A stretch of DNA of 64,000 nucleotides, from NCBI GenBank assembly GCA_011033025.1, contig WFMF01000083.1, positions 1-64,000 of the forward strand, given 5' to 3'. Source of the DNA: Beroe forskalii (taxonomy: Eukaryota > Ctenophora > Nuda > Beroida > Beroidae). The notes below the pieces were generated by a model. The model was not told the DNA's origin. It saw only the letters and a list, made by a program, of their open reading frames with translations, and did not search any database. Of this stretch, positions 1-64,000 are shown one piece after another. Position 1 is the first letter of the stretch; each line of letters begins with the position of its first letter. A program made the translations under genes and the position numbers.

Positions 1-800
1 GATAATTTGCATAGCAGAAGTTAGAGCTGTGTCCAAAACCAGATAAAGATATAATGCAAAGAAATTCGAAAAATGAAATGAGAAAATTCAGTAAAGCATA
101 ATCATGATAATTCACTCCGAGCCGATGTTTGGCGGTAATTTCGAAAAATAAGCGTCAAAACACAATTCACAATATTATGTGCATAGGAAACTAGCTTTAT
201 TAAAGTATTAAATCCTCGTTTAAAACGAATCTGTCGGTGCAGGCCTTTGTACCTATAGGTAGCGAAGAATTCTCAGTAGCAATATGTAAAAGCTCATTTG
301 AAATCATGTTTACTAATTTTCATGGCAAGCAAAAAGTAATGAGTTTCTGAGCTCAAATGCATCGCAGAATTAGACTGAGACGGAGTTGGTGGTTGAGAAG
401 TTGAGAGGAGAATGAAAGAGATACGCTGTGAAACGTCATCAATTTCACATTTTAAACCATTGTAATTTCATCAATTTCAGACACCTATAACGTGCACGGC
501 ACATTCGATAGTAAAGCTGCATTTCAGCTAAACGTGTGGTTTTACTGAGAATTTATTTGAGGTCATCGATGAATTGGAATATTTAAAAATCTCTGAGTTA
601 AAAGCATAAACTGAACTTTTATCTTCACGTTTGCTGCATTTGGTCGGCTTTGGATCAATTGACATTTCTGTCCTTTTAGCCTATTGTAAGTTTCGTATAC
701 TCAACAGTCAACACTTCTTGACCTGATGCATGATTACCGAGACACTATTCAGATCGGCCGAAGACGATCAGTCATTACATAAATAATCTATTTTATTTAC

Positions 801-953
801 CTTCTCAACAATGTCAATCTCAGCAAATGTTTTCAGGGTGGTTCGAGGTTTCCTTATCTCCCTTGTCGTGGCGTTGAGCAACTTCGAGCCTGGAATGTTT
901 GGGCCATAGGAATAGCATGGCATTAGAGTGGGCCAAAAGTGGCACGCCCACAT
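801..953 (-). CDS. possible exon of an unrecognised gene
   Basis: A 51-codon open stretch reads from an ATG at 953 to a good donor (GTAAAT) at 800, ending in phase 0. The product starts MWACHFWPTL and ends AEIDIVEK. I do not recognise it. No convincing acceptor lies just upstream, so if real it is either a first exon of a gene leaving the window to the left, or a fragment. It could also be a chance ORF. Confidence 0.25.
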
Positions 954-1245
954 GGGAGTTTCCGATCGAGAAAATTTAAGTTCGTGCCTTCATTCTTTCC
1001 AAGTTCACACTGTGAACTATGGACTATAAAATGAAGGCACTGTGGTCTAATTGTTGATAGTAACCATGAAATCACTGGTCACGGGTCATAGCTACAACGG
1101 GTAGATGGGTTTTAACCATCTTTAGCGCGCAACACTGACATAATCTGGACGGATCGTGTTGCAAAAAGCGCAGCGACGGATGGTACAGTAGAGAGAAACC
1201 CTACAAACAACGGGTTATAACCGACTCCAGGCTAATAATTCCTGT

Positions 1246-1516
1246 CTACTCACTGAGTGTAGGTCCCATGTGCTTCATCAGCAGGTGATCTGTTGACACC
1301 GTGCTGCTACTGCGTCTCCTCCTGAAACTCATTCCAAACATGTACCTGCTGTCCCTATCATTGCACTCGTCTAGTATCACCTGAAAATATAGGTGTCATC
1401 TGGTTACTCTAGTAACTCCCTAGTTACCATGGTAACAGCAGTACCTCCTCCTGAAACTCATTCCAAACATGAAACATGTACCTGCTGTCCCTATCATTGC
1501 AATCGTCTAGTATCAC
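1246..1516 (-). repeat. tandem duplication of a putative exon
   Basis: About 70 bp including the TTTTCAG acceptor and the VILD(D/E)CNDRDSRYMF coding start occurs twice, at 1516-1445 and 1380-1310. The upper copy carries an extra 7-bp CATGTTT duplication that shifts its downstream frame, so the copies end differently: FHVWNEFQEE with donor GTACTG in the upper copy, a basic/serine tail with a stop in the lower. Between the copies lies a short palindrome around GTTACCATGGTAAC, which recurs in similar form near 5610-5690. Confidence 0.55.
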
Positions 1517-4500
1517 CTGAAAACACAGGTGTCACTGTAGGTGACTAGATAACCATACAGGAAATACCACTTATTTTTTACCTGGTTATCATGATGTTGC
1601 TCCCACGTCACCATCGCAACACTCTGTTAAATTTTTGGTGGCCTGGTGACCACAACGACATCTTTGACTCCCCATAGTTCCAAAGAAGCAAAAACAATAT
1701 TTTGAGCAACTGCCTCTCCCTAGCGAATCACTTAACACCCACGCGTAAATTTAAAATTTGAACAGCTTAATTAAATAAAATTGAGAATATTTTGAAAATC
1801 ATATTTTAAATGATTGTGTTGGAGCAGAATATAATAGAATATCATATGAGCAGTGCCAATCATATCTTGCCATTGTTACAAGCTTCATCAAGCATACAAT
1901 CACACCATTTGGATTGAATACCTATTCATAACATATCTGATATAGTACTGATATGGATGATTCGCTGTAAATAAATTACTTGAAGTTAAAACTATCAGCC
2001 ATGCTTCGAATTCAGATTGTTTGTTTTGATATCAATATCTTTTATTCACAGTTTAAATTTCAATTCGAATTATTTAACATATTAATTATTGTGATTATTC
2101 AGTGTTTTTTTAAAGAGTTATATCATTGGATTTACCAAAATTTAAGCAATTACTACGCAATACGCTTGATACTACAAACAGGAACTTAAACTAGCCGAAA
2201 CAACCAGAACTAACCCAAAAACCTCCCAGAATCAAGCCAAAACGATCCGAAACAAGCGAATTAACCCGAAACAAGTGAATCAACCCGAATCAACCTTTTC
2301 CAAACCCTAACCCGGGTTGATTTGCTTCTTTCGGGTTGTTTTGCTTATTTCGGGTTGATTCGCTTGTTTTGGCTCGATTCGGGGAGGTTTTTGGGTTGGT
2401 TCAGCGTGGTTTCGGGTTGTTCCGCTTGTTTCGGCAAGTTCCTGCTTTTAGTATCAACGTACCCATTCCTGGTTACAAATACAAATTTTCGCACAATTCA
2501 TCCATTGTTTTTTTTTCAGCTAAGGAACGATTCAAAAAATCGTAAATAATGGAAAAAATACCAACACGGAAGAATACTCGCAGGAAAACATTTCCTTGTG
2601 TTCGCATACCTGCTGGAGAGCTCGTGCACTGGTGACCTCCGAATTGACTGCAGTGGACAGGCTGACTGTGCTTCCTCCGCTGTGGTTGGGGGAGGTTCCG
2701 CTTCCATCTCTCTGGTGGAGCTTGGTGGGGCTGGATGTCATGGTCAGGGGCTGTTCATGCGTTATCTGATGGGGAAAGGGGATTTGGAGTAGAATTAAAT
2801 CACACGAGAAGCACAAGTTTGTCATAAATTCATAAGAATATTTTAATTGATGAGATTCCCAAAAACCCCAAATTTTAACCCCCGTAAGCCCTAAGTTTGA
2901 CTTCAGCCCCGGTTGATACATCATCTCGGCGTACGCATATAACATAGTACCTGCCATTCCTTCTAGTTCTAACTTCCACGCCCAAAATCCCGAAGTATCT
3001 TGAATTTTCCCAACTAAACTCAAATTCCCAGAATTTTGACCTCATTGATTAAGGTAACAGTCACATATCACGTCAGCAGCCAAAGGGAAGGGTTTTTTTT
3101 TGCAAACGCTGACATAAGAGGGACTATGCTGACGTCAGCAAAAATTTTCTCCTGGAAAATGTAATTTCTTAACCCACCATGTCGTGCAAGACGTAAATGT
3201 TACGTGCGATAATAGAACAAAAAGGCCTAAAATGTAACAGCTTAATAGATAAATATTTCTTGTTGAGTAGGGGATTTGGTCAAAGCTGACTTCAGTAGAG
3301 GGGAAGGGGTTTCCAAAAGCTGACCAAGGGAGGGAGAGAAGTCGTAAAAATGACCAAAAAAATTGCTGACGTTAATACGTGAAAGCTCCCTCTAGCATTA
3401 CAATTACAAGGATCAAAATAAACTTTGTGATGAAAAAATCAAATGGCAACTAAAAATTATATTGACATGAACATTCCAAGTAGAAATTGAGTGACATGTA
3501 ATTGGAAAGTTGCAATGCGTGCGTAGTCGAGCTAGTGAAATTCAAAACAATGGCTTGTTGCTCTCAATACAATACAATTTGTATCTTTCTAGCTGAGATT
3601 GATCTGATTTGTAACTCATGAATGGTTTTAAAATCGAATAGAAATTGGATTTTTCAGTGTGCAGTTTTGTCCTCAAGTTTAATATAATAATAAGACTGTG
3701 TGGAAAAGACTTGCTTGATATGGCGACGTTCAAACGTTATGTGGATATGTTCAAGTGAAAATAAAGCCATTTAACGACACGCTGATGCCGGGAAATCACT
3801 ATAAAGTCGTGAGTTGTTAGCACGTTAGGCTGAGATTCTAAAAGACGTTCTGATATTATGCCATGCCATGCATACCTCACTGCTACAGATTGGTATTGGT
3901 AGTGCTTATTTGTAAGTGACTACGAAACTCATAAGGGAAATATTCTCTATCTTAGTATTTATTATTCTTATTGGAGAACTAAAGACTGCCAGTCTGTCTC
4001 CACGATCATTATTTTTAGAAAGTTCAACATCATTTTTCCATAACCAGTAGCTTTATTACCAGTAGCTTTATTAAAAACACTATTTACAAATAACATAGTG
4101 GATCTGATATTTTATGCCGCGTAGATGATCACTCAAACTGTCTCTAAAAGTCCAAACAACGCCGATAAATTCTAAGAACAAAGGAAAATCAACGAAAGTT
4201 TGTACACTCTCTTGATATTTTATTTATCTTAAAAATGTTTTTAAAACTCGTGATCTCTTCAGCGTGTTCAGTGTCACTTGCTTTCTGTCACTGTGCAGGA
4301 CCAGGTCACAAACACACACACACTGGCAGATAAAATGCTTGAGAATCGGAAATGAGCTACGAGCTTAAGTCTAATTATGGAGAAGTAAACTAATGAATTA
4401 TCATTCAGCAATCAGTGCAACAAGCAGTGGTTGAAAATTTTGATCCTTGCAGCTGTAGTTTCGTGAGGCGAAATCTCTGAACGCAAGCTAGGATGGAGCT

Positions 4501-5584
4501 CCTGAATTTTATTCGACATATGGTATCCATCTATTGCTTTATTATATTGTGTTCCATATCCCAAAGTTTTATGATCACTCCCTTGATTTGAACCACCGTA
4601 AATTCCCCAAGTTTCACTTCAACAAGAGATAACTATTGGTTAACTCGGGGGTAAAATGTCAGCTTTACAACAATCAGCGGTTAACAAAGCGAAAATTCAA
4701 TATCACAATTCTTTCTTTCAATTTAAAAACACGAGGTAACTCGACTGAAAATTGCGAGTTTTATTTACCTTAGAGAAAAATACAATACCAAATTTGACAG
4801 TATCCCTACTTACTTACATAGATAAAATGGTAAAGAATTGAATAATAAGAATAATATACCAAAAACCAGAATAACAAAATTTTAATTAAATGATTTATTA
4901 TTTAAGTATTTAAATACCCATTAATTCATCCAAATCTGTTTGAATTAACTTAGTAATTAACCATTATAAACTGCAACCAGTGACTAGTTATTTTATAATC
5001 ACGAAGTGGATCAGAGAGGGAAATTAGACGCCCCGGAAGTTTAATAACACTGCTTGTCGAACTTCCGGTCGCCAACAGACTGAAGTTCGACAGTCGTAAA
5101 ACAAAGTGCATACTACGGTAGTACCTGACCTACTGATCTGTCGTGCAATAATCCAGACGACTATCTACTCTATTTATTGAGATGATGTAAGATAGACTGT
5201 GGACATGGCAAATCAGGGTCGGGTCTAATAGGACTATTATTGGCGGCATATTAGCTTTTAACCGTAGGTTATACAAATCAGTGCACGAGTTAGCATCAGC
5301 TCTCAAACTAGCTAATGTTACAGCTGATTAATAACAAGTTTGGTCAATAATCCGCGTTTAGTAAGTCTTGGCAAAGCAGTCAAAGATGCAGTTTAAGATG
5401 TATATCTATTAATTAAAGTACTGCCAATGTTTTTAGAATAAGTTACAGTTCCTACCCGAAGCTGTCCCAATCCAACTTGGACCTGCATTTGAGCAGATAC
5501 CATTTCTAGAACAGATACTGACTTGAACGATTGTTCCAATTTAAGAAAGTCCGATTCTGTAATATCATCAATAATTCCTAACAT
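1246..5584 (-). CDS. tentative multi-exon gene, function unknown
   Basis: Three phase-0 open segments with splice signals lie in line on the minus strand. Segment 1 is 5584-5456 (43 codons, MLGIIDDITESDFLKLEQ..., donor GTAGGA). Segment 2 is 2765-2610 (52 codons, Ser/Thr-rich, acceptor CATCAG, donor GTATGC). Segment 3 exists as two tandem versions, 1516-1445 and 1380-1246, both beginning VILD(D/E)CNDRDSRYMF after TTTTCAG; the lower copy ends in a stop after an RRRRSSST stretch. All join in frame. The putative start is only about 200 bp below the MARCHF6 stop codon on the same strand. I do not recognise the family, and intermediate exons may be missing. The exon structure is inferred from signals only. 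Confidence 0.3.
2196..2430. repeat. inverted minisatellite palindrome
   Basis: Two arms of about 105-110 bp face each other around 2311. The left arm is built of AACCCGAAACAAGCGAAT-like units and the right arm of their reverse complements, and the centre reads CCCTAACCCGGGTTG. Both arms carry the AACCCAAAAACCTCCC stretch near the outer ends. Short ORFs across it are repeat artefacts. Confidence 0.75.
2770..5455. other. no convincing gene; repeat fragments
   Basis: I found no exon with support here. At 3057-3150 and 3285-3390 lie two related copies of a dispersed element with CTGACGTCAGC and G-rich tracts. Around 5020-5110 is a short inverted repeat containing CGAACTTCCGG. The rest is AT-rich, with only short ORFs. 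Confidence 0.5.
3057..3390 (+). repeat. dispersed CTGAC/GTCAG G-rich element, two copies
   Basis: Two adjacent related copies share the pattern CACATAT...GTCAGC, a run like GGGAAGGGG, GCTGAC and a tail GTCAGCAAAAATTT. Related copies occur at 17233-17360 (plus) and 17938-18016 (inverted). A small non-autonomous repeat family is the likely explanation; no coding content is visible. Confidence 0.5.
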
Positions 5585-5790
5585 GGCGTGCGTTGCCACC
5601 ACCCGACAACAGCGACTGGTAAGACTGTTACCACGGTAACAGAGACTGGTAAGACTGTTGTCACTTGAAGTTAACTTCACCATGGTTACCTGTTGTATGA
5701 CGTCACACACTTATCTGCTCTCTGACATCACGTGATTTAGACGAGGAGGATATATAACTGATTTGACTCTATCTTACGATTCTGTGAACT

Positions 5791-8700
5791 TCAGGTTTCT
5801 GTCTGGGTGAAGGTGGTTCGCAACGATTCGGCGTCAAAGTTGACAAGCCTCGTTCCGATAAGGTATCTGAAAAATAAGTGTGGTAAATGCTTAACTGGTT
5901 AGAAAATTGTTCTGAACTTGTAAATATTTTTGCCGAGTATCAAATCTTCGCAACCTTTAGTAAGGGATGTATCTGCCCCAGGCTGTAACCCCCCGTGAAC
6001 TAAATCCCCCCAAAAATGTTGGAACGGTTTTCGGTAGTCCATAGGCTCAAGAACCACCAAACAAGTTGCCCTAGAAGTTCTTTGGGGAACCTTGATTTTT
6101 TCCCCTTTTCGACCCATGCGTTATGACTAGGGGTTATGGATCAATCCCTAATACTTATTTGCTATTTAGGTATGTTCGTTCAAGCTTTTACATTTATTCC
6201 AATATCGAATGGATCATTTCAAACCACTTTTGACTCACTTCTCGTTTTTTATCTTGATGTAGAGCCGCTTGAACTGTTTGAACTGTAGCTTGAGAAGAAC
6301 TCCGATAAGCAGCACCAAGACCGTGCCGGGGTAGATTCTGCGGTGACACACGTGCGCGAAGTCATCCGAAAATCCTGCAGAGGGGAGGTGAGGATTAGGA
6401 AATGCGTTGCTATAGCAACACCAATGGTCGCTTTATTCTCCAATCAAGTTACTTTATTACTTTAATTAATAACGATGGAGCTGGCTCGTAGGGGTGTTCA
6501 TGTATGTTTTGGATACACGGGCTCACCCCTTACCCGGGCTTCCGTACTCGCGAGATCCACTATCATAGCATGGTTAGTGCTATATATCAGTTATATAAAG
6601 AACATTCGAATTTCATTCCCTTTAATATAGTAAGACCCACCAAGCAAGGGCAGCGCTGAGCAGAGGGTGTAGGGGATACAGAGGAGGTGGAGCTGTGTGA
6701 CGACGACTGGAAGGACGAGCTTAGTGGTCACGAATCCCACATCCATCTGCATCACTCCCGCCTGGAACACCTGAGAGGGGAGATAAGTTCATCAAAACTT
6801 TCCCAGGATGGGGTGCAGATTAACCGATTTTGAATCTTCAAATCGGTCAACTCTTAAGATTTAACCTATTTGAAGAAATGGTACACACACACAATAACTA
6901 CCAACCTGTTCGAGCACCCTCTTGAAATGCCAGTCGGGTCCAGTGAGTGTTCCAGCGTATAGAATCTTGACAAACAACACACCAAGTCCCCAATCCTGAG
7001 AAAATTCGGAATAAGAAATTTTGTTATCGAAAGTACTTATTCAACATTCAAAACCATCAACAGTTAGTGAAAAAAAGATCCACTTCTGCGTTCAGAAAGC
7101 ACCACCGAGATTACGATTGATGATAGTAACTTTGCAAAGGCGCACAAACCTGCCAGAGCAGCAGCACGGGAGTATGGTGAAGCGGTACTCTGAGCGGTAG
7201 CAGCAGAATCATCTCGTACAGCAGTCCAAACAGGACAGGGATCAGTCCGAATACTGTGACGGCGAAGTAGATACATTTGATAAGGACCACTGACCATTCC
7301 TTCACCTGATGGGAGGGGGTTTGATTAATCTCGCGCACAATTATAATTGGCATGTACAAATTTATATATTAAGATATTGCTGTTGTGATGGCAACACCGC
7401 CTGAAATCATGTCCTAGTTAAGTGACAACTGCAGACAGTAGTAATGACAACAGTGACCACCTTACCTTGTTATAGAACTGCGCTAGCCCCTGCACAGCCC
7501 AGTTGTACAGCAGGGTACCGAGTCTGGTAACGGCCCACAGAGTGTACAGTCCACACGCGAAGGTATACAGCTCGTGGAGCTGTCCGGCCGGCATGAACAG
7601 TTGCAGGATGCAACGACCTGCAGGGGAGGGGATTACATAATATGGTCTGGGGATTACAGAGGGGATGGGGATTACAGAGGATGGGGATCGAACAGGGGGG
7701 TCAGGCGAATAAAGGATTAGAGATGGTTCAGGGGGATTATTCAGTAATAAATTCGGGAAGGTAGGCTTCACAAATTTAGGCTTTGATGATTATACCCACA
7801 TTACGCGTTAATAGTTTATTAACGAAATAAATCTGTTTGCACTAAAGAAGTCGCAATGGAACTAACCAATAGAGACAGGTACGGATAAGATGAAGACGAA
7901 GAGTAGGAACATGCTACCACAAGTCACTCCGATGAGTGCTAGCACTCTTCTCTTGAACAGGTTGGGCCGGTAGTAGGGTTGGAAGGGAACAAAGAGCTCG
8001 GCATTGGGGCCAGTTTGGGCAGCACCCATCCCCAACCCTTCAATGTTGTTGCTATATCCAGGTACACCTGAAAACATTGCGTTATTGCTGAAATAGTTTA
8101 AAGTTTAAAGGGGCTGTTTCTGTTTTGACTGCCAGCAATGAGTCATAGTTGAATACTTGAATATTTACCTACATCTGTCATGGGGGGGGGGGGCTGTCAC
8201 CCATGGATTGCAGTATAACATGTCAAATAAAGTTCAAATACTAACCAATATTGATGAGTTTGCCAGCGTCAGATTCCTCTCCCTGGTTTGGCACATCGCC
8301 AAGAAGGTAAGACCGGATCCCGAGCACATTAGCCACGCCCACAGCCCACACCCTCAGAGAGTTCTTAAACCACTGCCGGGTGTTGCTTTGCTCCAGGAGC
8401 TGGGGAGAATCACCTGACGAGGGGAGAAGTGAGAATTAGAAGGAGCTTAGAGTTCTTAAATTGACGGGTGATGGTATTAGTTTTGGAAAAGAAAAGTCAC
8501 GAAGTTTCGTAAATTCCAATAGGTTGTGTTATCATCTAGTACGATAAACTTGAGTTCCAGAACATAAATCACACCTTTCAGCTGCCACGAAAATAATTCT
8601 ACGTAATAAAATCATTTGAATTATACCTGAAGTAGGAGCAATTCCAAGCTGATCTCCCCGAGGATGCTTTCAGTGGACATTTCCACGCTGTACGGAATAA

Positions 8701-11700
8701 CCCCTGACATGAGGTAGCCGATAAAGGTGAGGGGAGCCCACACGATCAGCATGATACTGAACCCGAACACTACACAGCTGATACAGAACCGCCGGATGTG
8801 CTTCATCATGCTGTACGTTATCATTTCCTGCACCTGAAAGGAGGAGATTTCAGACGGAGACATGTTTCATGCTGAGGTAGATTTATTAGGCCAGAAATCC
8901 AAATTGGTTGAAATTTTGATTATATTTTACTCTCGGCAATTTGTATAAATGCTGAGTTTATAATTCAAAGCTATTATTTTGAACTTCTTTTCATCGCATC
9001 ATTACCGGATGGAAGTCAGGATCGTTGAGATTCTTCAAGAACCACAGAACTCCGGGTCTAAGAACTTGTCGGAGCAGGAGGACGAAGGAAGCGAAGTAGA
9101 AAACGAACACCATTCCCACCTAAAGTGAGAAGATGTAAAAGAGAGTAGTTTATTGCTGCTGGTTGATGTCAAGAAAATGTTATTAAATAGTCATCAAAAG
9201 ATCCAAATAACTGATTTGAAATAGATAAATTCTGCAACAGAATATGTGTTTTACACCACTTACCAGCCAGTGTAAGAACATGGTAGTCCCAGGGGCTGTG
9301 TAAAGGTAGTTAATTCGGTCTGAGAGGGTGCTGTCACACATTTTAAGGGAGCATATGTCAATCCACCAGCCACTTAGGGTGGGGAATATCACCACCTGAA
9401 AGAGGAGGGGTAATACCGGGGTATTTGAAGTAAATCGCCATAAGATCCATTAGATCCAATGGAAGATGTAAAAATAACTGGAATTTCGAGTAAATATTCT
9501 CACTGTCCAACAAAGGGAGAATATAGGATTAAGGTAAAATAATCAAATCCAACAATTCATACCTCTAGAGTTAGCAGAAGTCCCACTTTGACGATGATGA
9601 ACCCAATCCCTAAGACAATGCTCTAGTCTAGGCCAATTGAAAAACCGTGCGATAGAATGTCCGTATCCCATGAACAGGAATACCACTGTGTACCTAAAAA
9701 TGGATGTAAGAAATCAATGTGTTCAATCACAATTTGATGTTCATAAGATTTCGAAATTGAAGGAGAAGCAATAAAGCAATATTTAACTTCCATGAGAATT
9801 ATACGATCCAATTACGATATAAATTCAGTAGCGAACCACTTTTTTGACATTTCACGGAGAACACGTGATCAACTCACCCGATGAGCAGTATGAGAGACCG
9901 TCCAATGATAGCAGAATCTAGATCCTTCCCAATGCCCAGAGTGATGGTAACACCCGTCCCCAGGAGGTAGGGCACCAGTCCAAAGACGGTTATTGACACC
10001 ACGTTGAGAGTAGCAACCCAGAACACGTACTCCACAAAGACCAGGGAACCGTCCATACCCAGCATTCTCTCCCAGGTTAGCTCTTCAGCTGCACGGTCAA
10101 TCTGTGAATAGTGGTTTTAAGAACTGGAAACTGCTCTCTGTGCTGCTTCATCTCATATTTCGTGTGGATGATCATAAATTGGAACGAAAAGTTAAACATA
10201 ATAACCAGCGCAATAAAACTTATTTCTCTTACGATGTTGGGTCCGATGACGTCCTCGTTGTTGAGAATGCCGCCCGCGGGTGCCGCCATGCCGCCGCCTT
10301 GCGCAGCCACCACCCTAGCCACTTGGATTGCCACCGTCCTCTGCCTCTGCCAGGTTTTCATGCCACACAGCAGGACCGTCCACCAGGATGTTATCGTCGT
10401 TATCTTCAATTCCACTGTCATCCCCGCGCTCATCTCCAGCCTGGAGATGAAGGAGGGCGTTTAGAAGGTATATGTTTGGGCTATTTGGTGCCATTTTCAT
10501 ACAAATGAGTAAAATTATTTGAAACCACGAAAGCTGTAGCTTTTAAAACAGCCATTATGAACCATTAAAGACCGCAAGATTCATACAAAACTCACATCAA
10601 CAGGTTGATCATCCTGTACGTTTTCCAGCCACTCGGGTCCGCCCCCATTGACTATCTGATCTCGTAGCCAAACCAGCGACAGAATAACACAGAAACTTAT
10701 CATCACTATGATGCTACCTTTGAAGCAGTCGCCAAGTATTGTTTCTATGGGATCGTATGGCAGCGAAATGAATGCTGAAATAGTTTGCTATGAGTTAGAA
10801 ATTGGATTATAGCGTGAAAACTTGATAAGCGGAAAAATCATAATTGGTCACTGAATTTTAAGCTTTTAAGTTAAATAAACAATTTGATATTCAAATATAA
10901 TGTGTCACTCAGCACGACAGTTGGCATCAAACTCACGTGAAACAGAGCCACTAAACAGGCATTTGTAAGTCCTGAAAGACACCAAAGGAACGAAGGCCAG
11001 CCAGCAAAGTGCCACTAGTGAGTAGTGTAGCCACAGTTTGATGGCATGGAGCATGGTCTTGATGATGCCACTGACGAGGGTTCCCATGGGCAGCCAACTG
11101 GGCATGGACGCAGCGTATATGGGCTGAAGATAAGGATGTATTGTAAGTTTTGTGGGAATAAGGAAAGTAATGATATTTGGACCCCCTCCGTGTAAAATAA
11201 AACATTGAAATAAAAGATAAGGGATCATCGCAACGAATACCTGGAATTTGATAGGGTGTTTGCAGAGTTCACAGAATTCCTTCTTGCTGTGCCTCATCCA
11301 TTGCATCAGGCATTCCTGATGAATGTACCGAATACTTCCGATACATTTGCAGGGGTGGAACAGTGGGCGTCCTGTGTAGAAGATGGTTCATATCTATTTT
11401 CTGTTTCTCAATGACCAAACATCAAAAGACACGATTTTCGTTTGTTTAATTTTAATTAGGAAAATCACGGCGTCAAATCCACACATCGATGAGTGTAAAC
11501 GCGCGTGGCTGTTATACAGATACGCTACAAAATACAGCATTTCAGAAGAACTTTTCCGACCAACGCGTATCAAATTGTGACAAGTGGCAATTTCCTAGGA
11601 AAATGGAAGTTAATTCCTGCTAACAGATAAATTAAACCCGATTGGCAGTGACTTCGTCATACTTGGAAATGAAGAACAATTCACTGGATTCCGCCGAATA

Positions 11701-12009
11701 ATATGGAACATAAGCATGACGTTACTATAAATAAGTTGTCTGTAGAAACAACACTCACCGTAATCAATGGAAAAACATGTACATTGAAAACATGGCGATA
11801 AAATTCCGGTAGCAGGAAACTCAAAACATACTGTTGAACTCAAAAACACGTAATAAGCACGTACAGATGACATTAAAAAACTCTTATTTGACTGGTAACT
11901 GACCTGGTGAAACGCCGGACCTACAGAATCTACAGATATCCCCCTCCTCCTCAAAGTCGATATCCCCGTCATCCAGAGGTCTGTTATGTACCGCGCTGCT
12001 CACCATCAT
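5791..12009 (-). CDS. MARCHF6: MARCHF6/TEB4 E3 ubiquitin ligase, 18 exons
   Basis: Multi-pass ER-membrane E3 ligase of the Doa10/TEB4 family, which acts in ER-associated degradation. Exons (high to low): 12009-11904, 11371-11241, 11123-10937, 10774-10596, 10440-10233, 10101-9878, 9693-9563, 9395-9264, 9119-9006, 8833-8627, 8413-8246, 8067-7867, 7617-7466, 7305-7150, 6995-6906, 6770-6641, 6374-6239, 5866-5791. Total about 908 codons, against 910 residues in human MARCHF6. The N-terminal RING-CH has Cys 26, 29, 43, 45, His 53, Cys 56, 69, 72. The TEB4 core reads WERMLGMDGSLVFVEY, and the C-terminus YLIGTRLVNF matches the family. An acidic linker is in exon 5. Apparent single-base frame breaks lie in exons 5 and 7 and possibly 11 (see findings). 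The start ATG lies just below a 3' splice-like CCCGTAG. Confidence 0.93.
10233..10440 (-). CDS. MARCHF6: MARCHF6 exon 5, acidic linker with frame conflict
   Basis: Flanking exons require phase 0 on both sides, but the exon is 208 nt, one base too many. From the acceptor CATCTCCAG it reads an acidic stretch (AGDERGDDSGIEDNDDN...) like the acidic linker of MARCHF6, then hits TAG near 10316. The last part (GGILNNEDVIGPNI) is open in the +1 frame and joins the next exon correctly. An alternative acceptor 7 nt downstream (GGAG) gives a 201-nt fully open exon, but with a hydrophobic, unfamily-like N-terminal half. An assembly indel is the simplest reading. Confidence 0.7.
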
Positions 12010-12589
12010 CTTACATCCTACGGGAGTGATTAGAAGTGAGCATAATTGCCGGCTCTTGAAATTTCTTGGGAAGGCAAATACCGTTTCAAGGAGGGCAAAT
12101 TTGAGGATGTTGAAATTGGAGTGAAGAATGATTCTTGGAACCCTTCTTGAAGTGACATGAAAAATTCAATCCAAGACATTGCTTTTAGGTCAATTTTAAG
12201 AATTTTACAGACCCTCACCCTCCTCCTGATTATCCAGAAACAATGGGACTTTGTCCTCCAATTAAAGGCAGTTATAGGTAAACTGTAGGCGAATTTCTGC
12301 TGCTGAATTTTCAAAATTGATCCGCGATAGTGCCTGCTGGGGTGATTGATAAAACTTGTCATTTTGATAATATATCACCGATTCAGTAAATTTTCGAACT
12401 TCCGTCGCGAAGTTTTGGTCGTTCGACCTGAAAAAATTGAATCTGACATTGCTTTTATAAGTAATTTGAAGAAGCCAAAAAGGAGGGAAAGGTTCAAAAG
12501 GAGGGCAAAAGTAGGACATGGAAGTGCGCTCACCCGAAAGGAGTGCAGTTCGGCAGCTAAAGGAGAGTGATAGGGAATGAAACAGTGCC

Positions 12590-12840
12590 AACTGCCAGTG
12601 AAAAGGAAATGAGAAGTGAAAGGAGTAAAGTGTTAAGGAGTAAAGAGTGATTAGGATTTAGGGGTGATGAGGAATGAAAGAATGATAAGGAGTGAAAGAG
12701 TAATTAGGAGTGAGAGTAATTAGGAATGACAGAGTGATAAGGAGTGAAAGGGAGATAAGTGATAGGGAGTGAAAAGAGTGTATAGCTGTGATAAGGAGGG
12801 AAAGAGTGATTTCACTCTGTCTGATCAAAAAAATGAGTGA
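12590..12840. repeat. degenerate purine-rich minisatellite
   Basis: Repeats of about 12-20 bp around GTGATAAGGAGTGAAAGAG, irregular in length and sequence. The single ORF across it on the minus strand is serine/leucine repeat noise. Confidence 0.65.
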
Positions 12841-12893
12841 TATCATAATAGTATAAGATTAGGTATACCCCTCCTAGGCTCATTTTAGCGGCA

Positions 12894-12920
12894 ATGTAAG
12901 TTGCGGTATACGGTCACCAC
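12894..12920 (-). repeat. dispersed 27-bp motif, copy 1
   Basis: The reverse complement of 12894-12920 is identical over 27 bp to 57903-57929 (starts GTGGTGACCGTATACCGC). A diverged copy is at 35843-35900. It looks like the end of a non-autonomous transposable element. Confidence 0.6.
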
Positions 12921-14912
12921 TCGGTAAGAATTTAAATCAAACACAGAGTTTAAATGAGTGACATCACTCATTAATCCAGCGGTCTTCTACCATTGAATTT
13001 CAACAAAAACTTCGTGACGCTGCGGTGAGAACAGGAAGAACAACACGAGAAACATTAAACCTTAACTCCTTTACAATAAAATCATATGTATAATCATAAA
13101 TTTACAACGTGAAATTTCTATTATGTACGAGGTACGAAAATGGAAAATTACGAAGTTTTTATTTAGACATAGATTATGTATACTTATTAATGAACTTAAA
13201 CATAATTTACAAATACATTTCCACATAGCAAATTTATTCATCAAAATAATTACAAAACAAAAGTAACCTTTAAAGTTTCTTGTGCCTGGTGAACCAATCT
13301 ATATTGTCAAGGATCCTGACATATCTAAGTCTTTATACTTTTATAGTACGGAATATTTATACTTCACGAGTTTTGTATGGATACAATTTATACGGAATGA
13401 GCTTCATACGGTTGAATTCATCATGAAACACAGGCTGTAATAGACTTGGATTTTATGCGTCACAAAATATACATACGTATGAGCCAAATCCGAACCTGTT
13501 TCATGATTTACAAATATTGTATACTAACGGCTAAGGTATTCTTGAGTTACTCAAGTCTTCAACGCGGGTATAGTGATCTTTAAAACAGTATCATATTATG
13601 AAATTATATGCATGGTGATTGGTACGTTTTCTTGCCTCCTAATATCAAAAGTACTAGAATAGCTTTAAGGAAAGTTTTTCTTTGTGATGTGAAGAAGCAT
13701 AAATGAACATTCGCAACTATGTTACTTGAAAGATTCTTCACCGATGACGTAATAGTATGCTGAGGGATGGTAATTGACTAATTCAGGGCTGAGGAAAAAA
13801 ATAGAATTGACAAGCAACGTATAATACACCATGCAAATGAGCTCCTCAAATGATCCCAAAATCCTATGATTACTAATTTCTGATTCACCTAGGTCCAGTT
13901 TACAGAACTAAGTTCTTAGTTCTATTAAACATGAAATGTTTCGAAGGTTCGAAAAACACAAAGAGAAAGTTGAACAAAAACCGAACAGGAACTACGAAGT
14001 GACCTTTCAATTTCTGAGACAGGTGATGCCGAAGGTCACTAATGAACAATTACAGACTACAATAGCTTAGCTAATGACGATAGACGTCAGAGCGTCTATG
14101 TGCTGTGCTATGTGCGTGACCATGATGATGATCGGTCATGCTAAACTATAGATAAACTATGACTAATTGATGCTAACTAATACTTTGATTGTTTGAATTA
14201 CTCACCAATGATCTTATTCAAGTATAAATAAATTCATAAATTATGCATGAAATTAGGTTTCCATCAAATAGAAAGCAAAATCGACCATTGACAAATTATT
14301 TACTCATCGTTTCATTGACGTCATCGACCATTGTCCAGAGAAAAACTTAAACCAGTCTTATCAAATCAATGGACTCTGTACTCAGTGCCATGATAAATGA
14401 ATGAAAAGAAGAGCCACGCAAAACAATACAAAGAACAACACGCACTATTCAAATAGTAGGTATGTAGACTAATGGTAGAGGCTAATGGTATTGTGTAAAG
14501 TGTGCACTGTGTTCATAGTACAGTAACATGAGATAATGGACTCTGGGTGTATATACACTGTACGTGATATGTTGACTGTATCAAATGTGGACAAAGCACT
14601 GCAACCATTTACCTACTAAAGTACTAGTTACATTTGATCCAATTGAAGTGAAGTTTCAAAGTTTGTGTCCAATGCAATGGAATATTATATGTAAAAGTGA
14701 ACTATATAACTCCCACAATACGGCACACAACCCAGCAGTGACTCAAGACTTGGGACACACCTTGAGGTACCTATACTCCTATACAACTAACGTAACATGA
14801 ACATTGCACCTGATTACCACGCAACAAAAGCATCATGCTTCAGGGGACGGTATTATGCATGTATATTACAAAACTTTGAATACTAAAGAACAAGAACTAT
14901 TTGAGCTTTTCA

Positions 14913-17111
14913 TCACAACTGTTGTAACGACAATGCTATAGCTCTATCTAAATCACTATCTTCTTGGGAAATGGTTATTTCTTCCCCTTGCAATGAACTC
15001 CCCTCATCAATTGGTTTTACTGACGGTTCATTTGCCTGACTTTCAGAACTTACTGATGACGATTCGCCACAAAACTTAGCAAGTCTCTTTCTTCTGATTT
15101 CTTCTACACTCTCAGTCTTGACATCAGGAAGAGGCGCAGGTTTACTGTCCTTTGATCGATTTTTCTTCTTGGAAGAATTTGTGGCGTTATAAAGACTGGG
15201 ATCTAGAGGGGTTTTAGTGAGGACTTCATCAGCTTGACAATAGGGCAGGTTGCCAAGAACAACAAAGACAGTGTAGCCCTCCAGTTCAACTTGTTTTAGG
15301 TACACTTCCAAATAGGTGTCGGAGATAAGGGTGGGTCCTGATTTACAGCTGTCGATATTGAACCACTGCAATCCAATCTTTCTTATTGTAAACCTGAATT
15401 TTGTACTTCTAATCAAATGATCATTCAAATATTCAACAGTAAAGCAAAATACGATTTTCTTAAGGTCTTTGAATGGAGGAAATGAAGAAATTTAGTTTGA
15501 AAAAGTGAAAACAAAAAAACAGCTGAGCAATTCAAATTCAGAGTTATACTTGAAACTAAGTAAGCAAATAGCAATTACTAAACCAATGTTGATTAAGGTT
15601 GCATATGAATGCTGCGAAGTTTTCACTTGGGTACTCCCGGGCTGCTTTCAAGTCTGGATGGTTCCAATGCTTAGCAGAAAGTCCATATACTTCCAGGGCT
15701 TTCATTATTACCTGAATCAGGATGGATTCAAGCATCTTGCAGGCAACAGTAAAGTTATCAGTATAGCTACAATGCTTAGCAGAAAGTCCATATATACTTC
15801 CAGGGCTTTCAATATTATCTGAATCAGGATGGATTCAAGCATCTTGCAGGCAACAGTAAAATTATTAGTATAGCTACATATGGAGGAAGCTGCGCAGAAT
15901 TGAGAATTCATTTTTGGTTACACTACCTGAACAGAGAAAAATCCACTATCATCCATGTTGCAAGAAGGCTGCTGTAAGAATTTTGAATATTCTTCACTGC
16001 TACCTTCAGCCATCCTTCTGTTTTCTTCTGAATCCAATTGCTGTGCAATAGATGCCAACTGAAATTGAATCCATGGATCCAAAAATATACAATTTATAAG
16101 CTGTAGGAAAATACTATAAGCATTTTGATTTGTTGAAGTCAGGGATTTGATGCATCCTAATGTGCAACAAAATCGCTGACTTCAACAAATCAAAATGCTT
16201 ATAGTATTTTCCTACAGCTTATACATTGCATATTTTTGGACTTTCTTGCCTGCAATTTATAATTTTATTAAGGCAACTTTTCCTGGGTGCTATAACTCAT
16301 GATAGACATGTCTACAGTAGGTGTTTCTTGTCATTGTGTGAGTGATTTTTACAGGCGAGAAAATGCTCAATAACTTTTTTATGAGAATAGATAGCAACAT
16401 ACTACTTGTTCCTATACCCACATTTTCACATGTCATCAGAATAAGCTGCATGGCTGATATAGGGCAAATTTATGATGCCATAATTGTCATATAAGGAAGC
16501 AATTAAGGAAGGCTTAGCGAAGATGTTTTTTGGGGCATGTATATTTTAAATGGCCCAAAAAGTCTATTTCTTCTTTTTTTAAGGGCTATTAATCCTGTCA
16601 TTGCCTGTAAGGGATTGTCCACAAATTACATAGTCAGCTAGGGGGGGGGGGGGTCAAATGATTATGTTTGATTATGGGTAGGGGCTTGAGCACTTGATTA
16701 GGTAATCAAAATATCAAATTTTTGACCCAAGAGGTATTAAATCTGAGAATTGTCCAAAATTCATGATTCTGAACAGCCCTTTGAATTAAACTATACTGGC
16801 AAGGAAGATTTCATCATTTATAGAGTAACGAGATGGTAGGTATATATGATTGAATGTACTCTAAAAATATGCAGTAAAAATGTGCTGTAAAATATACAAA
16901 TGAATTGAATTGAATTTAACTAGTGAAAAATCTGGGGAGTTAAAAATTTCCATAGAAGAAACTCCAATTGCATACATAATGGCATAATTTGCTGTTGCAT
17001 GAAATATATCCAAACCTGAAGGGCATCAAAAACAGGGCACTGAAGCAGTGTATTCAAACAATGTTGAGCACACAGCTGACCTTCCTGTACTTCATGATGT
17101 ATGAGATCCAT
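14913..17111 (-). CDS. ATXN3: ataxin-3, Josephin deubiquitinase, 4 exons
   Basis: Deubiquitinase of the Josephin family. Exons: 17111-17016, 16058-15927, 15711-15584, 15393-14913, which join in frame to 278 residues. The catalytic Cys is at position 14 (EGQLCAQHC) as in human; the catalytic His is about 118 (LNQHWF). The third catalytic position, Asn134 in human, appears as Asp here (FNIDS). The C-terminal part keeps the EEIRRKRLAKF segment that precedes polyQ in human, but no glutamine tract follows. One clear ubiquitin-interacting motif ends the protein (SDLDRAIALSLQQL). Exon 3 uses donor GTTTAG, chosen because only it keeps the frame. The protein is shorter than human ataxin-3 (about 360 residues), mainly from lack of polyQ and of upstream UIMs. 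Confidence 0.93.
15665..15877 (-). repeat. tandem duplication covering ataxin-3 exon 3 start
   Basis: About 106 bp is present twice in tandem (15665-15770 and 15771-15877), including the 3' splice site and the first ~47 nt of exon 3. The lower copy is the functional exon (VIMKALEVYG). The upper copy has an ATAT expansion that breaks the frame (ALEVYMDF...) and reads no further into the exon, so it is probably a non-functional decoy. Confidence 0.8.
16078..16240. repeat. 65-bp inverted repeat hairpin in ataxin-3 intron 1
   Basis: Arms 16078-16142 and 16176-16240 are reverse complements at 63 of 65 positions by my reading, with a 33-nt loop. It sits in the first intron of ataxin-3. It could be a foldback MITE or a small-RNA hairpin; no target-site duplication is obvious. 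Confidence 0.85.
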
Positions 17112-18420
17112 GGTCTTATCAATGCATTTCTAAAACAACCATAGCTCTGAAAATCATATGATAAACAGCTTGAACTGAACCCAATGACCATTCAAACATC
17201 TTAATTAAATGAACAAATCAGCAGATTGGTGGAGGAGCTGTCACATATATTGTCATCACCAGACAGGGGGGAGGGGGTTTCTAAATGCTGGCAGATAATG
17301 ACAGGGGGAGGGAGGGGATTTGAACCATGCTGACAGGACATCAGCAAAAATTTCCTGAAGTTTTTGTCCATAACATTTTCTTTTGTATTTCTCAGTTCAC
17401 TGGTCAGATCTAAGTTTGGTTCCCATGATCAAGCTGAAACTTGACTATCAATTAATCAATGATAATCTCTGTCATGACAAGGGCATAGCCAGATTACTGA
17501 AAAGGGGTGGCAAGTTACATTCAAAACCTGTTTAATGTTTTATTTTGTTGGCTCAAAGCTCTCATTTTATCAATATGAACAATATTTTCATATCTATCCA
17601 AAAAGGGGGAGGCAGCGGCCTGTGTTGCCTCCCCCTGGCTACACCCCTGTTTCATGAACATGCTTATGCTTTGTAGCTTGCATCAGCAGGTCAGACAATG
17701 TCTGACAAGCTGACACATTTAAAATGTCTGATTATAATCTTGCACATTGAGTGGGCTAATTTTAAATCATCAGGTTATGCAATGTATCCACATGCCAGCA
17801 AATGGTGTGTCACCCTACTTCAGTTGTCTAGGGGTTGACATCATTCAACTATCATACTAATTGATTATTTTCGGAGTCTCCTAGTATATATTCCACTGGA
17901 TCAGAGTGGAAGACTTCTGCCTTTTGGCAATGGAGCCATCACATATTACCCCATCACTTTTTGGTCATTTTTGACCCCCCCCCCTCTGTCAGCATTTGTC
18001 ATCATTAGCTGACCTGCCCCCCCCCCCTCATAATTATAAAACGAATTTTAGTAATTTCTGGTCGAAACAATGGAAATATGAAACCTTGACATGAGGCAAA
18101 ACCCAGTTCATGGAATATTGCCTCCTTATTGTCAGAGGTAATTTGACCCAAGCAACCTTCACATGGTGTGAACTGTAAGCTTCTGATCTGAAGGTAGTTC
18201 ATCTTTTCAAACAAGGTCAGTTCAAATTTTTGGGCCATGTGACCAAGCCAGACCCCAGTACAAGGAAACTGCTCCATGCATTATATAAACTAAATAAATG
18301 AATAAATGATGATCTCATCCAAATCATGAAGTAAAGTACACATAATGGTAATAAACCATCTTTAATCTCATACATACTCGATTACTTGATCAATATCAAT
18401 GGTTAAAAATTATTTAGCTC
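17112..18420. other. intergenic, repeat fragments only
   Basis: Upstream region of ataxin-3. It contains two inverted copies of the CTGAC/G-rich dispersed element (17233-17360, 17938-18016) and a 90-codon minus ORF at 18005-18277 with no recognisable domain or splice context, which I do not call. Nothing else seen. Confidence 0.5.
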
Positions 18421-18448
18421 CATTTCCTTCAGGTAGTCAGGTGCCTTC

Positions 18449-19442
18449 CCCTAACCAGGGGCATCGCATCGTCACAAAAGGCGCCATGCGCTTAAAACTA
18501 TGGATCTGGTTAGAGCAATCAGGTGCCCATTAATAAAATAGTAACATTGATAAAGAAAACAATTTTAGAATAAGCTAATAAGAAGTGATTCAACGTGATG
18601 AAATCAAATTTAACTTAAACTGTAAAAAATCTCCGAAGAGAGTAAAATATTATATAGCTCGAGTAAGCACCAGACATTCATAATGAATGGTGTATTTAAC
18701 TTAAACTTATCACTGTGACAATATATCGCAATGAAAAAATATTGAAAAAATTAATGATCATATGATTCATCTTTATGGTGCTTTTTCATTTTTGATGAGT
18801 TTTTAGTGGTCTTTATTTTGCGCGCGCAAGTGCGTTTCAGAAAACAGTCAAAATCAGAATCTTTGTGACTTTTCGAAGAAAAACTTGAGAGTCGTGGCGC
18901 GCGGCGCGCGCTTCACACGCGCGACGCGAAGGGGGGCATACAGCGCAACCAGCAACGCGTTGTTTGACATAATGACATGTGACAGATGCAGACCCTCGAG
19001 AGAATTCAGCGCCACGACGCGGCCCGGGACGCCATGCACGTGTTGGCGTCAACGGGTCCTACGTTGTAAGACACAAGACACATTTTTTGAAGAAAACGGT
19101 TACGCGCGTGGCGAACGTACAGGAACACATAGCAGCTTGTCGGCCGTAACGCGGTGTCGGCCGTTGGCTTGCCCTAACCAGGACCCTGGTTATGCGCACG
19201 GAGTGCGCGGCGCGGCAAGCGCTAAAATCGTTTCGCGACGCCCCTAGTTAGGGGAAGCCGTTGGCCACGGGAAGCTAAGCGCCGCGCAACGCGAACAGTG
19301 TTTGGCAATGAGATATAGTAATAAACATAGTAATGCAATGAGTTCCCCTAACCAGGGGTTTAGCGCTTGCCGCGCCGCGCACTCCGTGCGCGTAACCAGG
19401 TGCAGGGCCCTGGTTAGGGCAATGCAATGAGATATAGTAATA
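18449..19442. repeat. GC-rich island with inverted CCCTAACCAGGG repeats
   Basis: Arms 19171-19255 and 19344-19420 are inverted copies sharing GCGCACGGAGTGCGCGGCGC and ends like TTCCCCTAACCAGGGG. A further partial copy starts near 18449. The 78-bp copy at 19343-19420 is flanked by the direct repeat AATGCAATGAG (19332-19342 and 19421-19431), inside a longer duplicated ATGAGATATAGTAATAAACA segment. The composition (CpG-rich) differs sharply from the AT-rich surroundings. Overlapping ORFs are repeat artefacts. Confidence 0.65.
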
Positions 19443-20898
19443 AACATAGTAATAAACTCTGCAAATTAACGCAATGCTGAAGCTGAGCTAAGCTAAATAT
19501 TAGTGAATGCTATCAAATTAAACCAAATAAAAGTATTGTTTTACTCTTAGAAAATTCGTATTTCTTAAATCGAAAACTACATTGCAATTGATCATGATGA
19601 CATTGACAAGACCAAAATGAAAATGTAAAAGGCGCAGGCCCAAGGCCACAGTTCTGAGTTGAGGTTGAAATCATGAAAAATTTTTATTTGTATAAAGAGC
19701 TAATAAATTGATAATGTCGGCATAAATATAATGGATAAAGTAAAATTTGTTACAGTGAAACGTAAAAAGATGCTTTACTTTACTTTTTAAAGTTGCAGTC
19801 CCAGGCCACATAATTGAAATTATAAACGAGATCGAGAGCCTTCATTATCTATGAGTAATTTGTCAGACGTTGTCTGACCTTCTCGCCTTCGACCGACAAT
19901 GATTAATAATGAGTAATAATATGATGGACCCGAGACATACCCTTTTTTGGAATATGTCTGCTTGATCTGAGTATATTGCATTTTAAACGCGCTTGTCTGA
20001 CGTCATCAGACAAGAGTGCGAGGGGGTCAGGCAAGCCTGACAAGAACGCACCAAGCTGGAGTTGAACATCAGCATGGCGAACTATAGGTAAAGCGAATAT
20101 GGGGAACAATAGGTAAAGAGGGTCTATTGTATGTCATCATCAATATCTAAAGAATTAATTATAAAGCGCAGAATCAAAAATCGAAATTGAGTTAAATCTG
20201 CCTGCCACACTGTACAATCTACATAGTACATACAACTAATAACTGGTCAATAAAATAAAAGATAGTATTTCTAAATTATTAATATTAGCATTTAAAACTG
20301 AACGAAGCGACACTCCTTAAAAATAACATTAATTAACAACTATCATTCTAAGATAATATCTACGGAAACTGCAGCACGGTCATACTCATATTGCCGACTG
20401 ACGCGTTTGATAAATTAAAATACAACACTACCAATAATACCATATCACAGCCTCAGCCACTCACTCAATTCCTGTCATTATGAACAATCAAATGCAGTAA
20501 TAATATACAGCACCCTCTGAAAGAAATCTAACAATCCCCCAGATTGATACCAAGTATAAAAACGAAATTAAAGCGAGAATTCGTGATCTGGTAAGCTCTG
20601 ATTTGTGGTTTGATAATATTATGAGCAATGAGGGTCCAAAGAATGTTTATAACTGAAAATACGTTAATACGACCAAAACCACAGAATTTGTTAAAAATCT
20701 GTGTAGCATTAATGAAGTCCAACCCACGAGCAAGCTACTGGATAAGCGGATAGTAGCAGATAGTAGTCTCTGATATTACTTTCTTTACTGATGACATGGA
20801 CTAAACCTTCATCTTTTAATTCCGAAAGTGCCGGGATTATGTACTGATTGAAATGAGTTGGTCTTCGTAAATGCTACCAAAATCTGGGGGGAGGGGGG
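19443..20898. other. intergenic, 3' of the ABCA gene
   Basis: AT-rich sequence after the ABCA stop codon at 20899-20901; it should contain the ABCA 3' UTR. I see no supported exon on either strand. Confidence 0.5.
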
Positions 20899-23800
20899 CT
20901 AGGAAATGCGGCAAGAGCTGCCTCTGCCATTTCCGTTACTGGGCGGCGCATCTGTTTTCTTAGCAAAGTTAATGAAAACGTCTTCAAGCGAGCACTGGGA
21001 CACAGAGTAGTCTTCAATAGCACTCTCCTGGAAATGAAACTAAACTTTAGGAGTCCGCTTAAGTTTTGAGTTAAAAAACCTTACATCTTATACCGGAAAG
21101 GTGAGAAGTTCGAAGTTCTTTTTGAATTCTAAATCAGGTTCTTCTTACTATATTTGTAAATGACAAGACAAGTGGAATTTACACTAACCGCTCTCAGCTG
21201 GGATAGTCGAGCGAAGAGAGGCGCGAGTTTGCACTGCTGGGGAATGGTGTAAATCACCATGTTGTGGTGTTGCTCTAGCAACTTGTATTCCAGGAAGTCA
21301 TCCTCCATGACAGCCATGACATTGGCTATGAAACCCGACTTGATGGTGACCGTGTAACCGCTGCCATACCTGGAACGAGAACAATACGTGGTAACATGGG
21401 TTGTTGTAATGCAGAGCACTATCATTGAAGTATTAAGGCGAGCTTCCAGGACAATCTTAAAACTTCACGGTTGCTTTTGTCCACAAATCTGTCATTGAGT
21501 ACCTAAAAAGAGCTATAATAACAAAGTTGTAACAAAGAAAGCTACCTCTCTTTAAGGAAATGCGGAGTCCCAACACACTGAAGTTGCCCATGACACATGA
21601 TGCCAATCCTATCGCACAGAACCTCACACTCGCCCATACTGTGGCTCGTTAGCAGAACGCTGGTTCCAGACTGCTTGGCTTCCCTGATGACTTCCCACAG
21701 CTGACGACGAGCTCCGGGGTCCATGCCCGCCGTGGGTTCATCCTGAAGAGAGGTAATGAGTGAGGAGTGGTTAGAATTAAGGCACAAAGTTTGATGGTGT
21801 TGATAATAAACAACATCAAACTTAGTTTAATCCAATTACGTACACTTAAAGGGGTTCTCTGGTATAGAATTGACTTTATATGAAATTGAAATCATTATGA
21901 TTTTATCATATCTCACCTTACACGTAATAAAATGTTGAAATCCCCATCCCTCTATCTCTATTATTTCGCGAGTTATTGCGGTTTAAAAATTTAGCGCGAT
22001 GACGTCACTCCAGCACCAACATGTTGTCGCGCAGTGTTATATTACAGGTGAAACAACTTATTGTACTATTGTAGTGGGAAATAGGTGTGAAATCTGGTGA
22101 AATTGTTAAGCTTTTAGCATGCTTATATAGTATTTCATCTTAATTCATGGACGGAATTTACTACTTTCACCTTAGGTTTTGGATGATTTTCCTAATTATA
22201 CATTTTGAAGCGGTTTTATTCATCATGATTGACTAAATATGATAATTGATACTATTACTACGTACAAATCATAATGCATATTCACAGTGATATTAACATA
22301 GGTATAGTAACGCACTTTTACATGGACAATGAACAGTGAAAAGATATCAGAGTAAACCAAATAGTCTTATGAACTGTTGCTGGAATCCAGATTCCGGACT
22401 GATGTTAGAGGGAACTGTTGTCAGAGTTTAGACTCTTGTTTGAATGGTTGTTGGAATCCAGACTGGTATCAAAATGAACTTTTGTCATTTGAGTGAACAC
22501 TGATCGCTTGTTGGAATCTGGGCTTGAGTCAGAGTGAACTGTTGTCAAAGCAGCTGAGTGAACACTGAAGGTTGTTGGAATCCAGACTGGTTTCAGGGTG
22601 AATTAGTGTCAGAGTCACTCTCGCACTTATTCACACTGGCACCAGTCGGAAGTCCAACACTGAACTGATGTTGGAATCAGGAATGGTGTCAGAGTGATCA
22701 GTGAATTGGTGTCCGAGTGATCACTGATCTGTTGTTTGAATCCGGACTAGTGTCAGATTGAATTGATGTTAGAGTAGACTGGCGTCAGTCAGAAAACAAC
22801 GCAAACTCGGCCTCGGCTAAGAACTTGAACTCGGTCGTTGACTGTTGTTAGAGTGAACTGGTGTTAGAAGAAACAGTGAACCTACTTCGGAATCGGCTAG
22901 AATGGGAATCAATATAGATTCAGAGTGAACATGTACTATAGTCGGTAAGATAGACCGGAGTGGACTTGTGTCAGAGTATAAAACTTGTTTAAACCGGGAC
23001 TATTTTCATGAGTTCATGAGCCAGAGTTTTGGTGTTAGAGAGGACAGGTCCTACATTGCACTCTTTTCAGAACTGAAACTTGTCAAAACTTGTTAAAAAG
23101 TGAATTTTAGTCGGACTGAACAGTTGTCAAAATATAATTGAACTGGTCGACCGGAATTACGGTAAGAAGGAACTTAGAGTAAATCGCTACTGAAGAGTGA
23201 CGAGTTTCACTTTCAGAATGAACTGAAGTCAGATCAAATAAGGGGGTGAGTGAAGGTATCTCGGAGTAAGCTGATGCTGTAAAGTACTGATTTCACAATG
23301 AAAATTGTCAGAATTTACTGCAGGCAAGATGGGCTCATTTCCCATCCTATTGTCCCAAAATGAATGCAAAAATAGTTGAGTGTATCAATTAACTAACATA
23401 TCTAATCAGCAAAAAATCATTTAAAAAGAAAATAAGAAAACTAAAAGTGAAGCAAACAATAAAAGTAATGTGGGAAATACCAATTTTATCACGTATTTTA
23501 ATAGCGCATAGCAGTCAGTTGCGGTCTGGTGCAGTAGTGACGTCATCGCGCCGTAACATAAAGGTGCGATATCTCGCGATAGGAGGCACCTAGAAACATG
23601 GGAATTTCACCATGATTATTGTTACAGAAATAATAAATAAATTGGATCATGAAAAATAGCACTTTTTCTGGAGCAGAGAACCCCTTTAAGATAATAACAT
23701 TTGCTAGCTATGCGCGCGTAACGCGACGTACGTACGTGATATGATGTGCGCGCGATCGATTTAATTGGATTAAGCGCGCTTAAGTATAAACAAATTATTG

Positions 23801-26226
23801 GATAGGCAACCGCGCCGGACGTAAATAACACAAAAGGCTTGAATCCAATGCGTATTTTTAGGCCACGAGTGACCTGACACATCCACCCATTATTGGATGC
23901 AGTCCAGTGATCATTGATCTTCATATGAATACAATATACACAGATGTATTTGCTCAGAATTTGGAGTGATGAGGCGATCATTTATCATTCGCACAAAAGC
24001 CACGGATTATTCTGTGGAAGAGTAGAAGCAAAATTCGTATTCAAAGTTCTACACAAGTGACTCATGTTAGTTAACTTTGCCGATCGTAGCTTCATACTTT
24101 TCCTACGTTTAAAAGCACTCACTAGTAGCAAGACTTCTGGATTTCCAACCAGTGCTATAGCAGCAGATAGCTTTCTCTTGTTCCCACCACTATACTTGTA
24201 ACACTGCATATCGCTGTACTGATATGGAATAAAGTGTTTCAGTAAAGATGCGATATATTCTGACAGATTATTCAGGTCTTTAGTCGTGAGAATTTTCTGT
24301 TAAGACACACGAAATATTGGAGGTTTTTAGTGATAAACAGCGAAATAAGGTTAGTAACCAAAGATTATATAGAGCAAACTGAACTACCTACACTGCCTGA
24401 AGGAGATCCTTCATTTGGCTCACCTTTTGTAGGCCAAGTTGTTTTATGTAAGTGTCTGCTGACTTCCCAGGGTCTTTGACACCGTGTATGGAAGCGAATA
24501 GAGTTAACATCTCTCTTCCTGTGAGCCTGAAGAGCAATGAAGAATAAAGGGATATATGAAATAAATCGTCACGATTTTAATTGTATAGTTGTTTCAGATT
24601 AGAAAATAAAAACCAAATTCGGTTAGCCCAAAACCCGAAACTTAAAGGACGAGTAAAGCGAAGAAATTTTGTTCAAATATCGTTCTGAGACGTTGTACAC
24701 AGAATCTAGGGCAATTCTCTAATCTAATCGTTAAAAAACGAAGATTCTACCACACCTACAAGACGAGATATTCCCTTCCATATATTTATCATACATAACA
24801 TGCAGTTGATGTCGGAATTTGGTCCCCTTCCTATCCACGCGACCTTGCATGTTATGTATTTTGCATGTTATTAATCTTGCGTTTTGGTACAATTATCCAT
24901 CCCATATGAGTGGTTAAACACTGTTTTGCTTCGTCTAGTGGAATTCTCAATTCTATGAGTCAATAATAAAAACCAACAAATCCATCTAATTAGTAATCGA
25001 GGCGTGAAAAAATCAATCAAAACCGTCAAAAACAGTGGAATAAATACTGTGTTTACATAGGGAACTCAGGGTGTAATTTGATACTGGGGACCATACTGCA
25101 TCATATTTTGCGCCTAGAATTGCTCTTTGATTTAGCTATAGCGTGCGGTAGGAAGTGAATAGAAACATCGGACTTTGACTAAAGTGCTTTTAATTATGAT
25201 ACCTATCATAATATGAAATATTTTGTATACCTTAAATTTCGCTTTACTCGTCCTTTAAGTAAGAGTGACACATCGGAGAGTTAATCAGACAACGATTCTT
25301 GGAAACTCCAGAATTTCCACACTTGCATAACTTTTAAAGTTTAAACAAGAACTCTAACTCTTTCTAAAGTCTCTATCTATCATTTAACCCTTCACTCAGT
25401 GGCATAGCTGTAGCTAGAACTGAAGAACTCACGTGTTGATGACAGCATCGAACTGCGGACAGTAGCCCAGTAACTGCTGGACCTTGGACAGTTCCGTCAC
25501 GACACAGTGCCCACCCACCGTAGCGTTGCCTTCCGACACACTCAACGCTCCAGTCAACATGTTGAACGTTGACGTTTTACCCGCACCGTTAATACCGAGC
25601 AAGCCGAAGCACTCGGCCTGTAGAGTGTTCAGAATTTAAGAATTCGAAAGAAAATGACGCAACAAATTCACAAAATTGCTGAAGTAGAGACTGATAACGG
25701 TTATGATTCATCAACATAAATACAACTGGATTGTTTGAGGGCCCCCTTTGAGAAATAAATTCCGATAAAAATCCAAAACCAACCTTCTTCACGCCAAACG
25801 TGATGTTTTTAACTGCCTTGTGGTTGAACTTTGCCGTTGCTTGTCGTTTTATCGTCGCTAAAAGCCATTCCCAGGAGCGATTTGTGTATCGCTTTGATAA
25901 CCCTGCAAAGGATGAGCGATCACTTATTTTGGAAGGATCATAATGAAGTGATGCAAATGATAAAAAAAGTCCAATGGTACTTTCTAAGATTCATCTCTGA
26001 CTTACCATTGACAGTCAGTATATCATCTCTGACTTATCATTGACTGTAAGTATATCATCTCTGACTTACCATTGACAGTAACTATATCATCTCTGACTTA
26101 CCATTGACTGTCAGTATATCATCTCTGGCAGTTCTAGCCCTATGACTCTCCTCCTCAACGTCAGTATTAGCTGCAGTGTCGTCACAATCAGGCGTTTTGA
26201 CGACCTTCCTCTTCCGAAGCGTGTAT
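20899..26226 (-). CDS. ABCA part 5: NBD2 and C-terminus (exons 40-47)
   Basis: Exons: 26226-26102, 25902-25784, 25617-25433, 24526-24424, 24296-24123, 21742-21546, 21369-21189, 21027-20899. Walker A is GINGAGKTS (about residue 1889), Q-loop GYCPQFDAV, signature [15 protein letters not shown] (about 2011), Walker B split between exons 44 and 45 (EVLLL / DEPTAGMDP), H-loop TSHSMGECE (about 2066). The last exon has the family block [21 protein letters not shown] and then a short basic tail. The usual Glu after SM in SMEECE is Gly here. Confidence 0.93.
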
Positions 26227-29200
26227 CTGAGGGAGTTGTGGGTATACGAGTCATTATCAGAGGTGATGGGTATAAAGTGGTGAGGATGACGTCATTGTCA
26301 GAGATATAAATGGCGAATTTGTGATGAAGTCAAAATGAAGTCGAAATGCGCAATTCAGGACTATGCTTGAAAATTCATTTCTAATGAAGTAATGAGCATA
26401 CTTATCTTAATTAAGTATTAACTCATTTAGCTCCGTCGAATGTCGATCAGAATGAATTAAATCGTATATCGTTCATGATTCAAGTAATGCAAACATTAAT
26501 CCTGCTATCCTGGACTTTTGACTGGTGCTTATTCAGAACGCAGGTTTGATACAGGCAAGAATCACCATCCTCATCTCATGTTCAATCAAATTTGATTTTA
26601 TACAGTATCTCAGTATAACGTATTGTTGTAATAATAAAGTAATAAAATTCAAAGAGTTGCAATTAACTCTGATTCCATCCCGTGCTTGCAGGTCTGAATT
26701 ACACGTGAGTCTAAAACTCTAAAAGCCAGGTGTTATTTCGTCAGCTGCAGCTCAAAGAAAGAGGCAATTTCTCAATTATCTCGGAATAATTAATATCAAC
26801 CTAATATGAATGGTATGCCATAATGAAGGTAGTGTAATTTGGACAGACACGTCAAAGAAGCGTATCTCCCCCTCTCTCTTTGATGATAATGTGGAGGAAA
26901 AAACTTAACGCTTCGAGAATTCGGATGTTATTGAAGTGTTGTAACTTGTAATTGAATATAATCATGATCCACATGTTATCAACATGGTTACAGGAGCAGC
27001 TGACAATTTGTACCTAAATCTGTAATTGAGAGTGGTACGAATAATTAACACGTAATTAAAACTGAGGAGCCATGAGATGATCCTATCTTGGTATGCTGCC
27101 AGGCAACTCTTTTAGTTTTGAAGTGTCCTCTCTTTTGTTGGAATTTAGAACTCTCAGGAGGCTGCCTGTTTTGTAACTCTGGCAGAATAGGAGCACTAGC
27201 GGGGATATAGCAAAGTAGCAACTTAAGCAGGGACTCAAGAGATAACAACTAGAGATAAGGGAATGAGAAAATGAGAAATGTGAGAAATCACCAGCTTATC
27301 TTCCTGCTCCCCATCTGCTGCCTCCCTCTTTTCATATTCACACAAGAACATGATTCTGAATGGATGCCCATCACAGAGGGTACTACCCATCGGCACCACT
27401 CTCCTGAATACCTTCCAGAACACCCTCCCCGACGTTGGGTACAAAACTACACAGTCACACACTTCTTCAAGGAATTGAACAATGTCCCGAATTTTAAGGT
27501 CTGTGAAAGGAAAGCCGCGATCGAAAAATCCATGACCGTACGGTCTGCTGCTTATAACCCACGTGAGTTGGAAAACTTGTGAATTTTAAAAGTTTAAAGA
27601 GTTTAAATACCTTCAAATAATAATTAGCATTCAAAGATTCAATAAACGTATTGGTCATTGACCGCTCCTTCGACGTCAAGTAACTATGTAATTTGTGACA
27701 GAACTGTTTATTGCTTAAAATCCTATCATTTTAAGCTTGATTATTGATGCTTCGCTTACATACATACTACATTGCCAGATACTAGAGAATGCTTGCTTTC
27801 CAGTAGGAAAGATAAGAGAGGATTATCTCCCGTCTATTTTCTCTCCATGGAATGCTTGATGCCATCCGGTTGGTTTTTGTTTTTTGTATTGCAGTTTTCT
27901 CACTTTTTATCATCAAATCACTTACGTAGTTTTCAGCTTCGCTAAGAAGGTAAGGACTAAGGACAGGTGAACATGATTACATGATAAAACAGCTTAACCA
28001 AGATATAGCAATATCATTAACAGATTAACGTAATATATTACTCAAAAGTACACAAGAATCATCTTCAACTCTTCAACACCTGATGTGCTGGAACATAACT
28101 AGGTAATAACAGACCAAAGCTCAAGCATATGAAAAGCGAGTAGAGTTTGTTAGCTTTTCAAGGCTATGATTTGGAAGAATCGCTTCATGGACTATTCTTC
28201 TACTCTTCTAGTTTATGATTCAACGAATCAAGGAATCTGCTTGGTTACTTACTTCTCCAACGCGATAGTGAAAGTAAGCCAGAAGACACAGGTGACAGGG
28301 AGGACCAGCATGTACCGACCAAGGAGGTCCCAATCCCAGGCGTCATGGACTTTACCTGGGGTCGTTATTGTGTGAAATATTCAATGTGTTGTCAAAATAT
28401 GTTGCTAACTGATTAACTGTTGCTTTTACGTGGGTTGTTATTACTACTTCTTATGATGCATTGATATGAGTGATGCTACGTAACGAACAACTGAACAATA
28501 ACTCAATAAGCTCAGAGCATTGCACGAAAGCATAGAGCCATTCTTCTATTTTTGAAGTGTAATGACGCATTTCTGTGAAGTCTCCACATATTATTTTGTT
28601 GCATGAGAGTGATCTTCGTGCCACGGCAAGTTGAGCATTTTAAGTGCTGAAAATTGCACGGATGAACTTTATTTGCACGCACTGTGCTGTGCGCAATATC
28701 CCTTAGGTTCTTTTTTCAGCTGCGGCGCAAGATGTCTTCTCGCGCCACAAAATATGTGGTATTAAATGTGGAAGATACCGCTTGATGTACATGTCTCATT
28801 AAAACTTTAAAATGAACACTCAATAATGTACCTACACACTATCAAGTAGCAAGTTCTTGTTAATAAATATTGGAACTATCGTACCTGTCGTGTCGATTCC
28901 CATGGACTTGTAGACAGATTCCTTGACCCACTTGTAGCTCAAATCGACAAAGCCTTTACCAAGGCAGTAAGGTGGGAATATGAGGAACACCTTGTCAAAA
29001 ACATGCGCGTACTGAAAATATAATAAACTAATATAGTCGTGACTTAATCGGCCTAAGTGGGATGTTTAGCTAGATATATTATCTCTAAGCGATTTCATGA
29101 AAATACCAATAGAGCAATAGTATTGTAGTGTCGATTAAGTCATCCAAACTTCCAAATATCCTAAATATATGCTACATTCTCAATTTATCAAAAGCTAAAC

Positions 29201-32200
29201 GAAGTATACCCATCAAAACGGACAGTACAAACAAATTCGTTGACTTTCTAACTAATTTGTTGTCGTGCTAAAAAATTTGGTTGTGTTTACCATCGTGAGG
29301 GTCGGGTCATTAGGGAATCTCTCTAGTGTGAAGACGGAGTAACTGGTGGTTACTGCCACGAACAGGTTGAAGCACATCAGCGTTACGTACGCAGCCGAGG
29401 GTATCCTGGAAAAGACATGAAGTGTGATAGTCGGCAGTGGACCATGAACATCGCAACCTCATGATGCGAGTTTTCTTCAATCAATTAGAAGAAAACCTTT
29501 GTTTTCAATGCACTAATTTTATTAAACCATGTTAATGTTATGAATGACAGACGGCGTAATTTTCGACAGTATCCAAGGAATTGGTCATGAGTTAATGAGA
29601 ACGGAAAATGTTATCAAACAAAGATACAGCGTAAATTTATAATTTATGATAACTGATTCTTGATTGAAAAGTTGATAGAACTGGGCAAAGAATTTCCTCA
29701 TTAATTTTCAACATACTACTACTACTATGATAATATTATACTTTTCAGAGAGTTAGAATTAAAATTTTTGACCAAATGAGCAAATGACCATGCGCAATGT
29801 AATCTAATACTTCAATGTTCAACTTGCTTATACTTAAATTACACTGTTGTATAGCATAATTCTTGATATCATTAAAATTATCGTATGAAGGAAACTTAAA
29901 GCTAAAATTCCCAGGGGAATTTGTAAATTTACAACACAGATTTCAATGATAGCTGGCTTGATTATGATATATCTACTAATAACAATCTGTTATATAATAC
30001 TCGTTTAGTACTATAAATCTATATGACGTCACTCTTAATTACAATGGGTATGTGATGACATTCTATGAGCAGTAAAACGTCAATAGGCACTCAGATGTGA
30101 CTACCATTTTATGGAAGAAAACAGTCAATTGTTGGCGTCATACCACGGCGCTTCTGCGTGGCCACCAATTATACTGCTCATCTAATAACGTGTTGTAGCA
30201 CCAGCTCATATTTTAATTGTTCTTTGAACTCCTCATATATTCTGATGTTTTGAGAGCAGAAGTACAGAAGTGACTAAGTGAGTACAATAGAGCAAGTACA
30301 TTAACGTCAACTTTTGTCTGTTTTGTAGATGTAATGAAAAACTCTAATAAGTAAAAGAGTAAAAGGTATAATAAGTGCCAGATGTTCGAGCCACAGCATC
30401 AATATTAAATCTAATCATAATCATAAGCCGATTGGCAATTGAAAATATATTTTAAATTGGTTGGATGATTTAAATTGGTTTGATGATTTAAATTGGTTTG
30501 ATGATTGGATATATCAATGACGCGAGTGTTTTACTTTAACGTCTACACTCTCCATTTCACTTCTTAGAAAAGCAATTCTTAAGTTCTAAGTAGGCACTGT
30601 GTACCTGTGTGTAGTTATTCTTTTATTTGAGTGTTTTCGGGTGAGTAGGCTCAATACTTCAATTTTTCAAAAGAGCGATAAAACATTAAACAAACATAGT
30701 GAAATATAAACTTATGAAAATTAAATTGGCTGAAAGGTTAGTTCACAACGAAATAACTTTCTCAGTATTTCATTAGGAAGATAAATTTACAAACTAACTA
30801 CTTATCTAATTAATAATAAGGGTAAAAGACTCACTTGAAGAAGAAAGAGGCAGGGTAGAACATGGGTATTGAGGCAAAGCCGTAGAGTATTATCATAATG
30901 ATAACAGCACCAATCTCCTGAAACGAGAAATGGATTTTTATTGCTGCCAAAATTGTATTTTATATTTGGTTTGTAAATAATATGATTTGTTAAGTTGTAA
31001 ATACGATATAATATAATATTATTAAGATTTATTAATCATTCTCTCAAAAGTTTCCCCGCATCTAAGATCTAAACATTTTTTATGATTTTGAAAACTTATT
31101 AACTTATGATCATTATTATCAAAAGGTTAAAACTTTAAACAAGTCATACATTCACGAAAGCCTCCTGATCGAATCCAATGAAGAGTACTGTAGCCACCAC
31201 AGTAGGTAGCATGAAGTTTAGCATGTCCCATACAAAGTTACTGAGCCAGTAGATCATCGGACGAACTCCTGAATTATAGTGGTGAGTGTGTGGGTCATCA
31301 GATATGAAGAGCTTTTAAGAGGATATAAAGGATTCATTATATTGAATTGGATCATATTTCCATCATAGATATCAGTACCTACAGTAGATAAGTTGATATA
31401 ATATCAAATACTGAAATAAATTCATAGAGGTCGGCATGGACATTGGACATACTAAGATACTACGAGAGCATGAGCTCACAATGCCACATAAGGCAAATAT
31501 TACACTTCAATCAGTTTTCAAGGGTTTCACAGATCCAACCTGCACAGAACTGCAGATGTTTGGCGTTTGAACTCCTCTCAGCCACCAAGTACACCACAAA
31601 GCTGGTCGGCACGAAACTCAGCCCCACAATGATGAAGATGCTGATGACAATGGGCACCCCCTGGTAGATGTACTCTCTCGAGGTCTGTACTGCTGTCTCG
31701 TTCAGGGCCTGGGAGTGAGATGTCAGCGAGAGCTGAGGAAAACGGAAATTTTTTGTGAGAGAAAGTGAATATGGAAGCCAAGAGGGTGTAAGCACAGCAG
31801 GAGTGCAAAGAGAAAACTGAATGATGAGAAAACTGGAAAGCATGACACTACAAAACCTTGCTGACATTTATCACTTTGAGTATCAAAATAAGGAATATAA
31901 GTCAAAGATCACTCTGATGAAAACCCCGCATTTCAATTTCAATTCAGAAACCCTGCATTTCCCTTCACAAAAGCACAAAACCTTGCATTTCACTTCACAA
32001 AACCCTCACCTGAGCTGCGAGAGTAATGTGGTGGGAGGAGCCAGTGTTCCGCAGGTACATGTTCCTCAGCGCGTTCACTCCCGTGGGGAGGGCGTGGTAA
32101 CCCTTGTTTAGGTAATAAGCCTTGGCTGAGAGGGGAGGGGTGTGTTATTTGAGGAGTGGGGAGGGCGTGGTAACCCTTGTTCAGGTAATATGCCTTGGCT

Positions 32201-35200
32201 GAGAGGGGAGGGGTGTGTTATTTGAGGAGTGGGGAGGGCGTGGTAACCCTTGTTAAGGTAATAAGCCTTGGCTGAGGGGAGAGGGATGAGTTATGTGAGG
32301 AGTGGGGAGGGTGTGGTAACCCTTGTTCAGGTAATAAGCCTTGGCTGAGGAGGGAGGGGGTGAGTTATGTGAGGAGTGGGGAGGGCGTGGTAACCCTTGT
32401 TTAGGTAATAAGCCTTGGCTGAGGGGGAGGGATGAGAGGTGATTAACTGATTTATGAGGAGTGGGGAGGGCGTGGTAACCCTTGTTCAGGTAATAAGCCT
32501 TGGCTGAGGGGGAGGGATGAGAGGTGATTAACTGATTTATGTGAGGAGTGGGGAGGGCGTGGTAACCCTTGTTCAGGTACAGTGCCTTGGCTGAGGGGAG
32601 AGGGTTGAGTTATGTGAGGAGTTGAGAGGGCGTGGTAACCCTTGTTTAGGTAATAAGCCTTGGCTGAGGGGGAGGGATGAGAGGTGATTAACTGATTTAT
32701 GTGAGGAGGGGGGGGGCGTGGTAACCCTTGTTTAGGTAATAAGCCTTGGCTGAGGGGAGAGGGGTTACTGGTGAGTTGTGTGAGGAGTGGGGAGGGCGTG
32801 GTAACCCTTGTTCAGGTACAGTGCCTTGGCTGAGGGGAGAGGGTTGAGTTATGTGAGGAGTTGAGAGGGCGTGGTAACCCTTGTTTAGGTAATAAGCCTT
32901 GGCTGAGGGGGAGGGATGAGAGGTGATTAACTGATTTATGTGAGGAGTGGGGAGGGCGTGGTAACCCTTGTTCAGGTAATAAGCCTTGGCTGAGGGGGAG
33001 GGATGAGAGGTGATTAACTGATTTATGTGAGGAGTGGGGAGGGCGTGGTAACCCTTGTTCAGGTAATAAGCCTTGGCTGAGGGGAGGGATGAGAGGTGAT
33101 TAACTGATTTATGTGAGGAGTGGGGAGGGCGTGGTAACCCTTGTTCAGGTAATAAGCCTTGGCTGAGGGGAGGGATGAGAGGTGATTAACTGATTTATGT
33201 GAGGAGTGGGGAGGGCGTGGTAACCCTTGTTCAGGTAATAAGCCTTGGCTGAGGGGAGGGATGAGAGGTGATTAACTGATTTATGTGAGGAGTGGGGAGG
33301 GCGTGGTAACCCTTGTTCAGGTAATAAGCCTTGGCTGAGGGGGAGGGATGAGAGGTGATTAACTGATTTATGTGAGGAGTGGGGAGGGCGTGGTAACCCT
33401 TGTTCAGGTAATAAGCCTTGGCTGAGGGGGAGGGATGAGAGGTGATTAACTGATTTATGTGAGGAGTGGGGAGGGCGTGGTAACCCTTGTTCAGGTAATA
33501 AGCCTTGGCTGAGGGGAGAGGGGTTACTGGTGAGTTACGTGAGGAGTGGGGAGGGCGTGGTAACCCTTGTTTAGGTACAGTGCCTTGGCTGAGGGGAGAG
33601 GGGTGAGTTATTTCAGGAGTCCTGGTTTGTACTTCCGTGATAGAAGTGTCAAGATTAGTAATTACAATCATCAATACTATGAACTTTGACTACCGATCGT
33701 CAATAATATCTAACGATCATGCAAGAATGACAAATAATTTTTCCCCTCCAGGTTGGGATTGAAATAGATAAGCTCTGAAAGTTCCTGGAAAAGCCATGAT
33801 AAGAGCTGAAAATTTTATAAGAAGATACAATTTCCACAAGTGCGCGCCTCTTGAGTGAATGAGAGGGCCTGTCCGGCGTCCGTACTCTTTGAAAATGAAA
33901 TCTTAACGTATTAACAGAAGTTTGTCAGAGGTTTTAAATTGATGAGCAACCCCAATTCTAAGGCAAGACTGAAAACAACTTATGATATGAGACGGACCTG
34001 TTTGTCGTTTAGCTGAGTAATCGGACTCGTACTCAGGGTTAATGTCCGTGCGGTGGTCATCCAGCGTGAACGCTACGTACCTGCAATTCAGTGATAGCAT
34101 TATAAATTAATTAAATAACAAATGTTTTTATGTAAATGGTTGTGTAAATTGTGAGTAAGTGTAAGAGAAAATTTTGCATGGCATGTTCCGAAGATTCTTA
34201 GCGAATGCAGGAGTTAAAAGGTTCAAATTTTAAAGTTTCAAACAAAATGCACAAATGAAACAATGTCATTGAAACGAATATATTCTATCTTTTGAAAGAT
34301 TAAATCTGTATATCATTTCTAATTCAAGAATTTTCCACTACTGTATACCACATTACCACGCCCCGCTTCCTTCTCACTCTATCCACTCTCAGCCGCATAT
34401 TTCTTCTGGAAACTCTCCGTACTATTAACTTGCGGGAACTCCCTGTCTGGAACAGGCACCTCCAAGAACTCACAAAGCGGACCCCATCCTTCCTTAACGT
34501 TAAACACAAGGATATTCCCTGGAGGCACACTGGCCCTCACCCGCTCATTCCACTCCCGGTACACAGCAGGCAGATCACACTCCACATCACGGGGGTCTAC
34601 TCCGTGCTCTCTAATGCAGGTCTTGATGATGTTCCTGAAGAACTGAGCCAGTTGACTGCTACCATCATCCCCTGGGCTCCTTCTGATGGGGTCGTTACGG
34701 AAGATGGTGGCTCGAGCTGACTTTGCCCACACTTCCGGAGAGTCTCTAACAGAGAGAATTATTTTCGCTTTTGGGTTGAGTTTGATGAGTTGCAGGTAGA
34801 AGAAGTTACCAGGGTAGTCCACCACGGCTTTATACCCTGCTAGCATGGAATTAAGAGCTGCTTCGTCATTAGGGTTGTTGTAGAGGGTCTCAGTGATCTG
34901 TCCGATGTTCGGTTGTTTCATAGCATCAGTGAAGTGGTGACAGGGGGAGAATCCTAGCTCTTCTAGAGCTGATTTGAGGGATAGGGTACCTGTCCTGCCG
35001 AGCCCTGCTCCGATAACTTGTAAACCAGACATGCCAATGCCTAATAAGGTGAAAGAGATAGATTAATAGAGGTTATTGAGAAGGTAGTCTAGATTAGATA
35101 GAACAAAAGAATGGGTTCAATGTCCTTGGTATTTTGCATTGAGGAATGGTTAGTTGTGTGCGCTAGAACTGTATTGAGTTTCACAATCTTGTTGCTCAAT

Positions 35201-38200
35201 ATTTCATCAACAGCATTCCCCTTTTACTCAATTGTAACTTTGAGTGTTACTTATTAAGATACACACGGAAAGATATAAATACGACGAAAATGAACAACAA
35301 ACCACACTCACATTTCGGAAGTGTAATACGATTTGAAGTGGTAAATTACCACTTGTAATACGCATTTTTATACCCTAATTTATTACAGCACAGTAACATG
35401 AAACGGAAAATCCTCGAAAAGAAATTGAAGCTGATAAAAAGTTTTAGATGAAATCTCCTCAACTTCTTCCGCAGAATGTGAGAATGTGACGGGATTTCAT
35501 AATATACCTGCTGACGGTCTTCAGTGTCCCTGACGAGACAATCTACTTGTGATACCAAGAGCTCTGTGTACTTGGATAGAAGGTCCTCCCAAATTAAATA
35601 GCAAGTAAAGCTAGACTATAAAGCTAGATTACCTGCTCGATATGATTATATGATTCAAATGAAACATACCCACCTCGATAACTTATACTCTGGCTGGGTG
35701 ATCATGAGGTATTCTGTCATGTTGGTCCCAGTGATGTTAGTGAAGATATCCCCGCTCAGAGTTTCAAAACCCGGCATAGGAAAAGGGGCCTTTTCAGCGC
35801 CCTCTTGCTTAGGTATCTGAAGAATAGTTAGAGGTTAAATGTCGAAGTAGTGACCGTAAAGCGCAACTTACACGGTCAAGGCGACAGCCGAAACAGTTTA
35901 AGTTGGATTATGGACGAGGCGTGCCGAGTTAATAATCACGTGTTTAAAATGCATAAACACGCGTCAATCGGGTCCATTTTAGCAGTTTGGGATACTTCCC
36001 GAGGGTCAGCCTGAGGGATGTTTCCGGTTTTGACCCGTAGCACAAAGGGTGATGGTCTAAACTAGCCCTAAACCAATATAGACCCGGTCAGGCAAGTGTC
36101 TATGTATTATAGAAATCGATGAAAACGTCAAAGGGTTCCATAATCCACTGCACCTGGTACGTGATCGTGCAGCCCGGGTGAACCGGTGCGAAGTCTCTCC
36201 TCAGAGTGAAGCTGGTCTCATTCTCGCTGGAACTGGAAGCGAAGGTCTCAGAATCCAGGAAGTCTTCCTCGCGTTTGGAGGTAATGGAACGGAGGAAGGA
36301 ATCCCCGTATGTTAAACCTTCTGATCGGAGCAGGGATCTGTCTAGGGGGGTTGCCTGCGGAATAGACACTTAGATACTGTATTTTAAGCTGACGACGATA
36401 ATCACAAGATTAGATATGAAGGCAATGCCGAAAGCTTGAACTTACTGATTAACTGATTACAACTCTTTCGTATCGGACATATCAGTCAATCTCTTGATTT
36501 AATCTTCAAATCACAGTGCAGAAGTGTTTTGATTTGTTCCCTTCATATCTAGATATCTCTGTAGTCTGTGTTATAATAAAGTAATAACCTAATGATAATA
36601 TCATGTTCGTCACCCTAAATTTAAACCACAGTAAATGAATATGAAATTAATATTTTGCTTTCAAACATATTGCATGCTATGTAAAACGCAGTTTAAAATC
36701 CATTTTCGAATCTATCTGTGTCGTATGACAGAGTCACAAGTTCTTTAGCTTGCATGATATAAGACATCATAAGACCGGATGCAGACAATTGAACGGAGAA
36801 AACAAATAATCTCATTGAAATTTGGATCGTTTAGAACTAAATAAATAATTGATCAATATTACCAAAATTTTCATCATTGAAGTATAAAATAACTCACATT
36901 TCTCTCGGCGGGTTTGATCTCGAAGGGTATGTAGTTGGGGTATTTGAACATGGAGAAGGACATAACTCGAGGTTTGTAGGAGGCCTGTACTGGAACAGCC
37001 AGATTGATAGCCATGGCCAGGGCGATGAATAACGCCGGTAACACCACCTAGGAAGAGAGTGGATTATTTATTGAATGTTCATAGAAATGGGAACCATCAT
37101 TATCAATTAGTTTTTCTGGTTCCTCCTGTAATCTGTAACTTACGATAGTTTTTATGACGCATTGCTAGCACTTCACCGAATAGTTACTAAGTTACTAAAA
37201 ACTGGCAGGATGCCTATCTATCAGGATCTACCCTGCAGGTCCGATTTCCCAACCTAGATTCCAACCTGGTTCGCCACTACCGACCTTAAGCCTTAAATCA
37301 GACCTTGTACAGCTCACCTGAGCGAAAACGCCCTTCTTATCCCTTTTGGCATGATGCCATCTTTTGATGATGAGCGCACAGAATTGCTGCCAGGCCAGCT
37401 TGAGTCCCGTGTTATAGGGGGAGTTTGGAGTGGGGACCAGAGGGGATCTGGGAGTCTTTGCAGGACATATTGGGATCTAGGGGGTTGTAAAATAAGTTTA
37501 ATAAAGATAGAAATTGAAATTATTGTTGAATAAGATCCAGAGTATCACGGCTGTTCAACAGACACTAAAGAAGTTAGTAGGTAACGGGAATTTGATGAAA
37601 TCGGAATGCTTTGATAAAATGCTTCATAGAAATAACAATGAATTTCAGCTTTAGCTTTTCAGCATTGTAGCTCATTAAACAGCATTACATCGCATTGGAC
37701 TACGAGTATTTACAGTTAATGGACTATAAACATCGAATGGTGCTCCGCCATAAATTGGGATGTGGATATATTGTTGAATGAATCTCAATAAATTCAGCAA
37801 TATGAAAGTTAGAATATGATCAAATCAGGAATACACTCATTAAACCATTAATAATCAAACGATTGATCCATTTTAACCAAAATACCGCAAGAATTTGAAG
37901 CACGAACTGTGGTTTATCAGGATATATCTGGGGCACCCTTACCTGTTTGAAGGGCAACTCAGGTTCGATGTCGTCCCGGGACCCTTCTCCCTCGTGATTA
38001 TTATTATTGGAGGGACGAGAGTCAGCACATGCCTCGTCATTGGGGTCACGGGGGTGTTCGGGTAAATCAGCCGCATAGGTCTGCATAGGAAGATGGAACG
38101 AATTCATGAAACATGCAATTTTGATCCTGAGCATGCTTTTCTTGTTCGGAATCAAGGAATCATAGAGTAGGTATTAATTCTTAGACAAAATATTTAATCA

Positions 38201-41200
38201 TTATCGGAATCAGTAACAGAAATCAGTAATCACACATGATTTCAGTATTCAATGGCGAGTGAAATACCCAATTAATTGCTTTACAATTTAAAAAGTTACT
38301 AAGTTAATAAGCTAGGTAGGTGAAAGAATTCGAAATTCATTGATTATAACAGCTGTTATTAAATCAGGTTTGAAATTATGAAATCGAGAATGATTGGATT
38401 CTGAGCTCATTTAAAAGCATTTAGATCAAAATTCCACAATGACCAAAAAGATGGTCTCGGTTTGATCTCTTCAGTTCTATATATAATTAAAAGCTTTTCA
38501 CTAAAATTCAGCACTTTTAATTTCTCACTTTTGTGATAATTCTTCCTGGCACATGCATGAGCATTGAACACATGCCGCAAATAATCCAGAGCCAAATTCA
38601 AAAGCTAAAATAATCTAAAGCCCTACGGCCTACGCCCCTCTTATCTTAAAAGCCCTCGTTCTCACCTCATCAAACTCAACGAGTGAGGACTGCTCGTGGA
38701 TAGTCTCGAGTCTGACGCTGCTACCGTTCCGTGCTGAGTAATCCAGCAGCTTCATCTCCCGGCCGTCCCCTGCCTCGGTATCCTGGAACTGTGCCGGCCA
38801 CTCGGCCACTTGAGCCGAAGCCGAGAGCTTCAGAAACACGTCCTCCATGGTTGGGGCGCTGATACCGTAACTAGATAAATGAGGGTTTAATACTTTTATA
38901 AAAGTTCTGGGGATCTATATATGAGTTTATCTTCAAAGATAAGACGGACGGTTACCCACGACTCTACTACATACCTACATATCGCAATATGAGGTAGAAA
39001 GTAAGAAATTACTAGGAATATTTTGCCAAAACTCGATCAATTTTTCAGGCTCCAGTATGCATGTCACCTGACAATCTCGTTAGCTTTCTTCATATCATCC
39101 AAACATAAACAGAGCTTCTCAAAGAGCTCCATGCCCGAAGCCTCGAGTTTCATCACGATTTGGTGCTGCGTGTCACTTTGCACGTGCACGGAACGGAAGA
39201 TGTCCTTTACCATGGTGGTAAGGGTGGTCGAGGAGGTGCCAGGCTGAAACAGAAAGGAGTAAAGTATCCTATAAAAGTATAAGTCAGAATGTTTGTATTT
39301 CGAATGTAGTGTATTTTTTATAACATGATTCCTTTAGAAACTCTTTTTGGTTCCCACTTCCCAGAAGATATGGTTCTTACATGTTTACATCTTAAGATCT
39401 TACAACTATGCAAGTATACAACAAATATTGCATCTATGATTCTTCGAGCTAAAGACTTTATGAGTGTTACAGTGAGTAGGTATATACTTTTATCTAGAAA
39501 ATACAGCAAATTAATGATCACTAAGTTATTAAGTTAATAAATCACAATATTCAATGATGAAGTAACTATTCAATATTCAATGATGAAGTAACTCACGGTA
39601 ATCTGGACAGTAAGGAAGTAGGAGCCACCACTGATCCGTTTCAGGAACAGGCTGCTCCCGCAGCACACCAGATTCCCCTGACTCAGGATAGCGATCCTGT
39701 CTCCCAGGATATCAGCTTCCTCCATGTGATGTGTGCTGGGAAGACATGTTAAACACAAGGAAATATCTTGTGGAAAAGAAATTCCTCCCTCAAGAACTCT
39801 CGAAGAAAGCATTGACCGTAAAACTTCGCTACAGGGGCCCCGTACAGGACGTTGCTATTGCGACGTATGTGATTATACAGATAAGATTTAGATTACAACA
39901 CTGCAGAAGCTGCTGATAAGTCCAGCCATAAAATCATGAAGCAAACGTCCCCTCCAATCTAACCTGAGTAGAATAGTCCTATCCTTCTTGTTATTCATCA
40001 ACATATCCCAGATATCCCTCCTTGCTTTAGGGTCCACCCCAGCTGTAGGTTCATCCAGAACCAGAGTCCTGGTGTTGCCTAGGAAGGCTATAGCAACAGA
40101 CAGCTTCCTCTTCATTCCTCCTGAGAGGGTCTTCACCAGACAGTCTCTCTTCTCCAGAGGCAAGTCTACCTCTCTGATGAACTGCTTCATAGCGTGTTCC
40201 ACCTGGGGGGCGTGACTGAATAAGGAACTCTTTTAGTTCTACGTGGATTAAGGATTACTCAATTAAATGTCAATAACCTGATTTCCAATGATCCATACAC
40301 AGATCCCTGTTTTCCGGCCGTACTCACTTCGCTGTATTTCATGCCTCGGAGTTGCCCGTAAAAGAGGAGATGTTCAGCGATGGTTAGATCATCCCAGAGA
40401 ATGTTGTGTTGGGGGACACACCCCAATGCTGTCCTTGCTAGCCTGATCTTCCTGCCAAGGGATAGAAGGGCTGATCAATATGATTGGAACTTCCAGTGAA
40501 GAGGTTAATAAATTGTGCAATTCGGTGGCAATCTGTAGTTTACTGCTCACTACTAACTACACAAGTCTGCACAAGGCGAAGTATACAGTGAAGTGAAAGT
40601 TGATATATTCAATGCAACTAAACGTTATATTCTAACCTCTGCGTTGGCTCTGATGTAGAATGATCCTGAAGTTGGAGTTATCATACCAGTAAGAATGGAC
40701 ATGGTTGTGGTTTTACCAGCACCGTTGTGCCCCAACAGAGCTGTTACTTGACCTAGGAGAGCGATTTAAGTTTAGGGTTACCATGGTATTTTAGACTTTT
40801 AGACGTTTAGAGGTGGTGTCGGTTACACGTTTTTACTATTTACCATTATAAGATTATAGTCAGGTATTTCATCAATTATGGCACTCTGAGCCCTTCTCCT
40901 ACAATAGATAGTAATTAGTAGTGTGCCTGTGTGACTCAAAGACCTGGTTCGCCAATATTTGTTTTATCCGTAATTAGTAGTAGTAGGTTAGTAGTGGTCT
41001 TATTACTTTATTATTGGAGTTGCAACTGTAATACGATTCAGTAACACGTACAAAGGTACAGTAGATAAAGATTTTGTTCACCTTTGTAGAGTTTGAGTGA
41101 GAGGTTCCTCAGAGCGTACGGGTTATGCTTACCACCGTAGTGTTTACTGAGAGACACCATCTCCACGCCCGGTATCAGATGCTTCGCTACCGGCTCCACT

Positions 41201-44200
41201 TCTTGGGAATCAAACTCTTCTTCCTGTAGGCGTTCAACGTCATCAATGTCAAATGAGGTGCGATTTTATAAATTCTAATAGTGAGCAGGTTATAAGCTAT
41301 AATGAATTTCATATTAAAGTATTAACTTCTTACGTTCTATTTCTTGATAAGAAAAATAAAAACCTACTTCAGTATTTAATAAGTTCATAGATCAATATTT
41401 TTCAAGGTAAGGTTACTGTACAGTGTACTACCCAGTACCCACACTAGAATTTTATGCAGTTATTCTTTAAATTTTCTAGTCAGATCATTGATCATGCAAA
41501 ATGATGATCCTATAAATTTGTGAAGCACTTTTGCACTTCTTAATTCCTTTCTGCTTTTATGTATTTATGAAATGCAAAAAATACAAATAGTTAATGCTCA
41601 GTGTGTTCGGTTTCGCCCGTGTCCTTTTGTTCTGCTAAGATCATTTGTTTTATTTTCAATTATTCCATATTTGGAATAATCAACGGAGCCGTGAGTTTTA
41701 TTTAAGGCAAGTAATGTGTATTTCACGCGCATTGTTGGGTGCCTTGAATTGAATTTTTTGGGCTGCAGCACGCCAGCACATATTCTTATTAAATGGGCGC
41801 GTGTATTATATTATGAAAACGGAGAACACTCCCGAAATGAGAATTTATTAGTTCATCTTGACTATTATATCCTGTTCAATATAGGGTATTGCTAATTGAT
41901 TCTAATTACTGTGCAGTTGCCCAAAAGCCCCAGAGTCCCATATCAGGTGAACGGTCAGTGCAGTTATTGTTAAAAGGCTAAAACATATTTTCATAGTAAT
42001 CTTACTGTAAATCAATGTCGTTATTCGGATCAAACAAAAACAGATTTGACACGGAGATTGATATAATTTAAACGATATAAACACAAATTATTGGACAATC
42101 AATGGGCCAATCAGATCAAATGGTTAACATTAACTCAACTGTTAGAAATGGCTCATATTGGAACCAGTTGAATGAATCTTTTGCTATGTCCACCTGACAA
42201 AATGATGAAAGGATTTTCAAGAAGACAAAAACAGAAACTTAATCTTCAGTTGCAGCTCCAGCTCAGTTAGTAAGATGTCGATCAACAGAGACTTTATCCT
42301 TTGATTATTGATCATGAATGATGATCATAGTTAATTACTTAATCGAATCATTAACAATTATTAAGGAATTAAGAAGATAATTCACAGCTGAAACTCGGGT
42401 ACTGTAGTGTTTTCCCATGATTGCTAATGATAACAATATAGGAGAATTAATGTTGGGAATGATCAACAAATGAAGAACACCACTCAATCACATTTTTAAA
42501 GATTCTGAAAATCCTGTGATAGTAAAATTGAAAGAAATGAAAAAAAGAAGCAATCAAAGATCAATTATTAAGAATTTGATATGTTCCTAATAGTTTTTCT
42601 AATATAACGCCATTGGCGAAGTTTTTGATGATCGCAGCAAACTTCCAACACTTACTTTTTAGTCAGTGCTTCCATTTTAATTACAGCCAGACTGTTCATG
42701 AATTCATATTATTCACTGCAAAGTTAAATACCCATGGTTTTGATAATAAGCAGTGGAATTGAAGCGAAAGGAAGCAATGCAATTATAAAACTGGACCGTA
42801 CTTACTTACTTATTTTATACTTACTGTTGAATTCATTCCTCGATTGTTGGAACTTCAGAAAAATGATTAAAGAATAAAGATCCATTCTTGAAAAATTTCA
42901 GGAAATTAATAAATTATATTGCAATCGAGGTATACGAATATTCTATCATTATCAATTCATCATCATACGTGATTGCCGCACTATATAGAGACAGCGCACT
43001 ATATAGAGACAAGCTGTTTTGGAGCCAAACTTCACATTCTCTAAATAGTGCGTAAAAACACTATATAGAGACAACGCACTTTATAGAGACAATAGAATTC
43101 TATGACTTGTATGTACAACTGATAACCAGGTCTGACTGGGACAGCTTCCTCCAGAAGGCTTGCATGTAGAGGAAATAGCATCCTTCTGGAGAGCCATCTC
43201 GTAGTCCCCCAGCACAGAGTTAGGATGGAAGGGTCCCCGGGTGTCCAGTTCCTCCAGAAGATTGGTGTAGAGGATCTCCATTTTCCTGGGAAGCAGACCG
43301 TAGGAGCAGGGAATCCTCAAGCCGTCATCAAGGAGCCCATGGACAGCCAGGAGCTGGGTGAACATGGAGGGAGCCACCTTGAAGGTTCCGTCGATGACCA
43401 GGTGAGGAGCTTCGGCATCCAAGGAGGGATTGAGCCTCGAAGTACGGCTCAGCTTGGCAGGCAGAAGCAAGGTGTTTGGAGGGGAGGTCAATGTCAGCCT
43501 TGTGGGAAGGAGGGGGTGGAGGTGCTGGAACATTGTCTGTAGAGTAGACATGGTGCGAATGGGATGCTTTGCCTGAATTAACGAGATACGCAACATGGTT
43601 TGGTCTGATCAAGTGCAGTTATCGGAGAATCATTGTACATGAGTACATGATATTGTGATTGCATGTTGTGTGGGACCAATGCAATGTGACCCGCTACTGC
43701 GATCACTAATAAGGCACGCTTGTACGCTTAATGAGGAGGTGTCTCTGTAGTGCGTTTTCACTCGGAGTATCTTCGGAACATACATTAACATATGGTCGAC
43801 ATTTTGTCTCTATATAGTGCGAAAAAACACTATATAGAGACAGTGCACTTTATAGAGAAATATAGTGCGGTGTCTCTATATAGTGCGATTACCATCATAC
43901 GTAATGAAGAATGTACGACCCCATGCATCTACCAGCGCACATACCAAAGGATAGGAAGTGAAGTACTTGTCGATACCCAGTCTGTTGAGCAGGGGGTTGA
44001 CACACCACTCAATTGGGAAGTACCAGGACCTCTTAGCTGCCCCGTGTTTTGATGGCAGCACCTGTGGGATGATTGAATGTAAATATATAATTGAGTGTGA
44101 AAAAACACAATGAAAACTTAAAAAGAAAAGAATTGTGAATGAGATCACTGCAGCTGGATTCAGAGCGGACGAGCAGCACATTTGACACAGAAATGTGTCA

Positions 44201-47200
44201 AACATTTACTATTAAAGCTAGAGGCAGGTGATGAGTAAAGCCCAAATAAACGGATCATTTAATAAAAAGCTATTGTGTCAAATGTTGGTATATTATACAA
44301 AAGTGTGTTCCTCAACACAACCCCAGATACCCTCCATGCCATACCCTACCATAGTCCATACCATACTCCTATATACCAGGTAATTTGTAGCTCCTTACCT
44401 GTTGGAAGTAGAGGGTGAGGAGGATGTAGATGGCGAAGTCAGTGCCCATGATAATGAAGACATGGAGGGTGGAGAAGGTTTGAGCGTTATCAGGGGGAAG
44501 GTAGAAGTTATCCCACTGTAGCCCTACTCCTTGTTCTTCATACCTGCCGGAGTGCCAGAGTCAAATTTTAGAAAGGGATTAGTTACTTAGTTACTTAGTC
44601 AGCACAACCAAGAAGCTTCTTTATATAACTGTGGGAAAAATATATACTGTAATTGTGTTGTAAAAATTATTTTCAATTCAATTCAATTCAATTTACGGAA
44701 CCGCAACCGGTTAAAGAGTTGGGATGAACCGGATTAGCGCAAGGGGCAAAAGTTGGAGTTGTAGTATTCATGGATACGTAATATTTTGGCCTGATAAGTG
44801 GAACAATTTTTTTGTAATTGAAAATTTGAATTACATACATGAAATTGTCTATGGCAATTGAATCAAATTATAAAAGCTATAGGTTTATTGCCTAATAATC
44901 TAGCGCTTTATTTTTGATGGTTTCCACCAGTCAGCACTGTACTTTGAAAATACACATGTTTTGTGATGGGGTAGAACATTGTTAACTTGATGAATCATTG
45001 CCACACAATATAAAATCTTTTTATTGCTGTCACGTGATTGAGAACGTCAGAAAGGAGTGTACCATTCAAAAGTCTAAACTCAAATTTCATTTTCTCGGAA
45101 TTCATACACACTAAAATAGATGTCATGTGAAAGTTAAAACAGTTCTTTGTCAAATTACCTGGCCACCTGTAGCATCCCGAATCCGAATGCTGTGGTTGAG
45201 GACAGACTCGCGATCATCTTCATCCAGAAGTCCATGTTCTCTTCCTGAGAAAAGGAACGTCAAGACTCAAGACAGCAAAACAAGGGGGTACAGGACTCAA
45301 AGTAGAGGACTCTAGGTCAGGGAACTTTAGAATCTAGGCCGACACCAATTCCCTGTTTTCTTGTTAAGTTGTTACGATTAGGTATTCTGGAACTCAAAAA
45401 AGTGTCTAGTAAAGTGATAAATGGTTATCGGTAAAAAGGTGGTGTAATAAAGTAATGAAAGTATGAGACAGCCGCACCCTTCATTCTGCACCCCTCATTT
45501 TTTATGAGTTATGCCTTCAATTGTTTTTAAATTGAAAATGTGAACTAAGGAGATAATAATATTATCTTTTGTTTATAAACGTGTATAACTGTATAATTGG
45601 AAATTTAAGATGTGTGCTGTGTAGTCACACATCTTCTGAGCTTCTTAAATGAGGCTTTTGTTCTTTTGTTCTCCTGTAAACTGGTCAGGTTCTTAAAGTC
45701 TAAAGAAACAAGATTTACATTTATTTTTAACTTTTTAAGGACAAAGCCTGATTGTTATATTCTTTCAGCCATAGTTACATAGGTTGAACAGAATAATTCG
45801 ACACCATGCATCTTTTGATCTAACTTTTCAACTTCACTGAACTATATGACAGAAGTACACAGGCACGGCTAATGTCTATATGGGTAGATTGGGTACCCCA
45901 CTGCGGGTTGCAGACTGTAAATAAACAAAAAAGTATAAACCCACTTTAAATTTTGAACTTTTAGTAGCTATTAGCCTCCATATCCCAGTATTGGTGCTTC
46001 CAAAATTGCCCATGTAAGTCCAAAATTTTTGAGGACGTCATGTTGTCGGTCAATACTTATTTTCATCGTCCTACCAAGGGGCTATTTTCCAATTTCCACC
46101 CCTTTGTGATAGGTGAGAATCATGACGATTTGTTTATCTAAATAGTGCTAAATTGACTATTCAGCTCTTTAAAGCTTTAATAAATCTTTATTTATAAAGG
46201 TTCTCACTTATTCACTACTTGGAAATATTAAAACTTTAATTGCTAAAAGTAAACAAGTTCTACTCCTGAAGGGTGCTCACTGTTCATGTTCTAGTGTTAC
46301 TGACTATTGAGTTCTTCCCTTCTTCACGGATAGGACAAGCTACGTGTAAGAGTTTCAAGTGAAGATATATCATTTTGTGAAACACAAACACAAAGTACCA
46401 AGTAAAACGATCGGGTTCCAACTCAAAGTTTCATGTACTTACGTACAATCTTCAGGGATGTTCCCAACTGGGCAATAATTACGGAAATGACATAATGGTA
46501 TTACTCCTTTATAAAATCACACCGAACCCAATTTCTCATAAAAACTAAAATCAAAGACATGGGAAGTATTTTGGAACTAATTATGGCAGTTTGAGTTGGA
46601 ACCCGATCGTTTTACTTGGTACTTTGTATTTCGTTCCTCGTTTCCTCGGAAACTTGTCGAGCACTGTCTTGCAGTTAGTTCCAGAACTTACTAGTCATTT
46701 TGTAAAACAGTATCGAGTAAGTGCTGTCCGAGAGGGAAATATAGAGTCCGAAAAACGAGGCCTCAGACGCAATTCTTGTTCATGTGCTGGGAGTGATAGA
46801 CATGTGACTATACATGTGACGATGTGCGTACCCACGAGGTTTACTATTGAGAAACCGAATGACCTCTCTTTCACGGTGTTTCAGAGGTGAGATAAAAACA
46901 GTTTATTAAAAAGGTTTAGCACTGCACCCTCTTAGCTTCTCTTACGAATGTTAAATTTAAATGCCTCTCGATGTAGTTTACTTGTAACCTGATAATCATT
47001 TTTTATAAGTCGAGACTTATAAGTGGTTTAATTGGCCAATTTTTAACGATTAAACAGATTGCGTTAAAAATTGAAACAGGGCCTTATATACGCGACGCAC
47101 TTGATGCAAAGGATATTGATGTCTTTTGATCTAATAAGCTAATAATACGCTACGTTGTTCCAGAAACGAGATAATATTTGGTTTAATTGGCAAATTACTA

Positions 47201-50200
47201 AATAAAGTTATACGTGATTAAAAAGGAAAAAAAAACTTACGTCACAACATTCGCTTCATGAGTAAGTTTCTTGTGCCATTTGAAAGTTTGAATTATCACG
47301 CTAACTTATTTCTGAGTTTCTGAGCCGATACGTATATATACGCCATCATAGGTTTATTAATTGAGAAATCGTAATTTGCCAGATACACGGGCTTTTTAAG
47401 ACTTTAGTGTTTGTTCATCATTATATATGGTAGATTATTACTATTCAAGTTTTTGTGGTCAACAGACCTTGATAAAATGCTCAATACTTTATTAATAAAG
47501 TATTGATAAAATATAAAATTGGACGATTGGGATTTATTTCCTTATCTAAACGCTCAATTTTTCATTATATAACGCCCAACGTTTACTTCTATAAAGACGC
47601 CAACAAACAAATTTTTCAACTCTATCAATTATCAAACTGAAGCATCCGAGCTGGTTATAACTTCTGGCTCGAAACTCTTTCACTGTCTCCTGCTAGCAGT
47701 CCTGCTCTTCGGCTCCTGATTCCAAGATACCATTCGGGCATATGAAGCCCCAACTTGGGCAGTATGAGACATGTCCTGAAATGTTGCAAGCCCTCCAAAT
47801 ATCTGTAATTCACCCTGCCTGTAGTCACAAATCTAAACTCGGTGATCTGAAAATGAGCGGGACGAGCGGGGCTTGAACCCACCACATATCATACAACTGA
47901 ATTTGAACCTTTATACTACTACCTCACTATAGGCGCAGCTTCAATGTGGTTGTGTGTTAGATATTTAAATTGCCGGTGCCACATTGCCCACATTAAACTG
48001 TTTTATACATACTATGATCTTCGCTGTGTTATAGTGTTATTTGTTCAATGTTTTGTTATGTCCCGATCTCCGTTACTTTCTCTGACTGCGGCCTTGTTAA
48101 CAAGGACGGGGCTGAGACAGCTCAGCAGAACACAGAACTTGTCGGAACTACTGGCATTGCCTCAAAACTGACCATGAGCAATTCTAGAGTTATAGTTTTA
48201 AAAACAACTATATTGTAAAGTAAATTTCCCGCAGTGGCAGTATCTAATCCCAATTATTCTCTGCAGTATGTCTGAAGAGAAGGACGCCCTCGTTAATCAC
48301 GAGGATGAGCTTCCCCCACTCTACAGCTCCACAGCCGCACAACACCGAGCCACTACGACCCCTGCTACCTCGTCTGCTATCTCGGGGGCCTCGCCAACCA
48401 ACCCATACGATATGACTAGCCTCGAACTCAATGATATCTACAAGCACATGGGAACAGGGAAAGCCCAGTACTTATACTGGTGCCTAACGGGCCTCATTTC
48501 GTATGCTGAATTCGTCGAACTGACAATGCTTTCTCTGGTTATACTGCCTTTGAGATGTGAGTGGGGCTTGACTCCGCAATTTGAAACCCTGCTAACTGTA
48601 GTAATCATGAGCTTTTACGGCGTATTTACTTTATTCGCGGGCAAAATAGCAGATAAATTCGGCAGAAAGCAAGTTTTCATCTATTCTGCAATTGGCATGA
48701 TAGGGACTGCACTAGCAAGTGCAATGGTGTCGAATAAGTGGGCTTTTCTGGCCCTCCGGGCTTTAGTTGATGGCTTTATAGGCGTGAACATCGTAGTAGC
48801 ATCGTGTTACGCAGTAGAATTTGCTCAAAGTAGCTACAGGATCGTAGGCATGGCCGTGTTCATCTTATGCGGCTACTTTGGTTTATTTGCCGTTAACTCC
48901 CTGGCCTGGGCTATCCTTGCTACTGCAGGCTGGCGGTGGTTCATCGTCATTCTCACAGCCCCAGGAATCCTGGCAGTCCTCTTAGCTCTCTACCTACCGG
49001 AGTCACCGCGTTATTACTGTGTGCAGGGCGAACAGGATAAAGCCATGGCAGCTGTCAGGTTCATGGCACGGCTAAATAAGACGGACATACCGGCTGATGT
49101 ACAAATGGTATGCCACAAAGATGAAGACACGGGCTCATACCGTGAGTTGTTTTCTCGAAAACACCTTCGATCTACCATTGGACTTAGTATCATTTTCAGT
49201 ACGAACATCTTCGCAGAGTACGGGATCGTTCTTTTTCTGCCACTCTATTTCTCTTCTAATGTGTGTGGAGTAGGGGAGGAAACACCCAAACATACCTGTA
49301 CCACACTCTCACAGTCTGATCTTCTCGATCTCAGTTTAGCCTCGCTCAGCACCATGATAGGAAGTATTTTGGCCCTGATTTCAGCCCATTTGATTGGCAG
49401 ACTATACCCAATCAGAGTGAGTACATTCCTTCAAGCGCTGTTCAGCGGACTGCTATTTATCTGTCTTAGCAAGACAGCGACAGTGTGGCAGGCTACATTT
49501 GTTAGGTTCTTTATTGCAGCTAACAATGCCTTCATTTGGATCATAATGCCCGAGACGTACCCAACTAGCATTCGATCCACAGCAATGGGGATGCTGAACG
49601 CGACGGCTAAAATAGGAGGGTTTCTAGGGACGGGGAGTGTGTTCCTTTTCTTTTATATTGATCCCAAAATAAATATCGGGTGTTTCTTTGGCTGTGCTCT
49701 GTTTGGAGTAATTGGAACATTGATATTCAACCAGAAGACCAAGGAGACTGACTTAACGGACACATAAACTTGTTTTATCTTACAATAGAAATGACTTTTG
49801 ACTGATGGATTGATGAGTGTGAAATGATTGGCATTTCATCTGGAATGAATCTGTTTAACTGAATCTGCTGTTGAATAACCCAGTCAATTGCAATAGTCTA
49901 ATAACTTACTAAAGTTTTAATTGGCAACATACTCTCAGATTCAGAAGAAAATTACTTTGAAAAAATTTATAGCTGATATTTACCAGGCTGATTAGTTTTG
50001 TTATGCGATTTCTGTTTGTTTAGTATGAGGGGAAATATATGCATATATATGGGTCGTATGAAAGCAAACCAATAACCCCAGGTGACCCTCCTGTTGACCC
50101 TCTACTGACCCTGGTAAACCCCTACTTATAAATATATTTGATATGATTTGATTGTAAAGTGCCGAAAAATTTATTAAACGTTGTTTCTCTCACGTTGTTT

Positions 50201-53200
50201 CTCTCCTGGTGAATCCTACTGACCCTCTGGGAACCCCTGGTGACCCTCTACTGACCTCTTCTGATCACTGTTTTATTAATTACACTTTTCATGACCGTTT
50301 TTGAAGATTTAGAAATACTTCTGCTCTATAAATTGAATTGTGAAATATTTTTATGGCCCCTTGATAAAAGCCCCAATTGTGGGTCCTAAGAGAGCCTTTT
50401 GGTCTAGAAATGGTCATATGAAGTAAAAACTGCCATTTCCCATTTAAATTTTAAATTAAACATAACAGATACCTAGTTCACTACACTGTAGATTCAAACT
50501 GTTATACAAAACTGACTTGTAAGTTGGCGACAGTGTAGGGAATATACATGGTGTAGAAGATCACAGCACTGACGACAGCAGCGAGTTTGCTCTGCACGAA
50601 GAAGACAGAGATAAGGAAGCAGACAGCGATGTTGCAGACAGTGAACATCTCCAGAAGCAGGTAGAGGATCACCCCGTTCGTAAAGTTGGTGATCTGCGAG
50701 GGATTACTGTTTGTATACTTGTATAGTACCTATAGATTAAAATACCCGACTTGAAGAAAGGGGACAGTTCCCTGTTGCTCTGTTCGTAACCGCAAGCAGA
50801 GGGGCCATAGGGAACAGCATTTCAGTGCAGTGGCTTGGTGCATTATCCAGAAAAGAAAATATCAGGGGATATAATGTCTGAAGGTGTCGGATTAGAGATT
50901 CGCCCACTGATGTCTTTCAACATTAATGTTCAGAACAACTTGGTTGTGTGGCATGTGTTGATCCGGGCTTAGTTTCGTGTACTTACCCCATTGTACTTGA
51001 GAATGAAGACCAGGAAGAAGTTGGTTACGCTAGCCGTGAGCAAGAGGGTGATACCCCAACCCCACCAGTGGACACCCTCGCCCAGACCCATCACTTTCAT
51101 AACCTGAGATAGGATAACGGGGTGATTTAAAGGGGAGCAGGGGGTGATACCCCAACCCCACCAGTGGACACCCTCGCTCACCCAGACCCATCACTTTCAT
51201 AACCTGAGATAGGATAATGGTGTGGGTTAAAGGGGAGAGTCCTATTTAATTGAAGAATTTAGCCGTACTAAGAAGTAGTTGCCAACAGGCAAGCTCCATA
51301 GTAACTTCAACCCTCAGACTCTCTTCGTAATACACCAATTCATCTCTTTGAGTCAACAGTGAAACAGTAAGTAAACATCCCAATCCCCACACCTCAATCC
51401 CCACACTTCAATACACACACCTCAATCCCCACACCCCTGACCCCACAACCCAATCCCCACAACCCAATCCCCACACCCTAATCCCCACACCCCTGACCCC
51501 ACACCCCAATCCCCACACTTCAATCCCAACACCTCAATCCCCACACCCCTGACCCCACAACCCAATCCCCACACCCCAATCCCCACACCCTAATCCCCAC
51601 ACTTCAATCCCAACACCTCAATCCCCACACCCCAATCCCCACACCCCAATCCCCACACCCCAATCCCCACACCCCTGACCCCACACCCCAATCCCCACAT
51701 CCTTGACAATGCCTCCTTACCTCTTTGAGTCGTCTCTCCTTCTCGTAAACTATCCTGAGGGTGCTCATAGCCACGATGTAAACCCAGCTGACCACCATGC
51801 AGAAGGGCAAGGACCGCGATATGACGAACAGGTAACGGTCGTTCAGCCAACATGGGTACGGGAACATCTGACATAATATCAGTAATGTAATAAACCAACT
51901 ACCTAAACAACTAAGGAACTAAAACCACATCATGAATGCTCGTATCCTCTGTTACCTAACTATATAAAAGCAGTAACCTCAGTGTAGAATCCCGGTAGAC
52001 TGAAGGTTCCGTTTGAAATGAGGCTGGTAATGCCACTCTCAATCATATCCTGAATGTAAACGAAGCCGTATACCCAGTATTGTCTGTCGTACAGGAAGTT
52101 GTACGGATAGCTACGCCAGTACCTGTATACGGGAATGCGGTTTACGGAGAACCTAATTTAAGTATTAACGGGTTAGTTAACGTGTTAGGTAACGTGTTAG
52201 GTAACGGGTAGCTAGGCCAATACCTGTATGTGGGAATGAGGTTTACGGATTTGAATTTGAGTAAACGGGTTCTAGGTAATCGGTACAGTGACACCCAAAG
52301 CAGAAACAAATTTCAGAATGATGATTGATGTCAAGACAGCTGCCTCACTGATTCACCAAAATATCCCTTGTAACTCACAGGTATCTGATATCTTTGAGAG
52401 GGGGCATGTAACTGCTTCTCATCCGTAGTTTGTAGCGAACGTTCGAGGGAAGGTCCGTCGCGTTGTCACCAAGATCTTCAAATGTCACTCCTGATACATT
52501 CCAACTGTGAGTGGGGGTACAACCAATAAACTTTCAAATAACCTAAATCATATTCAACTTGATTCTTTGATAACTATATGAACATTTGTAATTCGGTTTA
52601 TGAAGAAATCAAATATAATGAGCCAAGATTGGTCATAACTTCATCTATAATAAACTCTTAATATCTCCCATTCTTCCATTTTAAGACATTGCTTCATAAG
52701 AACACGTTTTCACCTGCCCAAAGCCATCTATCCTCCGACTCCTGGACCTTCACTGCTTCCAGTTCCATTTCTCTTTCTGTTTCAAAGCCAGTCCACCGGT
52801 CTAAAGAGAAGTTTGCAGAAAATGTGGACGCCTAAAAAGATTTAAGGGTTACATAGGTATAACACTTCACAAAAAGTTATTGAAATACTACTTAGTATGC
52901 TAGACCTTAAGGTCTAGCATGTTTAAGGTCATCAGACACAGAAAAACAGCGACTTTCTTGGTACAAACATGACTACTGGAAGGTACACAGACACAGAACC
53001 CAGCACATTATGAGATGATAGGTACACTTGTACAATTCTACATCTACTTGACATTTATTGTAAATTTACCATTGATAGAGCACCAGAGATGTTTCCCAGG
53101 AAGGCCGTGACGTTGTCTGGTGGTTCCATACCCGTGAAACCAATGAGAGATTGAATCACTGAACTGATTACCTACAACAGAGTTAAAGTTCTAAATTAGA

Positions 53201-55948
53201 TTTAGCTTTAAACTTTGAACTATACCCATTGAATTTCTTTAGTTGATTTAGTTGATGTTAACACAGAATTGCAATAGCTAATTTGTTGCAATAGTGCATC
53301 AGGAAAGCATGGGATATATAAACCCTACCACTCCTTCGAGCCCACTTTCTGTTCTTTTCATCAGCTTTTTAACATTTTGATCAGCATTATGGATCTTATT
53401 TCTTATGTCATCTAGCATAGCGAATGTTTTGTTGGACTGAAAATATATTTAAGATGAAATTTGTGTTGATGTGATGATTGCAAAAATTATCGCTAGATAT
53501 AACGAAATAAGTAATTTTGTTCATATGCCATTATAGTCGTGTATATAATATATTTAATATCAATAGTAAAAAAATTGGTTATAAGGATGTTATCTTGGAA
53601 GACCAACCTCTCGTATCAAAGAATCCACCAAGTGTGTTTTTGGTGAGTAGAAGAGCTCCCCCTTTGTTAGCATATACCAAATTTCACTTTGCATGATGCT
53701 GACATCTTGGTCGTCAGATTCTAATGCTTTCTTCACCTGGTGGTTTGCGTGATCGATAGAATTAACTGGCCTTTTTGCTAATTAACTTTAAAAAGATTAT
53801 GTGCTCTTATTAGCTGACAGCTTATTATTTCAAATGTTCCAATCCCCCAATGTTTAAATGATGGGTTTGATGCAACCTACCTAGTGCAGTGTGCATTTAC
53901 CTCTGACTTGGATGTGCTCATAACATTTATGTCGTTTCTCTTAGATCTATTATGTGTTTCTGGTGCTTCGCCAGCTGACTCAGATCCTTTAGTGTCGTTT
54001 TCATCACCGAAGTGATTTAGTCTATCCAAGTTGTCCATTTCTTCTTCTAGACTGGGAGTTTGGAATTTCAATAAAATGCTTAGCTCTGGGTGCTACAGAG
54101 AAATTAAAATTGTGGCAAATGCAAAGTAGAAAGCGCAATCCATCTTGTGAAATGAAACAACTGAATGCAACTAATGTAAATTGAAGTTATAATACTTACT
54201 GGACAAAGTAAGATTCCATCTCTATAATAAAGTTAGGACACAGATAGTATTTTATTAGAGCAAGTGAAGTTTGTAGAGACCGAAAACGTGTTGCAAGGGA
54301 CCTCTGGTAAATCTTCAAAACAGGAGCACTAGCACCCAAAGGTACTGGAAAGAATGAAGAGGTAAGGAGAGATATTAGAAGCTGTGCCTCTTCTTTGATT
54401 TCATCCTCATCCGGTTTTGTGTATGTTTTAAAAGTGTCCTCCTGTGTGGTGCTCATATTGCACAACTTTTCACTGATTGTTTTAATCTCTTCGGGAGTAA
54501 GTTTGTAAGGATCATTTTTGGGAAAGTCCATTATACTGTCCAGTTCATTATTACATGCTTTATTTACCAATATAACATCAAACATTTTGTCCTGAAATGT
54601 TTTCATTGTTTAGGTACAAAAATTCCAACCATGGCAATCTTCAAACTCATTATGATACTTATAGCAAAAGCATGGCTAAAACATGGATAATGAATACAGT
54701 AAAACAAATATCTACTCACAATGTCCTTATTTAAGAGGTAGGGCAATAATTTCATGGGATCTAAATCAAGCTTGCTTGAATTTTTCTTGGGTATCTGAAA
54801 TAGATATTATATGTAGTAGGCAAATTGCTTAGTAAAAGGGAGTTAGGGCACAGGACAGTTTCAGTCTCTGCCTGTTTGAGACTAAGTTTATATGCATTAT
54901 AGCAAGAGATATAGAAGATAGGCTTTCCTTTCATGACCATTGGTCAGTATAAGTCAGTATAAGTATCTTTTATTTATTTTAATTGATGTTATTTGATTAT
55001 GTAATAATTGGACCAGATTACTGACAGCCTTAACTTACAGCAAAACTAAGGAGATCATCACTGAGTACTGGTAGTAGATTGACAGTAGAAACAGTGAGAG
55101 CAATAGCTTCTTTCTCACTAAGATCAAGATCAGTGGTAGCAAAGGATTTGAATGAGTCTTTGTCATCATCATTCTTCACAAGGGGCCATGCTACTACTCT
55201 TCTAAAAGCTTTTTCGATGTTAGGTACCTCTTTTAGCCTGAAATAATTGCTATCATATAACATTATTAACTTAATGTACATTGCACGAAATCATGTGCCA
55301 TAGATAATATGCTCATTCACTGACATAAAGTTATAATACCAAAGAACTATTATACCTATCAAGCTATAGATATAGTTCATGGAGTCAACTTCATCATTAA
55401 GACTACAGAAGCTCTGTTGCTTTACTATGCACTTCTAGATCATTAATATCCTTACCAAGGAGGCAGAGGATAGTAATCAGAACCTTCATTCCCATAATCC
55501 CAACAGCCTATGACTGGAAGTCCCTGGATCAATGGAATAAGACCAGCTGAAGGCAATCCAATTGGGAAGTTATGAGTAGCTCCTTCAACAATAGGTGGCT
55601 TCGTTTTCCTTACTTCTCCCAAAATAATGCAGAGTACAAGAGGGATGATCAATTCAATCAGGAAAAGAATCTGAAATTTGAAAACATTGTTTTGATAGGT
55701 ATAAGGTAAGGAATGTGTTTACAGAAGAATGAAACCTAAATTCATTATCAAATGATTTTATATTTGAACTTGTTACACAGATCTTACAGCAAGGATCAAT
55801 TTCATATTGTGGTTTAATTCAATGATTTGCATTGTATTAATTATTATGAAACTAAACCAAACCATATGAAACTCACTGGTTTACGAGTTTTAAGCTTATA
55901 ATTTTTCCACAGCAGAACATGGAGCTGTTGAAAGAACCTCCGTACCAT
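20899..55948 (-). CDS. ABCA1-type full ABC transporter, 47 exons
   Basis: A lipid-exporter-type ABCA protein in a membrane, with the order TM1, large extracellular domain 1, TM2-6, NBD1, regulatory segment, TM7, extracellular domain 2, TM8-12, NBD2. The start is the ATG at 55948 ([17 protein letters not shown], the usual ABCA opening); the stop is TAG at 20899-20901. My exon lengths sum to 6,609 nt, exactly divisible by three: 2,202 residues against 2,261 in human ABCA1. Both NBDs keep Walker A, signature, Walker B and H-loop residues. Exon lists are in the five part entries below. It cannot be assigned to ABCA1, 2, 4 or 7 by eye. Introns host two other genes, a MULE fragment element and two TTAA elements. 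Less certain joins are exons 5-6 and 27-28. Confidence 0.93.
21850..23695. mobile_element. TTAA-flanked inverted-repeat element, 1.85 kb
   Basis: Termini AGGGGTTCTCTG (21850) and CAGAGAACCCCT (ending 23695) are inverted and flanked by TTAA at 21846-21849 and 23696-23699. Subterminal inverted similarity includes GCGATGACGTCACT...GCACCA on both sides. The centre is a degenerate tandem array; no transposase is visible. A TTAA target is typical of piggyBac-type elements, so this is likely a non-autonomous relative. It sits in the ABCA intron between exons 44 and 45. Confidence 0.8.
22370..23300. repeat. degenerate tandem array inside the TTAA element
   Basis: Irregular repeats of roughly 30-35 bp around TTGGAATCCAGACTGGTGTC and CAGAGTGAACTGTTGTCAGA. 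The array fills the middle of the inverted-repeat element at 21850-23695. Confidence 0.65.
24646..25254. mobile_element. TTAA-flanked MITE, 0.6 kb
   Basis: The 17-bp terminal inverted repeat AGGACGAGTAAAGCGAA starts at 24646 and ends, inverted, at 25254, with TTAA at 24642-24645 and 25255-25258. No coding content. Same target choice as the 1.85-kb element but a different terminal sequence. It lies in the ABCA intron between exons 42 and 43. Confidence 0.85.
25994..26125 (-). repeat. four tandem copies of ABCA exon 40 donor site
   Basis: A unit of about 32 bp (AGAGATGATATACTGAC..GTCAATGGTAAGTC, read on the minus strand) is repeated four times. Each unit holds the last coding bases of exon 40 and, in at least three copies, an intact GTAAGT donor. 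I used the innermost copy for the exon because it needs no extra coding sequence. Use of a lower copy would add about 32 nt and usually change the frame. Confidence 0.85.
26227..28252. other. ABCA intron, no supported gene
   Basis: Intron between exons 39 and 40. A plus-strand ORF at 27271-27582 starts with a signal-peptide-like stretch, but nothing else supports it. The remainder is AT-rich with no clear repeats. Confidence 0.5.
28253..38870 (-). CDS. ABCA part 4: regulatory linker, TM7-TM12, extracellular domain 2 (exons 26-39)
   Basis: Exons: 38870-38666, 38080-37943, 37398-37318, 37047-36898, 36354-36154, 35816-35674, 34080-33998, 32125-32010, 31732-31540, 31268-31156, 30917-30835, 29405-29291, 29011-28885, 28355-28253. 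Exon 26 has the conserved [16 protein letters not shown] after NBD1. Exon 29 holds TM7 ([14 protein letters not shown]). Exon 33 has the family block [12 protein letters not shown]; exons 34-39 carry TM8-12 ([45 protein letters not shown]). Exon 28 may start further upstream, at 37447, but then the frame does not close. Confidence 0.9.
29406..30834. other. ABCA intron, simple repeats only
   Basis: Intron between exons 36 and 37. At 30453-30507 there are about 2.5 tandem copies of a 21-bp unit (TAAATTGGTTTGATGATT). Nothing else seen. Confidence 0.5.
32085..33615 (-). repeat. about 19-copy minisatellite of an ABCA exon start with its 3' splice site
   Basis: Units of about 73-88 bp each contain, on the minus strand, a pyrimidine tract, the acceptor TCAG and the first ~40 nt of ABCA exon 33 (CCAAGGCTTATTACCTGAAC..., coding [14 protein letters not shown]). 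Only the unit at the left end (32085-32130) runs on into the rest of the exon. Longer units carry an extra GATTAACTGATTTAT block. In part of the array consecutive units stay open in the exon frame. Two units have an altered GGTACAGTGCC form. Confidence 0.93.
34379..35032 (-). CDS. Sulfotransfer_4-like P-loop protein, single exon, nested in ABCA intron
   Basis: An intact 217-residue ORF, start ATG at 35032, stop TAG at 34379-34381. The N-terminus [20 protein letters not shown] is the phosphosulfate-binding P-loop signature of the sulfotransferase-like family PF17784, a cytosolic family whose substrates are mostly unknown. [16 protein letters not shown] resembles the second nucleotide-binding segment. 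It lies on the same strand as ABCA, inside the intron between exons 31 and 32, with no introns of its own in the coding part. An acceptor-like TTATTAG lies 8 nt above the ATG, suggesting a 5' UTR intron or trans-splicing. Family call firm; enzymatic role inferred. Confidence 0.88.
   Translation of the reverse strand: MSGLQVIGAGLGRTGTLSLKSALEELGFSPCHHFTDAMKQPNIGQITETLYNNPNDEAALNSMLAGYKAVVDYPGNFFYLQLIKLNPKAKIILSVRDSPEVWAKSARATIFRNDPIRRSPGDDGSSQLAQFFRNIIKTCIREHGVDPRDVECDLPAVYREWNERVRASVPPGNILVFNVKEGWGPLCEFLEVPVPDREFPQVNSTESFQKKYAAESG
35843..35960 (+). repeat. diverged copy of dispersed GTGACCGTA element
   Basis: Shares TGACCGTA..GCAACTTACACGGTC, GGCGACAGCCGA and GGACGAGGCGTGCCGAGTT with 57903-57990. 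It lies in an ABCA intron and has no coding role I can see. Confidence 0.6.
39068..41223 (-). CDS. ABCA part 3: NBD1 (exons 20-25)
   Basis: Exons: 41223-41082, 40752-40637, 40447-40328, 40202-39964, 39735-39597, 39243-39068. Walker A is GHNGAGKTT (about residue 926), Q-loop region [14 protein letters not shown], signature [10 protein letters not shown] (about 1023), Walker [13 protein letters not shown] (about 1044), H-loop STHHMEEAD (about 1077). All ATP-binding residues look intact. For exon 22 I used the acceptor GGAAG rather than GGCAG 4 nt upstream, because only that keeps the Q-loop in frame. Confidence 0.94.
42971..43892 (-). mobile_element. MULE-derived element with inverted ends and 10-bp target duplication
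   Basis: Both ends carry inverted copies of CGCACTATATAGAGACA, each end with two or three tandem copies of the CACTATATAGAGAC motif. CATCATACGT flanks the element on both sides (42961-42970 and 43893-43902), fitting the 8-10 bp duplications of Mutator-like elements. Inside, an ORF encodes part of a MULE transposase. At about 0.92 kb it cannot be autonomous. It sits in the ABCA intron between exons 19 and 20. Confidence 0.82.
43081..43596 (-). pseudogene. MULE transposase fragment
   Basis: The ORF of 171 codons contains [20 protein letters not shown], a Tyr-containing LYTNLLEEL and LGDYEMAL, matching the start of the MULE DDE transposase domain (first Asp in DGTF, second Asp with the following Glu-x-Ala). 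The zinc-binding N-terminus and the last catalytic Glu region are missing and the ends look unrelated, so it is a truncated remnant. Confidence 0.8.
43945..51867 (-). CDS. ABCA part 2: TM2-TM6 (exons 14-19)
   Basis: Exons 14-19: 51867-51721, 51103-50987, 50693-50517, 45244-45159, 44543-44399, 44061-43945. They encode the membrane block of TMD1: [37 protein letters not shown] (the coupling-helix segment typical of ABCA), [21 protein letters not shown], then [20 protein letters not shown] and a last helix before [16 protein letters not shown]. The 5.3-kb intron between exons 16 and 17 holds the MFS gene on the other strand. Confidence 0.92.
46389..46627. mobile_element. foldback element with perfect 38-bp inverted ends
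   Basis: 46389-46426 and 46590-46627 are perfect reverse complements by my reading (ACAAAGTACCAAGTAAAACG outward). The 163-bp middle has no coding content and no clear target duplication is visible. It lies in the large ABCA intron 16, left of the MFS gene. Confidence 0.75.
47640..47940 (-). mobile_element. tRNA-derived SINE-like unit
   Basis: On the minus strand a tRNA-like head shows an A-box-like TAGTGAGGTAGTAG and, about 50 nt on, a B-box-like GGTTCAAGCCCC within a T-arm-like GTGGGTTCAAGCCCCGC, followed by a unique body ending near 47640. It does not fold as a normal tRNA by eye. A pol III SINE fits; a decayed tRNA pseudogene is the alternative. Confidence 0.45.
48268..49767 (+). CDS. 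SVOP/SV2-like MFS transporter, single coding exon
   Basis: An intact 499-residue membrane transporter of the major facilitator superfamily with about 12 hydrophobic segments after a ~60-residue polar N-terminus. The loop 2-3 motif [29 protein letters not shown] after TM6 and [16 protein letters not shown] near TM11 are typical of the SVOP/SV2 and organic-cation-like branch. A Cys-rich loop lies between TM7 and TM8. The substrate is unknown. It lies within the 5.3-kb ABCA intron 16, on the opposite strand. TTCTCTGCAG precedes the ATG by one base, implying a 5' UTR intron or a trans-splice acceptor. The intronless coding region could reflect a retrocopy, yet the frame is fully intact. Confidence 0.93.
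   Translation: MSEEKDALVNHEDELPPLYSSTAAQHRATTTPATSSAISGASPTNPYDMTSLELNDIYKHMGTGKAQYLYWCLTGLISYAEFVELTMLSLVILPLRCEWGLTPQFETLLTVVIMSFYGVFTLFAGKIADKFGRKQVFIYSAIGMIGTALASAMVSNKWAFLALRALVDGFIGVNIVVASCYAVEFAQSSYRIVGMAVFILCGYFGLFAVNSLAWAILATAGWRWFIVILTAPGILAVLLALYLPESPRYYCVQGEQDKAMAAVRFMARLNKTDIPADVQMVCHKDEDTGSYRELFSRKHLRSTIGLSIIFSTNIFAEYGIVLFLPLYFSSNVCGVGEETPKHTCTTLSQSDLLDLSLASLSTMIGSILALISAHLIGRLYPIRVSTFLQALFSGLLFICLSKTATVWQATFVRFFIAANNAFIWIIMPETYPTSIRSTAMGMLNATAKIGGFLGTGSVFLFFYIDPKINIGCFFGCALFGVIGTLIFNQKTKETDLTDT
50987..51215 (-). repeat. partial tandem duplication of ABCA exon 15
   Basis: The 5' part of exon 15 with its acceptor (AACCTGAGATAGGATAA on plus) recurs at 51127-51215, about 90 bp, with a small insertion. 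Only the lower copy (51103-50987) has the full exon and the donor GTAAGT. The upper copy lacks the 3' half. Confidence 0.82.
51380..51705. repeat. CAATCCCCACACC minisatellite
   Basis: About 20 or more copies of a 13-15 bp unit (CAATCCCCACACCC), ending about 15 bp from the donor of ABCA exon 14. On the minus strand it is a G-rich GGGTGTGGGGATTG array. Overlapping Gly/Trp-rich ORFs are repeat artefacts. Confidence 0.85.
51721..55948 (-). CDS. ABCA part 1: TM1 and extracellular domain 1 (exons 1-14)
   Basis: Exons: 55948-55877, 55670-55456, 55237-55039, 54794-54720, 54591-54281, 54221-54200, 54092-53901, 53736-53608, 53436-53329, 53171-53070, 52831-52704, 52504-52379, 52122-51978, 51867-51721. 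Exon 2 holds TM1 ([19 protein letters not shown]). Several NxT/S sites lie in the loop. Exon 12-13 match the conserved [12 protein letters not shown] and [11 protein letters not shown] region. Exon 14 enters TM2. Exon 6 is an inferred 22-nt microexon (RDGILLCP) needed to keep the frame; the donor of exon 5 is weak. Exon 11 uses donor GTTCTT rather than the nearer GTGAAA because only that keeps the frame (WAGENVWNVSG). Confidence 0.85.
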
Positions 55949-56417
55949 CTTTGTATTGACAGTCAGAAATTAGGCTTCTAAGAATCAGCAAAACCATGGC
56001 AGGAAGCTTTGGAACATACTACACAAAATTGAGTATTATAAAACTCCATTAGAAATTGGCCAAATTCAAACCCCATTATTAGTTTCTTACTTTTAAAACC
56101 ATACAATTGTAATTTAGACATTTTGCATTCAAATCATTATATCAACAATCAAAGAATAAATCCTTTAAAACACATCGATCTGCAAGACTTTTCTCCAACT
56201 TTGGACTTGAACTTTGACACGATCAAAAAGAAAAATATCTTCAATTTTCTATTGATTGATCATTGCTGCAATGAAACAAACAATTATCAAAAATGAAATC
56301 AACCCATACACTATAATGAACCACTAATCAACTGACAATTATCTTTGGGATACAAATACAGTCATCTTTGTACTACAACTGACAGTTTCGAAATTAAATT
56401 TTCTATACATCAAAATC

Positions 56418-56825
56418 CTACTGCTCTCCACATTGGATTAACTAAAGGGATCATGTTGGTGTTCAAGTATGAAGTCGGAGAAAAGTCTTGCAGATTGATG
56501 TCTTGAAGAAAGATTTCTTTTTAATTCAAATATATTCATCAAAACTATTTTAAACTTACAACACAGCACAGTATATAAGATCAACTAACTGAGAATGTTG
56601 TGTTACACTATGTGGAGATCCTGAAGAAATATTTAATTTCGAAACTTTTAGTCGATAATCGATTAGTGGTAAACATAATATGTGGGTTTAATATCATAGG
56701 TTTAATATCATATTTGAATTAAAAGGAAATCTTTCTTCAAGACATCAATCTGCAAGACTTTTCTCCAACTCCGTACTTGAACACCAACATGATCTCTTTA
56801 GGTAATACAATGTGGAGAGCAGTAG
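56418..56825. mobile_element. inverted-repeat element, about 0.4 kb
   Basis: It begins CTACTGCTCTCCACATTG and ends with the inverse. Arms of roughly 110 bp share AGTCTTGCAGATTGATGTCT and GAAGAAAGATTTC. The middle of about 175 bp is unrelated. A third partial arm is at 56172-56230. No coding content and no clear target duplication. Confidence 0.75.
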
Positions 56826-56924
56826 TATCATTTTTGATAATTGTGTTTCACTGCATCAATGATCAATCACTTCAAACTTCTAAACATCATATTTTAAAAA
56901 TTATGCATGCTGAAAATGACGTCA

Positions 56925-57720
56925 TTTGTTTGTAGGATGTTACCCTACCCTTGCCGTACGTTGTATGGCCCGCTGACGCCAGCCGCGAAGCGGCGTCAGC
57001 GGCGCGGCGCTGATTCTCGAGAGGGTCTGTCAACGTCAGACAACCCTACCCTCACTCATACAGCACAACAATCAACATTCCACATTTGGATGTCACATTT
57101 GCACCTTCAGACTCGCCGTGGACAAATGTATGTGCAGATACCTATGGTTTTGGAAGACAATTCCTAAGCCCGCATTGGTGTGTGTACAATATGGTCAAAA
57201 AATGATTTTATAACAACCTTTCTAGAATCTAACAGAAAAATCTTACAATACAGCCAATACAAAGTTACTCTAACCAGAGCCCTCTTTTGCCGTCATTTTG
57301 AATATACAGACTACAGAGCAATATACTTTTGATACCTATCTTTTGACACACATTATTCATTAACTTCTGAATGCTGAAGTCTGAACTTCATTAAAGTAAA
57401 TAAAGTTAGATTAAGCTCATCAAACCATATCGATTTGTTTTACGTAGTAGATTAATATCAAATACAGATTAAAGTATAGGCTGAAACGCGACGTTCGTTA
57501 TTATATCAATATATTATTCCGTCGTAGGATGATACCCTACCCTCGCGCGCGCGGCGCAACGTTCCACATTTGGACGTCACTTTGCGCCTTCCGCGAACAA
57601 GTCCAACAACAAATCAAAAGAAAGGGACGGACATCGCCCGTCGAATTATTCCGGAACTAATTCCTAAGCCCACATAGGTGTGTGTACGCGCCGCGCGCTT
57701 CCCTGGGGAATTGGAAGCGC
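56925..57720 (+). repeat. pair of diverged direct repeats with GC-rich cores
   Basis: 56925-57180 and 57520-57710 share TGTAGGATG.TACCCTACCCT, TTCCACATTTGGA.GTCAC and AATTCCTAAGCCC.CAT..GTGTGTGTAC in the same order. The first has a CCGCGAAGCGGCGTCAGCGG palindrome. Repeat family unknown. Confidence 0.6.
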
Positions 57721-57902
57721 GCGCATTGGCCTAAGCCGCGCATCACTTTAAAATAGTCATCTACGACAAAATCCAACGCGATAATGGAAACACAACATTT
57801 AGTGTACTCTGACGGCCATATTTGATTGTGTCTGTTATTTTTGAATTGAATTTGAATTTGAATGTCTGTAAAACAATGAATATTAAGCGGTTACATGTCG
57901 AA

Positions 57903-58014
57903 GTGGTGACCGTATACCGCAACTTACATGGTCGAGGCGACAGCCGAGACTGTGTGTTGGATAATGGACGAGGCGTGCCGAGTTCATTATCGAAGGTATA
58001 CGGTCACAGCTGGA
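57903..58014 (+). repeat. dispersed GTGACCGTATACC element
   Basis: It starts GTGGTGACCGTATACCGC and ends with the inverted GGTATACGGTCAC at 57996-58011. The first 27 bp match 12894-12920 exactly on the other strand. Another related ACCGTATAACCAAACTTACA occurs at 58201-58225. Confidence 0.6.
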
Positions 58015-58393
58015 GATCATGGAACCGGATTATACCCCGACCGGAAACAGCTGGGACCGACTATTCTACGGCCAAACAACAGTATTTTTTTCACTCGGTC
58101 TGACGACCCTCGTCCGAATTCATTGCTTAAGTAGATTTTTGAGTGCTCCTTTATAAAATCAAATTTCATTTTTAGCTTTTTTGCACTGTTATTCAGTGGA
58201 GACCGTATAACCAAACTTACACGGTCGCTAAAACAAGCGTGGGAGGGGTATAAAGTGTGTTTTATTACGTGTTGTGAAACCTGGCAATTGACATGAGTGG
58301 TTTAGTATCTGTAATTTATTGATTGTTATATACCTACAAAATCCCATATCATCAATCTGCATCTTGAATATGAATGTTTCGTATTAATATATC

Positions 58394-59680
58394 GGCACAT
58401 TAGAGTTCCAACCATCTAAATTCGGCGCCAAATAGGCGCCGAATCGGCGCCGAATATAGGCGCCTATAGGCGCCTATAAGTTTTTCGGCGCCGATTCGGC
58501 GCCTATAGGCGGTGCCGCTTTTCGGCGCCTATAGGCGCCTATAACTGACATTTTTCATTTTTTCGGCGGTCATCGGCGCCTATAGGCGCCGATAAGCGCC
58601 GAATAGCGCCTATGGACCGCCTATCGGCGCTGTCGGCGCTTTTCGACCGCTTATCGGCGCCTATGTTTTCAACCGTCTATAGGCGCCTATAGGCGCCTAT
58701 AGGCGCCGATACTGTTTCTTCGTCCGATTTTGCGCCGATTTTGCCTTCTAGCAATCTGTGTTCTTCCGCCTTTTTTCTAAAAGCCTATAGGCGCCTATAG
58801 GCGCCGATGAATTAAAACAGTCCTAAATTGGCGTGCGCTTTCGTTTCCACGGTATGTCAGGTTAGGGGTTTGGGGTTAGGGTTAAGGTTTGGGTGCTTCC
58901 TAACTAGGGTTAGGGTTCCATTAGGGTTAGGGTTAGGGTTTAGGTTAGGTTTGGGTTTAGTTAGGGTTAGGGTTAGGGTTAGGGTTAGGGTCTGGGTTTG
59001 GGTTTGGGTTAGGGTTTGGGTTAGGGTTTGGGTTAGGGATTGAGTTAACCCTGACCCTAACCCTAACCCCAACCCTAACCCTAACCCTAACCCTAACCCT
59101 AACCCTAACCCTAACCCTAACCCTAATTCAACCCTAACCCCAAGTTTAGCCCTAATCCTGACCCAACGATGTTGCGGGCCAATTTAGGACTACTTTAATT
59201 CATCGGCGCCTATAGGCGCCTATAGGCGCCTATAGAATTTAGGCCAATGAATATAGGTCATAGACTCGGAGCTCAGCTAATAAAACTCATCCTCGCCAGT
59301 TCATGACTGTCTTAATTCATCGAAAAAGAGGAATAACATAGATTGCTAGAAATCAATATCGGCGCCTATAGGCGCCTATAGGCGCCTATAGGCGCCGAAA
59401 TATAGGCGCCGATAAGCGGTCGAAAAGCGCCGACGGCGCCGATAGGCGGTCCATAGGCGCTTATCGGCGCTTATCGGCGCCTATAGGCGCCGATGATCGC
59501 CGAAAAATGAAAAAATGAAAAATGTCAGTTATAGGCGCCTATAGGCGCCGAAAAGCGGCACCGCCTATAGGCGCCGAATCGGCGCCGAAAAAATTTTATA
59601 GGCGCCTATAGGCTCAGATATGATACCGATTCGGCGCCTATAGGCGCCGAATCGGCGGTTGGCACAAGTGGTAATGTGCC
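58394..59680. mobile_element. 1.3-kb foldback element with head-to-head telomeric core
   Basis: Two long inverted arms (about 58394-58855 and 59165-59680) are built from GGCGCCTATA/TATAGGCGCC palindromic units plus unique blocks that also match inverted, for example CAGTTATAGGCGCC and TAGATTGCTAGAA. Ends are GGCACATTA and TAATGTGCC. The flanks AATATATC (58386-58393) and AATACATC (59681-59688) look like an 8-bp target duplication with one mismatch. The centre is TTAGGG repeats (58861-59041) meeting CCCTAA repeats (59048-59155). No transposase is seen; ORFs inside are repeat artefacts. Confidence 0.8.
58861..59155. repeat. head-to-head TTAGGG/CCCTAA array
   Basis: Degenerate TTAGGG repeats with TTTGGG variants run to 59041, then switch at GATTGAGTTAACC to CCCTAA repeats up to 59155. 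This 5'-(TTAGGG)n(CCCTAA)n-3' orientation is the one seen at telomere fusions, but here it sits at the centre of a foldback element. Confidence 0.85.
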
Positions 59681-59795
59681 AATACATCGACTTGTAAGCT
59701 TAGCTTTGAACAATCAATTGTGATAGCGTAATAATTAATTGATTTTAATTCTTTTGTTACCTTTAAACTCATCTTTGCTATGATTTTTTGCTAGG

Positions 59796-62700
59796 ATGCC
59801 CAAAGTTCAACCCAAGTTCCACTTCCAGTTCGGCATATTCTGCTGTGAGTAATCATAATGTACCCTTAAATTACATTAGTTGATTTGCTATTATTGCTTT
59901 ATTGTCATTATCTATCAAATTTTATCTAGCAGTCAAAAGAATATTGTTTATATTTGCTACAAGTTCAATACGAACTTGTCTCAAACTTGTCTGATTTATT
60001 GCTTATATAATAAGGATCCACTTTCAGTTTCTAGATTGTATATAATATTCTACCTATATTAAATGCATTCATGGCTAATCTGTGGTCCTTGAATGCTTCC
60101 TAACTGATGCTCAGATATGATAGCTATTCCATCGAATATGCAAGTGAGAAAGTGGATTCATTCTTGCAGTTGCTGTTGATTCATTGCTTATAAGGTTCCA
60201 CTTTCAGTTTCTAGATTGTATCTTCTAACTATATTTAATGCATTCATGGCTAATCTGTGTCAAGTCATCCAGCTGAAAATGAACAAAAATTGAGAAATCC
60301 AATGACCTGAATGCTTGCTCGCTGATGCTCAGATATGATAGCTATTCCATCGAATATGCAAGTGAGAAAGTGGATTCATTCTTGCAGTTGCTGTTGATTC
60401 ATTGCTTATAAGGGTTCCACTTTCAGTTTCTAGATTGTATCTTCTAACTATATTTAATGCATTCATGGCTAATCTGTGTCAAGTCATCCAGCTGAAAATG
60501 AACAAAAATTGAGAAATCCAATGACCTGAATGCTTGCTCGCTGATGCTCAGATATGATAGCTATTCCATCGAATATGCGAGTGAGAAAATGGATTCATCC
60601 TTGCAGTTGCTGTTGATTCACATACCAATTTAACAATTAAAGAATTAAGGTTAGGTATACCGTATATAATATTTCTGATCTCAATCTCGTTCTTGATTCA
60701 TTCCTACATATTACTTATATAACAACTAACAAGCTGCCAGCCTGTTACCCACCTCACACCTAGCACCTCCCCTACACACTTATACCAATACCATGACACC
60801 ACTCATTAAAGCATTTCTGACCTTAACGCTCAGCTGACTGTGACGATGATAATTTCTAAATTGGCTGATCTGATTTTAAATTTTCGTATATAATCATTGC
60901 TTATCTAATGATTTTCTTCCCTGGGTTCACTCATGGTTGCTGGCATCCTAGAACTCCAGAAAGCTAGAACGACCTTTTTTATCATTTGAAATGTTGTCTT
61001 TAATTTCGTTTTTTTTGGTAAATAGGTAGTAGGAAGTCGGAAGCGGTGAAATTTTGGGCTTGCAATGTCAATGAATGGCCTGAGCTGTGATGTCTCAAAT
61101 GATCCAGCTGTTTGATTTCATTCTGACCTCTCATGTCTCAGGTGAGCATGTGATGTATCAACTAATTGGCCAGTGCTGTCTCAAATGGGCTTGTATTAAA
61201 TCAAATGGGCCTGTGATGTCTTAAATGGACCTGTGTTAACATGATCAAGTGGACACATGTAGCTCTGTAGCGAAAAAATGGACCTGAACGACGAAAATAA
61301 CAGAGCATCCTTCTTTCCTAAGGTGGGCCTGTGGCTACCTGAAAAGAAAGCTTTACCTTACTGGCCTTGTAAGACCTGTGTCTTACATACCTAAGTTGCC
61401 ATCATTTCAAGTTCAAACTTCAGGACCAAACGCAATTTCAATCTTGCTGAACTACTTCTAGTTCTTGGCTTCTAGAGGGCAGTTAAACTTAACCAGCCCA
61501 CTGAATCTAGGCCTCTAGAGGGCCGGTTAAGTAGAGCCAGTAACACTCTTAATGTCTCAGACATACTTCAGCACTGGTGTCAACTTTACTTCGCACTTTA
61601 TTTCATACCAATGGTAATTTCATACTGTTGTCAACTTCATGGGCAAACAATATGACATGATAGAAATTAAAATTGACACAATGAAATTTCCCGTAGGTGA
61701 ATTCACAACGCTTATCAGACATATGCCTGAGTAGCAGTGGTTGCAGTAAAAGTGAAGAAGCAGAAAACATGAATGTGAGTTATTTTATCATTTTAGAATT
61801 TTTAAAGTTTATAGGCAATTCTAGTTTCGATTATGGGGGGGGGGTCACTGTCCGTAGTGTCCTTGGCCATTTTGTTATTAGTTGGGTGTGGCGATAACAC
61901 TGGTCGCCCTCCGAGTACCAAGCAGTGGATGACCTTCGACTGACAGAATTAATACAGCCGGGGGGGGGGGCAACCTTTTTGAAATGTTCACATTTTTGTT
62001 TATTAATTTTTCGCATCATTTTCAAATGGTATCTCATTTTGTTTCTGATTTTTATCACACGTCTTTTTAAAATGGTACCCCATTTGCCTTCACTCCTTTC
62101 TGAAATGGTACCCTCTTATAGTGTCTTTTTATAGTGTCTGATTTTTCACAAGTTTTTAAAATGGTACCATTTTATCTCTGATTTTGCACGCCTTTCTGGA
62201 ATGGCACCATTTTGTTTGTGATTTCTCTTTTTCTCAAATGGTACCTTTTTGCTCCAGATTTTTAACACACTTTTTTGAAATTGTAACAATTTTATATATG
62301 TGATTTTTTGCACCTTCTTGAAATGGTGCCATGTTTCTCTGAGTTTTCACGCCTTTCTGAAATGGTACCATTTTTGTTGTCTTAGTTTGGTAATTCTTTC
62401 AGACTGTATGAATGGTTGCCTATCTAGACTAATTTCTGGTGTCGATAGGGATTTAATTTTGGTGGGTTTGATTTGAACCCCCAAGTGGATTTAAAAAATT
62501 TCCAATAAGGGATTTAATTTGAGGGAGCTTCCCCCCCCCCCAATACAAACCTACACACTTAAAACACTGGAAAACGTGAATAAAATACCAACTAGTGCTA
62601 GTTGCTGAGGGAGTACAATACAAACTGTTTTTCAGCCCATAATATGTAAGATGTCAACAATTTATTCCAATTTCGCTCTAAATGAGCAACATTGACTCTA

Positions 62701-63297
62701 TAAATAATTTTCATGCATAATCAGATGGTTTGAACTTTTCAAAAATCAAACAGGGTCCTTCCGTGGTCCTTCACTACGCCTCCAACACAAAGAGATACGT
62801 TTTATTCGTGCCTTGACGGTAGAGATCATAGTCTGTTGTGTATTCACCGTACTGACCATGTTACAACCATTCTTGGAATTCTTAACATCTGATCTGCGAT
62901 ATTGGACCTTTGAAAGGAACACTCACAAGGTTGGTGAAACATCATATAATTTGTTACATTTGCCGTAAGATGGATATTTAATTCTTATGACTATGAGCTT
63001 ATGGAGTGAGTAGTTAGTTTGTTTCAATATTGTTCCAAATGAGTGATATGAAATCTATGAATTATTTACATAGCATAACCAGATCGCTTTAACTTTTCAA
63101 TAATCAAACAGGGCTCCGAGTTCCTTCCCTATGCCTCCAACACAAAGCGATACGACGCACTCATGCTTTGATGGTACAGATCATGATCTGTTGCGTATTC
63201 ACCGTGCAGACCATGCAACAACTATTCATGGAATTCTTGCCTTCTGGGATCCGCGATACGATATCACTATCAGACCTCTGGAAGGAACACTCAAAAG
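59796..63297 (+). CDS. tentative multi-exon gene with duplicated exon, function unknown
   Basis: Possible exon A at 59796-59844 (MPKVQPKFHFQFGIFC, donor GTGAGT, phase 1). Exons B1 62754-62929 and B2 63112-63297 both follow AAACAG, start in the phase that joins exon A, and end at AAG/GTTGGTG. Both translate to related peptides with PSL.LQHK.IR and a hydrophobic CCVFTV.TM.Q.F.EFL segment, a possible membrane helix. A further possible exon at 61697-61774 (acceptor CCCGTAG, donor GTGAGT) is open only in phase 0. I do not recognise the product. It may be a gene running out of the window to the right. Confidence 0.3.
60010..60625 (+). repeat. tandem repeat, unit about 218 bp, nearly 3 copies
   Basis: The markers GCTCAGATATGATAGCTATTCC at 60109, 60328 and 60546 give the period. 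Units contain CCACTTTCAGTTTCTAG and TTAATGCATTCATGGCTAAT. A truncated, more diverged copy starts at about 60010. No coding sense seen. Confidence 0.85.
61975..62400 (+). repeat. degenerate 30-40 bp tandem repeats
   Basis: Repeats around TTTCTGAAATGGTACCATTT followed by TTTTGTTTCTGATTTTTCAC, with variable spacing. It begins next to a long G-tract (61961-61970). Confidence 0.7.
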
Positions 63298-63315
63298 GTT
63301 GGTGAAACATCTATA
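62650..63315 (+). repeat. tandem duplication of about 358 bp
   Basis: Segments around 62650-62946 and 63030-63315 are homologous, including the acceptor, the putative exon and the GGTTGGTGAAACATC downstream flank. They have diverged by many substitutions and several indels, so the duplication is not recent. Confidence 0.8.
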
Positions 63316-64000
63316 ATTTCAAAATGGCAGAAGAATTTCAAAATTTGAGATGAAAATCTTATCTCCGTGAGAAATATTTTTGTTAGACCCTCGAACTTCT
63401 GGGGGCTGCGCCCCCAGACCCCCGCTGTCCTTTTGTTGGACTGCCTGCTCGCTGTGATGCTTCAATTCCTTGCTATTTTCAAGGAATATCAGCTTAACAT
63501 ATGTGTTTGAAGTATGTTTTTAAATCGTGTTGTCAATATTCCTGAGGCTTGATTTCGTGCCATGATTCCCTGACAAGGATAAAAAGCGAACTTCATTCTT
63601 TAATTACCATTCAGTCAAAATGAACTAAATTTTTTGTCTGACTTGCTGTGCCAGCCACATTTCATAGTTTACATTCTTTAATCTTGTCATTAAATTTATA
63701 ATTTCGGCTGATTCTTTGTAAACAATTCAATGGACATATCTTAGAAACATTTTCGAAGTTTTTGGTGGGGGGTTGGTCGAATTTTTGAAATTCAGGGGTG
63801 GGGTGCCCAAAGGGGGGGTATGAGGATTTAGAAAATTCAGCCCGTTTGGCAAGCGGGAGTTAAAAAATTCAGGGGGATTGGACCCAGGATGAAGCTATGA
63901 TAAATATCCCTCGCAAGGTTTTTGGATTTCAAAAACATTTTTTATCATCTTGATACATAGGCGTTAGCATGAGGAACGGAGTAGCGGACTTTTCCCCCTC
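63298..64000. other. right end, no gene seen
   Basis: Contains a GGGGGCTGCGCCCCCAGACC palindrome near 63400 and G-rich patches, typical of old repeats. No supported exon on either strand. Confidence 0.45.

Follow-up and report, generated by a model that had tools for sequence, protein, structure and literature searches.

The ABCA host gene

The window analysed here, a 64,000-nt stretch of Beroe forskalii contig WFMF01000083.1, contains on its minus strand part of an ABCA1/4/7-like gene (20940..52122), modelled as 34 exons from the chain of an exon-chaining script and homology. The exons were chosen by eye from a chain of 74 candidates and from homology. Weak candidates, decoys and nested ORFs were left out of the model, and a small number of exon ends were adjusted manually. 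The joined exons match ABCA1 with an E value of 1.3e-287, the aligned stretches of the 1598-residue query being 4-585, 795-858, 1016-1211 and 1222-1593 (those past residue 585 taken from the match table only). Walker A and ABC signature motifs are present for both NBDs, and 28 of the 34 exons have at least half of their length inside the aligned stretches. The host had been called an ABCA gene in a first-pass annotation, and the similarity over both halves, with two NBDs, confirms this. A search of the 64-kb window against Rfam at gathering thresholds gave no match.

The exon of interest (32010..32125, minus strand) is 116 nt long, which is not a multiple of 3, enters in phase G/CC and ends at the donor CAG/GTGAGG (a slash marks the splice junction). 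The preceding exon (33998..34080, minus strand; donor ACAG/GTCCGT) lies outside the ABCA1-aligned stretches, so that its position follows from the coding score together with phase and splice sites, and the following exon (31540..31708, minus strand) begins after the acceptor CCCAG.

A tandem array of acceptors

We identified a tandem array at 32083..33620 (minus strand), called by TRF with a period of 73 and 19.0 copies, which consists of the genuine start of this exon and 18 decoy copies, all located in the intron immediately upstream. Every unit comprises a complete 3' splice site, namely 30-44 nt from the end of the intron, counting the CAG, followed by 43 exon nt, CCAAGG...CCCCAC, and the acceptor CAG/CCAAGG is intact in 19 of 19 units, the genuine one starting the exon at 32125. 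In 11 of the 18 decoys the 43-nt part encodes one identical peptide, with a single-residue change in the other seven. Unit 19 alone continues into the full exon and then the donor gtgag. The decoys are 73, 74, 80, 85, 86 or 87 bp long, and the succession of 19 near-identical units of 73-87 bp is, on sight, far beyond chance. The first-pass annotation had described a roughly 19-fold amplification of an acceptor together with half an exon, in which only the proximal unit runs on into the exon, and this description holds, as does the homology of units and exon (the 43 nt common to all) and the presence in each decoy of a pyrimidine tract and AG, both kept in 18 of 18; the upper end of its 73-88 bp range for the units needs correction, to 87 bp. 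No G-quadruplex motif was found on the plus strand of the array, and a search of the organism's own assembly (216 Mb; simple repeats are skipped by the search) located the array at a single place.

The units are not uniform. Similarity among units 2-8 reaches 99-100%, unit 9 is identical to unit 12, and the edge units 1, 17 and 18 have diverged from the rest; judged by the letters of the units, this is normal minisatellite turnover. The same pattern bears on the possibility that the array, or its copy number, is an assembly artefact. The near identity of units 2-8 is a setting in which their number could be misjudged, but the units differ in several independent ways that form an ordered mosaic, and similar arrays occur elsewhere in the genome, so that we consider an artefact very unlikely.

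Splice-site strength and reading frames

Scored with a position weight matrix built from 14 acceptors, the genuine one included, the 18 decoys reach 11.1-14.8 versus 13.0 for the genuine acceptor, and by this small matrix they appear about as strong. Reading on from a decoy to the donor of the exon meets a stop codon in 17 of the 18 cases and arrives in the wrong frame in the eighteenth, which leaves 0 of 18 decoys with an open, in-frame extension into the exon. The earlier proposal that read-through could add repeats of an extracellular-loop segment to the protein is therefore not supported, and we rejected a repeat-extended ABCA protein.

A related possibility is that the decoys act as in-frame microexons of 24 nt (CCAAGG...AACAAGG/GTTACC), each adding a copy of AKAYYLNK to the extracellular loop; the exon-chaining script indeed joined all 18 as phase-compatible exons of this size. 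However, the donor AGG/GTTACC scores only 2.2, as compared to 7.9-12.7 for the 13 donors on which the donor matrix was trained (three more, at 39967, 33997 and 21542, were dropped, as no GT followed by A or G was found there) and 12.7 for the donor of the genuine exon. Values down to 2.9-4.8 do occur at a few other exon ends of the chain, which may be misplaced. Moreover, 24 nt is the minimum exon of the script, and strong acceptors outweigh its flat cost per exon, which makes such microexons an extremely improbable product of the gene. The array contains 35 GT sites, of which 34 score between -4.2 and 2.5, and the best, in unit 1, scores 6.0 and would yield an exon of 50 nt, not a multiple of 3.

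Eighteen strong acceptors that have no strong paired donor could also serve spliced-leader trans-splicing, giving rise to 5'-truncated ABCA mRNAs. This, too, is hardly plausible, given that the decoys sit inside an intron that has an upstream donor and that, in the ABCA frame, each would run into the stops or the frame shift described above.

Other arrays that span splice junctions

Two further arrays in the host gene include an exon-intron boundary, and the exons at all three junctions fall in ABCA1-aligned stretches. At 25991..26127 (minus strand), a 32-bp unit composed of 25 nt of exon end and GTAAGTC forms a donor array, in which three copies lie downstream of the genuine donor (after 26102) and one of these reads ATAAGT; exons extended to these copies contain an in-frame stop in 3 of 3 cases. 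At 51038..51237 (minus strand), a 100-bp unit is present twice, with the exon start at 51103 and an upstream decoy acceptor at 51203 whose use would shift the frame and meet a stop. We also found a candidate acceptor duplication at 1316..1534 (minus strand; offset 136 bp, TTTTCAG/GTGATACTAGACGA...) in a putative exon of another gene, and elsewhere in the genome a further one at an ABCB-like exon, where the upstream copy stops at codon 6.

Tandem arrays cover 8.7% of the region 20.9-52.5 kb. In a sample of 54 loci the share is about 9.5%, an approximate figure because several of these loci overlap. The 54 were drawn from 64 loci by leaving out L001-L005 (the array's own locus), L030-L032 (mitochondrial), L063 and L064. 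Among the 14 arrays in 20.9-52.5 kb (TRF rows, with overlapping rows merged by hand), three span one of 68 junctions versus 2.96 expected under random placement (P(>=3) 0.62; 14 arrays, one gene). Special targeting of splice junctions is not supported for the host gene: in this one gene, within a minisatellite-rich region, junctions are taken in at about the rate of chance.

Among the loci set aside, L063 contains five photoprotein-like ORFs; the one that was searched matched berovin (E 2.4e-133; 13 differences over 207 aligned residues) and then mnemiopsin. The mitochondrial contig, where gene names follow our own reading, agrees with Beroe forskalii: no tRNA was found in the first 10 kb, TGA occurs inside COX1, AGA appears where Arg is expected, and two long ORFs come after an ND5-like ORF. 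An amphioxus origin of the DNA was rejected; a search for the GFP family gave 0 hits, a result that carries no weight by itself, as its control gave none either.

Probable origin and effect of the array

The most probable explanation, to which we assign a probability of about 0.8, is that ordinary minisatellite turnover took in a splice junction and that the result is a tolerated, mostly harmless accident. The process would have started with a short tandem duplication of about 30 nt of intron end and 43 nt of exon start, a step that can be read directly from the composition of the units. Slippage or unequal exchange may then have raised the number of units to 19, and a recent homogenisation probably affected the distal half, as suggested by the relationships between units. 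The gene would stay intact because splicing still uses the copy that is attached to the full exon, and the 18 others would leave with the intron. Exon definition is the most plausible selector, as only the proximal acceptor would pair with a real donor to make up the 116-nt exon; exons that start at decoys would be longer, with stops or in the wrong frame, and would be unused or degraded.

Several observations do not sit easily with a harmless accident. The decoys match the genuine site in matrix score and come first in the order of transcription. All 18 decoy AGs are intact, which could hint at maintenance and could also be explained by recent spread. Divergence between units is lower in the exon-derived parts (0.056) than in the intron-derived parts (0.127), which a purely neutral array does not require and which counts against the proposed explanation only weakly, since unit types are mixed in this comparison; selection on the exon-derived parts was considered, and for the same reason no reading was drawn.

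If a share of the pre-mRNA were spliced to decoys and the resulting mRNA decayed, the length of the array would tune ABCA output. The scores of the decoys, similar to that of the genuine acceptor, and the non-productive read-through from all 18 favour such a dosage effect, as does human ABCA7, in which skipping of exon 19 is described as correlated with the length of an intronic VNTR, and expression as inversely correlated with it (PMC5954066). On the other hand, arrays in the host gene give no sign of favouring junctions, and comparable amphioxus arrays at the Adh3, TnC and globin genes are reported, in the parts of these studies on which we draw, to leave mRNA splicing undisturbed (PMC3087553; PMC3902484), and we regard regulation of this kind as unlikely. 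Slightly more doubtful is a copy-number rheostat, in which the 18 acceptors, equal in strength to the real one, would divert a share of the ABCA pre-mRNA into products that are trans-spliced or non-productive; the length of the array would set this share, and unequal exchange would tune the transporter dose between individuals or cells.

The locus is also a natural experiment in how 3' splice sites are selected: a single intron holds 19 near-identical acceptors, and a functional mRNA presumably results from the last one alone. Should no other acceptor be used, exon definition must override both order and strength; if decoys are used as well, copy number becomes a control of dosage.

Comparison with known repeats at splice junctions

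In human 6-16/IFI6, a minisatellite reportedly provides multiple splice donors to an interferon-induced transcript. Going by the title of that report, it resembles the ctenophore array as a minisatellite that carries splice signals, but the signals are donors and several are supplied to the transcript. Variable internal tandem repeats at exon-intron boundaries within human segmental duplications are described as able to alter splicing (PMC2812944), and some of them form new introns with transcript support, whereas none is shown for the ctenophore array. The human ABCA7 VNTR likewise consists of tandem repeats within an ABCA intron, and its length goes with a splicing change; it belongs to another phylum, however, and the available portion of the account describes it as intronic with no mention of a splice junction in the unit (PMC5954066). 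In Drosophila, tandem duplication of proto-splice sites is described as a route of intron gain (PMC2891723), the new intron arising inside an exon, whereas the ctenophore copies lie within an intron. We rejected intron gain by tandem duplication for the array, which is contained in one intron, with the upstream exon end outside the repeat and no decoy open in frame. An array of alternative exons like that of Dscam was rejected as well, because the copies are without an adequate donor (34 of the 35 GT sites score no more than 2.5, and the 6.0 site gives the 50-nt exon).

The closest counterparts are the mirages of amphioxus, minisatellite-like duplications of exon-intron boundaries described for Adh3, the globins BflGb6 and BflGb9, PGBD5 and TnC, at 5' or 3' junctions, with many extra copies that include AG or GT and with the exon-joined copy remaining (PMC3087553; PMC3902484). 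Their units are given as 10-160 bp (PMC3087553), and RNA and length variation are reported for them (PMC3087553; PMC3902484). As in amphioxus, the ctenophore unit spans an exon-intron boundary and is of minisatellite size (73-87 bp), the authentic junction is kept at the gene-proximal end (unit 19), and the cluster shows concerted evolution that excludes its boundaries (units 2-8 alike; 1, 17 and 18 different). In contrast to amphioxus, for which up to 7 copies are given in the text available to us, the ctenophore array has 19 copies at one acceptor. Based on these features, the array most likely belongs to the mirage type, itself already known from amphioxus, and what sets it apart is the copy number and the distant phylum; no ctenophore mirage was among the literature matches listed. 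The first-pass view of the amplification as unusual has to be qualified: it would apply to the number of copies and not to the structure, which recurs in amphioxus and elsewhere in the ctenophore genome. The presence of a mirage in a ctenophore suggests that this structure follows from dense minisatellites and many introns and is not a chordate oddity.

The host gene

The minus strand of the window carries an ABCA1/4/7-like gene. With the concatenated exons as the query, ABCA1 structures were matched at E 1.3e-287, and 28 of the 34 placed exons have at least half of their length inside the ABCA1-aligned stretches. Between ABCA exons lie two long uninterrupted ORFs, one of 227 aa (34379-35062, minus strand), which we take to be a sulfotransferase-like candidate, and one of 521 aa (48202-49767, plus strand), presumably a transporter-like candidate, together with an ORF fragment (43081-43618, minus strand) that we assume to be transposase-like. 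Nested intronic genes have been reported in another ctenophore, Hormiphora (PMC8527503). Telomere-like repeats occur interstitially at 58905-59140, with (TAGGGT)n preceding (TAACCC)n.

Structure of the acceptor array

The intron between exons 34080-33998 and 32125-32010 (minus strand) contains a tandem array, delimited by TRF at 32083-33620 with a period of 73 and 19.0 copies. The first-pass annotation had described a repeated acceptor and exon start here, and this is borne out: CAG|CCAAGG is present in all 19 units, 18 of them upstream of position 32125, where the genuine exon begins, and only the last unit continues into the full exon. Units are 73-87 bp long and consist of 43 nt of exon-start sequence (0 to 5 differences per unit from the genuine exon start), then TCCTCA..., then a pyrimidine tract ending in CAG. 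Units 2-8 are 99-100% identical to one another, unit 9 is identical to unit 12, unit 10 is close to unit 1 (96%), and units 17 and 18 are alike (97%), the intron part of unit 17 being the sequence found immediately upstream of the genuine exon. These relationships are the pattern of minisatellite expansion with local homogenisation. Because the distal edge of the array reads AGGACTCCTGAAATAAC and its internal joint CCCCACTCCTCA, the founding duplication apparently joined exon to intron at a short common AC. The array was found once in the 216-Mb assembly, and no second haplotype of it was seen in this search, which skips simple repeats.

Predicted use of the decoy acceptors

An acceptor PWM built from 14 acceptors of the ABCA gene gave scores of 11.1-14.8 for the decoys (the upstream acceptor copies), 13.0 for the genuine site and 6.9-14.3 for the training set. 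Since the decoy scores are comparable with those of the genuine and training sites, the splicing machinery faces 18 plausible acceptors, as had been proposed. The accompanying suggestion, that read-through could add repeats to the protein, is not supported, as reading from decoy to exon donor meets a stop in 17 of 18 cases and decoy 18 is out of frame. Set against the donor of the genuine exon (score 12.7), the array's own donor-like sequences are weak: AGG|GTTACC (2.2, 19 sites), TCA|GTTAAT (-4.2, 10 sites), ACT|GTACCT (-2.2, three sites), CCA|GTAACC (2.5, two sites) and CAC|GTAACT (6.0, a single site in unit 1). The donor of the upstream exon is likewise weak (6.1). The proximal acceptor is likely to be chosen through exon definition. 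Skipping of the genuine exon would shift the frame because its length is 116 nt.

Other arrays at exon-intron junctions

Two further tandem arrays cross junctions of the ABCA gene. A donor array (25991-26127, minus strand) repeats an exon end plus GTAAGTC, with the genuine donor after 26102 and three extra copies, one of which has lost its GT; an acceptor pair (51038-51237, minus strand) has its genuine start at 51103. Every extra copy, if used, results in a stop (3/3 and 1/1, respectively). A 14-bp array of ~23 copies (51375-51699) begins ~20 bases past the donor site of an exon that ends at 51721, near a junction, and crosses none. At 1316-1534, a duplicated TTTTCAG|GTGATACTAGACGA block is perhaps a candidate acceptor duplication in the last exon of another gene.

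Between 20.9 and 52.5 kb, 14 tandem arrays cover 8.7% of the sequence. Three arrays cross one of the 68 junctions, against 2.96 expected under random placement (P(>=3) 0.62), and arrays cover three junctions where 5.5 would be expected (P(<=3) 0.26); with numbers this low, junctions could still carry somewhat more or somewhat fewer arrays than random placement predicts. No special cause is needed for the junction arrays of this gene because the region is dense in minisatellites and introns. Across 54 sampled loci of the assembly, ~9.5% of the sequence is array and 37 loci have at least one array. Arrays touching or near a family match (8 loci) were inspected in detail. An ABCB-like exon (L021) has a 45-bp acceptor duplication with a stop at codon 6 of the upstream copy; in L048, which overlaps L038, the last bases and stop of an EF-hand coding exon are tandemly duplicated, leading into a 33-bp minisatellite; in L035 an array lies over a coding end.

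Other features of the assembly

One contig carries a cluster of photoprotein-like ORFs; the one searched matched berovin best and mnemiopsin second. The mitochondrial contig (L031, L032) is 13.3 kb long with a GC content of 17.5%, and its ORF names (COX1, ND5-like) are our own reading. TGA occurs within COX1, AGA stands at positions where Arg is expected, and no tRNA was found in the first 10 kb. Two long ORFs lie past the ND5-like ORF, the same arrangement as described for Beroe forskalii (PMC6991124). Together with the berovin match, these mitochondrial features suggest a Beroe-like ctenophore. The ORFs from ~4310 and ~7545 have a ~50-residue stretch in common near their starts.

Comparison with known systems

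Judged by its sequence, the ABCA acceptor array shows the structure expected of a mirage, the term used in the amphioxus literature for a minisatellite-like tandem duplication spanning an exon-intron boundary. A minisatellite with multiple splice donors is reportedly a related case. In the mirage cases reported by Ebner et al., units are 10-160 bp long, BflGb6 carries 6 units in one haplotype and 3 in another, splicing proceeds without sign of disturbance, and a possible route of intron gain was proposed (PMC3087553). PGBD5 and TnC are further mirage cases (PMC3902484); human repeats at exon-intron boundaries (PMC2812944) and the ABCA7 VNTR (PMC5954066) are related. The array described here differs from the reported mirages in belonging to a distant phylum, and its copy number exceeds those given in the portions of the mirage reports compared.
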